Below are positions 1 to 64,000 of a stretch of DNA of 64,000 bases, piece by piece (the stretch's first letter is position 1; every line of letters starts with the position of its first letter). Both the position numbers and the translations under genes were made by a program. The DNA is from Xanthostigma xanthostigma (lineage: Eukaryota > Arthropoda > Insecta > Raphidioptera > Raphidiidae): NCBI GenBank assembly GCA_963575645.1, contig OY754464.1:62160948-62224947 (forward strand), given 5' to 3'. The notes below the pieces were generated by a model that saw only the letters and a list, made by a program, of their open reading frames with translations, was not told the origin of the DNA and did no database searches.

Positions 1-53
1 GGGAAAAGATTTGAGATGAAGGGTGCAGGGGATATTTGTAGGGACGAATACTC
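1..53. mobile_element. TTAA foldback MITE, right end (cut by window start)
   Basis: The sequence matches the right terminal repeat of the complete copy at 4268-4687, ending in GGGACGAATACTC. It is followed by TTAA (54-57). The next bases continue an LTR (58-374) that in the 34 kb copy is uninterrupted around the same TTAA. So this MITE inserted into an older solo LTR at a TTAA site, which is piggyBac-type target choice. The left part lies outside the window. Confidence 0.8.
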
Positions 54-374
54 TTAACAAAACAGTTAAACATACAAACGAAAATGTACTTCTCAAACGT
101 AACCGAAACAAAACTAATAAATTCTGACTAATAAAATAAAAGAACAAGTAATGAAGAATATAGAGTCACTCATTATCTATACAAAATATTTACAATAGAG
201 GAACACCAAAGTTTATTCAGCACACTTATCTATTAACTATATACACACGAATATTAACAACAAGTTATTAATGTTTAACCAGTTTTACATAAGTGCACTT
301 AATGTTTTATTAAACCGCACTGCACTAGTGTTTACACAGTTCATTTATCTTCTATCTCTACAGTTGCCTCGGTA
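54..374 (-). mobile_element. Gypsy-like solo LTR, partial, split by MITE
   Basis: Homologous, in the same direction, to the middle of the LTR at 34320-34989; shared landmarks are AACAAAACAGTTAAAC, ACACTTATCTATT and TTTACACAG. The terminal part of the LTR lies left of the MITE, beyond the window. Similarity fades near 374 (GCCTCGGT), so the promoter-side part is missing. No coding content. Confidence 0.7.
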
Positions 375-480
375 TTAAAATCGAATGAAATGAAATTTGG
401 TCCACATGTTAGAACTGATCACCGTACGAAAGTTATTTAAAATAGGCCTAATCAGACCGTTTCAAGGGTGGAATTTAGGG

Positions 481-919
481 AATCCCAGTAAATACATCCC
501 AAGCAAAAATATCCCATACAAAAAATCACAAACAAAGAATTCACCGGACAAAAATATTTCACGACAATATTATCCCATGACAATATTATCACATGACAAA
601 AAAGCACACGACTACTGCGCAAAAAAATGCCATCGTATTGGCACGACCCGGTAATTGTTTTTTTAAAGAAATCCCCCAAAAAGCCCTCCCCTCTTCACTG
701 CGCAAAAAAATGCCATCGCATCGACACGACCCCGTAATTGTTTTTGCACCAATCGATTGCTTTTAAAGTGCGCCCCTGTACCCCGCCGTAGAATATTTTT
801 GTCGTGGGATCTTTTTGACATGGAACATTTTAGTTATGGGATATTCTAGATTGGGATTTGTTTACCGGGATCTAATGTACCGGGATATTTATTACTGGGA
901 TATTTTGACCGGACACCGT
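481..919. mobile_element. Non-autonomous DNA transposon rich in ATCCC/GGGAT motifs, 8-bp target duplication
   Basis: A 439-bp insert flanked by the 8-mer ATTTAGGG (473-480 and 920-927). The related repeat near 61.04 kb has the uninterrupted site (GGTATTTAGGGGTA). The left part carries several ATCCC motifs and the right part several GGGAT motifs spaced about 15-20 nt apart, so the ends are inverted arrays rather than one clean terminal repeat. The middle has a direct repeat (about 617-662 and 698-743: GCGCAAAAAAATGCCATCG). An 8-bp duplication is typical of hAT, P or MULE elements; the family is not assigned. No transposase. Confidence 0.6.
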
Positions 920-927
920 ATTTAGGG

Positions 928-1190
928 GTTGAGAAAAGTTTTTAGGTCCAAAGATACCGAAAAAACTCTCAGAATCGTTTCAAATTTGAAATTTAACTCT
1001 TCAGTAAAGATAAAAATCGGCTGCTATTATTAAAGTGCGATCGGCCAAACAGGACCGGATTTAAAAATATTATGGAAACACTAGTTCGTAGCTGTAGAGA
1101 TTTACTTTAAGGGTGTATTCATTTTGATACAGATGTTGGATTGCTAATTATATTACAGTTAAGAAAAAAATATTATTTTAAGGGATGCAT
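928..1190. repeat. Dispersed repeat family G fragment
   Basis: Together with 390-472, this matches 60.96-61.16 kb (AAATACCGAAAAAA, TCGTTTCAAATTTGAAATTT). Its later part (ACAGGACCGGATTT, GCAGATGTTGGATTG, ATTACAGTTAAGAAAAA) matches 58.7-58.83 kb. Non-coding, and used here as the host site of the 481-919 insertion. Confidence 0.6.
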
Positions 1191-1700
1191 TAAGGAATGA
1201 ATCCTCGTCTCATGGTAGGCCTCCTGACAGGACATTGTACCCTGAAAGGACATCTCCAAAAAATCGGACTGTTTAACGAGGACTTAAAGTGCAGACAGTG
1301 CAATAAAGAGACGGGAACAGCGTATCATTTTCTGTGTGACTGCGAGACTTTGTATCGTAGAAGATTGATAATTTATGAACAATGTGGAATGAGTCCAGAA
1401 CATTATATCAAACATCCAGTCCACGGACTGCACAAGATAGTGCAAGGAACGAGGATACTGGATCGAGTGATATAAGAGATTGGGAGATAGCACAATAAAC
1501 CCAAGAGGCTTCGGTGTTCCCGGTGCCAAGCCGACTCCCGCTAATTAAAAGAAGAGGTGATTTTTTTTTAATTTGTCCAAAAACAAACTCAAAACATAAC
1601 AACACCACATGGGCTTTGTTACCAATACACTATATTGACAGCGGGGTTTGGGGCTTGTTTTTTTACAGTCGTTGTATTCTACTTCCTCCATATTAAATAC
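1191..1700 (+). pseudogene. Non-LTR retrotransposon ORF2 C-terminus and 3' UTR (remnant)
   Basis: The reading frame 1197-1472 encodes 92 aa with the arrangement typical of the end of R1/Jockey-type LINE ORF2 after RNase H: a GLLTGH motif (residues 8-13), a basic stretch, then a CxxC...HFLCDC zinc-knuckle-like cluster (CRQC about residue 32, HFLCDC about residue 44) and a short tail ending ILDRVI. The stop is followed by a LINE-like 3' tail (about 1479-1560). The upstream RT and endonuclease are absent, so it is a 5'-truncated dead copy. The clade (R1 versus Jockey/CR1) is inferred from the motif pattern only. Confidence 0.75.
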
Positions 1701-2980
1701 AATTTTATAAATATAACTGATTACATTAATAATTACAGATAACTCTTACAAATGTGTAGCTGCAATGTATAATGTTTTCTCTTTCTTTTTAATAGCTCGA
1801 TAGGCTCGAGGATGGATGTCGTTCGTTAAATATCAGCAGCTGCTGGAATGTAAAATGTCCCTGTTCCATCTGTTAAAGAAATAAACTTCAGCAATAGCGC
1901 CGTGATACGGCCATGCTATAAATCCAGTCTGTGCACAGATAAAACAGAACAAATCGCCCGCTTTTATAAAACCGTTTCTGCTCATGTCAGACACAAATTG
2001 TAAATTTAAGTAAATGATCATTTCACTAAACTCGGAACAAATAGTTAAACGGATTTTGTATTAATTGTAAAAACTATTTATTACTCGTTGGATTTGTACA
2101 CGAAAGCATTTTTTGTATGTGTATTTATGTTGTACACAAATTCCTTCTAATTTTAATCGAATGTTTATTTAATGAAATAACAAAATAAACTGTCAAATTT
2201 GCTTAATTCCTAGTCCATTCACATGGAACAGCCGCATTGACAGAAAAACGTTGCTGACTGATATAATTAAAGCTTGTTTAAATTTTCACTGTGTTTGTAA
2301 TAGGTTTGTTCCATATATATGTTACGGACAATGTCCGAAATACGGGCAATGTCGACAATGCCCAGGCAATGTCGACGTTGCATTAAGTTAAAAGTTCAAA
2401 TTTTTTATAAATTTATAAGATCGTACATTTTAGTATTGTATTTAATTTTAACTTGATAGAAAAAAAGGTCTTGACCGATAGACAGACTGATAAGAAAGTG
2501 ATCCTATAAGGGTTTTTTTTTCATTCTAGGGTACAGAACTAATTTATTGACATATTGTGTCCAAGAAATTACACTAAATTACAATTTTTGACATAATTTC
2601 TCCTTCGAGGAATAGTACCTAATCTTCAATTGTTCTATAAGAAATTTTGTTCAGTACACACGATTTCAATAAAGCTTCAATAAATTCAGAACGGAGCTTA
2701 TAATGTTCATGAGTTTTAACACGGCACAAGATTTAAGTAGGTAATCATTGAAATGAGAATTTAAAAAAAAGCTTAACACACCAACCATGGATTCAAATTT
2801 GTCGAGATGAAAGTTTTAAGCAACAATTTATTTTCAAAATCTTAAGCGTCCTTGAGATACTCAAGCGTACTTAACTGTTCATCTTTCACGAGTGTTATTT
2901 TTCACAGACAATGCAAGTCTCCTTAAACGCAACAGAAATATAACGGAAATAATATAGTTTTAAAATTTCGCTTCTGATAT
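1701..2980. other. Gene-free AT-rich stretch
   Basis: No supported coding region. A cluster of the motif GGCAATGTCGAC and near copies (about 2330-2384) forms a short imperfect tandem array. About 2460-2540 resembles the tail of the retroposon better seen at 9418-9995 (GACAGACTGATAAG, then CCTATAAGGGTTTTTTTT). The rest shows nothing recognisable. Confidence 0.5.
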
Positions 2981-3623
2981 TGTTGCGTGCTCCCTGTTGG
3001 GACGATAATGTGTTCCATAGAATGTTCCAGACCACGACAATAACTACAAGAATGGAAAGCAGGTCAAAACCCGACCTTCATAGAATCGCCTGGAGAAGGC
3101 AATGTATGTAAAGAAAGGTTGAGATGCTCCTAGATTCTAGAACATTCGACAGGCCGGGGACGAATATAAAATGCAAGCGGAGTCGTTGGCAAGTCAGTCA
3201 GTCAATCAGTCAGTTGGTTAGTTGCAGCGCGTACGTACAGTGGATTACAGACAACTGTGAAATTAATTGTCGGTACAGCAAGGCTGAAGTAACTGCTAAG
3301 ATAGAAGATAAATAAGCTGTGGAAACCATTGAGTGCAATTATATAAATCTGGTTTTACATAAATAGCTTTTGTGTTGTAAATAATAATTGTGTGTATATA
3401 GTTAATAGACAAGTGTGTTAAACTTTGGTATGTTCCTGTACTCGTATTGTAAATATTTTGTGTACATAATTAGTGACTTTATATTCTTATTTTGTTTCTG
3501 TTAACGTTATTATTACTGTTAAGTTAAAGAAGTACTTTTTCGTTTGTGTGTTCAACTGTTTTGTTAAACGTTTATTACTGTAAATAAATAATTTCCAGCA
3601 CGAACTAGAACAGTTTTGTTACA
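2981..3623 (+). mobile_element. Solo LTR of a gypsy-like retrotransposon
   Basis: A 643-bp LTR with TG...CA ends (TGTTGCGTGC ... TTTTGTTACA). It has a TATA box (TATAAA, 3165-3170), a TCAGT-type initiator about 29 nt downstream, inside a run of GTCAGTCAGTCAATCAG, and AATAAA at 3583-3588. These fix the + orientation. Flanks are ATAT on the left (2977-2980) and ATAC on the right (3624-3627), a 4-bp target duplication with one mismatch. No internal retrotransposon body adjoins it. Confidence 0.8.
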
Positions 3624-3626
3624 ATA

Positions 3627-3736
3627 CATTATACGACCCCGCACAAACCTTGAAGTTTGGTGCTCGGTTAAATTGATCGAAAATGGTTTTATTTTATATT
3701 TTAAAGGTCACTAAGTAAAAGTGTCCATGGCTGCAT
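3627..3736 (+). repeat. Repeat family A (terminal segment)
   Basis: Shares CTCGGTTAAATTGATC, AAATGGTTTTATTTTA and AAAGGTCACTAAG with the outer ends of the inverted-repeat element at 19559 (+) and 22890 (-). This is therefore a third copy of that element's end, placed between a solo LTR and a LINE fragment. Confidence 0.7.
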
Positions 3737-4263
3737 AGGTCCTATCTATATGCTAATGACATGCTCAACCATTTAGAAAAAATAGAACCGATTGTGTACC
3801 CAGATGATACAACCTTACTCTCTAGTCGTGGTGATTTAATTGATATGGAAATTAATCTAAACATTGCCGTCAATCAGATAGTGGACTGGTATCATATCAA
3901 TAAATTGCAACTTAATGTTGCCAAAACAAAAACAATGTATTTCCATACGAAGCAATCGCAGGTGTGCGCTATACCCACAGTTGTAATAGGTGAGGAAATT
4001 GTTGAGAATACTGACGTGTTTAAATACATTGGTATATTGGTCAACGAAAACCTAGAATATTAATGAATACTCAAAACAAAACTGTCAAGGATTATTTGTT
4101 CTACGTAGACTGCGTTCAATAGTTGACTTAAAAACCTTAATTAGTATTTACTATGCTTATATATTTCCTCATTTAAAATATGGCTGCATACTTTGGGGTA
4201 ATTGTTCTGAGTCGAAGCACCTATTCATCCTGCAGAAAAGGGTTTTACGCATAACGTTTCGAC
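3737..4263 (+). pseudogene. LINE reverse transcriptase fragment (Jockey/CR1-type), frameshifted
   Basis: A conceptual frame from about 3743 reads LYANDML..., then the RT active-site motif at about 3797 as YPDD instead of the usual YADD, then NKLQLNVAKTK and FKYIGILVNENLEY, closing with a stop at 4061-4063. The RT thumb continues in another frame (about 4081-4263) as LFVLRRLRSIVDLK and HLKYGCILWGN. The copy is thus 5'-truncated, frameshifted near 4063 and cut on the right by the TTAA MITE. The Y-P-D-D change affects the residue before the catalytic aspartates. Not functional. Confidence 0.85.
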
Positions 4264-4267
4264 TTAA

Positions 4268-4687
4268 GAGTATTCATCCCTGCAAATACCCCCTGCACCG
4301 TTCATCTCAAATCTTTTCCCCTCGCCTAAAAACGGTTCGCGCTCTTCCGACGCTATTTTTAAAGCTAGAGGGTTCTGCTAAACGCCAAATGAAAGACAAA
4401 GAATCAGACTACAGATCCTTCAGGCGAATTTTTTGACAAACAGTTTCCCCTACGTGTGAAATATTACGTAACTTATTATTTTTTTCAAAAGGTTGTAAGT
4501 TTTTTCAGGAATTTTTTTTCAAAAAATTCGCCTGAAGGATCTGTAGTCTGATTCTTTGTCTTTCATTTGGCGTTTACCAGAACCCTCGAGCTTTAAAAAT
4601 AGCGTCGGGAGAGCGCGAACCGTTTTTTGGCGAGGGGAAAAGGTTTGAGATGAAAGGTGCAGGGGGTATTTGCAGGGACGAATACTC
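4268..4687. mobile_element. TTAA foldback MITE, complete copy
   Basis: A 420-bp element with inverted repeats of more than 150 bp per side (GAGTATTCATCCCTGC left, GCAGGGACGAATACTC right), flanked by TTAA on both sides (4264-4267, 4688-4691). The arms include TTCGCGCTCT, AAAGCTAGAGGGTTCTG and CGAATTTTTTGA, with a short centre around 4440-4510. TTAA duplication is characteristic of piggyBac-type transposition. It sits inside the LINE fragment. Other copies are at 1-53 and 46431-46813. Confidence 0.85.
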
Positions 4688-4691
4688 TTAA

Positions 4692-5185
4692 GCCACGTGA
4701 AACTTGCCGTAACATTCGAAATTCTTTACAATGTATGATGATTTAAAACTATAATTTATAAATATCAAATTATAGAAACTTAATTTTTTTTTTAATTACT
4801 CATACCATAATACACGTAGATATTAACGTTGTCGATAACACAAAATCGTTGTTATAGTATTTCTCATAGTAATAAAAATTGTAGACTACTATGAGAAATA
4901 CTATGACAACGACTTTGCACTATATCTGCGAAATGTCGTGTAAAATAATAATTAACTAATCTTTCTGTTCCCCACATTCCTCGAATCAACAATTAAATAG
5001 AAAGAAATAATATTATTAGGTTTACATTACCAGTAGACGGAAACCAATTGGCTTTATTTCTTACCTGAAACAAAAATTAAAATGATTAAAATTTAAATAT
5101 ATCGGCAAAAAGTGCAACTAATTTTATAATTGTTACGGACATCTATTTGAAACACCGACAATTTAATTATAGCGACATTTTCTTT
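4692..5185. other. Gene-free stretch with one hairpin
   Basis: A 27-bp-class inverted repeat lies at about 4843-4915 (GTATTTCTCATAGTA ... TACTATGAGAAATAC) around a short loop. Otherwise AT-rich with nothing recognisable. Confidence 0.5.
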
Positions 5186-5771
5186 TTATTTTGACGTGAT
5201 AACGTCTTATAAATTGATGAATCACCAATCTTATAAATTGATGAAACACCGGCTGCATGCACGAAAAAGTGTAACGTTCCTAACGTTCCGCCTGACCCTG
5301 TGCATGCTTTTCTCGAAAACGGCCCTAACGATTTGGATGAACTTTACTGAAAAGGGATTTTGGGGGGCAAAAAATCGTTTTAGCTAGGGCTCATTTCTCG
5401 AAAAAATCGTTTTCATACAAATTTTATCATTATAAAAATCAATTTTTTGACGTATGAAAATACTTAAATATTGTAAGTAGGTTTTGGAATTTTATATAAA
5501 CAGTGAAACAATTGTTTTCAAAATATTATGACAATTAATCTTTGAGACTTAAAATAAATACGAAAGAAAGAAAGTTAAAAAAACAATTATTATTATAGGT
5601 GGTGAGTATTTTAATACATAAAATTAACCTAAATTTGAAGCGAAAGATGCAATATCATAGATTCGATATATTATAATTATTATATGTAGAATTTAGGTTA
5701 TGTATTACGGAATACGTTATCACGTAAAACTATCGTCCGTAAACCGACTTTACAGACAACCAATTTTTTTA
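5186..5771 (-). mobile_element. MITE related to the 42.5-43.3 kb TTAA element
   Basis: The ends GACGTGATAACGTCTTATAA (5193) and ACGTTATCACGTAAAACT (about 5713) recur in reverse complement inside 42508-43330, together with CACCGGCTGCATGCACG, AAAAAGTGTAACGTTC and CTGTAAAGTCGG (complement). The inverted GACGTGATAACGT ends suggest terminal repeats. A 22-25-bp unit (CTTATAAATTGATGAA) is tandemly doubled at 5207-5245. No transposase seen. Confidence 0.6.
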
Positions 5772-5785
5772 ATTTAAATACAGAT

Positions 5786-5857
5786 GAATAAAATTATTAT
5801 CGACCAAAAATTTATTTATTTATTTGTTGAAGAATTCTAATCAGACGTTAATCAAAG
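5786..5857 (-). mobile_element. 72-bp truncated Penelope-like/foldback retroelement fragment
   Basis: Flanked by a perfect 14-bp direct repeat ATTTAAATACAGAT (5772-5785 and 5858-5871). In reverse complement it begins CTTTGATTAACGTCTGATTA, the same as the left end of the element at 30410-31255 in an OR intron, and contains GGTCGATAAT. A long variable target duplication plus truncation suggests target-primed reverse transcription. Confidence 0.65.
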
Positions 5858-5871
5858 ATTTAAATACAGAT

Positions 5872-6675
5872 TACCTAAACTAAATTTGATCAAATTGAGC
5901 AAAAATTCCCTGCAGTTTAACAAACGTTTAACTCTGAAATATGAATAGACAGCTTGCCCTTAAACATTATTTTTTATTTATTTCCAATTTGCTTACCCCT
6001 GAGACCAAAATTCAAACATAAATGTAGCCTATGTTACCTGGACCATTGTCGGGTTTTTTGAACTTATTTTTTATTTTAATTATTTTTTTTTGAAATTATT
6101 TTTTATTTGTTTCCAATTTGCTCACCCCTGGGACCAAAATAAGAAATAAATGTAGCCTATGTTAACCGGACCATAATAGCGAATCGATTGACACCTTATT
6201 TATCTAAATCGGATGAATAGTGTAGGCGCTACGGTGAAACATCCGTAATTACAGACTTTGATAGACTGCTATAGTTACTTATAACCTTTCTTTTTGGCTG
6301 CGCCGCAGTCCGGTAAAAATAACTGTCTGTTACCATTCATCCGATCTGCATGATGGAACTTTGGTGAGTCGTTGTGATCGCGCCTGCGAAGGTTCCCGAC
6401 AATAAAAAGTGTAAAAATGTATGCAAAATGGCACTGCTGAGCTGAAAGTTCCACTACAGTTGTTTCTACCGAGGAAAAATTATAATATGGGAGAACCAAT
6501 GGTTCTCTTGTCGTTGCCGGGAGCGTATGGTGGAAGTACACGAATTTTATGGTGGAAGTACGGATATATAAAAAATGTTTGAGCGCGCTCCGCTCGACAA
6601 GACTGCAATACGCTGAAGCCGAAGTTGCTGCCGTAGTTCATCTCAATCGCGTGCGAAGCCGCGGGTAACGGCTAG
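5872..6675 (+). mobile_element. Helitron-like element, 3' end defined
   Basis: Ends at 6672-6675 with CTAG before a host T, preceded by the GC-rich GAAGCCGCGGGTAACGG. This fits the Helitron 3' rule (subterminal hairpin, CTRR, insertion between A and T). Upstream, about 87 bp (TTTCCAATTTGC..CACCCCTG..ATGTAGCCTATGTTA) occurs twice, at about 5980-6055 and 6110-6180, a direct duplication. The 5' TC end is not resolved, so the left boundary is approximate. Open frames here are not recognisable proteins. Confidence 0.55.
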
Positions 6676-7370
6676 TATAGTATAAAAAAGAGCGAGTGTT
6701 ATGAACGGCGATTTTCAATGAGCAGGTAGATTTTAAGTCGACTCTATTATTCTCATAATAAATCAAACTTTTTTTGTTGAGAATATATATTATCTGGTTT
6801 TAAACATAGCCGTATATATCCGCGACATTATAAGAAAATAGATGTCTCTGCGGAAGCGAACGTCAGTGTCCGAGCGTCCAGAGATGCGGGAACGACGGGC
6901 CAACTCGGAGGAGCAAAAACACACTTAGCGCGAACATGACTAGCCACTTCCCTTAAATCTCATACCCCTATTTCAATTTCTAATACAGAGGCACAAAATT
7001 TATATTCAGTTCGCACACAAGCCGATATAAGCCCCATATGTACATGTAACAAGCATTTCAAACCTTTTCCTTCTACATCCCGAACCAGCATTGTGCCACA
7101 TGGGAATTACAGGACAACAACAAAAAAATTTGCACGAAAATAAGTACACGATACATTGACGGCGAATTTTAAAAACAGATTGGCGTTTTCTCAAATGTTT
7201 TTCGTTTCAGATTCTAAAAGTTAAAAATCTGTCTGTAAAGAAATAATTTTATACTTTTATGTTCGACTTAAAAACGTGGTATATTAAAAATGTTTTTTAT
7301 TTCTTCTATTATTTTTATACTTTTTAGTAGAAAAATACAAAAATATATCCCCTTTAATTTAATAATTTAA
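6676..7370. other. Gene-free stretch
   Basis: GC-richer patch around 6840-6930 but no supported ORF, RNA or repeat boundary. Confidence 0.4.
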
Positions 7371-7507
7371 TAATTCCCCTTTTATGAATGATTTTAACTG
7401 GACATTTTCATATATAATTGCCAAATTTGAACAATATTCAAATTCAATTTTGGCAATTATAGGTATATGAAAATGTACAGTTAAAATCATTTATAAAAGG
7501 GGAATTC
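7366..7507. repeat. Small foldback element
   Basis: Inverted repeat of about 58 bp per arm: AATTCCCCTTTTATGAATG at the left and CATTTATAAAAGGGGAATT at the right, with TAACTG(G/T)ACATTTTCATATA and TTGCCAAA inside, around a centre near 7436. MITE-like; TSD not certain. Confidence 0.65.
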
Positions 7508-9417
7508 AATGTTACATTAACAAATGTAATACACCATCTGAAAGTAGACATTTTAACGAAGAAAACCCTATACTACGATTTTTGAAAATCTGAAATTTTT
7601 ACATTACTTTTTTAAGTTGAAGTTAGGGGTAATTTTTCAGTTTTTTGTTAATATTGCCTTGGCAAATTAATTTTTTTATTCGAAAAAATTACAGCTTATT
7701 AAGGACATAGGACTCCTAAAAATTTCATGAATAAAAATCATTTTTGCAGGAGAAAAAAATTAAAAACGAAAAACACGGTTTTTTCGATATTTCTCTGAAT
7801 CTTTAATGTTATGTGAAAAAATTATATTCATAAAAGTTGTAGATCCTTTTAATACCTACAACATTGCTATGCAATATTTTTCGATTGGAGGGCAACTTTC
7901 GCCAGAAATAACAAAAAACCGTATTTGACCCCTAAAACGCGCCCCCCACATCCCTCCGGCCTTTTCCGCATTTGAATTTATGGTTTCTGTATTTCTGACG
8001 GCAGTTTCTTCCTTTCCTCATCATTCGTTTTCTGTTATTAATTTTGTCCTTGTCAAAAGCTAACTGCACTGGTCTAATATAAATTTCTACAAATATTAAG
8101 ATCCATCCGCCACTGGTAAAACAACATTATGTACACACAAAATCTAGAAGAGTAGGTAACCAAAATGTCCGTTCTATACGTAAAAACCAAACAAGCTAAA
8201 ACGTTTTAATAATAAATAAAATGCTTCTTTTATATGGATTAAGGTTCATTAACGTCCTTTTTGGGCATAAAACATACACTTTGCATTGTAATAAAGTGTA
8301 TTGTGAATAAGTGAATGAATTTTTAGTAAATATTCGTAAGACTAAATTAATAACAGTAGGATAGCTATAGTTCCCTACAATTGTTACCGTCAAACCCCAA
8401 TTTTTCCACTGTCGCAGAGGAATAAGTTATTTAAACAGTCAATCTTTCGCATATTTGAAGCATATTATTTGTAAGTGGTTCTTTTTTTCACATCATACGA
8501 GAGCTAATTTTTAACTTCCTAGTACATTAAGAATTGTAATTGGTCCGAAAATTAAAATAAAAAATTTAAACAAAAATTTGTTTAACGATCCCTACACTAT
8601 TTTTACAATATTTTTAAAAAGATGTCTGTTGCTGTGTGTATGTACGTACGTACTTACTTACTTGGTCATTTCTTTTTAAGAGAATTAAAAAAAATATCGA
8701 CTGCCAATTATCACGTATTAACGTAAATACGATATGAGAAATTTCATCAAAATAGGCCAAGCCGTTTTTTTCGCGTTTAAACAAAAAACGGCAAAAAGTT
8801 CATTTTAAATTTTTTGAAAAATATTACTCTTATCTAATTTGTAAATTACATATTATTTTATTATTGATCATACTGGGAAGATGTGTGAACCCCAAGGGTC
8901 GCATTTGCAGAGTTCCAATAAACGACCTACGTCACGACTTGTTATCTTAGGGAACTCAAGACCATAAAACTTCAAAGTAGGAAGAGTTATGGGTGAATCA
9001 AAGATGAAATTAGGTATTAAATTATTTAATACTGGGAAGTTGGTCGTGTAGATCTCAAGGTTCCAAATATACAACCCACCTCATGACTCAGTGTCGTTGA
9101 TCGTAAACTAGCACTATACGAAAGGCTTGTAATGGACAAGTTTTGGGTCTAACTCCGCAATTGACTTCTTGACCGAGTTTTTCCAAACAATCTCAATGCA
9201 ATACTTAGTTAAAAGTAGTCAAGAACATATTTTTCCAATTTTTCTGGCCACGTATCATTTTATAGTTTTTATTTTACCTTTAGACAATAATATATTCAAA
9301 CAACAAAATCGTATTTTATGACAATAATTCGTCACTATACTCCAGACACTTCAGAGGATTTTGACGAATGCTATTAACACATAGTGTGAGGCCGGGACAT
9401 TAAGTGGCCTTGGCAGT
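7508..9417. other. Gene-free AT-rich stretch
   Basis: No supported gene. A short (TACG/TACT)n microsatellite lies at about 8640-8663. The pieces 8868-9074 and 8196-8393 are open by chance only, with no recognisable protein. Confidence 0.4.
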
Positions 9418-9995
9418 AAAAAAAGACCCGGCCAAGTACGAGTCGGATTCGCGCACCGAGGATTCCGTACAAACTTGCGGGTATGTAAATAGTTCGTCTA
9501 TCAAGGGAATCGAGTGATGAGTTCGAAGATATTTCCTGCTTAGCCGTTGGAAAACTGTTGTCCCCATACATCGATAAAGGTCGCGGTCAGCTTTGCCAAC
9601 TAAGCGTGTAATTGCAATGAGTTCAGATAAACTACTACTAAACTGTATTATACATCGTGGCTATATCTGATAGCCTAAATGTCGTACCGTGTTGTACGCG
9701 AGAGTTTTTATATTGTGCTGTATAAACGCACCGGTAGCGGACGCTTGTTTTGTATTAGAACTGTTACTGTGTAGCATGTTGTTGCGGTTTAAAAACATTT
9801 TTTTTGTGACGTAATTACTACAAATTAACCGTTTTCGGATTTTTCCCTTTACTTGTGGTATAAAATATTGTTTCTTGCCAAATTTCGTGATTATAGGTGA
9901 ACGGGAAGTGCCCTATAGATTTTGATTCCCAAGAGTCTTGACAGACAGAAGGGTCCTATAAGGGTTCCTTTTTCCTTTTGGTACGGAACCCTAAA
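9418..9995 (+). mobile_element. Lepidopteran-type short retroposon
   Basis: Starts with AAAAAAGACCCGGCC and CAAGTACGAGTCGGATTCGC, and ends with CTATAAGGGTTCC then TTTGGTACGGAACCCTAAAAA. These paired phrases are, from memory, hallmark pieces of a very abundant interspersed repeat of moth and butterfly genomes. The middle (ATTTCGTGATTATAGGTGAACGGGAAGTGCCC) agrees. No coding capacity. The best single clue to host order in this window, but based on recollection rather than a search. Confidence 0.6.
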
Positions 9996-10139
9996 AATGA
10001 GTGCGCTTAACCTTTACGCGTGGTTGAAGTAAAACTTCTCTTATGGTTGTGGCAGACTAAACTTAAAATAATACTACAATAGCACATGTATAGTCACAAT
10101 AAAATACAAGGTTAGACTATTTTGGGCGAACTGCTCGTA

Positions 10140-10390
10140 ATTAATGTAAATAATAAACGCCAATAGGGTATGTAAAATGTGTTTCGTCGATCTTCGCTAC
10201 CGCTTCGGTCGATTACAAAATTGGTTTGCGTCAGTAGCTACGTTTCACCTTTCGTTCAAGATGGTTTCCGCAGATGCTGCCATCTGTCTGTCGATGCTTT
10301 TAAATAGCGGAAACAGGCTATAGACTTTACTGTACGTGACTTCCGTCCGAAAAAATTATCTGAGTTACTTTCAAGTCGCACCTAAACATG
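10140..10390 (+). repeat. Repeat family E fragment
   Basis: Phrases GGTTTGCGTCAGTAGCTA, TTTCGTTCAAGATGGTTTC and CATCTGTCTGTCGAT recur, often inverted, at 13030-13380 and 60711-60890. Non-coding. Confidence 0.55.
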
Positions 10391-10867
10391 TTTTATTATA
10401 ATAAATTATTATTTATATTTCTTGAATTGTTATATGAAACATAAAGTCAACAACCCATACGTAAAGAATTTTATTTATACGAAGTCTAAACGTTTATTAA
10501 GTATTAGATTTAATGGCACGTGGCTTTAGCACCGTTTTGTCAACAAAACAGCACCACAGATATACACATAATACAGTAAATATTGTGTACTAGAGTCCCC
10601 ATGCTGAACCGCACTAAATAATTATATACAACATTTAAACCAAAGTTTTAAATCAAACTCGATACAATATGTAGCCTAGTTGTTGTGCAATCTATTAAAA
10701 AAAATAATGTGAGCCGTAGTGAGACGCCTGGCAGATGTGAAACATAAAAGCGAAATCCTTATAACTAAATTTCGTCCTGTCTTCAAACAAATTTCCAGCA
10801 GCTAATGACACATTTATAGAGTAATGTGTACTCAAAAATAAAAAAAATAATTTTTAGATGTACTTAC

Positions 10868-10990
10868 TGATTTTGTTCAATAGTGATGGGATGTCCCCCA
10901 ACATGATATTATTTAATTTTTTGAATAATAATAAATAATAAAATTAAATTATCTCGAGATGAGGGACAGTCTATTACTATTGAACCAAAT
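10868..10990. repeat. Foldback repeat
   Basis: Imperfect inverted repeat: GTTCAATAGTGATGGGATGTCCC on the left against GGGACAGTCTATTACTATTGAAC on the right, around an AT-rich palindromic centre. MITE-like. Confidence 0.5.
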
Positions 10991-11607
10991 CATTATATTT
11001 AAAAATTATTTTTTATTTTTTAGTGCACATTGCTATTAAAACCGTTTTTTTTTAGTTTTTTCAAACTATAATTTTAATTCTCCCTAAAAACCATGACTAC
11101 GGGTAAGTAACGCAACACAGAGCGCTGCACGGCTCGTTAGCATACTTACAGTAATTTTTCAAATTAAGTATTTAATATAATATATAAATTAATTATCTAT
11201 ATATTTATATAAATTAATGTATTTTGATGCGTTCTTAATACGTGTACAAAATTTCATATTATTCAGACGTATGGAAGTGGGTGAAAATTAATTTGAAAGA
11301 CTCCATTAGATAAATACATACATGTGAAGCTAATAAAAGCGTGTTAATATATATGAATTAAATGAGAGATCTGGCCATTAACTCTCATCTTACTTAATTT
11401 CACTCTTGATTTCTTGCAAACATATCATGACAATAGTCAAAGAGTTATCAAACATTATTGGGTAGATACTTATTCTTTTTTATTAATCTGAATACAAAAA
11501 GACCTGAATGAAGGGCAATGCGGCTTAGCCAAGTCGTGAATGTTTAACTTTGCGAAATTTTATTTGCAAAGAAGTCCTTGAGACACCATCAAACTTAGAA
11601 TTTTATA

Positions 11608-11800
11608 AAATAAAAAATATGTAAGCCAGATCATTTAGTCGGGTCTAAATGTCTGTCAGGCGGTTACAAAACTGTTTATTATACGTGAGTGCGAGTAAGA
11701 CGTTACGGGCTGGTGAACTCTCTCTCACAGTTCAACTGGCTTGCAGACATTTTTAGACCCGATTAAAAGATGTGGCTTATTTATTTTTTATTTTATTAGT
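11608..11800. repeat. Foldback element
   Basis: Inverted repeat of about 50 bp: GTAAGCCAGATCATTTAGTC then GGGTCTAAATGTCTG left, against CAGACATTTTTAGACCC then GATTAAAAGATGTGGCTTA right. No TSD determined. Confidence 0.6.
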
Positions 11801-12254
11801 AATTTGAAGGAATTAAAATTTCTAAATGCCTCAGGAATTTTTTTTGTAGATAAAATTTTGCAAAGTTGAAAATTCACAGCTTCACGCAGCCAGGTCTTCG
11901 ATTTCGTGTTCAGACATTAGAGAAGTGCTGCACTTTTCACGGCGCCTCAAATACCTACCGAAAAATGTTGGATAGCTGTCGTTCTATTATCTCGTTGTGC
12001 ACGGGTACCCTACCAACATAAAACAACATAAGACAGTGTTTCTTGGTCCACAGCCAGAGTCAGTCGACTGGTATAACAACACACTGATAGTTTCCAGAGC
12101 CTGCTTGTCTCCCGTACCATACTGTTTTACAAAGATAACGCATTTGAAAAATGCGCTGGTGACAGGAATTCCTACCAGTTGGCACTTCATTTGTCATAGC
12201 TGTCTTTCTCAGACATGTATACTTTTTATATAACAATAACTATAAGCTGTCCTT

Positions 12255-12385
12255 GTTGTTGTACACACTTTACACATAATAACCTTACCATATCACGACC
12301 GCGCACCGGTTTGTTTTTAAACTACACTTAGCCCAGTCAGTTTTGCTCATTCTTTACTGATCTCTCAAGTCGTGTCTAAAATATA
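12255..12385 (-). repeat. Repeat E segment flanking the deleted mariner
   Basis: In reverse complement matches 45454-45575 (GACTTGAGAG, GGGCTAAGTGTAGTTT, AACAAACCGGTGCGCGG). Because it abuts a copy of the same mariner in both places, the transposon and this segment probably moved or were duplicated together. Confidence 0.7.
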
Positions 12386-12387
12386 TA

Positions 12388-12930
12388 CAGAATGATTTTT
12401 AAGTTGATTCTTCTTTTTTAACAGCGTGTAGAATTCAAATCAAATAGACGAACAAATATTTAAAGTAAATTTTGTATCAAAACTCAGAAATAAAAGAGAA
12501 ACAGCCTTTCAAAGTTCAATTAATTTGATTAAATTCTATTAAATTAATTAAAAATCCCGGTTAACACACGCCAAGAAATGATAGCACGAATCGGAAATGA
12601 ATCCCAAATAATTCGCGGAAGGCCCTTATTGCTACTACAAGCATGTACAGAAGCATGTCTACGACGCACGCATCTTTGTGTCCAACAAAACGGGGACAAC
12701 TTCGAGCAATTGCTGTGAATATTTAATAATGACATAACATATTTCCATAGTGACATAACGCATAACGCCAGGTACGACCTCAAAATTTGATTATATTTAA
12801 TAAAACTTTGAAAGCCCATTTTACTTTCATTTTTGAGTTTTGATAAAAAAGTTATCTGAATTATTAAATTGTTCGGGTTTGATTTCTACACGCTGTTAAA
12901 AAAAAGAATCAACTTAAAAATAACGCTGTG
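12388..12930 (-). mobile_element. Internally deleted mariner-like element
   Basis: 543 bp bounded by TA (12386-12387 and 12931-12932) with terminal inverted repeats that contain TTTTTAAGTTGATTCTT (left) and AAGAATCAACTTAAAAA (right). It shares termini and subterminal sequence (GTGTCCAACAAAACG, ATGACATAACATATTTCCATA) with the longer copy at 43999-45451 in inverse orientation, but lacks the transposase catalytic part. Confidence 0.8.
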
Positions 12931-13019
12931 TAATGACTTGGAGAAATCGATAGGTATTATATTTGCATTATTATGAAGACGACACTTGGTCAGTGTAATT
13001 ATTATCTGTGAAATTTATT

Positions 13020-13390
13020 GTAATCAAATCGCCACCTTGAAGAACAGATGGCGGCATCAGAACACATCTATAGAAACCATCTTGAACGTACTCAAATCAT
13101 GAAACATAGCCAACGTAATTTAATTTACGAGTGATTTAATTTCTGAGTGAATATTACAAACAAATTAAAATCGCGGGTAAAGGTTACATGCACACATTTG
13201 TGAAGTAAAACTTCTTTTAATTTGTTTTTACCATTCCCGCTTTTTGATAAATATTCACTCAAATTAAATTACGTTACTCACCTTTGTTGATTTGCCTCTG
13301 TAGCTATGTTTCGCCTTTCGTTCAAGATGGTTTCTATAGATGTGCTTTGATGCCGCCATCTGTTCCTCATGGTGATGACTCTGATACAAT
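13020..13390. repeat. Inverted pair of repeat E (foldback)
   Basis: Left arm CAGATGGCGGCATC, AAACCATCTTGAACG and AACGTAATTTAATTT. Right arm has the complements AAATTAAATTACGTT, CGTTCAAGATGGTTTC and GATGCCGCCATCTG. The centre lies near 13205. MITE-like and non-coding. Confidence 0.65.
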
Positions 13391-13417
13391 TATTTTCACA
13401 GAAAAGTGTAAATATAT

Positions 13418-13990
13418 TGTACAAAACTGCTGTAGTCCGTGGCGGAAATTATTTATTTACAAGAATAAAATATGTTTAACAAACAGTAAAACACACAAAC
13501 GAAAGCGTACTCAAATAATAACGTTAACGGAAACAAAACTAATAGTTCTAGATAATAAAATAAATACTAAGTAACAGAGAATAAAGAGTCACTAAATTGT
13601 ACACAAAATATTCACAACACACAGGAACACAACTCAAAGTTTATCAGTACACTTGTCTATTGACTATAAGTCATTTATTTAAAACCATTCACTAAAGTTA
13701 TATTTTATTTCCACAGTATAATTTATGTCGTAATGCCAGAGCACTGTATCGGAACAGCTCGAATACTGACTGACCGACTTGCTCACTCTGCTTCGCCTTA
13801 TATAGTTTCTCGGTCCATCTTCTAGAATATTCGGGACGAGTCGAGAGTTCCTTTCCTTTACATGCGTATGGGTCTCCAAGGTCGGGTGTCCGTTACCTGC
13901 TTCCATTGTTGTTTGTTGACCCCCGAGTATTGTATAGTCTTTTCTAGAAACTCCCATAGGTGCATCACTGGGGGGGGGGGATACGCAACA
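13418..13990 (-). mobile_element. Solo LTR, same gypsy-like family
   Basis: 573-bp copy with TG (13418) and CA (13990) ends, flanked by a perfect 4-bp ATAT (13414-13417 and 13991-13994). Contains TGTACAAAACTG at one end and GATACGCAACA at the other. A G-run of about 12 sits just inside the latter end. The long frame 13679-13957 (-) is chance. Confidence 0.8.
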
Positions 13991-16555
13991 ATATACTGAC
14001 CAAGTGTCGCCTTTATGACCATTTTAATACAATATCGATTTCTCCAAATCACTTTACCTATATATTTTTTGTTTCACTCTGTAAATGCAAATAATCAGTA
14101 AAGCTTGTTCAAGTTACATGTTACGTGCATAGATGTAAAGCGAATGTGCTCTAATGGTTTTGAACTGAAGATATATATTTAAGCCAGAAATGCATTTGCA
14201 ACATACTGGAGACTTTTAAATATAGTATGACATGTTGCAAATGAGTTTCCACTATATTTAAAACGAAACTTTATAATCTTACATAACACAGTTTGGTATA
14301 AGTATTGAGGTTTTCAAAGTAATTCCATACAACTTATATTAGTTTTCAGCGTAATAACCATAAAATCTTGACTGTAATTTGGTTTCAAATATTATTATTT
14401 GAAATTTCGCTGAGATTGCTCTGTACACATTTAATAGTAAAAATAGAATTCTATCAAATATATTTAGATTTAATTTCGAGTTTAGAAATAGTTCCTGATT
14501 TGGTTTAGTAGGTACCAATAACGACGCAACAGTAATAATAGTATTAATAGACAATCAGTTTTTATCTTTTATTTTTTATCAAATACTAAAAATCGAACAG
14601 TTGTAACTGTTTTTATTTTATTGAATTAGTTTTCATGCGTCACTCTAGAGGGCCTCGTAAAATGGACCTTGCCCACATAAAATTTAGGTCTTGCCCCGCC
14701 ACTGTATACGTGCATGCAACCACTTCCGTAACATTTTCAATCTCAAGAATCAAATTCACTCTACCACGCAAAAAGAAAAATATAAATTTCTAATTCTATT
14801 TGAACAAAGTTTAGTTCTGCACAGATTTGCGACATAATAACCTCCCCATATGTAAGACGATCGTTTCTCACCAGATGGAATGTGTGTATTTTTTTTCTCT
14901 TTTACAGTTTTTCACGCAGTGTAATAGCTTTGATTTATCTCGCTTATACCAATTTTGCTCAAAGAACAATTTCCACTCAAACCGTTATATATAAGAAATG
15001 TTATGATATTTGTATTGTTATAATAACATTTTCTGCATTTGACATACTTTCCACGGAGGAAATATTTTGCTCCTCTGAGACAAAATCTTGTTGTCTCTAA
15101 AGTTGTCATACAATTATTTCATTTTATCTGAAAATAAAAAAGAAACACTAATGTCCATATTCACCGAACACTATTAAAGATAGAAGAATCTAATCTTGGA
15201 ACAAATTTATTCTTTAGAATAAAATTTATTTTCAATTCACCTGATATTTTATCAGGTAGAATAGTTAGTTAGAGAATAAACATACACTGCACTATACTCC
15301 TTGCTTTTTTTGTAGAATATTTTGACGTTCACCGAAAAATCCGACCGATGGCGTTAGTGAAACGTCAAAAAAAAGTTGCACACAAAGCTTCCACTAACTT
15401 TAATGTTTTACAACCATACACTTCACAAAAGGTTAATAAAAAACACATAAATGAATTCACAAGTACAAACTGTAGACAATAATACCTACTCCAAGTTTAT
15501 AGGTTAAGTATTATGATCTATGTGGCGGCCATTATTATTTTTTCAGGCGAATAAATATTTATATCCAAGAATAGATTTATACCTGAGGTAATCATAATTA
15601 TGTTTGGTGAATTGAATTATCGCTATTTATTCGGAGGAAGAACAAATTAACCGAAAAAATAACTACTTACGTTCGGTGAATATGGCCATAAATCGTTTAA
15701 ATTCGTTCAAATCTCGAATTTGATTTTTTTTCAAGATAACGTTTTCTCCACTCTATGATTGTTAGACTGTGTAACGTTCACTAAAACACATACTTAGTCT
15801 TAGTTGATTTCGCGATGCGTTATAAATCTTATAACTTGTGAAATTCTAAAAGTAATTATCGATATTGGATAAAAAACATTGTTTACAGTACTCTTTGTTT
15901 AATAGAAAGGTATACTTTAAATTTAAAATTCGACAAAAAAAAAACATAAATACAGCGGTTAAAAAGACATTACATTAAAGTCGAGGATTCCAAAGCTACG
16001 CCGCGAGGTAAATTTTTCACGTACGATTACAAACCTTTTTAAGGCTTAAAATTGAATCGGCTTGTGTTATGATGATACGAAGTTCCAAATTAAAACATTT
16101 TTTTATCCTTCAATTCCTAGAACAGTACAATCAAATAGAATTGCAGACTAGGATTTTAAAATAAAATATCCAACAAGGACGAAGCAGTTATTTTTTTATA
16201 TTTTCAAAGTGAAGTATCAGCGGTGTCCTAAAACTCTGTCGCAAATCTTCGGTTTATCCCAGACTGCAATCGTAAAATTGTGTGCTGCGTAAAACGACAT
16301 TTTCTGCTTATTTCGGCAACATATTTAAGCAGAATGCACATATTTTACCGAATGCTCAATTTTCTAACAGTAAGTTATAAAAATTGCCTAATACTTCACT
16401 GATAATAGAAAAAGTTTTGCTTCTCAAATATCAACAATAATTATCTGGTATTTGTAACCAAGAAAAATAACTGCACAGCGTTTGAATATTTTTTTCATTA
16501 TATTAGATGAGCTTCAATCGCAAGGTATTATAACAACTTAATAATAATGGCTGCT
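13991..16555. other. Gene-free AT-rich stretch
   Basis: No supported gene, RNA or complete element. A short inverted patch at about 14170-14250 (GCATTTGCAACATACTG / ATGACATGTTGCAAATG) is the only structure noted. Confidence 0.4.
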
Positions 16556-17464
16556 ACTTTAAGGGGAGGGTAAGGTATTAAAAAAAATTGTTTATCTTTA
16601 TTTTTTTTGTTCGATTTTCTGAATGAAGAACCTTTCAGAAATATTGTGCAAAAATTTGAGACGGATCGGAACAAAACTAACGAAGATACAGCAGTTTAAG
16701 GAACCGTGCCTCAAACATGACTCAGCGCACTAGAAATTACTTGCCCGGTCCGAGCGCGCTATTGTTACCTGGAAGAAGGCAGAATTCGTAGGAGACAGGA
16801 GCAAAAAGATGCTTTAGACATTATGGATGATGACAACATCCTTTATGGACCTGGCATCGATGATTCAGTGTGAGGTAAGCCGATATAACTCGCTTATGCT
16901 TTTTATTCTAAATTTTTTGGAGTTAAACTTAAAAAGGTTTTTCCCACATCCCACGTTTTCAAAGTCGGTGCCCCTCATAATTTCAAAACTACTGCACCGA
17001 TTCTTTTGAAATTTTAAACACTACTTCTGTACATAATTTACGAGGTAACGCTGGAGAGTTTTTTTCAAATTTGCCAATATTTTTTATTTTATAATAACAA
17101 ATTTTTCGATTTTTTTTGGAAAAAATTGCGTTTTTTACTTCAAAGTGTTCCCAAAAATTGAAAAATTGAAATTTCAAAAAACCCTTCCAGCGTTACCTGG
17201 GGTTAGCGATTATCTAACGACCAAAATTTCCTTTTTGATTTCAGATGATCCAGCACCGAGTTATGAGAGGCACCGCAAATCTACTTTTTCTTAACGCTTC
17301 CAAATAATTGCTGCCATTGCCGTACTTTTCAATATTTCTAGATACATGAAAATTTTACAAAATATTCTTCAAAGGTTATACTTTGATGTACCATTGGTTT
17401 TAATAAATAGATTTTAACTGTGTTTGTGTGTTTGTACAAATTAACTTTACCCTCTCCTTGAGGT
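16556..17464. mobile_element. DNA transposon remnant with GAGGGTAA termini
   Basis: The ends are inverted relatives: left TTAAGGGGAGGGTAAGGTA, right ACTTTACCCTCTCCTTGAGG. A short readable piece at about 16770-16875 gives an acidic peptide, MDDDNILYGPGIDDSV, followed by a stop. This looks transposon-derived but I cannot assign a family. About 0.9 kb; no intact transposase. Confidence 0.45.
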
Positions 17465-19558
17465 AACGAACATATTAAACAAGTCAATTGAAATCATAGA
17501 CGAGGTACTATAAATAATGACATGGTGACTAATATTAACAGTGGGGTGACAAATATTGTATTATAACAATGCAATGGTGTTTTTTTTGCGCAGTGAAAAG
17601 TGGAGAGCCTTTGGGAGGAGTTCTTTAAAAAACAATTACGGGGTCGTGCTGATGCGATGGTGCTTTTATATTGCGGTTCTGAATGTTGTTTCTTTGTTTA
17701 TTATTTGATTATAACTCAAAGATATGACAGCATCTCAATTGTATAATTAAGGAATGCCCATTTTATATTTTTTATCCGCCGTCAAGTTTCCGCTTAACAA
17801 TAAATTCAATTAGCAAAACAAAAACTCAATTAAAATAAAGCTTACAACTGATTACTAACCTGCTACTTTTTACTTAATACTATCCTCCTATTTTTGCTAC
17901 CCACTTCAATGTTTTTTTAATCTCTAATTCAGATTAATAAATTTGTCTCCGCGTTAAATACTAGCCTTTTGGAAGATACCATCCAAGATATCTCAGAAGT
18001 CAAAAATTGTAGAATTCTGTGTTGGTTGAAAGGAGGTTATTTAGGTTTGAGAAAACCATTAAAATTTAAACCAAAGACGTAAACTATATAAATGGACCTA
18101 ATATTTCCTATAGTAGTTAATACAATGTAGTGATGACAACATCCAATGTGAGAGAGAAGCATTCGTCTTTTTCTAAATACCAAATGTCGGTTCAGAGAAA
18201 AAGGAAAGAAATAAAGTGCCGGGTGCAAGGTGGCTCTAATCATTTAAAATTTTATTTCACTTTATCTATATCATTGATAACTTCAATTACAACTGATCTA
18301 AATGTGTCATTTGTATTAATATCAATGCTTTATCAATTACATAATTCAAAGGATCAGTTGCAGTTTGACAACATTGGTAAAAAATTAATTGTTTTCACTC
18401 AGCTCGTTTAGAATGTGATAAGTTGCGAGCAACAGAAAATGAGCGCAAAGACATGTCTCTTTCTATTATTTATGTGAGGTTTAAATCAAAATTAACCACT
18501 ATTTCTCTGGCAATCACCAACTTCAAATTTCAAAGAATGAAAGATCGTGACACCAAATCCAGGCAAATTATTCGAATCGTTATCAGGAAAAAGTTAATAA
18601 CGATGATCCTAACCGTCTGCAAACTAACGACGCATGTGCATTTGCTTATAAATGAACGCTTTTAAGTAAATGCGCATGCACCGTCAGAGTTATAAACTTA
18701 TCGATTTATGTTTTGAAACAAAAACTGAACAGTTTAATGTTCACCCGATCTTGAAATCTTTTTTGATTCTCGAGGTATGTTTTTCATCTACGTAAAGAAA
18801 TGAATCTGTCAGTTTATTTGACTGACATTGATAAGACCGTTACGGAAAGCATATATATGTTATTTTTTATTGTACCTATGAGTTCACTTCTACGGTAGAA
18901 ATACTTGTAGTCTTTTTCAGAACAACAACAAGAAAAATAAAGTTGTAATATTATGATCTTCTAACTTTTACAAGTGCATTGAAAATGAACCTCTTTGAAC
19001 AGATAATGCATTCCAACACAAACGGTGTTTTGTTGTGTAAAATCTTAGCTCTTGGTATGGGCAGTAATTTTGTTAAGGCAGCTGAAATGTGTTAAGGAAG
19101 TGAGAGAAGCGGGCGCTGTTCAATTTAGTAGAATATAGTCTTTTAGTGGCCTTTTTTATTTTACTTTTTTTGTTTATATTGTCTATATTATATGGATAAG
19201 CAAAGTAATTCAAAATTAATTTCAAATTGATATCGTTTGAGTTAAAAAAACTGTTTCACGAAACGCGAGGTCTTAATTTATTCACACTGTAGTAAAGCGA
19301 TTTTTTTGTGTTAAATATTCATTATTACATAAAAGCTAACGCGACAACCATTGATTAAATATACAACAGTTCTAGTGTGTCGGCCTAAAATGGTAACAGA
19401 CGCTATTAAGGAGTTTCGGAACCATATTTGAATGTGTTTCCATCGATTTGAAATTTTAACCAGTGAACAATGAGTATAGATAGATAGATACAGATCTTTA
19501 TTTTATTGGTACAAATGTACATAAATAGCGTCAACACAAATAATTAATTATAAGAACT
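17465..19558. other. Gene-free stretch with a repeat F piece
   Basis: 17575-17665 (TTTTTTGCGCAGTGAAAAG, CAATTACGGGGTCGTGC, TGATGCGATGG) is a relative, inverted, of sequence inside 481-919 and of 42050-42160. The frames at 18130-18411 and 18423-18665 have no recognisable domains. Nothing else seen. Confidence 0.4.
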
Positions 19559-19948
19559 GGTTCTCGGTTAAATTGATCCAAAATGGTTTTATTTTATAGT
19601 TAAAAGGTCACTAAGGAAAAGTGTTCATGGGCGCATAGCCAAAAAACCAATAGCTTCTTTGCTACATATTATATAGAACAAGAGCCCGCGGCAGCTGAAA
19701 GTTTTTCTATGGATGTCTCCAATACAGGTAAGAATGATCCCCACCCATGAAACCTGAGTAGTGGTGGCTTTGGCAGGTAACAGGTAGCAAAGGTGTATAA
19801 AATTCCATCTCAAATTCGTCATTGTATAAAACTCATTTTTTTTATATTTCATTCGTAACAATATTAAAACTCGCGTCGCTCATTGCCAGACACTTAGTAT
19901 GGTTCCAACCCCCTGCCAGACACCCTTAAACTATTATAATTTGTAATT

Positions 19949-21110
19949 GAGGAGCTGGGTGGAAAAACGGATTAAGTCGGAAAACACCGTTTTGAGATAA
20001 ATGGATTCAAAGTTTCAAATCAATATCAATGTTACTTCCGGATGTCATACATTTTTTAAATTTTCAAGGTGGATTGTTATCATGCTTAAAAATACATATT
20101 TTATTTTATCATAATATTATTTATTCGAAAAGGGCACCAAATTTATCAATATATTAGCTCAAAGTTAAGACGTTTTTCCATATAACGGGTAGTTTGGCTT
20201 AAGTGATATTATATTTAGTATATATTGCAACAGAATGATCTAAAAAGGGGCATTAAAATTAAGAAAAAAAAACTAGGAATAATAAGATTTACTATAACAT
20301 TCAAGTGTTGCCTAATAACAAACAAAAATAATATTGGAAAATATATTTTCATTTTATATTAAAATAATTTTATGGATGAAAATATTAACAAAATAGGTAT
20401 ATAGTTATTACCTATGTATTATTAAAATAATATTTTTCTCATTTTGCTGATAAATAAAAAAAAATTAATTTACGTTAATAGTGAATCACAGTCGATTAAT
20501 TTTTATCAATAGAACTTGCAAATAGAATGCAATATTTTTTTGCGAGAACAGTCCCATTAAAAACCGAAAATAAAATATTAGGTATTAGTTAATAAATCAC
20601 TTTAAAAGTACATCTGATTGCTAAAAAAGTTAAGGAAATCAAAAAACCTTGCATTACTTTCAAGCTTCAGTTATCACAGTAATCACAAAAATATAATATT
20701 TTCATTGCTCGCTGTAATGTACGATTCATGTTTTTGTTTCTTCATGATTTTTCGTCCAATTTTGGTCCATGTCTCAGATTTTATTAACCTTTTCCTTCCT
20801 TTATATACTGATAATCGTTTCTTACTACTATCATCATCATCTCCTTCACTATTTTCACTATATTTTCACTTATCGCGTATTCAGTATCACTTGACGCCAT
20901 TTTCATTTTTGTGCGCTGTCAACAGGTAAACCGTTGGACGGAAAAACAGCTTCAAACTTGTGTATACATTTAAGACAATTGTGCCATCTAGGGGCAACAT
21001 AGAAAGCTAAAATTTTGCCACCATATAAACAAATCACCAACGATTCTAAATCTGTTGTTTCCGGAAAAACGGCTTAAGTTGACTTAAGCTGTTTTTCCAC
21101 CCAGCTCCTC
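19949..21110. mobile_element. 1162-bp DNA transposon with AATT target duplication
   Basis: Terminal inverted repeats GAGGAGCTGGGTGGAAAAAC (left) and its complement (right end). Flanks are AATT on both sides (19945-19948, 21111-21114). The opposite arm of the host palindrome has the uninterrupted site at about 22215-22232 (complement of TTTGTAATTATATTTACG), proving a 4-bp duplication. Inside is AT-rich; the only longer frame (20618-20926, +) shows no known domain. The family is not recognised. Confidence 0.8.
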
Positions 21111-21559
21111 AATTATATTTACGTTATTTTATAAAAGCTGAATTTTATATATATTTTTTGGAGAACTATTAAATAATGTTTCACAAGTAGCCAGACAGTT
21201 TCGAGGGTTCTATCATCCTGCCAGACGCATTAAAAGTGTACAAATTTCAAATCGTTTTTGCTTTATAACTTTGAAACGGCTCATGAGATTTTACTCAAAT
21301 TTGGTACGTTGGCATAGCTTTATTGGGCAATAAAACCCATATCATAATAATGATGAATATCATTCCATGGGCGTAGAACTTGATTTTTTCGATAATTAAA
21401 CATCTAAAACTTCTACGCCAATGAAAAAAATCAGTTTGAGTATAAAATCTGGATCACGAGACTCATTTACTACAAAAAAGGTACTCTTGATAAAATTCGA
21501 TTACTCTTATAGTTTCGACAAAATTTTAATTTTAGTAATTTAGAGCATAATTAAATATT

Positions 21560-21738
21560 AAAACTCTAGTACTCAATTCTGGATTTTCTTCAACACGGTC
21601 TAAAATATCTTCCTCGACTTCAGGAATCCTCACAAAACGCTGTCTTCCATAATCACCAGTTCTAGGAGCAAAATGACCGGTCTCCCGAAGACGCCTCTCA
21701 ACTGCAGCAAAGGTTGGGTGGCTGGGTATGAATATCAC
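21560..21738 (-). pseudogene. Transposase N-terminal fragment (DUF4817-type helix-turn-helix)
   Basis: The minus-strand frame encodes about 60 aa with HPTFAAVERRLRETGHFAPR, a GRQR...VRIPEVEEDIL segment and VEENPELSTR. This is the layout of the N-terminal DNA-binding domain (DUF4817) found in many insect mariner-like transposases, known from family memory. No catalytic DDD/E domain follows. The fragment lies at the turn of the large inverted-repeat element and only in its left arm. Confidence 0.6.
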
Positions 21739-23384
21739 TGTCGTTTACCCAGCCACACCTTTGCTGCAGTTGAGTTTTAATATTTAATTATGCTCTAAAT
21801 TACTAAAATTAAAATTTTGTCGAAACTATGAGAGTAATCGAATTTTATCAAGAGTACCTTTTTTGTAGTAAATGAGTCTCGTGATCTATATTTCATACTC
21901 AAACTGATTTTTTTCCATTGGCGTAGAAGTTTTAGATATTTAATTATCGAAAAAATCAAGTTCTACGCCCATGGAATGATATTCATCATTATTATGATAT
22001 GGGTTTTATTGCCCAATAGAGCTATGCCAACGTACCAAATTTGAGTAAAATCTCATGAGCCGTTTCAAAGTTATAAAGCAAAAACGATTTGAAATTTGTA
22101 CACTTTTAATGCGTCTGGCAGGATGATAGAACCCTCGAAACTGTCTGGCTACTTGTGAAACATTATTTAATAGTTCTCCAAAAAATATATATAAAATTCA
22201 GCTTTTATAAAATAACGTAAATATAATTACAAATTATAATAGTTTAAGGGTGTCTGGCAGGGGGTTGGAACCATACTAAGTGTCTGGCAATGAGCGACGC
22301 GAGTTTTAATATTGTTACGAATGAAATATAAAAAAATTGAGTTTTATACAATGACGAATTTGAGATGGAATTTTATACACCTTTGCTACCTGTTACCTGC
22401 CAAAGCCACCACTACTCAGGTTTCATGGGTGGGGATCATTCTTACCTGTATTGGAGACATCCATAGAAAAACTTTCAGCTTTTATAAAAATACGAAGGTC
22501 TGGCTGCCGCGGGCTCTTGGGCTAATATGTTTAGCGAGCTTTTAGATATAAAGATATCCATTGAATTCACAACATGTTCCATGTTTAACTTTTGTGCGTT
22601 TTTTTAGAAATAGAAAAATACTCGAAAACTAGGTAATGTTGGAAGGTGTCACCCTGTATAAAATAATAATGTCATATTGGGATTCAGCGCACTCGAAAAA
22701 ATACTTACTTCTAGAGCTTAGAATTTTTTAAGATTGTGAATTCAATGAATACCCCTATATTTAAATTCTCGCTAAACGTATCTGTAGTTAAAAATCTGTT
22801 GGTTTTTAGGCCATGCACCCATGGACATTTTTTCTTAGCGACCTTTAAACAATAAAATAAAACCATTTTCGATCAATTTAACCGAGAACTAAATCCTACA
22901 AGGTTTGTGCGGGATCCTTTGCTAAGTTTATGCTGGTCTAGTGTGCGACATCGTCCGGGTTGCAGATTTGTGCTGTGCAAGTCGTACAGGTTTGTGCTTG
23001 ACAAGTGTGCGCGGTCTTTAAACTGGCACGACCAGACGACAGTTTGAGAATGCCTGTGAAACTACGAGGCTTGCATACGGGGCACTTAGCTCCTTGTACT
23101 GAAAACAGCGAGGTATATGACCGGAGTCTGGCAGTAAAACAGCAGTTAAGTGACTGTACGTGTACACGTCTATTCTTTAATGTCGTCCATTTACTAATTT
23201 CATTCTGTTTGGTAGAGCATTTAAACTAATTACATCTTGTATTTCGACTCCATACAACTAATCCACAATAATTATTATTTGTCCGATTCTTAACTGACAA
23301 GAAGATATTTTATTGAGCTATAAACCAAAATAATTACATAAAATTAGAAGATGGGACCTAAAACTCGATGTAATGTTGCTATTT

Positions 23385-24035
23385 GATTAAATTACATATA
23401 GCCTAGTCAAGAAGTGAGTTTCTTCAGAAACATAGATCCAAGTCTTCAAAAAATATGAGCAATAGCTTATGCGATTCGGAAAAATATTCCGGTTTTTAGA
23501 AAAAATTACTTAGTTAACATTAAACTAACTTTTTTAAAAATAAATTTAAAAGAAAGTTTTGAACGGAACTTTATTCTTTCAACTATTAAGGATGACACCA
23601 TAATTTATTTAAATTTTTAAATTATTATTTAATATTATAATAAAATATTTTATGTGTTGTACTCTTTCAACAGGCGGCACCGCTCGCGGTAAAATTGCCG
23701 CGCGGAATCCTATTTTCAATGTTAAATTAAAACTATAAATAATAGAAATAGATTCCGGGAGGTGTAAATTTTTTAATGGAATTTGTCTCCTCTTTAAGAA
23801 TATTTTTTTTCAATTTCTGCTATCGCTTATAGTTTTTGAGTAATTATCAAAAAACTGAAGGGCTCTTTTTTTCGTTTTTTGTTAACAACAAATGCATTTT
23901 TTGTCGGCAAAAAAAACAAAAAGACGTCTTTTTCGGAATATTTTTCCGAATCGAATAAGCTATTGATGAAATTTTTTGAGAACTTGGATCTATTTTTTTC
24001 AAGAATCTCACTTCTTGACTAGGTTAATACAGTAT
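23385..24035. mobile_element. Foldback MITE, TA-type ends
   Basis: Inverted repeats: CCTAGTCAAGAAGTGAG and ATAGATCCAAGT at the left; ACTTGGATCTATTTTTTTC and CTCACTTCTTGACTAGG at the right. Further in, CGGAAAAATATTCCG pairs with CGGAATATTTTTCCG. TA dinucleotides adjoin each end. Inner sequence is AT-rich without ORF. Confidence 0.6.
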
Positions 24036-27000
24036 GTACAGAAAAAACTTGAAATTCAATTCTTTCTAAAACTTGTTTTTTAACCGACTTCAAAAAGAGG
24101 AAGTTATATTATTATTTTCGATGCGTATATTATTCTTTTTAATGTATGTTTAGTTATAGCTTGTCGAGAGGTTAATCGATTTAAAAAAATTCAATGCCAT
24201 TTTGTTCAAAATATTTTCAGATTAGTATAACTGTTTTTATAGAAATCGATTCAGTCGTTTTTAATTGACTTCAAAATAAGAGATTTTTTTGGTATTTTCA
24301 ACCGCATAGAGGGACTTATGCATTTGTTTGTCGCCACACAATTTTTATAAAAATCAGTTCAGTCGTTTTTAACTGACTTAAAAAAATGAGATTTTTTTAT
24401 ATATGTCACCCCATATCTCCAGCATTTGTGAATTGATTATGATGCAATTTTTTTTATTTAATAGGGCATACCTTCAGGGCAGTCTCACATAAATTTTATT
24501 TAAATCGATTTGGCATTTCGTTACTTAGTTTACTATTAAACTATTAGGGAACATGGCGATTAATAATGTGCAATTCACATACTACAAATCCACCAATAGT
24601 TAAAAAAACTAAATAAAAATTGAACCTCCTCCAAAAGAGGTGAGTAAAATGTGAAAAATAACAAAGTATTAAAGTTGGCCCCAATTCAATTTTAAGTACA
24701 TAGAACGTAATAAATAGGTGCCGCGCTGCTCTCAAAACTTATTTTATGCTTTTTAGTGACACGTTTTGAAAAAATTCAATTTTTTTAAGTTTCTTTTTTT
24801 CAACATAAAAAAGTTACAAAAGAATAAAGTGGATTATTGTAAAGTCTGTCGACCGAACAACCTTAAAATTAAAAAAAAATGTTTAAAACGTTTTTATTCT
24901 AAAAGAGAGGTTTCAAATGTTTTGTACCTAACCATGTAGGGTACCGTTGTTTATAGCTCGTTAAGTAGAACATAGCTATTGGCTGTATTTTTAAAATTTT
25001 TTCTATTTATATTCCATAATATATAACGAGGTGAGAGGTCGTTAAAATTGCCAATTTTAGGTCGCTTCTGTTTGGGTCTAATTCGAAAACGACAGTCTCT
25101 CTGAATACAAAATTGATGCATAACATAGAACATATTCTACCGTGATTTTCATTTAAAATGCGATATGAACATAAGTTTTTATTGATATGGTAGCTACAAA
25201 AATCATTAACGCAGCACAGAAAATCGTTTCACATAAAACGCAACATAGACCGCACGCCCAAAGAAGTTAGTATGAATTTTATATATTTTATGCATTAAGG
25301 ATTTCCATAGCTATCATATTAAAAAAACTCATGTATATATTGCATTTGAAATAAAACTCACTGTATATTTAAACAACAAATACGAACGGTACTTTCATTA
25401 CACATTGAATATTTATAAAATATCGCCCAGCATCTTTAAAGCTCCTAGTAAAGTTCTTTTCTCAGTATCGTTATCCAAGTTGTATTATAAATAAGACGGA
25501 ACGCACAGTTTGCGAGCGAGACTTGCACTTGGTTATTTTTTTAAGTTAAAATTTATTAATAACGGTGTAGTTTCTTACGGTCTTTAATAAGACACGCAGT
25601 ACAGAATATTTCAGATCAGGAAATTTAAACTATGTAAACCTATAAATCCGACATGCGGAAGAATTAAATTTTTAATTCGACATCATCATACTAAAGCTCT
25701 TCTTGACGCGTCTCATCTGTTTTTGTGCAAACATTGAGAGGATGTACTCTTCATGTACTTAATATATTTTCTATCTTATACAAGATGTTTCACACGGACT
25801 TTTCCCTCTACTTTGAGTTTTAAAAGTATTCCATGAGTATTTTATAACAATATAAGCTTCTACGAATATCACAGATTACATTGAACATATACAAAAATCG
25901 CCATTTAAATTCAATATCTACAAAAAAATGTCTGCTAAAATTTTATTTTCATTCCTAGTAAATAAATAATGTGTTTCGTTTAAGCAACTTCAAGTTTATT
26001 ATTCTTGAGTATTTACACTAGGTATCAATTCTTTGGTGCTTAGTAGAAAGGACGGTAATAAAAAATTATTAGATTTCATCATCAAAAAGATCGTGCGGAA
26101 ATATCAAAACAAAACATGAATGTTAAGAATTGAGTGTAAATTGGACGAATATTATGAGGATTGGAAAATTTAAGCGCAATTAGTTGTAACAAACAATTTA
26201 TTTAACACTAAACAAATTAAGATAAGCAAGACGGAATCTCAAGTCTTTATTATAATAAATATTCTTTTTAATAAAAAATGTGAAAATCTAAAAAGAACCA
26301 AAAAATAAATTACCAGAAATGCTAAGTTCTTGTGTGATCAGTCCTTATAAACAATTTATTTGTTTATATCTCTTTACAACTGCAGAGCCAAAACTTTTCT
26401 CAGTACTATTTTCCTCGAAAAAACGGTAATTTTCGAGACAGTTGTCAAAAACTATAATTCACCCCTTGTCACCCTCTAATAGTACAATCAATAAAGGAGT
26501 TGTATAGTCTAAAACTGGTTCAGGGTGCGTAGGGAGGAAACATATCAAAAGTCCTGACATTTAGGAGGGCGAGGGTGAGGGGCACAAAGAAGATACCGAT
26601 TTTGGTTTTTTAGCCTATATCTTGAAAACGATATGCCGCAGTGAAAGAATTTCTTATACCAAATTAAAGCTCCTAAAATTTTATACAGCTTTTCAGAATA
26701 TGCTAACTCCTAAACAAAGGTCTTCTCAAAAAATGTGTCCCTTATTTGGCTAATTTTCCTGAACTATGAAATATCTGCATTCTATTTTCAATGAATTTGA
26801 AAAATAATCCAACCAAATAAATTTTTAATATACATTATAATAATATTGATTCGTTCACAATGGATGTTTGCCTTTGGCTATATAAAATAAACACAAACAG
26901 TTCACAATTTTATTATAAGTTTCCTTGTTTGATCTTCAATTTATTAACTTACAGGAATCATTATATTTTGTATCGAAATATAAAAAAAAAGAAATTTCAA

Positions 27001-27106
27001 ATTTAATAAATATTGAATATCCTCAAAATAAAGTATAATATGCAAGCACAGGAATTTTAGGTATTTTAGACACTAAAGAAGTAAAATTGGTATAATTGTA
27101 AAAAAA
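24036..27106. other. Gene-free AT-rich stretch
   Basis: About 24080-24500 contains diverged copies of a phrase with TTTTTAACTGACTTCAAAA and ATCGATTCAGTCG, a decayed interspersed repeat. No supported gene or RNA. Confidence 0.4.
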
Positions 27107-27150
27107 TATGTCACCGATCGCCAGGATCGAACCTGCAAGGTTACGAGGGA
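27107..27150 (-). repeat. tRNA-like B-box fragment (possible SINE)
   Basis: In reverse complement reads ACCTTGCAGGTTCGATCCTG, containing a good Pol III B box (GGTTCGATCC). No complete tRNA cloverleaf can be drawn. It ends exactly where the tandem OR duplication unit begins. Confidence 0.4.
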
Positions 27151-28165
27151 GTGGGGAGTGCAGTAATTTGTAAAATTACATTTAATGCTATATATGTATA
27201 TTATAAATTCTGTCCCATTTTAAACGCAAACGTTTTAAGAAAAAGTCAATGTAAATGATGGCATTAAATATTAAACTATGGATGTAAAACATAATATAAT
27301 TACAAATAAATATTACATGTCTTCAGTTAGAAAATTGTAAAATTTACGTGTGAAATATAACACCGCTTAGGGCATTGATGGAATTTTATGAATATTTATA
27401 AATATAGTTTCCCTAATGATAGGTTCTGAGAGAAAATTAGTAGGTCTGACTTATCACATTTTTTTCAAGTACAGTTCTACGTTTGAAAAGCAATTCAATT
27501 AGAACGTTAACAAGGTCTTGTATACTCAAACAACTATTATAGAAATGGTTTGCAAATAAGAAGTTAATCACGATTTTTAAACATAACATAATGCAGAACT
27601 AGTATATATGCAATTGCACTATTTGATATCAACTCTATATAAAAAAATATTTCATCAAATTTATTTTATTTTCTCAGGTTAGTAAATTATTAATTTTTGA
27701 AGCTAGTAGTTGTTAGAAACAATTTCCTGATTTTTTCAAAGGACATTTGAAGTGAGATCAATAATTTAAAACTCGTCGTACCTCAATAGTTAATATTTTT
27801 AAAATTAAACTAATCAGTCAATCAAACCTTATACAGCTGAAATTGCAGTATAACAAGAGATATTTTTATGTTTTTGGAGTTTACTTCTTAAGAAACGATT
27901 TTGAGTTTTAATGCCCGATACGAAAATTTTATAAGTAGTTAAATCAAGTGGTGAGGCGTTACGGCTCCCCCACTTCAAATGAGGCGTTACACTCTTCCGC
28001 TTCAAAAGAGACAAATATATATTATATCTGTAGTATTTAACGCGCGAAAGAATGAGATGGAATAGATTACACAGCGTATCTAAGGAGTAAACTCCGGTCA
28101 TGCGTCGGAGCTGACACACACACTTTTTTCAGAAAATCTAAGGCATTCAAGAAACTTTCTTAACA

Positions 28166-31100
28166 ATGTATAGTTTTGCAAAACTATATAAAATACAAGA
28201 TGTGATGCACAATTTAGCTGGTGTGGAATTGTTCAACAGTTCAAGAAACGTTGCCGTCATGTTAAGACTGTACAATATTTTCGTTGATGTCATCATGTTT
28301 GTGTGTATCATTGGGAATATCATTAATTATTTTAAAGATGATCAGCTTGATATTAAAATGCTTAATATTACATGCATTTTGTATTTTTCGGAAGAGTTAC
28401 TCTACGGTTTATACATGCGATTTAACCAAAGTAAACTCGACAAGCTGGCGAATCAGTTCAACGAAATAATAAACATAAGTATGATAGATTATGGGAAAAT
28501 ATTTTCCCAGCATTATGAAAACTACAAGAGTCGTCATACTCTTATCAGCAAAGTTGGAATAACGTGTAGTTTTGGTATTGTATTTTGTAGTTGTGCATTT
28601 GTCGGTACTCATTACGTATTAAACATATTGTCAGGAAAACGTCTTCCAGTGGTACCTGTGTGGTATCCCTTTGAAACCTTCAATTCGCCATATTATGAAA
28701 TATCTTCGTTCATTACTCTTTTTTGCTCGATAATTGCCGATATGAGATACTTTGCAATTATGTGCACCTCGTTATGTATGATAACAATGATGACTACACA
28801 ATATGAATTCTTAAATGACGCTCTGTTAGATGTCTTTGAACAGTTTGAAAACGCAGCCGAAGATTCTCGACATTCCTTAATACACACGTGGATAAAACAC
28901 AGCCAGAAAACGGAAAGGTTAGTTTTTTCATTCATGTGTCAAAATATAATTATTATTGTTTTACGTTATTTCAGAATTGGTATGTCATATATACGTGACA
29001 TTTCTGTAACTTCCATTTTATATTTTTGCACGGCCCCCTATAAAATAGCTACTTTTTTGGCCAGTAAAACGGTAGCAAGACGAGCCTTTTTTTTACTACT
29101 AACTACAGTAAAACGAAAGCGATGCGATTTTATCAATCCAATACATATATATCTATCAGCTGCCATTTAAATCCATATGAGCGACAGAGAAACAAAGTAG
29201 GCGCTGCTTAGTTCACTTAGACTCCAGAATGGCCGACTGTAAACTGTCAAAAATAATAAAAATATACTTATAATGATGTAAAAATCAGTAAGGAGGTCCG
29301 TGCAAAAAATGTGCTAGTAAAAAAAATGCCTTTAAAAATCGAATAACGGGAAGTAGATGAAACAATCATAGTTATAAACAAACATAAATAAATATAGAGG
29401 GTAAAGCTAAATAAAACTGTTTAAAATAATGCCTTTAAAATATTTTTCAGATTGTTTGATTCGTTTATAAATTACTATACTCAAATATTCAATATACAAG
29501 TTGGATTTTGTATTGTGAATGCATCTTCGATGATATATTTGGTTTTTTTCGTAAGTGTCTCATATTCAGTGTAGAATGTAGATAACTCCGAAATCTGGGT
29601 GAAGTTAGATTTACAGTGTGTTCAGTGTTCACCGATATTTGTAACAGTGTATAATTCTTGTATCCTTACTAGAATATAGAAACAAAAAATTTCAATAGTT
29701 TTTTTATTCAAGTCGTAATTTACTATCAAAAACTGCTGAGGTATTTTTTTTCTCCATAAATGCACAAAAATTTTATAAGGGGACATAAAAAAATATTCGA
29801 TAGACATAAGCTCGCGTCACATATTTGCTGTTATGCAAATAACAATTCGATTTTGAATAATTTTCTATGCTTATTTGAGACGTATTGACCCAACGATTAT
29901 GAAATTTTCAGCCTTCTAAGTTCATTAAATTTCCCCGGATTATTCGTGCGTCAGAGGTGTGTTCGTCACAAACATCGTATGTTGTATTGAAAATATTTAT
30001 TGAATATTGATGAAATTTTGCATAATTGTTTGAAATACATTTATTTCACAACAAAAAAACTTCCGAACATATTTTGTCTTACAGCAAGTTTTTATCTGAA
30101 TTTTCTTTTATAATTGCGTTGCTATAAGATAATATTAATTTGATAGAAGAATAAAGATCGGTGATGAATATATGTTTAATTAACTTTTATAAAAAATCAT
30201 TTTTAAAGCGTGTTTCTCATTCACTATTTAAGATAGAGCTGGTTTGGGGCTCAGCCTGTATTATTTCTTTTTGTAAAACCGACCGTTCACAAGATTTTTT
30301 GAAATAACTTATATCAGCTCAAATATTTTGACATTTTAGCGACAAGTGGCGTGCGGCGGCGGTCGTAAACATATTTGTAATTGAGATTTTTTGTAGAAAA
30401 AAAATTAGTCAAATCTTTGATTAACGTCTGATTAGAACTCTTCAATAAATAAAATTATCGACCAATTTTTCAGACAATATATTAACAAACAATATAAAAT
30501 TAATACATTAACGTTTCAATCCGGATTTGGACCTTTTTCAGAATTGATCTAAAAAATATAAAAATAATTAATATTTAAATATAATTCGCTTTTTATAGAA
30601 TTTTTCAAAATTAATTTTGAAAAATTCTATAAAAAGCGAATTATATATTTTTCAGAATTGATCTAAAAAATATAAAAATAATTAATCTAATATATAAAAT
30701 TCACGTGTCACAGTTTTCGTTGCCATACTCCTCCGAAACGGCTTGACCGATTTTGATGAAATTTTTTGTGCTTATCCGGTATCTATGAGAATCGGCCAAC
30801 ATCTATTTTTCATCCCCCTAAATGTTAGGGGTAGTCCACCCCTAATTTTTTTTTCTTCCTTCCCCATTCGTTCTTTTGCACCGGGCACGACGGCGCAGCC
30901 GGAGTGCTCGACATACACACATATACGTCCATGTATATTGTACCTATATTTTAAAATAAATAAAATAGATAGATAGATGTTCCAATTAAATTGTTTTATT
31001 ATTTCACTTTATACGTAGCGAAGCACGTACAGGGCCGCTAGTATTTAAATATAATTCGCTTTTTATAGAATTTTTCAAAATTAATTTTGAAAAATTCTAT

Positions 31101-33195
31101 AAAAAGCGAATTATATTTAAATATTAATTATTTTTATATTTTTTAGATCAATTCTGAAAAAGTCCAAATCCGGATTGAAACGTTAAATTATTAATTTTAT
31201 ATTGAATGTTAATAATATATTGTCTGAAAAATTGGTCGATAATTTTATTTATTGAAAAAAAAATTAGTATTGCACTTTTCACATTTTTTTTTATTTAAAC
31301 ATTAACGTAATATCGATTTATAAGTTTTATGCATGTTTTTCTATTTTACAATGTACTTATATACACTATTGATTTTGCGTATGCTTTATTTTTTGATATT
31401 TACTAAAATTATAAAAAAATAGGTTTTTTTGAAATATATCATTTGGTTTCAGCTGTACACAGATGTAACATTTGAAATATCTATTCTTGGCGTTATTGCA
31501 ACAAAATTTTTACAACTCTTTTTGCAGTGTATCGCTGCTGATAATTTAATTTTTACTGTAAGTAAGGCATGCGTTCTCTAAAAAAATTGTCTGTAATTTC
31601 GTTGTATTACGCACTATTTTGAATATTTAGCATATTAAGCGGTTGACGGGGACGTCAGCTCGCCGAAACCTGCCAACCTACTGAGTGTGAGCACGTTAAA
31701 AACGTAAACTTCGAAATAAAGTAAACGACATTGTATTCTAAGATGAAAAGAATAACCGTTTTTGGGGGAACCGTAAGTTACCCCTTTTTCACGGTCCGGC
31801 CTACTCCAGCCTGCCAACCATTGTATTTTTTTTTAAGCAGGGCTTAAATTTTCCAAATTTCTGTGAACTGGCCTTTTCGGCGATCCATAGGCTTTGAGTG
31901 TTACGGACTCTCATACTACTAGATAATAGACATTTTTTAGAATGTTTGCCTGTTCATCTGTCTGTCTGTATGCCGCATAGATATTTTTAAAGAACATTTG
32001 ATCTCATTTTGATGAAGCACTTCTTAAAACTTAATTCATGTTCGATATGCGCACGTGATAAAACTAGTATTTAAAATATTCTAATAGCAGAGTGAATGAT
32101 ATTTTATTTATTATAGAGAAACGGAATATCTGTAACAGCATTTACTGATGTGTGGATGAAGAATCCTTCAAAGTTTGGTCGAATTTTTGTGTTTATAATT
32201 GGAAATTTTCAAACATCCAAAAAAATAACCGTTTTTAAGCTATATGGACTTTCTTGCAGTTTGTTTTTGAACGTAAGTATTGTACGTTTAAAAAAATTTG
32301 AAAAAAAGATTGACCCTGCAGGCCATCCCTGAAACTACACGCTATTTTCGAGTTCAAAACGCTCAAAAATTTATAAAATGTAGCTAGAAGTTTATATTTG
32401 GCTCTTCGTGCTCAAAAAAAAAACACCTTCTTACGAATACAAATAAACCGATTTTGATGCGGTTTGCGGGGATCGACGCAATTATTTTAACTTAAGAAAG
32501 TAAATTATCACAAAAAAACGATCTGATAAGAATTTTATGAGTAGGTAATTTAAAAAAAAACACGTTTTTTTGATTTTTTCGCTCTCGATATCTCGTGAAC
32601 AAATAAACCGATTTTGATGCGGTTTGCGGAAATCGACGAAGTTTGTTAAGGATAAAAGCTGATTAGATTTTGGAATTAATTGGTTTAGTAGTTTAGAAAA
32701 TATTCTAAAAAACAATTTTCTAAACTTTTTTGAAACTTTTTTTTTTGAGATTTCTCAAAATTTATTGGGCCGAATTATTCCAAATTTTCAGGAAATCTAT
32801 GTTCAGCAAGGTTACGTCAAATGTTGCAAACCGTGTTTCAATAAGACACTCCGTTCAAAAGATATAAGAGGTTCACATACATACACACACATACACACAC
32901 CCCCACACACACCAGATACAGCCCTACGGACATTATCGCCAAAATAGTCAGAATAGCTTCCTTGGACCTCAAAACGTCGAGATCTGGCAAAAACTCGATT
33001 TTCAAAAATCGGGGTGAAAACAACTTCCCGATTTTTTTGAAAAAAAATAATTTTTGATTTTTTTATAGTGGGAAGTTAAAAACTTGATATATTTTAGTCT
33101 TTACAACAAAATGTTATATTGAGAGTTTTCTTTTTCAGGTTATTCGATTGTTCTATTCAGCAGTTACTTTGTTGCTGAGAATGGGAAATAACTAA
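28166..33195 (+). CDS. Odorant receptor, tandem copy 1 (five exons, 389 aa)
   Basis: Insect seven-transmembrane odorant receptor (7tm_6), by family knowledge a ligand-specific subunit of an Orco-containing cation channel in olfactory neuron dendrites. Exons: 28166-28917, 29451-29550, 31453-31557, 32117-32272, 33139-33195; all introns GT-AG; the first is phase 2 (codon 251 split), the rest phase 0. Hydrophobic segments at about residues 35-56, 64-85, 127-154, 178-208, 262-284, 290-313 and 357-384. The usual WYPFETFNSPYYEI loop precedes TM4. The C-terminus shows the family pattern W-x(n)-SKK-x(n)-YGLS-x(n)-YSAVTLL. The start is the ATG conserved in copy 2. Length is typical. A single-exon frame running to 29170 merely reads through intron 1. 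The ligand cannot be predicted. Confidence 0.93.
30410..31255. mobile_element. Foldback retroelement, Penelope-like, with hammerhead-like motif
   Basis: Flanked by a 13-bp direct repeat AAAAAAAATTAGT (30397-30409; 31256-31268) and absent from OR copy 2. Both ends carry inverted copies of CAATAAATAAAATTATCGACC. The inside contains two perfect hairpins (about 30566-30645 and 31043-31125: ATAATTCGCTTTTTATAGAA and its complement). The phrase CTGAAAAAG..CCAAATCC.. GATTGAAACGTTAA appears at 31152-31187 (+), and inverted with one base more at 30505-30545. CTGA...GAAACG resembles hammerhead cores reported in Penelope-like elements. A long variable TSD agrees with that class. Family assignment is inference. 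Confidence 0.55.
30686..31041 (+). mobile_element. 356-bp non-autonomous Helitron
   Basis: Begins TCTAATATATAAAATTCACG and ends GGGCCGCTAG before a host T. The adjoining copy of the host hairpin gives the uninterrupted sequence AATTAATATTTAAATATAA, so insertion fell exactly between A and T with no duplication, the Helitron rule. Includes the familiar phrase CTCCTCCGAAACGGCTTGAC (30727-30746). No Rep/helicase. Confidence 0.88.
31634..31912. other. Private insertion in intron 3 of OR copy 1
   Basis: Relative to copy 2 (intron 3: 237 nt), intron 3 of copy 1 (559 nt) carries about 280 extra bases including GGTTGACGGGGACGTCAGC and CGGTCCGGCCTACTCC. More GC-rich than surrounding intron sequence. 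No TIR or tRNA promoter recognised. Confidence 0.5.
32290..33085. mobile_element. Retroposon insertion in intron 4 of OR copy 1
   Basis: Intron 4 is 866 nt here but only 90 nt in copy 2. The extra DNA contains AATAAACCGATTTTGATGCG twice (about 32440 and 32600), a CA-rich microsatellite (32878-32912), CTTGGACCTCAAAACGTCG and GGGAAGTTAAAAA near the end. These phrases are typical of tails of RTE/SINE-like insect retroposons. No ORF. Confidence 0.55.
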
Positions 33196-33244
33196 AGCTA
33201 TCAATGTTTAGATTTCGGACACCTATGTTTTAATGTTATAATAG

Positions 33245-33486
33245 GCTATAGTGGCCCTGTTCGGATTCGCTCGAATTTGTAGAATGCTACTGTTTTTTCG
33301 TCGTCTTACGTAGCAAAATTGGTCTCCACAAAAAGCGATTTAATTTTAACGCGATAATATACAGCCTATGTCCATCCTGAAGGTTCATTCTAAATATTGG
33401 CGAAAAAAATTTGGAAATCGGATGAGTAGTTTCGGAGATTACCCTTCGCATATACACAAACTCACACAATTCGCACACTGTCTTTT
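33245..33486 (-). mobile_element. Decayed Helitron copy, 3' flank of OR copy 1
   Basis: In reverse complement matches the Helitron at 45893-46131 (GGGTAATCTCCG, CCAATATTTAGAATG, AACCTTCAGGATGGACA, ATTCGAGCGAA). A shorter relative sits at the same relative place after OR copy 2 (about 40672-40815), so it was present before the tandem duplication. Confidence 0.7.
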
Positions 33487-33499
33487 AGAAATAGCTTGT

Positions 33500-34319
33500 G
33501 TGTAGGTATAAGGAGCTTTCTGGGAAATTATAATTTATACGAATTCAAAAAATGTAGCAAGAGCAAGCTCTAGAAACAAAATTAATTTAGAATTTTTCAT
33601 TGAAAACTGATCATAATCGCAAGGTTAGTAGATTATAGACGTTGCCTCGTTTCATCTGATCAATCAGCGTAAGCGCGACAATGATGCTAGCTGGCGGATT
33701 GTTCAAATTTTTTGTCAACCTAGAATATGATAATATCAAAAATATCATTAATAATAAGAAAAATCGTAGGATTATTATTGGCACGATGGTCACGATATCT
33801 AATATAGGTATAATGTCATTAATATTTAACTAGGACTGTGTAATTTTAAAATTGTTTTTTCAGTATAGATGCATAATATTCTGATGTGTTATTAGATAAT
33901 TGTATATACTGATAAAATAAAATTTGTTAATGTATTTTTGCTAATTATAAATTACCAACAGTTCCTGGGAGGATTTGAAATTTCCGGCGTATAAATAATG
34001 ATGCAGTGGAATCGTCTGAAGTAGCTCGAAATCCTCAGCTAAAAATTCCTACAACAGCGGCGGATAGAATCACAACGCATGTAAATTAATAATTAAAAAA
34101 AATCCAAAGCTAAAAAATCTATTAATTAAAAATGTTGTAAATATTCAAATACTTGTATTCAACTGGCTGAAATGTGGGAGATGATATATATATATCAGCT
34201 TCGTATATAAACACGCCAAAACGAACCCTCAGGATTATTATTAGGATAAAATTTTCTAAGAAAAATATTTTTTCCCGAGTCACTTTTTCCGCCTAATCAA
34301 TTTCAGAGATACAGCATAT
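33500..34319. other. 3' flank of OR copy 1
   Basis: Aligns with 40860-41545 after copy 2 (CATCATAATCGCAAGGTTAG, TTCCTGGGAGGATT). No additional gene seen. The TA at 33991-33992 is the uninterrupted site of the MITE found in copy 2 at 41307-41462. Confidence 0.6.
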
Positions 34320-34989
34320 TGTAACAAAACTGTTCTAGTCCGTGGTGTAAATTATTTATTTACAATAATAAATGTTTAACAAAACAGTTAAACACACAAC
34401 GAAAGCGTATTTCTTTAACAAACAGTAATAATAACGTTAACAAAATAAAATAACGACAGTTCCAAATAATAAAATAGAAAACTAAGTAACAGAAGAATAT
34501 AAAGTTCTAATTATGTACACAAAATATTTACAACACACAAACACAACAAAGTTTATCTAGCACACTTATTTTCACTTGTCCATTATTCGCACGATTATTT
34601 ACACTACAGAAGCTATTTATGTAGAACCAGATTTATATAATTGCACTCAATGGTTTACACAGCTCATTTATTTTCTATCTTAGCAGCCACCTCAGTCTTG
34701 CTGTACCGACACTGAACAATTTATATCACACAGTTATCTGTAATCTACTGTACGTAGGCGCTGAAACTAACCAACTGACTGACTGCCAACCACTCCGCTC
34801 ACATTTTATAGCTTCGTCCCCCACTCTGAGAATGTTCTAGAAGCACCGAGATCCCTTCTCTTACATGTATTGGTTTCTCCAGGCTATTCTAAGATGGTCG
34901 TGTTTTGTTGGCTACCTAGGTTTTCTATTGTTGCTATTGCTAGAAAATTCTACAGAATCCATAGTCGTCCTAACAGGGGGCACGCAACA
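34320..34989 (-). mobile_element. Solo LTR between the OR copies
   Basis: 670 bp, TGTAACAAAACTG to GGCACGCAACA; reverse complement of the 2981-3623 copy with TATAAAA (complement at about 34805-34811) conserved. Left flank ATAT, right flank ACAT (4-bp duplication with one mismatch). Absent from the equivalent place in unit 2, so inserted after the duplication or lost there. Confidence 0.8.
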
Positions 34990-36554
34990 ACATGTTTTAT
35001 GAAGATTTTCACTCTATTTTTCACTCTCTCAAGGGTTCTTTTTGAGATAAAATGTACCTAGAACACTCCTGATTTGAGCTGTTTCGAAGACTAACCCGGA
35101 CATACAGACAGATACTTAAATTTTATTCATACGTGTAGATTGAAACTAAAAACTCGAGTTTAAATAATAAATCGCGAACTTGTTTCGTTTGTCCTTGTCT
35201 GTCGCAAGGAACGATATAAAAATTGAAAGATAGCGTATGCCAGGCTTAAATTAAAACTGGAGGCTAAATTCTAATTTGGTCGTGCCATTTTTTGATGATT
35301 ATTATGTTTAAATATCATGGCTACCTGCGTTATAATGATCTTGTAACTTATTGGCGTCGGTTGGGTGGCGCAACCTAGGGGTCGTACCAAACTTTTTCGG
35401 CGTTTCCTTCCCTCCTGAACAATTATTTTTGGAAATATTTATATTTATGTACACTGTACAGTGTGTCCCATCCTACTTGAGACATATTATGTTTTAACAT
35501 GGGATTATGATAGTTTGTCATAATTTCCTCGCCATTGTTAAAAGTTGTCCATCGCGGAAAAACAGATAGATAATAATCAAACAAGTCGGGGTGGGGAGTT
35601 CAGTAATTTGTAAAACTACATATTTAGTTATAGGTACAGTAAAAGCTGTTTACACTGACCACTTACGGTTCTAGTGGTCGTTGTATACTGGTAGTCATTG
35701 TACAGAGAATGTGTAATGTAAGAATTAGACCGGTTCCTAGAAATATTGGTCAAAGTAGAGAGGATGATCATTTTTACAGGTTAATTGATATGAAATTTAT
35801 TGCTATATATTATTAATTCTGTCTCATTTTAAACGCAAGCGTTTTAACAAAAAGTCAATGTAATTATAGCATTAAATATTAAACTATGAATGTAAAACCT
35901 AGTATAATTACAAATAAATATTACATTTCTTCAATTAGAAAATTGTGAAAATTACGTGTGAAATATAACACCGCCTAGTACATTAATGGAATTTTATGAA
36001 TATTTATAAATATAGTTTCCCTAATGATAGGTTCTGAGAGAAAGTAAGTAGGTCTGACTTATCACACTTTTTCAAGTAGAGCTCTACGTTTGAAAAGCAA
36101 TTCAGTTCGGACGTTAATAAGGTTTTGGATACTCAAACAAAGTGAAACTATTATAGAAATGCTTTGCAAATAAGCAATTAATAACGACTTTTTAAAGAAA
36201 ACGAGTTACAGAAATAGTATAATACAATATTGGACTATTTGATATCAACTGACTCTACATAAAAATTATTTCATCAAATTTATTTTAATTTTTCAGGTTA
36301 GCAAATGACTAATTTTTGAAGCTAGTAATAATATGTCGTAAGAAAATATTTTCTGAAGCTTCAAATTTTGAAGTGAGATCAATTTAAAAACTCGTCATCC
36401 CTCAAGAGTTAATATTTTTAAAAATAGATTAATCAGTCAATCAAAACATATACAGCTGAAACTCCAATATAACATGTGATATTTTGCACTTTTATGCTTG
36501 TATTTTGATGTTTATTTTTCAGAAAATCTAAGACATCAAGAAACTTTCTTAAAA

Positions 36555-39500
36555 ATGTATAGTTTTGAAAAACTATATAAAATACAAGATGTGATGCACA
36601 ATTTAGCTGGTGTGGAATTGTTCAACAGTTCAAGAAACGTTGCCGTCATTATAAGACTGTACAATATTTTCGTTGATGTCATCATGTTTGTGTGTATCAT
36701 TGGGAATATCATTAATTATTTCAAAGATGATCAGCTTGATATTAAGATGCTTAATATTACATGCTTTTTGTATTTTTTGGAAGCGTTACTCTACGGTTTA
36801 TACATGCGTTTTAACCAAAATAAACTCAACAAGCTGGCCAATCAATTCAACGAAATAATAAACACAAGTATGATCGATTATAAGAAAATATTTTCCCAGC
36901 ATTATGAAAACTACAAGATTCGTCATAATCTTATCAGCAAAGTTGGAATAATGTGTGCTTCTGCTCTTGTATTTTGTAGTTGTGCATTTATCGGTACTCA
37001 TTACGTGCTTAACATATTGTCAGGAAAACGTCTTCCAGTGGTACCTGTGTGGTATCCCTTTGAAACCTTTAATTCCCCATATTATGAAATATCTTCGTTC
37101 AATACTCTTTTTTGCGCGGTAATTGCGGATATAAGATACGTTGCAATTCTATGCACCTCGTTATGTATGATAACAATGATGACTACACAATATGAATTCT
37201 TAAACGACGCTCTGTTAAATATCTTTGAACAGTTTGAAAACGGAGCCGAAGGTTCTGGACAATACTTAATGGATACATGGATAAAACACAGCCAGAAAAC
37301 GGAAAGGTCAGTTTTTTTATCCATGTATAAATATATAATATCATTGTTTTCCGTTGTTTCAAAACTGGTCTGTCATATACTTAAATAACATTTGTGTTTG
37401 TAGCTCTCATTTAATGTAATATATTTTTTGCACGAACGAAATAGCTACTTTTCAGGCCTGTAAAACGATAGCAAGACGAGCATTTTTTGCACTACTGACT
37501 ACAGTAAAACAAAAGTAATGCGATTTTATCAATCCAAAAGTTATATCTGAGTGATATCCACGAAGTATGTAACTAGGAGATCTAGCTTTCTATGTTTGCT
37601 GTGATTCGAGATGGACCTTTTTCTGGCGCGCGCGAGATGGCGCTGTTATCTCTACCTGGGAAAACTTTGGTTCTTTTTACCTGTTTTAGTTACGAAAGTT
37701 GTTTAACTTCACAGACAGTACACACATGTAAGCCATGAACGTGTGTGCGTTACCCTGTAGCTGACGCCATATTGTTTCATGCGACAGATATTGGTCCACC
37801 GCTACACTCGAGCTGATTCTCCTTATTATGACTTATTATATCTCTGCCATTTAAATCCATATGAGCGACAGAGAAACAAAGTCGATGCTCAACAGTTCAG
37901 ATAGATATCAACATTACCGAACGTTAACTGTCAAAAATAATAAAAATATACTTATTATGATGTAAAAATCAGTTAAGGAGGTCCGTGCAAAAATGTGTTA
38001 ATAAAAATAATGCCTTTAAAATATTTTTCAGATTATTTGACTCGTTTATAAATTACTACACTCAAATATTCAATATACAAGTGGGATTTTGTATTGTGAA
38101 TGCATCTTCGATGATATACTTAGTTTTTTTCGTAAGTGTCAGTTACACTCAGTTACTCAGTAGGTACCTACCTCAGAAATCCAGGTGAAGTTAGTTTTAC
38201 GCCGATTGTGGTGACAATGTATATTATTCTTGTATTTATCCTACTAGATGCAAAAAAAGTTTCAATATTTTTTTGTTCAACTCGAAATTTACTATCGGAA
38301 TTTGCTGAGACATATTTATTTTTACTTTTTATTTTCCACCGGAAATGTACATGAATTTTTTTCCAAATGGCAACATAAACTTTTTTATATTCTCGAAATC
38401 TATTTTTTTCTCCATAAATTCACATGAAGTTTTCATAAGGTTACATAAATATGTACAACCTTATGAAAACTTCATGTGAATAAATATTCTCGAAATCTAT
38501 TTTTTTTCTCCATAAATGCACAAAAAATTTCATAAGAGGACATAAGAAAAAATTCGATAAAAATTTTCCTGTAAGCTCGCTGGACATATTTTTGCCAATA
38601 TATAAATAACAACTCGATTTTGACTAAATTTGCTATGCTTCGTGCATCAGAGGTGTGTTCGTTGCAAACATCGTATGTTGTATTGAAAATATTTATTGAA
38701 TATTGATGAAATTTCGCATAATTGTTTGAAATACATTTAATTCACAAAAAAAAAAAATCTTGGAGCATATTTTCTTCATTATTTTGTTTTACAGCAAGTT
38801 TTTTTTATAATTGCGTTGCTATAGCATAATATTAATTTAACAGAAGAGTAAAGATCGGTGATAAATAATATACAGTATGTAAACACGTAAGGTGCACATA
38901 GGGAAATAACCATTGGGAAAAAATGACTGGATCAGAGTGAGTCTTGAAATCTTGTTTATCAATTTAACAGATAATATTCTTTTGCAAAATATCTCCGCCT
39001 ATTCGTGTTGAACCTAAAGACATTGGGTCACTGATTTACCAACGCGCATACGTCATACCACTCAGACAATTTTTGAATGAAATGTTTCCAAACAGATGGA
39101 GTTGTTTTTTTGCTTTATTTTTGTACAAAAAAATTAAAAAAATGATTTATATGAGCTTTTTATTATTAAAAAAGCCAAGTAAAATAAGAATAAATCAAAA
39201 TAAAATAGAAATCCTCAAGACTACCACGATAATTCAATAGAAATAACAATTAATGCAGTCATTTTTTCCCAATGCTAATTTCCCTATGTGCACCTTACGC
39301 GTTTACATACTGTATATTATATGCTTAATTAAAAGCCTCGCAACTTTTATAAAAAATCGTTTTTAAAGCGTGTTTCTGAGTCACAATTTAAGATAAAGAA
39401 GTGGTTTGGGGTTCAGGCTGTAGCAAATTTACTCTAGTTTAAATTTGAGACGAATATTTCTTTTTGTAAAACGACCGACCGTTCACAAGATATTTTGACA

Positions 39501-40609
39501 TAACATAGGTACATCAGGTCAATCATTTTTATATGTTTTTTCGACAAGTGGTGCGCGATCGTAAAATTGGAAATATGACATTTTAAAATTTTCGTCATCT
39601 GACCTGACGTCAAGATAAATAGATAGACAGATATATAGTACCTATCTTTATTTTCGACAGACAAGACTGTGTAATAGCGTCAACAAATACATGAGAGAGA
39701 GAAAAAAAAATAGATACAAAACATAATCAACAATTATTATTCTAATTAGTGAAACAAACAAATTCGATGAAGTGGAGCCGTCATTCCACTGACTTTTCAA
39801 ATTACTTTCATTTTCACTAAATTAGTTATTGAGATTTTTTGTAGAAAAGCAATGCATGTATTTTTCAATACCTATATTGTTAATTTTGGGTATGGTTTAT
39901 TTTATATCTTTTCTAAAATTAAAAAAAAAGTATTCAAAATATATAATATATTATTACGTTTCAGCTGTACACAGATGTAACATTTGAAATTACAATTCTT
40001 GTAATTATTGCAACAAAATTTTTACAACTCTTTTTGCAATGTATCGCTGCTGATAATTTGATTTTTACTGTAAGTAAAGCATGCGTTTTCTAAAACGCAT
40101 TATTTTGAATATTTAGTATGGTATCTAAATAATAGACATTATTCAGAATGTTTGCCTGTTCATCTGTCCTATCTGTACGCCGCATAGATATTATTTTTAA
40201 TGAACATTTTGATCTTATTTTGATGAAAACACCTCTTAAAGTTTAATTCGTGCTTGATATTTAAAATATTCTAATAGTAAAGTGAATGATATTTTATGTA
40301 TTATAGAGAAACGAAATATCGGTAACAGCATTTACTGACGTATGGATGAAGAATCCTTCAAAGTTTGGTCAAATTTTTGTGTTTATAATTGCAAATTTTC
40401 AAACCTCCAAAAAAATAACCGTTTTCAAGCTATACGGACTTTCTTGCAGTTTGTTTTTAAAAGTAAGTATTATAAATTTAAAAAACTTGTTGATAAAGAA
40501 TTATATTTTAGTCATTACAAAGAAAAGTTTACATTGAGAATATTTTTTTCAGGTTATTCGATTGTTCTATTCAGCTGTAACTTTGTTGCTGAGAATGGGA
40601 AATAAATAA
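36555..40609 (+). CDS. Odorant receptor, tandem copy 2 (five exons, 389 aa)
   Basis: Paralogue of the gene at 28166-33195 with the same exon plan. Exons: 36555-37306, 38032-38131, 39965-40069, 40307-40462, 40553-40609; lengths are identical in every exon and all splice sites are GT-AG. I count about 41 amino-acid changes and no indels. About 33 lie in residues 1-251 (several clustered at 133-138 and 230-240), whereas exon 2 (residues 252-284) is identical. The same seven hydrophobic segments and the W...SKK...YGLS...YSAVTLL C-terminus are kept. An in-frame ATG at 36498 exists, but the ATG at 36555 is the one shared with copy 1. AATAAA overlaps the stop region (40605-40610). No disabling change; likely functional. 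Confidence 0.93.
37550..37850. mobile_element. Private insertion in intron 1 of OR copy 2
   Basis: About 300 bp absent from copy 1, where the host reads CTATCAGCTGCCATTTAAATCC. It matches 58500-58690 (AGACCTAGCTTTCTATG-type start, GATGGCGCTGTTATC, AAGTTGTTTAACTTC, CATGTAAGCCAT). A dispersed short repeat; class not determined. Confidence 0.6.
38380..38535. repeat. Local duplication/foldback in intron 2 of OR copy 2
   Basis: CTCGAAATCTATTTTTTTCTC occurs twice (38392 and 38488), separated by an inverted pair CATGAAGTTTTCATAAGGTT / AACCTTATGAAAACTTCATG. Copy 1 has one short version only, so this is a recent local rearrangement. Confidence 0.6.
38873..39312. mobile_element. 440-bp TA MITE in intron 2 of OR copy 2
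   Basis: Terminal inverted repeats CAGTATGTAAACACGTAAGG (left) and its near complement at the right end (GCGTTTACATACTG), extending through GGTGCACATAGGGAAAT; CATTTTTTCCCAATG is subterminal. TA on both sides (38871-38872, 39313-39314). The same intron position in copy 1 (about 30164) lacks it. Tc1/mariner-type by TSD. Confidence 0.82.
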
Positions 40610-41306
40610 AATATTTACTACCTAATATTTAGATTTCGGGCACCTATGTTTTAATGTTATTAGATAGAAGCTCAGTCCGGCTTCGCTCGAATTTGTCGTC
40701 GTTTTATGTTTCAAAATTGGTCTCCACGAAAAGCGATTTAAAATCGGATGGGTCGTTTTGGAGTTTACCCTCCGCATATACACAAACTCACGAAATTCAC
40801 ACTCTCTTTATAATATTAGTACAAATATGACGTGGTAGTAGAAATGGCTGGTGTGTAGGACGTAGGTTTTAGGAGCTTTCTAGGAAATTGTAATTTATAC
40901 TAATTTATAGAAATGAAGCAGTAGAGCTAACTGTAGAAATAAAATTAATACAGCATTTTCCATTGAAAACTCATCATAATCGCAAGGTTAGTAGATTATA
41001 GAGGTTGTCTTCTTTCATCTGATCGATCAGTGTAAGCGCGACAATGACGTCACTAGCAGATCGTTAACATTTTGTGTCAACCTATGTATAATGGCAATAT
41101 CAACAATGTCATTTATATTAATTAACTATGACTACCTATGTAATTTTAAAATTATTTTCTTTGTTCATTATAGATGTATAATATTCTGAGGTGTTATTAG
41201 ATAATTGTATGTACTGATCAAAAAAAAAAATGTTAATGTATTTTGCTTATTATAAATTACAGTTCCTGGGAGGATTCGAAATTTTCGGCGGTAAAATTTA
41301 TAAATA

Positions 41307-41462
41307 GGTTCGTTCCAAGCAGCCAGCAAACGGTTCCGAAACCGTCACCCGCATGCGCAGTAGATAAAACGTGTTCTAAAATCGCCACTAACAGGTTCGT
41401 TTTACCTAGTGCGCATGCGGGTGGCGGTTTCGTTACCGTTTGCTGGTTGCTTGGAACGAACT
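41307..41462. mobile_element. 156-bp hairpin MITE (family H), 3' flank of OR copy 2
   Basis: Long inverted repeats (GGTTCGTTCCAAGCAGCCAG; CACCCGCATGCGCAGTAG) around a 26-nt loop. Flanked by TA (41305-41306, 41463-41464). Copy 1 has the uninterrupted site ATAAATAATGATG, confirming TA duplication. The same family sits at the palindrome centre (52646-52801) and at 57222-57368. Confidence 0.88.
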
Positions 41463-42049
41463 TAATGACGTAGTGGAATCTTCAGAATCAGCCCGAACTC
41501 CTCTCCAGAAAATTTCTACAACAATATACGATGCATTTATTTATGCTTAGTATGCACTTTTTTCAAAACTTTAACAAGTAGTAGTGACCCTTAAGAAAAA
41601 ATTTAAAAATAAATGAATAACTGAACTCACAATTTCCACCATTTTAGGTTGTATTTAATTTGGTGCAGATGTTGAATACATAATAAAACTGCAATTAAAA
41701 AAAAAATATTTCAAAATCTTTGAGGCGCAAAAAAATCACGACATATAATGCTCGAGTGGCGCCAATCCATCACAGTATTTTGATAAAATTGCTTTGTCAA
41801 AATATTATAGACTGTTTGTCCTTGTCTGTTGCACGGAATATGGAATAATGGAAGACGAAGTGCCACTTTCGGTCGTGCCATTTGCGGTCAGAACAATTAT
41901 CGTCGCACATGCGGTGAATTGATATTATTAAAAGAAAATAATGTTATGAGTAACCCAACTTGCGGTCAAAGAAAATTTGATAATTTCTAATAGGTTTATT
42001 TAAAATACAGCATCCTGTAATCGTTTTTTACTCCCCCATACCAGCTTTA

Positions 42050-42165
42050 CACTGCGCAACAAAAACATCGTCGCATCAACAGCACCTCGTAATTATTTTT
42101 TAAGAAACTCCCCCTTACCAGCTTTTCACTGCGCAACAAAACCACCATCGCATCAACAATGTTGA
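42050..42165. repeat. Repeat F, direct duplication
   Basis: CACTGCGCAACAAAA...CATC.TCGCATCAACA occurs twice in tandem (about 42055 and 42128). Related phrases occur at 617-743 and 17575-17665. Non-coding. Confidence 0.55.
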
Positions 42166-42507
42166 ATTAAATAAAAAATGAAGACAAATATGTATGAACT
42201 TTAGTAATAAGAATTAAAATTTATTTTGTGCCATATTATTTTGATGTTTGGAAAAATCTGTTAGATTGCATTCGGAATTATTTAGATGACTTGACTTATT
42301 CCTTCTGTAGGAAATATATGAAATTGCCGATTCATAAAGTTATTTTCTTGACCGCAAGTGAGATCACCCTGACAATAGGTATTTGTTTTTTATCATATTG
42401 ATTGACCCCAAGTTGGAGGAAAATTGTTCCGACCGCAAGTGGGAGGACACCATGGAAAATAGCGTATGCCCAGCCTTAAAATTAAATGTTTTAATTATTA
42501 TGTTTAA

Positions 42508-43330
42508 GGGGGGAGACCTATTTGGGACGATAAAACAAATCGCTTATTTAGGATTTTTGTTTGGCCACACATTAAAATAATTAATAACAAATGTTTTTCC
42601 ACATGAAAGATATGTATTTCAAGAAGATATAAATTTTTTATGACTAATTAATATTGAGAAATACGTGGGACAAAAATTTCAAACTGATCGGTAAAGCCGT
42701 TCTCAAGTTACAGTGATTACCGACTTTAAAAACATGGTTTCGAGAAAAACGCGTTTAAAATTTTGAGTACGATCGCATGCACATAAAAAAATTATTTTTG
42801 AACTTACCTCCCTTCCCTTCCTCCGCACAAAAACAGGTTTGAGTGTATATGTTATATAATATAATGGGTACAACAAAAGGTTTACAGTCCCTCAGGTAGT
42901 CGAGCGCACAGCTGTCGCTACCCGACTACTTTTATTCGTTAGAGACGACATCATTCAAAATTAATTATCTCCATAAATAATTGTCTGAAGTTTTCAGAGA
43001 AATTTTGAAATATTCTACTTTTAGAAAATTGCAAAAATAAAAAAATTGGTTGTCTGTAAAGTCGGTTTACGGACGATAGTTTTACGTGATAACGTCATAA
43101 AGAAACATTGATGAACTCTCTGACGTCACGCGAGAAGAGAGAGAAATGCGTACAAGCCGACGTTTGGGCCGATCGTGCCTCTCTATCGCTTATACCGCGC
43201 TCTCGCTTGCACGCTCAGGCGGAACGTGACACTTTTTCGTGCGTGCAGCCGGTGTTTCATCAATTTATAAGACGTTATCACGTCAAAAGAAAAATCATTT
43301 TTTTTCAAAATTCTAACTAGGTCTCCACCC
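42508..43330. mobile_element. 823-bp TTAA element at end of unit 2
   Basis: Flanked by TTAA (42504-42507; 43331-43334). Unit 1 has the uninterrupted site at 35308-35311 (ATTATGTTTAAATATCATGG). Ends are inverted: GGGGGGAGACCTA and TAGGTCTCCACCC. The interior shares about 280 bp with the 5186-5771 element, including GACGTCACGCGAG-region and CTTATAAATTGATGAAACACC (complement), possibly a nested MITE. Small frames have no domains. piggyBac-type by target site. Confidence 0.8.
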
Positions 43331-44369
43331 TTAAATATCATGTCTATCTGCGTTACAATGACCTTGTAACTTATTTGTCGACGTTTCCTTCCCTTCTGAA
43401 CAAGTTGGCACCATTTTTGGAAATGTTTATATTTATGTACATTGTGTGTTCCAGCGTACTTGAAACATATGATTTTAACATGAGATTATGATCTTTTATA
43501 GTTTCCTCGCCGTTAAAATTCTTTCACGCATTTGCTCGTAATCGCGGAACAAACAGATAGACAACCAAACAAGACGAATAAAAGATTAAACGGAACTTCG
43601 CTTGCTCCGTTGATAAATAAAAAAAAAGTAAGAGGATATTGTTTATGAACAGCTTGTCCATTGCTAACAAGAACAAATCGTTCAATGCGATCGTTTTCTA
43701 AAGGCAAGCCAACAAAACAACAGCATAAATATTGCGGTAGTGGTGTAACTACGATATCGGTTGGCTACATTAAGTCAGATTTAGAAGCACATCGCTCAGC
43801 TGCAATCCCCAAGGGCTCAGCTTCAAACTAACCGTTCGGATCAACTGTTGCCCAGTAAGCCGTCAGTCGACCAGCCGTCCAAAGTGCCGTATAGTCAGGA
43901 GGGCATTAGGTAAGTTATTCTCTTACTAGCCGCTACCCTATTGAGATGAAACAATGTTGTAAAGCTGTATCCCGCGGATATATTTTTTAAATCTTATACA
44001 GGTGATTTTTAAGTTGATTCTTTTTTTTAACAGCGTTTAGAAATCAAAAAGACGAACAAATATTTTAAGCAACTTTTTTCTTAAAACTCAAAAATGACAG
44101 AGAAATGGACTTTCAAAGTTTTATTAAATTTTGAGGTCGGTCCTGGCGTTATGTTATGTCACTATGGAAATATGTTATGTCATTATCAATATTCACAGAA
44201 ACTGTTCGAAGTTGTTCTCGTTTTGTTGGACACAAATATGCGCGTGTCGTAGCCATGCTTCTGAACATGCTTGTATGGATGTTACATTAGGGTTTTTTTT
44301 TGACAGCTGTCTATTCAGTCATATTGACCTCCATTTTTTTCTGTTTTGACACTTGGAAAGAGGAAGGTT

Positions 44370-45054
44370 TGCCATTTGTTTAAATGGCATCGTGTAGTGC
44401 GAAATTTTCCAACAAAAATCATCTTCAGCGATGAACCACATTTTCATCTCAACGGCTATAATATAAGCAATTAAAAATAGTATATGACACACCTAGGGAG
44501 GTAAAGTAAGAAATGTCTGAGATCACATATAATTGTTGGCCGAGGCGAAGCCGAAGTCAACAAATATGTGATCTTAGGCTTTCTTACTTTACTTCCCGTG
44601 GTGTGTATACTATTTTTTTGCTCGACGTAGGCAGGAAGAGGCAACTTCGTTTAGCGCAGCGGGACGAAAGTGAACGCTTTCTGCCCAAAAAAAATTATTT
44701 TTAATAATATGTTTTTTATTTTTGTGGCGTGAATTAGTAAATATTGATCTGCATGACATGTGGTTTCAACAGGATGGAGCCACTTATCCGACATCAGCTC
44801 TAACAGTGGATTTATTGAGCCAAAAATTTCCTGGACGAATTATCTCAAAAAATGGTGCTGTTGCATGGTCACTAAGAACATGTGATTTGACGCCTTCGGA
44901 CTTCTTTCTCTGGGGCTATGTTAAATCACAAGTTAACAGCATTAATCCACAGAAAATTAATGAATTTAATGCGGAGATTATTTGTGTTATTGGTGAGATT
45001 CAGCCCATTTTTTATGAAAAAGTCATCGAAAATTTTTACAAGATAGTCACCATC
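44370..45054 (+). pseudogene. Mariner transposase, broken
   Basis: About 44400-44458 reads NFPTKIIFSDEPHFHLNGY, containing the first catalytic Asp block (usual form FSDEAHFHLNG). After an unrelated insert, 44722-45054 encodes DMWFQQDGATYPTSA (usual FQQDGATCHTA, second Asp), then ISKNGAVAWSLRTCDLTPSDFFLWGYVKS split around the third Asp (DLTPSDFFLWG), ending VIENFYKI. The catalytic Asp of the last two blocks remain, but the frame is interrupted and the N-terminal DNA-binding domain is not readable. Inactive. Confidence 0.88.
44475..44640. mobile_element. Small hairpin insertion inside the mariner
   Basis: Inverted halves: ATAGTATATGACACACC, GGAGGTAAAGTAAGAAA and GATCACATAT on the left; ATATGTGATCTTAGG, TTTCTTACTTTACTTCC and GGTGTGTATACTAT on the right, with a GC-rich turn (CCGAGGCGAAGCCGAAG). 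It splits the transposase frame. A MITE by structure. Confidence 0.6.
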
Positions 45055-45892
45055 TGAAGAGCATCAATAGGTGGTTACTTACATAATATTCTTTTTAAAA
45101 CGTAAATGGCAAACCTTTAAGTTTCATATAATGCAAAAATTAAGATAATTTCAATGTAAGCATCGTGTTTTTTTTTTTAATTAAAAAAAAAAAACTTAAT
45201 GGAACATTCTATAGTAACGATAAAGGCCTTCCGAGAATTATTTGGGATGCATTTACGATTCGTACTATCATTTATTGGCATGTGTTAATCGAGCCTATGA
45301 ATTAAATAAATAAAATTTAAAAAATTTAATTAAACTTTAAACGGCTGTTTCTTTTATTTTTGAGTTTTGTTAAAAAAGTTACTTAAAATATTTCGTCAAT
45401 TTGATTTCTACATGCTGTTAAAAAAGAAGAATCAACTTAAAAATCATTCTGTAAATGTATTAGGCGTGACTTGAGAGTAACTAAGATTTTTTCTGGCTGG
45501 GCTAAGTGTAGTTTAAAAACAAACCGGTGCGCGGTCGTGATATGTTAAGGTTATTATGTGTAAGGTTCCCCAAGTTTTAAATACCAATCGCAGACGTGAA
45601 GTATAAAAAGTCGAATTTTGATTCTGGGTGTAATAGGAAATTCAAATAAAAGACTCTTAATGAAGTAGGACAGATAATATCATCAAATAAAAAACATTTA
45701 TTGATCGTATATGTATTTGTTTCTCCATTGATGATGTTATCTGTCCTATTTCAGTCTAAATAAGTAAAAATGATTTAGCCGAAAATTTAAATTGGAGTGA
45801 ACCAATATTTCTTTTATAGTCACTTTCTTGTATTAGAAGTGTAAAGATGTGGCCCTTTATTGAAAGATCAATAATATTAAGCTGTTAGTCCA

Positions 45893-46131
45893 TCTATACT
45901 AATATCATAAAGAGGTACCGTTTGTAAGCTTGGATGTAAGAGGTAATCTCCGTAACTACTTACCCGATTTCAAAATTTTTTTCACCAATATTTAGAATGG
46001 ACCTTCAGGATAGACATATTATTATCACGGTTAAAATAAAAACGCTTTTCGTGGAAACCTATTTTGCAACGTAAGTCAACGAAAAACGATGGCAATCTAC
46101 AGATTCGGGCGAAGCCGGACCGAACAGCTAG
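45893..46131 (+). mobile_element. 239-bp Helitron (Lep1-like ends)
   Basis: Begins TCTATACTAATATCATAAAG after A and ends CGAACAGCTAG before T, preceded by a GC-rich segment (GGGCGAAGCCGGACCG). No TSD or TIR, as expected for Helitrons. The 5' phrase is that of widespread insect non-autonomous Helitrons (Lep1-like, from memory). Confidence 0.82.
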
Positions 46132-46430
46132 TCATTTATATACTAGTTAAAATTATGACACAATAATTGATAATGAACTCTAGAACAGGTAAAATTGACA
46201 CTAGGATTGGGTAACTTAGATCTGAACCGGTTAAAGAGCCGGCTCCGACAGAAGATCCGTGAGAGCCGACTCACTTTTTTTTGAGCCGACGGCTCAACGG
46301 ATCCGCATAACTCAGTGAAACACTTAACACACAGAGGCACTGTCAGCTCAAATGACTCATGCATCGTATGTCTGGCTATGGTACACACTACGCACAGGCG
46401 CTACAGCTTATTACAATGTCACAACTATTT

Positions 46431-46813
46431 TCGTATTCGTCCCTGCAAATACCCCCTGCACCCTTCATCTCAAATCTTTTCCCCTCGCCTAAAAACGGTT
46501 CGCGCTCTCCCGACGCTATTTTTAAAGCTAGAGGGTTCTGATCCTTCAGGCGAATTTTTTGAAAAACAGTTTGGCCTACGTGTGAAACATTACGTAACTT
46601 ATTATTTTTTTCAAAAGGTTGTAAGTTTCTTCAGGAATTTTTTTTCAAAAAATTCGCCTGAAGGATCTTGTGTCTGATTCTTTGTCTTTCATTTGGCGTT
46701 TACCAGAACCCTCTAGCTTTAAAAATAGCGTCGGGAGAGCGCGAACCGTTTTTAGGCGAGGGGAAAAGATTTGAGATGACGGGTGCAGGGGGTATTTGCA
46801 GGGACGAATACTC
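46431..46813. mobile_element. TTAA foldback MITE, left end truncated
   Basis: Same family as 4268-4687. The right end is complete (GGGACGAATACTC then TTAA 46814-46817). The left lacks the terminal TTAAGAG and starts at CGTATTCGTCCCTGC. Arms contain AAAAACGGTTCGCGCTCTCC and CTTCAGGCGAATTTTTTGA. The overlapping long frames are chance. Confidence 0.8.
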
Positions 46814-47348
46814 TTAAGGTATTGTATTGCACATACCGCTAAACTAGCGGTATGTGCTTTATTATCGCTTTGTGCGTCAGAGCTGACTTTCGTTCATATA
46901 AGAAGTTATATCTAAGTTAATTTCACACGAAATCCATTCAAATTGAAGCTTTTTGAAAAGAGGAGATTCTAATCTATAAAACAGAACCATTTTTAAATCA
47001 ATTCGAGTTCATAAATACTATTAAAATTGTAATTGAAAATCACAAACAGCAGTTGTCGGTTGGTCTGTACGTATGTACGTATGTACGTACGTCACGACTC
47101 TACAGATCGCAATTTTGGTCGGATTGCCTTGGGTTATATTTTATTCACTTTGTTTACTATCAGACCAGAACCCTATTTAAATTCACTAAAATGTGTTCAG
47201 TAGTTTAATTTTTATAAACAGTTTTATTTTATTATTTTTGACAGCTAATAGTTTAAAAAAACAATATAATAATTGCTGTGTAAATATAGTGTAATCCATA
47301 AAACAAATGCTACACTTTTATACCGTGATAACACCACTACACTTAGTA

Positions 47349-47425
47349 GGGCGCAGTGGCGTAATGGTTATGCCGTTGGATCCCCAAGGGCAAGGTCCTG
47401 GGTTCGATTCCTTACGAGATCATTG
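47349..47425 (+). repeat. tRNA-derived SINE head
   Basis: A-box-like TGGCGTAATGG (47357-47367) and a perfect B box GGTTCGATTCC (47401-47411) at tRNA-like spacing. The 3' acceptor half cannot pair (GGGCGCA versus TTACGAG), so not a functional tRNA. Followed by T-rich sequence. A typical SINE 5' region. Confidence 0.65.
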
Positions 47426-48438
47426 ATATTTTTCTTTTTTTTTCTTTTTCTTTTGTTTTATTTTATTCCACTTGATATTAATTATATATTATATTATGTA
47501 TATTTCTTAATTTTTTTTATTTTTGCAAACTTAAAAAAATATTTTTTCAATTTTTAATTATTTATTTCTTTAAATTTTTAAATCTTTTTAAATTTATTAA
47601 AAATATTTTTTAATTGTTATTTTTTTATCATACAGTGGAAAACTTGCGGAATGTGCACTTTTGGTTTTGCCAACTATTGCATATTGTAATATGCTTTCTG
47701 TAACATAGCAAGTAGCAACCTGTAAAACCCCGCCTTATAATATGTGAGTCAGTTACTGGCATAATATAACGTGATATGATTGACTCAACTAACTCAGTGG
47801 CTCAGTTGACTCGAATAACATATTCAGAACTCGGCTCTTTTTGAACCGGTTCAGGGAGCCGACTCACATATGAGATCCAGATGCAAAGATGCAGATCACT
47901 AAAAAGACCCGTTTAGGTCATCTCTAATTGACACCCAAAATGGAAATCACGATCGACAGTTCGCTACAATTGATATAACTTAGTTCTTTTAAATCAACCT
48001 AATATTCTGGTTTTATTCGTACATAGGACAGTTATTTACAGCACGTTCGACGCTCTTTGTGTCTTGTTATAGAATAATGAGCAACTTCAGGCGCTACAAC
48101 TGGATGACCAACCAAATATGAGCGTATAAAATGTGCTGTCTGCACTCTTGTTTGCCATTTCCTTTCGAAGTTCCAGAAGGGAGACTCGCTTTTTTGACGC
48201 AGAGTTGATCAGTTATCTCTCGTTTCGATGGAGAACGAACCCCGATCACTGACTGCTACCTTAAAGATTAATGGCCGTTGTAGGCTGCTATCTCGTATCC
48301 AGTTTATTATTTTAAAGAGTTCCTAATTAACTGGGATATAAATTGATTTACCGACAAGTATTACTGTTTATGTAGCGCCTACAGGAAACAGTAATACTCG
48401 ACGTTTTCAAGAAAAATTTACGGCGCGGACCCGAGCTG
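47426..48438. other. Gene-free stretch left of the palindrome
   Basis: AT-rich to 47640, then unique-looking sequence; CTGGTTCAG-type pieces (GAACCGGTTCAGGGAGCCGACTC at 47851-47873 against GAACCGGTTAAAGAGCCGGCTC near 46216) echo each other about 1.6 kb apart. This suggests the TTAA MITE and SINE lie inside a larger repeat. No gene. Confidence 0.45.
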
Positions 48439-48477
48439 CGCCTTTTTTCAGTTTTAAATTTGTTTGGTGTTTTTATA

Positions 48478-48850
48478 TCTATACTAATATTATAAAGAGA
48501 AAAGATGTGTATTTTCGTTTGTAATGAACAAACTCAAAAGCTACTGGACCGATGTAAAAAATTCTATCACTAATAGAATGCTACATTATCCCTGAGTAAC
48601 ATGGGCTATATTGTTAATCGAGTTGAATTAGGCGTCCCTACGAAAACTCCAATATTGTAACTCAAGGTGTAAGAAATAGATAATATAAAACTCAAAATTT
48701 GTCCGTCCGACAAAAACTTTTGCACGGTAACTCCGATCATCATGTTTGGACACAACATTAATTTTGGTAAACTGAGATGAACGTGCGTACTCAAGCTCCC
48801 CCTCCCCATTCGTTCTATTGCACCCGGGTGAAATCGGGACAAACCGCTAG
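48478..48850 (+). mobile_element. Helitron (Lep1-like), left arm
   Basis: 373 bp, TCTATACTAATATTATAAAG to GACAAACCGCTAG, inserted between A and T. A subterminal hairpin is visible (CACCCGGGTGAAATCGGG). Mirrored at 56597-56969. Confidence 0.85.
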
Positions 48851-49063
48851 TTCTGTCGTAAAATAGTTCAGGACGTGTATTTTCTAATCCAGTGATGGCG
48901 AACCTATGTCCCGCGGGTCAGACACAGACCCGCGAAGGCTTTTTAAATGACCCACGAGTTTATTTCTGTAAACTCATTTTTCATAACATAAAAGAGAGAA
49001 CAGTCAATCACACTAAATAAATAAAGCAAGTTATTTGCAATTCTAAAAACAAAAAAATATAAT

Positions 49064-49134
49064 TGTATCGGCCAGTAATCGATCACAGGGCGCCCGCGTG
49101 GCAAACGAGCATTCTACCACTGAACCACCGTCGC
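49064..49134 (-). pseudogene. tRNA-Gly(GCC)-like pseudogene, left arm
   Basis: The reverse complement reads GGTGGTTCAGTGGTAGAATG (intact A-box/D-arm of eukaryotic tRNA-Gly), anticodon region TTTGCCACG (GCC) and a CCGATACA end that can partly pair with GCGACGG. The T-arm/B box is damaged (TGATCGATTAC instead of GGTTCGATTCC), so Pol III function is unlikely. 71 nt. Lies inside the hAT-like element. Confidence 0.75.
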
Positions 49135-49764
49135 TCTTAAAGACTTGCTGCTTAAACTGCATTACTAAGAGCTGTTACTGTTTTTCCGTAAGCTTCCTTA
49201 ATTTCAAAAGTATATTAAAGAATTCGATTTTTACCCCTTTCAAAAATTTTTTGACAAAAACCGAAATCTTTCGGAACTTTGGCAAAATCATCATGCTTAT
49301 AGAAAAATCACGCTGAATCCAATGAGCACAAACAAACGTCTATATGTCTTCTGATTCAGAATTTATTTGCGTTTATAGTTTTCAGAAAATCATATAAAAT
49401 CTTCGAATGGCCGTAGTTTCCAAACTAAAAGAGATACTGACGTTTGCTTATGCTCATTAAATACAGCGTAATTTTTTCTGTAAGCATTCTCGATTTCAAA
49501 AGTATATTAAAGAATTCGATTTCTGAATTTTTTCAAGGCATTACCTCTTTAAAAAAGGCGATTTTTGACAAAAACCGAAATATTTCGAAACTTTGGCTAA
49601 ATCATCATGCTTATAGAAAAAAACACGCTGAATTCATCGAGGTCGTAAAACGTCATGTGTCGTCCAAAAAAAGTTTCGAATTAAAAAAACATAGTATTTA
49701 ACCATCCCCCCTCTCCATTTACAAGTAACGCCACTGACTTAGTGACCCACGAGCTAGTACTAAC

Positions 49765-50015
49765 ATAAAATTCCAGCCAATTGGGCGACGGGACCATTCC
49801 AACTTCAAAAATGTTGACAATTGATTATAATATCTAAAGAAAATAAAATTTCTAATATCGCGTGAGGTGACGCGGGTAATGGCTAGTATGCAATATGATA
49901 TTTGCTAATCGTTGGCATGGCTTCCTAGATAATATGTTCCACGTCATGTAAATATTAATCAAAACATGCCGAACTTTTGTTTATTTCTGACATATCCATA
50001 AAACAAAAGAGCGGC
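49765..50015. repeat. Repeat also present inverted at about 52025-52275
   Basis: CCAGCCAATTGGGCGACG, CCATTCCAACTTCAAAAATG, GACGCGGGTAATGGCTAGTA, CATGTAAATATTAATCAAA and CATGCCGAAC appear here forward and at 52025-52275 as complements, with small differences (for example GTGAGGTGACG versus GTAAGGTGACG). An older, diverged inverted pair nested in each arm of the perfect palindrome. Confidence 0.75.
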
Positions 50016-51123
50016 TTATTTTTTTTATTTTCAAAATATTTCCAAAACTATAAAGTTTAGAAAAAAAATTTTTTTGACGAAACTTTCTTGAAAAAATAAT
50101 AAATAAATAATCAAATAATAAACCGTTATGAAAAGTATACCATTATTATATAAAAAAAACACCGTTATAGCAAATATCTCTTCTGCGCATGCGCCGATTT
50201 TCTCCCCCAAAAAATAGGGCTCTTCATATTTGCATACCAAACATCCTCCCAAAATTTGGTTTCGATCCGCTCATCCGTTTGACCTGTATCGTGTTCACAG
50301 ACTAACAGACGCACAGAGATTTTTCAAAAATATGTTTTTTGGATTCAGGGGACCTCAAAACGGAAAGATATTGTAAAATTTTTGAAAAGTGATTTTTGAC
50401 CTAAACTAGTACCATTCCCCACTTGTGGGTTGGAATGGTAAAAGAATTAACAAAATTTGACCCACTTCCCAAAAAGGTTCGCCATCACTTGTTCTAGTCA
50501 TAATTTCTAAATCATAAAGACATCTTATTATAAATGTTCTAAAATTTCGGTTTTTTTTATCGAGTGTTAACCCCTCTTAAAATCCACAAAGTTGTTGAAA
50601 AGCTGTTCATCAAAGTGGTTTCAAGTAAACAGGTAACGCATACAATAACTGTCATATAATATACACAACAATCATATTATTTGATCAAACGTTATGAAGG
50701 TCGGCTGTCACTGACCGCTGGCGCTTTGGCGGTTTTCCAAACTGTAGTTCCTGGCTATTCACAGGAATAGTTAGCTTTAAACTAAGAACAGGTTAACTTA
50801 CGTGTATCTTCCATTTTCTCTTTGAGTTGAGTTATCTTATTGTGTTCATCTCAGCTTGTTTATTTACACACTTTCCTTTATCATTACAAAATAACTAAAG
50901 ACCAAATAAACAACTGTTTTTCTAAGTAAGTCTCAACATTTAAATCTTTTTATAGGTCACTAAATTTTCTATGTTTTTTTTACTCGGTGTAGAAGGTACT
51001 TACAGCGCGTGTCAAAAAATCTAAAATATTTAGATGCTGCAAAAACTATAAAGACATACCATGTTGACAAAATAATGATTTGTATAAGTGTGTGGCATTT
51101 TGTAACACTTTTAAAGAATAAGA

Positions 51124-51462
51124 TCTATATACAATAATAACAGAAATACCATCCACTGATTCACTGACTCATCACGATACCTCCACAATTATACGCCCGA
51201 TTGACTGAAATTGGGTTACTCCTTTCTCGACGTAGAATCCAACTAAAAACGGATTTTATGCAAATCCTATCCAAAACGGATTTTTCACCTACCATCACAT
51301 ATACTATATGGGTGTGAGTTGTTACGTGGGTGGGTGTGGATGGTTGCGTATAAATGTGAAGGTGAATATAACATATTACCCTTCTCCAGAAAAAGAGAGG
51401 GAGACCATGCATTACGAAATCTTACAGTTTTGTACCCGGATGACGCCGGGACGGACCGCTAG
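51124..51462 (+). mobile_element. Helitron, left arm
   Basis: 339 bp: TC start (TCTATATACAATAATAAC) after A; CTAG end at 51459-51462 before T; strong subterminal hairpin CCCGGATGACGCCGGG at 51435-51450. The frame 51161-51412 is not a known protein. Mirrored at 53985-54323. Confidence 0.75.
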
Positions 51463-52645
51463 TGCGTAATAAAATAACGAAAATGAACGTTTAAATCAGT
51501 TTCCAATACACTGGCATTGAAATGAAATGAAATAATTTGTGCAAGGAGTTTCGTTTTGAAGTTAATAATTCGAAAACAAACAAAAATCGCATAACAACAT
51601 TTGAGTTTTATTAAATTATATTTCCGTGTAGATTACACCCCTGGTGTTTGGTACGTTCTTTCCGACTCACCTGTGTAATTACTGTAAAAAATAAAATCAG
51701 ACTAGATTTGAATTCTGTACAAGCAACCTGTTTCATTTTATGTCGCATAATTTTTTTAATATAATCTTTATGTATTAATTAGTGTATTTTCCATATTGGC
51801 ACATGCACTATTGGCGTCTGTCGGATGGCGGGAGGTTTCATAGCATTCTGTGGTCTAAATAGCAGTCTTACGTTTACATGGACTTAAAATCTAATAAGAT
51901 ATTGGTTTTACTCACATGGATAGCAGACCCTTCTCTAGACAACACAATAATTTTAAATATCACAATAAGACAATCGTTTTAATATAAACACTTTTAAATT
52001 GAATACACAGAACGATTTTTAGGTTATAGAGTACGCTCTTTTATTTTATGGATCTATCAGAAATAAACTAGTTCGGCATGCTTTGATTAATATTTACATG
52101 ACGTGGAACATATTATTTAGGTAACCATGGCAACGAGTAGCAAATATCATATTGAATACTAGCCATTACCCGCGTCACCTTACACGATATCAGTAATTTT
52201 ATTTTCTTTATTATAATCAAATGTCAACATTTTTGAAGTTGGAATGGTCTCGTCGCCCAATTGGCTGGAATTTTTTTTTTGGAACGTCAAAATTTAGCGT
52301 TTCCTATGACAAAAAAAGCCAAAATTTGGGCACATCGAGTTATCGTACTGGATCCCGATTTTTATAGTAATTTATGAACATTAGACGATGTATTATTATA
52401 GATAATTAAAAGTGTTTTTTTTTTTTTTTCTGAAGATGTGTGTCTATTTTTATATGTTATATCCACTCCACATAGTATGTAAAGCATATGCAAATATACA
52501 AGAGGATATCATCTTTTGAGGTGGCCTGAATACATTTCAAAACGATAACATAACTCAATGGACTGAGTCGAAAATGCGAACAGACAACAATCTGGTTCAG
52601 GACAAACCCTACACCAAGCTGTCTTTACTTGAAAAGTTATTAATA

Positions 52646-52801
52646 GGTTCGTTCCAAGCAGCCAGCGAACGGTTTCGAAACCGTCACCCGCATGCGCAGT
52701 AGGTAAAACGAAGCTGTTAGTGACGATTTTAGAACACGTTTTACCTACTGCGCATGCGGGTGACGGTTTCGAAACCGTTCGCTGGCTGCTTGGAACGAAC
52801 C
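52646..52801. mobile_element. Hairpin MITE (family H) at palindrome centre
   Basis: 65-bp perfect inverted repeats (GGTTCGTTCCAAGCAGCCAG ... ) around the 26-nt spacer 52711-52736. TA at both sides. Here both halves are identical to the left half of the 57222 copy. The spacer reads AAGCTGTTAGTGACG..., the complement of that in 41307-41462 and 57222-57368. Confidence 0.92.
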
Positions 52802-53984
52802 TATTAATAACTTTTCAAGTAAAGACAGCTTGGTGTAGGGTTTGTCCTGAACCAGATTGTTGTCTGTTCGCATTTTCGACTCAGTCCATTGAGTTATGTT
52901 ATCGTTTTGAAATGTATTCAGGCCACCTCAAAAGATGATATCCTCTTGTATATTTGCATATGCTTTACATACTATGTGGAGTGGATATAACATATAAAAA
53001 TAGACACACATCTTCAGAAAAAAAAAAAAAAACACTTTTAATTATCTATAATAATACATCGTCTAATGTTCATAAATTACTATAAAAATCGGGATCCAGT
53101 ACGATAACTCGATGTGCCCAAATTTTGGCTTTTTTTGTCATAGGAAACGCTAAATTTTGACGTTCCAAAAAAAAAATTCCAGCCAATTGGGCGACGAGAC
53201 CATTCCAACTTCAAAAATGTTGACATTTGATTATAATAAAGAAAATAAAATTACTGATATCGTGTAAGGTGACGCGGGTAATGGCTAGTATTCAATATGA
53301 TATTTGCTACTCGTTGCCATGGTTACCTAAATAATATGTTCCACGTCATGTAAATATTAATCAAAGCATGCCGAACTAGTTTATTTCTGATAGATCCATA
53401 AAATAAAAGAGCGTACTCTATAACCTAAAAATCGTTCTGTGTATTCAATTTAAAAGTGTTTATATTAAAACGATTGTCTTATTGTGATATTTAAAATTAT
53501 TGTGTTGTCTAGAGAAGGGTCTGCTATCCATGTGAGTAAAACCAATATCTTATTAGATTTTAAGTCCATGTAAACGTAAGACTGCTATTTAGACCACAGA
53601 ATGCTATGAAACCTCCCGCCATCCGACAGACGCCAATAGTGCATGTGCCAATATGGAAAATACACTAATTAATACATAAAGATTATATTAAAAAAATTAT
53701 GCGACATAAAATGAAACAGGTTGCTTGTACAGAATTCAAATCTAGTCTGATTTTATTTTTTACAGTAATTACACAGGTGAGTCGGAAAGAACGTACCAAA
53801 CACCAGGGGTGTAATCTACACGGAAATATAATTTAATAAAACTCAAATGTTGTTATGCGATTTTTGTTTGTTTTCGAATTATTAACTTCAAAACGAAACT
53901 CCTTGCACAAATTATTTCATTTCATTTCAATGCCAGTGTATTGGAAACTGATTTAAACGTTCATTTTCGTTATTTTATTACGCA

Positions 53985-54323
53985 CTAGCGGTCCGTCCCG
54001 GCGTCATCCGGGTACAAAACTGTAAGATTTCGTAATGCATGGTCTCCCTCTCTTTTTCTGGAGAAGGGTAATATGTTATATTCACCTTCACATTTATACG
54101 CAACCATCCACACCCACCCACGTAACAACTCACACCCATATAGTATATGTGATGGTAGGTGAAAAATCCGTTTTGGATAGGATTTGCATAAAATCCGTTT
54201 TTAGTTGGATTCTACGTCGAGAAAGGAGTAACCCAATTTCAGTCAATCGGGCGTATAATTGTGGAGGTATCGTGATGAGTCAGTGAATCAGTGGATGGTA
54301 TTTCTGTTATTATTGTATATAGA
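53985..54323 (-). mobile_element. Helitron, right arm (mirror of 51124-51462)
   Basis: Exact reverse complement of the left-arm element, with CTAGCGGTCCGTCCCGGCG at its left end. Confidence 0.75.
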
Positions 54324-54955
54324 TCTTATTCTTTAAAAGTGTTACAAAATGCCACACACTTATACAAATCATTATTTTGTCAACATGGTATGTCTTTATA
54401 GTTTTTGCAGCATCTAAATATTTTAGATTTTTTGACACGCGCTGTAAGTACCTTCTACACCGAGTAAAAAAAACATAGAAAATTTAGTGACCTATAAAAA
54501 GATTTAAATGTTGAGACTTACTTAGAAAAACAGTTGTTTATTTGGTCTTTAGTTATTTTGTAATGATAAAGGAAAGTGTGTAAATAAACAAGCTGAGATG
54601 AACACAATAAGATAACTCAACTCAAAGAGAAAATGGAAGATACACGTAAGTTAACCTGTTCTTAGTTTAAAGCTAACTATTCCTGTGAATAGCCAGGAAC
54701 TACAGTTTGGAAAACCGCCAAAGCGCCAGCGGTCAGTGACAGCCGACCTTCATAACGTTTGATCAAATAATATGATTGTTGTGTATATTATATGACAGTT
54801 ATTGTATGCGTTACCTGTTTACTTGAAACCACTTTGATGAACAGCTTTTCAACAACTTTGTGGATTTTAAGAGGGGTTAACACTCGATAAAAAAAACCGA
54901 AATTTTAGAACATTTATAATAAGATGTCTTTATGATTTAGAAATTATGACTAGAA

Positions 54956-56557
54956 CAAGTGATGGCGAACCTTTTTGGGAAGTGGGTCAAATTTTGTTAA
55001 TTCTTTTACCATTCCAACCCACAAGTGGGGAATGGTACTAGTTTAGGTCAAAAATCACTTTTCAAAAATTTTACAATATCTTTCCGTTTTGAGGTCCCCT
55101 GAATCCAAAAAACATATTTTTGAAAAATCTCTGTGCGTCTGTTAGTCTGTGAACACGATACAGGTCAAACGGATGAGCGGATCGAAACCAAATTTTGGGA
55201 GGATGTTTGGTATGCAAATATGAAGAGCCCTATTTTTTGGGGGAGAAAATCGGCGCATGCGCAGAAGAGATATTTGCTATAACGGTGTTTTTTTTATATA
55301 ATAATGGTATACTTTTCATAACGGTTTATTATTTGATTATTTATTTATTATTTTTTCAAGAAAGTTTCGTCAAAAAAATTTTTTTTCTAAACTTTATAGT
55401 TTTGGAAATATTTTGAAAATAAAAAAAATAAGCCGCTCTTTTGTTTTATGGATATGTCAGAAATAAACAAAAGTTCGGCATGTTTTGATTAATATTTACA
55501 TGACGTGGAACATATTATCTAGGAAGCCATGCCAACGATTAGCAAATATCATATTGCATACTAGCCATTACCCGCGTCACCTCACGCGATATTAGAAATT
55601 TTATTTTCTTTAGATATTATAATCAATTGTCAACATTTTTGAAGTTGGAATGGTCCCGTCGCCCAATTGGCTGGAATTTTATGTTAGTACTAGCTCGTGG
55701 GTCACTAAGTCAGTGGCGTTACTTGTAAATGGAGAGGGGGGATGGTTAAATACTATGTTTTTTTAATTCGAAACTTTTTTTGGACGACACATGACGTTTT
55801 ACGACCTCGATGAATTCAGCGTGTTTTTTTCTATAAGCATGATGATTTAGCCAAAGTTTCGAAATATTTCGGTTTTTGTCAAAAATCGCCTTTTTTAAAG
55901 AGGTAATGCCTTGAAAAAATTCAGAAATCGAATTCTTTAATATACTTTTGAAATCGAGAATGCTTACAGAAAAAATTACGCTGTATTTAATGAGCATAAG
56001 CAAACGTCAGTATCTCTTTTAGTTTGGAAACTACGGCCATTCGAAGATTTTATATGATTTTCTGAAAACTATAAACGCAAATAAATTCTGAATCAGAAGA
56101 CATATAGACGTTTGTTTGTGCTCATTGGATTCAGCGTGATTTTTCTATAAGCATGATGATTTTGCCAAAGTTCCGAAAGATTTCGGTTTTTGTCAAAAAA
56201 TTTTTGAAAGGGGTAAAAATCGAATTCTTTAATATACTTTTGAAATTAAGGAAGCTTACGGAAAAACAGTAACAGCTCTTAGTAATGCAGTTTAAGCAGC
56301 AAGTCTTTAAGAGCGACGGTGGTTCAGTGGTAGAATGCTCGTTTGCCACGCGGGCGCCCTGTGATCGATTACTGGCCGATACAATTATATTTTTTTGTTT
56401 TTAGAATTGCAAATAACTTGCTTTATTTATTTAGTGTGATTGACTGTTCTCTCTTTTATGTTATGAAAAATGAGTTTACAGAAATAAACTCGTGGGTCAT
56501 TTAAAAAGCCTTCGCGGGTCTGTGTCTGACCCGCGGGACATAGGTTCGCCATCACTG
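54956..56557. mobile_element. hAT-like element, right arm (mirror of 48890-50491)
   Basis: CAAGTGATGGCGAACC starts at 54956 and GGTTCGCCATCACTG ends at 56557. Flanks GACTAGAA and GATTAGAA give the same 7/8 target duplication. Confidence 0.75.
56313..56383 (+). pseudogene. tRNA-Gly(GCC)-like pseudogene, right arm
   Basis: Plus-strand mirror of 49064-49134. A box TGGTTCAGTGG intact, anticodon GCC, B box degraded to TGATCGATTAC. Confidence 0.75.
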
Positions 56558-56596
56558 GATTAGAAAATACACGTCCTGAACTATTTTACGACAGAA

Positions 56597-56969
56597 CTAG
56601 CGGTTTGTCCCGATTTCACCCGGGTGCAATAGAACGAATGGGGAGGGGGAGCTTGAGTACGCACGTTCATCTCAGTTTACCAAAATTAATGTTGTGTCCA
56701 AACATGATGATCGGAGTTACCGTGCAAAAGTTTTTGTCGGACGGACAAATTTTGAGTTTTATATTATCTATTTCTTACACCTTGAGTTACAATATTGGAG
56801 TTTTCGTAGGGACGCCTAATTCAACTCGATTAACAATATAGCCCATGTTACTCAGGGATAATGTAGCATTCTATTAGTGATAGAATTTTTTACATCGGTC
56901 CAGTAGCTTTTGAGTTTGTTCATTACAAACGAAAATACACATCTTTTCTCTTTATAATATTAGTATAGA
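56597..56969 (-). mobile_element. Helitron (Lep1-like), right arm
   Basis: Mirror of 48478-48850: CTAGCGGTTTGTCCCG at its left end, CTTTATAATATTAGTATAGA at the right. Confidence 0.85.
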
Positions 56970-57008
56970 TATAAAAACACCAAACAAATTTAAAACTGAA
57001 AAAAGGCG

Positions 57009-57286
57009 AAGATGTGTGTCTATTTTTATATGTTATATCCACTCCACATAGTATGTAAAGCATATGCAAATATACAAGAGGATATCATCTTTTGAGGTGG
57101 CCTGAATACATTTCAAAACGATAACATAACTCAATGGACTGAGTCGAAAATGCGAACAGACAACAATCTGGTTCAGGACAAACCCTACACCAAGCTGTCT
57201 TTACTTGAAAAGTTATTAATAGGTTCGTTCCAAGCAGCCAGCGAACGGTTTCGAAACCGTCACCCGCATGCGCAGTAGGTAAAACG
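57009..57286 (+). repeat. Third (direct) copy of the inner 278 nt of the left arm
   Basis: Identical in the parts compared to 52433-52710, at a constant offset of 4576. It starts at AAGATGTGTGTC directly after the palindrome arm ends (AAAAAAGGCG). With the inverted copy at 52737-53014 the segment is present three times. Confidence 0.93.
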
Positions 57287-57368
57287 TGTTCTAAAATCGT
57301 CACTAACAGCTTCGTTTTACCTACTGCGCATGCGGGTGACACCGTTCGCTGGCTGCTTGGAACGAACT
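57222..57368. mobile_element. Hairpin MITE (family H), right copy
   Basis: 147 bp, TA on both sides (57220-57221, 57369-57370). The right repeat lacks 9 nt (GTGACACCG instead of GTGACGGTTTCGAAACCG). Spacer 57287-57312 reads TGTTCTAAAATCGTC..., opposite to the palindrome centre. The right flank (TTATTGTCTTCTG) is unique, so this is probably the original insertion. Confidence 0.9.
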
Positions 57369-57370
57369 TA

Positions 57371-57679
57371 TTGTCTTCTGTACCAATTCATACATTTAGA
57401 TATTAAGAAATCAACGGTTTAAAGTACCTATTTGACACTTTTCCAGCACGCGATACAATGATTCTATAAGCCGTATTGGTACATTTGCATGGTTTTATCA
57501 AATAAAATTACTTGTGAACACACTAATTTAAAAAAATAAATGTAAACAACGTAGCCATAATAAAATAGTCATCATACAAAAAAATATGTGATGTTTTAGT
57601 AAAATTGGTGTCACTCTGTTTTCAACATAACGGGTTTAAAAAATCATGTTTTTTCACGCAAGTATTATGTCATTAAATA
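57371..57679. other. Gene-free stretch
   Basis: AT-rich sequence without recognised features. Confidence 0.4.
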
Positions 57680-57689
57680 TTAATCATTT

Positions 57690-58126
57690 ATCTTTAAATA
57701 CTTGATATTAAATAGTGGGTAGTAAGGACAAGTTTTTTTGTGGAATATTATTTAATTTTATTGCCAACGTTTCGTCAAATAATTATTATAAACAATTTAT
57801 TATCAATCAATATTTAATTGGTATATTGATATATTGTTCTGCTAGTTGGGTTATATTGGATTTAATATTTATGACGTCTGTGGAGTAATTGTATATTTGG
57901 TAATTTTCAAATGTTTTATAAAAAAAAGAAGTTGAGGTTAGATTTTGAATGCATTCATTTATTGATGTTTATTTATGGACATGTTTATTATGTATATTTT
58001 GATGTTCTGTATTTTTATTGTATAGCCCTGAAGAAGTCAAGAATTATTTGACGAAACGTTGGCAATAAAATTAAATAATATTCCACAAAAAACTTGCCCT
58101 TACTACCCACTATTTAATATCAAGTG
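57690..58126. mobile_element. Foldback element with hammerhead-like motif
   Basis: Inverted arms: CTTGATATTAAATAGTGGGT, TTTTATTGCCAACGTTTCGTC on the left; GACGAAACGTTGGCAATAAAA, ACCCACTATTTAATATCAAG on the right. Flanked by a 10-bp repeat TTAATCATTT (57680-57689; 58127-58136). At 58028-58062 CTGAAGAAGTCAA..TTGACGAAACG forms a stem closed by CTGA-GA / GAAA, hammerhead-like; the other arm lacks the CTGAAGA half. Penelope-like by TSD and motif; inference. Confidence 0.55.
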
Positions 58127-58499
58127 TTAATCATTTTTGTTGAAAAATAGCCCGTGGCTGAACCTCACCTTTTAGTGCTTTAAAGATTATTTTTATGAGA
58201 TACTGCCGCAGCTATTGCGTTTTGATTAAAAAAATAATACCAACTAATCAGTACATAATTAGCAAAGATGTTGAACTTCAAGAATATTTTTTTTTTGTCT
58301 ATAATGTATATCTATGTAATGTAGGAACGATACATTTCACTACTTAACCAAATGAAACACTTCACTTTTAAACTACTAACATTCAGCGAATGAATTATTA
58401 CAACCCAATTTATGGCAAACACGAAAATTACTGAAAAATACTGTCTTTGAAGGTCAAATGCTAAACATAAAACGTTACGCAAGAAGTGTATGTTCTATT

Positions 58500-58690
58500 C
58501 ACAAAGTCTGTAACCAGGAGACCTAGCTTTCTATGCTTGCTGTGTTTCAAGACGGACTCTTTTCTGGCGCACGCGAGATGACGCTGTTATCACTACCTGG
58601 GAAAATTTCGGTTCTTTCCACCTATTTTTGCCATAGTTACCAAAGTTGTTTAACTTCGCAGACACTACACACAATATGTAAGCCATTTTA
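58500..58690. repeat. Dispersed repeat D
   Basis: Related to the private insertion in OR copy 2 intron 1 (37550-37850): CCTAGCTTTCTATG, TGACGCTGTTATC, AAAGTTGTTTAACTTC, ATGTAAGCCAT. Non-coding. Confidence 0.6.
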
Positions 58691-58694
58691 ATTC

Positions 58695-59165
58695 AATTAG
58701 CCAGACAGGACCGGATTTACAAATTTTGATTATACCACTATTTCGCGGGTACGGGATATTTACTTACTTAAAAGGGTGAATTTAATTTGGTGCAGATGTT
58801 GGATTGATAATAATATTACAGTTAAGAAAAATTTAAGTGCTGAAATTTTGTATTTTGTCCAAACAAAAAAAAAAAAGCTATTCAAACAATAATACACTAT
58901 TTTGTCGACAGGGCTTGGCATTGCGACGCGAGTTTTTAAACGGTTTTGTTTTGCTTGACCTCGTATATTTGTTTAAAACTATCTTTATTTCAAATCTTAC
59001 AACAGCTTTTTTAACTACTTCCCGTTATCCTATTGAGTTTAAATTTTGCACACGTATGTAGTTCCGATGACAATACAATATTATAATAACTAACTTGCCG
59101 GTACGGCTTTCGTCCGGATGCAAATCGCACTTTTAATAAAGCACACTAAAAACTGAAAAATAAAA
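58695..59165. other. Repeat G fragment and gene-free sequence
   Basis: 58705-58835 is a relative of 1044-1180 (ACAGGACCGGATTT, GGTGCAGATGTTGGATTG, ACAGTTAAGAAAAA). The frame 58837-59061 has no known domain. Confidence 0.5.
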
Positions 59166-59179
59166 TAAGTAAAAAAGCT

Positions 59180-59487
59180 TTTTAAGTTAAACGGTTTTAT
59201 TGTAGAATCGATATGTATTAAAAACTAGAAAATAATTATGCGTCACCATAGGTGGCCTTGATTAAACAAAAATAAAATCGTGGGGGGCATTTATAGTTAC
59301 ATTACTGTCGAAGAAGACAGTCGAAAGCTGCATATGATTTCCAATCTCAAATAAATGAATGTTTTCAATTAAATGAGCCCCGTGCGGTTTTATTTTAGTT
59401 TAATCAAAGCCCCCCTGTGGTGATTCATAATTATTTTCTAGTTTTTAGTACATCGTCGATTGTACAATACAACCGTTTAACTTAAAA
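59180..59487. mobile_element. Foldback element
   Basis: Inverted arms TTTAAGTTAAACGG, AAAACTAGAAAATAATTATG and GGCCTTGATTAAAC on the left, their near complements GTTTAATCAAAGCC, ATAATTATTTTCTAGTTTTT and CCGTTTAACTTAAA on the right. A short hairpin phrase GTCGAAGAAGACAGTCGAAAG lies near the centre (59317-59337). No ORF, no clear TSD. Confidence 0.6.
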
Positions 59488-60705
59488 CGTTTCCTATCTA
59501 TTTTTTATATTTTATACTTCATAAAAAATCATTATAAAACAATGAAAACTATTTTGTTACCTCACTTCAATTCAGTCTAATACAAAAACTAGCCCTGGCT
59601 AATTACCTAGTTGTCAATGTAAAGGCCATTTTGTTAATTAAAAAAAAAAATTTTGTTACAAACGGTTGAACAATAATAGCAAACGTAATACTACACAAAA
59701 TACGCTAGTAAATTAAACACGTTGTTACCTGAACACACCGTATATTCAGAATTCGTACAGAGTATTCACACATCTATATAACTCGAATGAAATGGGAATT
59801 ATAGAAAGTGTTAATTGTATATAATATGTGTACCACATAAAACAACTAAACTAAAATTAGGATTAACTACTTTGCTCATAAATTTTGTTTAAACACCGTA
59901 TTGTTCAGCACAATAGTGTGTTTATACAGGTGTCCTTAAATATTATCATTAAAGTTCTGAAAACTTGAATTGCAGTAAACTTAAATAAACAAAACAAAAC
60001 TATAGATAAACTTTTTACGTTAAGAATGATATGCCAGTGTTGTTAAAGACTTTTTATTGAAAAAATCACCAATTATTCAAAAGAATCAGTTACCATCAGT
60101 TATGAATAAATATCAAAATGATTCCATATTAAGGTAGGTACTTATATAAAAAAAATTGAAATATACAGGCTGACTCTCTATTCAGAATTTTCATTTTTAA
60201 TCGATTTCAAAAAAAGAAGGTTGTCAATTCGATACGCATGCTTATGGGCTATGGAGCAAGGAGGCGGAGTTACAAATTTTTCGATGCGAGCGTTTGTAGT
60301 GAGCACTAGGGGAAACTTCAAGCTCAAATTTTCCGTATGTCAATGAGCAATGTTTATTAAAAATGAAAATAGTTATAATTTTATGAAGTTTTTTAATTAC
60401 AAAGAAAACATGGGAAAACTAACCGATTTGGAAATGCTTGCTGTGTTCCGGGCTGTTGCGCTCATGGTTTCGATTTAAGTAAAATAAAGACCATTGGCGC
60501 CCTACTTTGACCTTCCGCTATCAGTGTAAACAAAAATTAACATCAATTTTCCTTCTTACATTTTTTTTGACACATCATGGCCAACTAAAGTTTTTGACTT
60601 ATCACCATAGAAACATGTGATTTCCATAAAAAGTGAGTTCAATAATTATCTATTACCCACTAATGGCGCTAGTAGGCTTCGTGCACACAACCTATAATTT
60701 TGAAG
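59488..60705. other. Gene-free AT-rich stretch
   Basis: Nothing recognisable apart from a decayed interspersed phrase near 60200 (AATCGATTTCAAAAAAAGAA, GGTTGTCAATTCGATACGC) of a kind common in lepidopteran repeats. Confidence 0.4.
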
Positions 60706-60710
60706 TAAAA

Positions 60711-60930
60711 CGTGTTTAGGCGTAACTTGAGAATAACTCAGATCTTTTTACGGACAGAAGTAACGTGTTTACGTAGTATCTGCTATTTAGAGGTATCGAC
60801 TGACAGATGTCCGCATCTGTAGACACCATTTTGAACGAAAGGTAAAACATAGCTACCGACGCAAACCAATAAGCATAGCCAACGTAATTTAATTTACGAG
60901 TGATTTAATTTTTGACTGGAATTTTCTCAA
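60711..60930 (-). repeat. Repeat family E
   Basis: GGCGTAACTTGAGA, CGGACAGAAGTAACG, CATTTTGAACGAAAGGT, GCTACCGACGCAAACCA and AACGTAATTTAATTTACGAG link this to 10140-10390 (complement), 13020-13390 and 45454-45575. Confidence 0.6.
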
Positions 60931-60959
60931 AAAGTTAGAGTGTTTAAAACAAATAACTT

Positions 60960-61165
60960 TCGAAGGAGTTAATTATTTTAAAAAAAAAATTGATCCACAC
61001 GTTGGAATCCATCACCGCACGAAGCCTATTTAAAATGGGCTTAATAAGGGTGGTATTTAGGGGTAAAAAAGTTTTCGAGCCCAAAAATACCGAAAAAATT
61101 CTCGAATCGTTTCAAATTTGAAATTTAAACCTTTAGTAATTATTAAAATTTGCTGCTAAAATTTA
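60960..61165 (+). repeat. Repeat family G with uninterrupted site
   Basis: Matches 390-472 plus 928-1030 joined; the 439-bp element at 481-919 is absent here. CACGTTGGAATCCATCACCG and TCGTTTCAAATTTGAAATTT are landmarks. Confidence 0.65.
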
Positions 61166-61194
61166 ATTTTTTTTAGTCAGTATAATTTATCTGG

Positions 61195-61275
61195 ATCAGA
61201 ACGACGAAAATATCCATGTGCTAAGGTGGGACGCGAACCCACGACATTCTGATCCAAAGGACAGCCTACAAAACA
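61195..61275 (-). repeat. tRNA-related SINE fragment
   Basis: The reverse complement contains CGTGGGTTCGCGTCCCACC, a T-arm with intact B box (GGTTCGCGTCC), after CTTTGGATCAGAATG. Short inverted flanks GGATCAGAACGACG/GAT overlap. The upstream A-box half is not tRNA-like, so a SINE or tRNA relic rather than a gene. Confidence 0.5.
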
Positions 61276-63860
61276 TTACACGAAGTTATTGTCTTTGATG
61301 TTCAGAAAATTTTATAAAAAACACGACAGTAAGTTTTGATTGGGTTAAACATTTATTGATTATTTTTAATTACGCAAATATAATTTCAATTTTTACACAA
61401 ATTCTTTATGTCGCTTTTCAATAATTTGCCTGCATGTACATATAGGTATGCTGTGCACGGTTATTAAAAATCAATTTATATTACTATAAAAAGTACCCAT
61501 CTGCAAAACTGGAAATACAATTTGCTCTACGTAAATTAAAAACGATGTGTTTTCTTTTTGTCAATAAGTTTTTTTTTGTTGCTTTTTGATTTCATGTACA
61601 GGTATTATAAATTGTAATATTAAAATGTACCTATATAGGTATAACGTGTGCTCAAATAGCAGACGTATCTAGTGGGTGATGACTAATTTTCTGACAAATG
61701 AGACAGTATGTTAAAAACGATCGCCAGCAAATTTTAACAGTCACACGAGTCATAATATCATCACGCAGGTGATATACATAGTATGTTTTGTATTTTTAAA
61801 TAGGCGATTTTTACTTACTTATCAATTTTTTTCACAATAGGCTATTACACCGTTTTTTGAAAATTGTTTGAAATGAATTCTAAAGTGATAAGAAGCACTA
61901 CAATTTTTATATTTATTAATTTATTAAATGTTATTTGGTAGATTAGTACTTTCTGGTTTTTCAAACCAGTCTTCCATAATGCGAAATCAATAAAATACGG
62001 GATAGAGAAGTCTACGTGATAATAACTTGAAACAACTTCAAAATAGCACACAGCACAACATAAACGTAGCTGGTTTACAGACGAAGTGACGTCACGCCGG
62101 AATACAACATGTCGAACAGTGTTTTAGACTTTTGAAAAACAGATTAAAAAACACAATTCTTAAAATTGAATTATAAAATGTATAATGCATTATTATGGAT
62201 TTCTCGTTTGATGTTTACAAAATCTATCAATAATTTGTATTATTAGATTTTTTTTACATGATCCAAAATACCCTATTCAATTTTGAGCAAATTCACTTCT
62301 AATTGTATGCTCGGCTGTATTCGAATCCTGTTGAACCATAGAGATATTAGACAAGAGTGCGCCAGTGAGCAGTGAAAGTGTGCAATTCAGAAAGAGAACA
62401 GTTCCTTATCTCTATGATGGTAACTAATGATACAAAACAATGCTGATTTGAGTGTAAACAGATATCTGGTTTTCTGGAATTTCTGCAGCGTTCTCTCTCT
62501 CTCAACTGAGGACACTTTCACTTATGCCAAGCATACGAACTAGCGTACTCTATGGGTTGGACACGTTTTGCTCATTAGCGCACGGAGTGCGCCGGCCAAG
62601 GCTAAAAACTTGGCATAATTTCTACATCTCAGTTATTTGCTTAGGATAACAAAGCAGATTTGGCGAGAACTTGGCCCTTTTTCACATTTATGTTTTTGGT
62701 GGGAATATAATGTGAAAATGGAAATGATAACACCACTACGTTTCTTTTACTTTATGCAACTTTACACTATTGGTGTTAAATTTCACGACCACTCAGGCAT
62801 GAAAAAAGTAAACTATGTACTGTGTCGCCGAGTCGCTCTGAACCAAGTCTATGCCATTGGCGGAAGCCTGCCGGGGCCCATAGCGGCAGTTGAGGGTAGA
62901 AAACTCAAAAAAAAAAAAAAAACAAATATACGAAGAAAAATACGAAATTGAACAATCTTTAATGCCTGATAAGGTTTTTACAGTATAAACAAAATAGGTT
63001 ATTTATTTCACAGAAAATTATAAAAAAATATATTATAACATTAGCAATTACTAAGATTAATATTGTATATCGAAGAACCTTTTGATTAATTCTGAAGCAT
63101 TGGATAAGAACTATTACAATATTGTTGAAAGAGCAAAGATTTTATAAATTTACAATTACTACTACCAAGAGGTTTACTTTATATTGTTTCCAAAAAAATA
63201 TAGAATTAAACAATACTGCAACGTTATTTACCAAAAGGTACAATAGTATTTATATCGCAATATCTTTTAACGTTTTAATGATAAACGTCGATTAAATTTA
63301 TATAGAAAAAAAATATTAAAATGAGACGTGCACGTGAAAAAGAAAAAAAAGTAGGTATAACCTAGAAATACAATTAAAAATGTTTCGCTGCTCGTCGACT
63401 GAACACGCAAAAAAAGAAAAAAAATCTGTTCGCTACCTCTTACCTACGTAAAGTAAGATTTAAAAAAAATAGAAAAAACAAATGAATTGTTTAATTCGAA
63501 CAAATATATTTATAAATTAACACTTCTTTACAAACCCAAATCGGTCCGATGTGTTGCGTCAGGCGACGAGCAACGAACTATTTTTACGACTAAATTAATC
63601 GAGAACAAATGCCTATGAAATTTTTATTTTTTTGTACCAACTGTAAGCACTAAAATGTCACCATTATTTTATATTATTTAAATTTATATTTTAAACATTT
63701 ATTTATCAACGCACTATTTTTTTAAGTATTATAATTAATTTTTTTTTTTTAACCGGAAAAAGAAAAAAGGTAACAACTGTCCAAATTTCAAGTTTGAGGC
63801 TTTATTAGTTCCTGAGATTACGTGATGAATGAGAGTCAGTCAGTGAATGAGTGGTATTAT
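61276..63860. other. Gene-free AT-rich stretch
   Basis: No supported gene. The frame 62637-62951 (104 aa) has no recognisable domain and ends in a low-complexity lysine-rich tail from a poly-A run (62908-62922). Confidence 0.4.
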
Positions 63861-63879
63861 GCTTATATATATTGAATAT

Positions 63880-64000
63880 ATATTGAGTGAGAACTGGGTA
63901 AGCGAGAAAACTCTCTAAATGAGAGTAATTGCCAGGTACCCTCTTTGTAACCCTCGTAAACCTCTATAAGTGAGAAACAGAAACCTCTATAAGAGAAAGG
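63880..64000. repeat. Repeated CTCTATAAG(T)GAGAA end (cut by window end)
   Basis: AACCTCTATAAGTGAGAAAC (63959-63978) is repeated as AACCTCTATAAGAGAAAGG at the window end, after AACTCTCTAAATGAGAG and ACTGGGTAAGCGAGAAAAC. This resembles clustered subterminal motifs of a pogo/Tigger-type end. The element would continue beyond the window. Confidence 0.4.

What the first reader, a model, noticed from the sequence alone, without database searches (positions are those of the whole stretch)
48439..57370. Inverted duplication/triplication built on a hairpin MITE
The order is a-b-S-b'-a'-b-S'-flank, where a=48439-52432 and b=52433-52710. The first switch point lies in the inverted repeats of a 156-bp MITE. 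The second joins 57008 to 57009 with about 1 nt of shared sequence. Structures with one inverted-repeat junction and one microhomology junction are known from replication template switching (the DUP-TRP/INV-DUP class in human disease). Here a transposon hairpin would have supplied the inverted repeat. The arms look identical, even at a 15-nt homopolymer, so the event is very recent, or arms are being converted, or it is an artefact.
Basis: partly seen in the sequence, partly recalled or inferred. Interest (0 to 1): 0.85.

Follow-up and report, generated by a model that had tools for sequence, protein, structure and literature searches.

The report
Inverted triplication seeded by transposon hairpin
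In an unnamed 623-Mb genome, probably an insect's, a 4.3-kb stretch appears to have been copied backwards from inside a small hairpin-shaped transposon and then rejoined to the forward sequence, leaving a long perfect palindrome of a kind already known from human disease and yeast.

Summary
The order is a(3994)-b(278)-S-b'-a'-b-S'-flank; both a copies and all three b copies are letter-identical, and the 26-bp spacer is flipped in the centre. Ancestral a-b-MITE-flank plus two joins reproduces window 48001-58000 with 0 of 10,000 differences. Comparison with other MITE copies shows that the right-hand MITE is the original (29 of 30 assessable copies share its spacer/terminus orientation). The centre MITE is a left-arm/left-arm chimera, so the turn-round lies inside the terminal repeat: within 64 nt, or 28 nt if a private 9-bp deletion is older. 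The return join has 1 nt of perfect microhomology.

Copy profile 1-2-3-2-1, one inverted-repeat junction, one microhomology junction and a flipped inter-repeat segment match DUP-TRP/INV-DUP as published for human PLP1/MECP2. I file it as a new member of a known kind. Unusual are the MITE source of the repeat and one intact 4.27-kb perfect palindrome. None of 29 other MITE loci examined shows a comparable inverted duplication, so a general role for these MITEs is unsupported. Amplification or assembly artefact cannot be excluded without reads.

The parts
48439..52432 (+). segment a, original copy (3994 bp), present twice
   Evidence: exact reverse complement of 53015-57008
52433..52710 (+). segment b, first copy (278 bp), ends in MITE left arm; present three times
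   Evidence: identical to 57009-57286 and to the reverse complement of 52737-53014
52645..52802 (.). centre MITE, 158 bp, chimera left arm / flipped spacer / left arm
   Evidence: both termini AGGTTCG type with flipped spacer
52683..52710 (+). junction 1 (turn-round) interval, 28 nt, if the 9-bp deletion in the right arm predates the event; otherwise 52647-52710
   Evidence: 28-nt identity of left arm and reverse-complemented right arm; terminal G/A difference at 52646
52711..52736 (-). spacer S, 26 bp, flipped copy
   Evidence: reverse complement of 57287-57312
52737..53014 (-). segment b', inverted copy
53015..57008 (-). segment a', inverted copy
57008..57009 (.). junction 2: a' end joined to b start, 1 nt perfect microhomology
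57009..57286 (+). segment b, third copy
57221..57369 (+). original MITE, 149 bp, 9-bp deletion in right arm
   Evidence: canonical termini and spacer orientation of the family; strong hairpin, -75.7 kcal/mol against shuffled mean -21.05, z -20.6
57287..57312 (+). spacer, canonical orientation

Best explanation
A single structural mutation of the DUP-TRP/INV-DUP kind. The ancestral locus read left flank - a - b - MITE - right flank. Shown by the sequence: one new junction exchanges the MITE's left arm for the reverse complement of its right arm, and one new junction joins the end of a' (48439, read backwards) to the start of b (52433). Inferred: DNA synthesis moving through b reached the MITE's left arm, its 3' end moved to the inverted partner arm on the other template strand, copied backwards through the spacer, b and a for about 4.3 kb, then returned at 1 nt of microhomology to the start of b and ran on through the original MITE into the right flank. 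The product is an almost perfect 8.57-kb palindrome with a 26-bp spacer. Arm identity implies a recent event (up to about 86,000-121,000 generations at published moth/butterfly rates) or continuing arm-to-arm conversion.
For: Exact copies and flipped spacer. The model built from the ancestral pieces gives 10,000 of 10,000 bases (the pieces come from the window, so the test is of arrangement and identity). The fold-back variant that keeps the spacer orientation gives 22 differences. The family orientation identifies the right MITE as original: 28 of 28 non-window copies in the alignment plus L005 share it, and 1 of 30 assessable (L066) has a flipped spacer. The two right ends that the regex missed (L022, L023) were read by eye. 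No second full-length copy of b, of 50481-52432 or of the two flanks among the candidates scored. Human PLP1 precedent: one case with the inverted-repeat junction in 24 bp of identity, one with a ~254-bp triplication, and a flipped segment in the product (passages).
Against: The process is read from a product; no outgroup or other haplotype was available to show the ancestral state. Spacer orientation is weak evidence because it can flip later: one other copy is flipped and the 4.27-kb arms could recombine. The 1-nt microhomology has no statistical weight. No similar event was seen at 29 other MITE loci.
Confidence: 0.62

Rival explanations
1. ODIRA plus erosion. Leading-to-lagging strand switching at two inverted repeats first made a full inverted triplication (through a hairpin-capped or dog-bone intermediate); the left palindromic junction was then removed by end joining, leaving the 1-nt join.
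For: The published unifying model derives DUP-TRP/INV-DUP this way, with one junction eroded at little or no microhomology (passages of PMC10766186; PMC10766183). It would give the same final sequence.
Against: Needs an extra step and an inverted repeat to the left of 48439 that was since lost from the junction; no relic of the deleted second copy of a is present. I did not search the left flank for candidate repeats.
Confidence: 0.17
2. Break, fusion and repair. Sister chromatids (or broken ends) fused through the MITE arms, giving a palindromic chromatid, which broke and was end-joined to the start of b.
For: Crossover between the left arm and the inverted right arm gives the same centre with a flipped spacer (reasoned, not computed); break/replication/fusion routes are proposed in print (PMC12807874, listing and abstract start only).
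Against: Needs a second, independent break within 4.3 kb and precise rejoining to the same locus.
Confidence: 0.09
3. Artefact: chimeric molecules from amplification-based library preparation, or mis-assembly, carried into the consensus.
For: Template switching during amplification is known to make artificial structural variants (passage of PMC11226609). Perfect identity over 4272 bp, including a 15-nt homopolymer, is what a recent artefact would also give. The sequencing method of this genome is unknown to me.
Against: Two joins return the sequence to the expected right flank and the a-b arms are found only here. A polymerase turning round at a molecule's end would leave no flipped 26-bp spacer inside a MITE. 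A minority chimera should lose in consensus.
Confidence: 0.12

Closest known systems
DUP-TRP/INV-DUP at human PLP1 and MECP2 (Beck et al. 2015 PMC4352052, passages; Carvalho et al. 2011, cited there, not held)
   Same: Two junctions, four copy-number steps; Jct1 between inverted repeats, Jct2 at 0 to a few bp of microhomology; segment between the repeats flipped in the product; triplications as small as ~254 bp.
   Different: Here the inverted repeats are the arms of one 158-bp MITE with a 26-bp spacer instead of ~20-kb low-copy repeats ~50 kb apart; the right-hand DUP is therefore only about 26 bp and a long perfect palindrome results; non-human, unselected locus.
ODIRA inverted triplication in yeast (PMC10766183, passages)
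   Same: Turn-round at a short interrupted inverted repeat; inverted centre copy.
   Different: In ODIRA both junctions lie at short inverted repeats; here junction 2 does not.
Small inverted triplications (SIT) of yeast rad27/FEN1 mutants and cancers (PMC13334657, outline and passages)
   Same: DUP/INV/DUP architecture with short spacers (median 30 bp; here 26) and template-switch model.
   Different: SIT medians are 148/160/148 bp with ~6-bp reverse-complementary junctions; here the inverted copy is 4.27 kb and junction 2 has 1 nt.
Inverted duplications at Drosophila rearrangement breakpoints (PMC7584159, passages)
   Same: Insect germline, inverted duplications explained by MMBIR-type switching near non-B DNA.
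   Different: Tied to a chromosomal inversion, with no perfect multi-kb palindrome and no MITE arm described in the passages seen.

Membership tests
DUP-TRP/INV-DUP | copy-number order 1-2-3-2-1 with the middle copy inverted | tested here: met
   a 2x, b 3x, spacer 2x, flanks 1x in the assembled sequence; read depth not available
DUP-TRP/INV-DUP | junction 1 within a pair of inverted repeats | tested here: met
   turn-round inside MITE terminal repeats, 28-64 nt interval
DUP-TRP/INV-DUP | junction 2 at microhomology or blunt | tested here: met
   1 nt perfect
DUP-TRP/INV-DUP | segment between the repeats present in flipped orientation | tested here: met
   26-bp spacer reverse-complemented at centre; could also have flipped later
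DUP-TRP/INV-DUP | formed in one replicative event with an ancestor lacking it | not testable with these tools
   no parents, relatives or other haplotype held for this genome
ODIRA (without later erosion) | both inversion junctions at short interrupted inverted repeats | tested here: not met
   junction 2 jumps 3994 bp with 1 nt shared; no inverted homology between the two sites in the window self-comparison at E 1e-5 (80 best rows printed)
ODIRA (without later erosion) | replication origin inside the amplicon | not testable with these tools
   no origin data
SIT | ~6-bp reverse-complementary junctions at both ends, sub-kb inverted copy | tested here: not met
   inverted copy 4.27 kb; junction 2 has 1 nt. 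The paper's ranges reach several kb, so size alone does not exclude it
simple fold-back (hairpin-primed) inverted duplication | loop kept in original orientation | tested here: not met
   22 of 10,000 bases differ from that model; conclusion holds only if the spacer has not flipped since

The most novel reading that the evidence does not exclude
Near-perfect hairpin MITEs act as strand-crossing platforms for replication forks, so that a high-copy MITE family repeatedly seeds DUP-TRP/INV-DUP events, spacer flips and partial tandem duplications, and this is how some long perfect palindromes arise in insect-like genomes and persist without erosion. Hints in the same family: one copy with a flipped spacer (L066) and one with a 119-bp internal tandem duplication (L055).
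Probability: 0.13. Interest if true: 0.62.

Novelty: new member of a known kind. Interest (0 to 1): 0.4.

Why it matters
The junction in the inverted repeat, hard to map in human cases because the repeats are many kilobases long, is here confined to 28-64 nt by sequence differences between the MITE arms. The locus also keeps an intact palindromic junction, which the authors of the unifying model report not having found unambiguously in their limited human survey (passage). It shows that a 158-bp transposon hairpin can be enough of an inverted repeat. A survey of hairpin MITEs in long-read genomes could test whether they raise the rate of inverted triplication. As one event in non-coding, transposon-rich DNA it has no evident function.

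Tried and rejected
Recurrence at other MITE copies: among 29 non-window MITE loci held at about 1.5 kb either side, the self-inverted match centred on the MITE stays within 182 bp in 26. The three longer ones are L023 (a second, older MITE copy next door), L013 (a 67-column inverted flank match, score 80) and L038 (38 bases, score 41), short and diverged flank matches, not multi-kb duplications; L013 and L038 are the 2 of 29 that exceed all of 200 shuffles. In one search, with 50 shuffles, L014 and L029 also exceeded the best shuffle by 3 and 1 points; this did not hold with 200. The loci are a sample: the tool scored 40 of 1276 candidates and I had loci for 30 of them, two from the window.

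Taxon test with the chorion family PF01723: nothing rang, also not in 14 control genomes, so uninformative. Rfam: 0 matches in the window. Pfam on 8 of the 33 stop-to-stop stretches of 90 aa or more that one search printed: only a reverse-transcriptase fragment, below its curated cut-off.

A second inverted structure at 19.7-22.5 kb was considered as a sister event and rejected: it is a multi-copy fold-back element.

Simple fold-back with kept loop: rejected unless the spacer flipped later.

Literature: six searches. In the rows listed (5 of 5, 15 of 40, 15 of 17,030) no title or abstract start names a MITE-seeded DUP-TRP/INV-DUP; this is no proof of absence from print. Read as passages: PMC13334657 (with outline), PMC10766186, PMC10766183, PMC4352052, PMC7584159, PMC11226609, PMC10048334. 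Not held: Brewer 2011 and Carvalho 2011.

Full report
Observation. The window lies at C1:62160948-62224947 of an unnamed assembly of 623 Mb in 28 contigs. Self-comparison finds one inverted repeat 48436-57011 against itself. Letter by letter, a = 48439-52432 is the exact reverse complement of 53015-57008; b = 52433-52710 equals 57009-57286 and the reverse complement of 52737-53014; the spacer 52711-52736 is the reverse complement of 57287-57312. Arms of 4272 bp with no difference and a 26-bp spacer cannot be chance.

Where else. Searches of the assembly with b, with 50481-52432 (1952 of the 3994 bases of a) and with the two flanks give no second full-length copy beyond those in the window; b and 50481-52432 appear at this locus only. 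These searches score at most 40 candidates, and 48439-50480 was not searched. Parts of all four queries match repeats: the last 70 or so bases of b are MITE, 52034-52274 is a repeat, and the first ~780 bases of the left-flank query are a multi-copy repeat at 97-98%. No contig carries an unduplicated allele among the matches shown.

Which MITE is the original. Thirty MITE sequences, 28 of them from elsewhere, were aligned. The family has unlike ends: one terminus reads AGGTTCG, the other CGAACTT, and the spacer has a fixed orientation relative to them. This holds in 28 of 28 non-window rows and in L005; L066 has the spacer flipped; L004 lacks a readable right end (L022 and L023 right ends read by eye). 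So 29 of 30 assessable copies are canonical. The right-hand window MITE is canonical. The centre MITE has the AGGTTCG end on both sides. It is therefore a chimera of two left arms, and the right-hand MITE, flanked by b and the right flank, is the original. The original's right arm has a 9-bp deletion that no other row shows. If that deletion is older than the event, the exchange lies in the 28 nt between it and the spacer; if not, in the 64 nt inside the terminal G/A difference.

Junction 2. Leaving a' and entering b, the two templates share 1 nt (G), and 2 of the next 3 bases agree. The entry point is 3 nt after the T15 tract. Nothing statistical can be drawn from 1 nt.

Test of arrangement. 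Left flank + a + b + reversed spacer + b' + a' + b + spacer + right arm + right flank equals window 48001-58000 in 10,000 of 10,000 bases. The fold-back version with spacer orientation kept differs at 22. Both models use the window's own pieces, so this tests order, orientation and identity only. The ancestral model is 5424 bases over the same span; the event added 4576.

Mechanism. Shown: two new junctions, the direction of each, and a flipped spacer. Inferred: that polymerase template switching made both. The flipped spacer fits a 3' end leaving the left arm before the spacer was copied and landing on the partner arm of the other strand. A strand that had copied the spacer and then folded back would keep its orientation. 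The caveat is real: L066 shows that spacers flip in this family, and perfect 4.27-kb arms could recombine. The original MITE folds strongly as single-stranded DNA (-75.7 kcal/mol, shuffled mean -21.05, z -20.6), so it is a plausible obstacle to a fork. ODIRA followed by erosion, and fusion/breakage, predict the same final letters.

Age. No difference in 4272 bp gives, with a 95% bound of three expected changes on two arms, at most about 121,000 generations at 0.29e-8 (Heliconius) or about 86,000 at 0.41e-8 (silkworm) per site per generation (rates from passages of PMC10048334; arithmetic). This assumes the organism is comparable and that arms do not convert each other.

Known kinds. In the passages seen, PLP1 DUP-TRP/INV-DUP has two junctions, Jct1 in inverted repeats (one case within 24 bp of identity), Jct2 at microhomology, a flipped segment, and one triplication of ~254 bp (PMC4352052). 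The present locus meets each of these that sequence can test. The yeast ODIRA and SIT classes fit less well. [quoted passage not shown] here one is.

Is it a hot spot? Not on this evidence. Of 29 other MITE loci with about 1.5 kb of flank, 26 have no inverted match beyond 182 bp, and the other three have short explanations or short diverged matches. Two lesser oddities, the flipped spacer of L066 and a 119-bp tandem repeat inside the MITE at C3:24339454-24339712, show only that such hairpins change in several ways.

Organism. Probably an insect, perhaps a moth or butterfly: the Helitron-like ends at 48477-48850 and two long receptor-like open stretches (28142-29167, 36480-37385) look so to me from memory. 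Pfam names neither stretch, and the chorion search was uninformative.

Verdict. A real feature of the assembled sequence, well explained by a known kind of mutation, in an unusual setting. Interest 0.4. The untested artefact possibility holds the score down.

Noticed in passing
window 19693-22480: Fold-back element with ~709-bp arms (98.5-99.6% alike in the window) and about 205 bp between them; the 40 best-scored places in the genome match the arm at 95-100%. Its left arm holds a 1162-bp inserted element (19949-21110) with mirrored ends and a 4-bp AATT duplication.
   Followed up: partly
L055 (G000:C3:24338583-24340582), bases about 875-1131: A MITE of the same family whose inner part, spacer included, is repeated in tandem (119-bp step) through its own internal GGTTTCGAAACC palindrome.
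   Followed up: partly
L066 (G000:C9:28608427-28608586): The one assessable MITE copy of 30 whose spacer is flipped relative to its termini; no inverted flanks beyond 163 bp.
   Followed up: partly
L013 (around G000:C3:45937665): MITE lying between inverted flanks (67 aligned columns, score 80 against best of 200 shuffles 33), possibly inserted in an older hairpin.
   Followed up: no
window 28142-29167 and 36480-37385: Two similar long open stretches that look like insect gustatory receptors (from memory; no Pfam match), within a larger tandem duplication (27197-29150 and 35806-37546, 85-89%).
   Followed up: no
window 30579-30646 and 31039-31126: Perfect 68-bp palindrome and a related 88-bp one (98%) 400 bp apart.
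   Followed up: no
window 49767-50013 and 52034-52274: Two inverted copies (91%) of a multi-copy repeat inside segment a, so the palindrome arms hold further inverted repeats.
   Followed up: no
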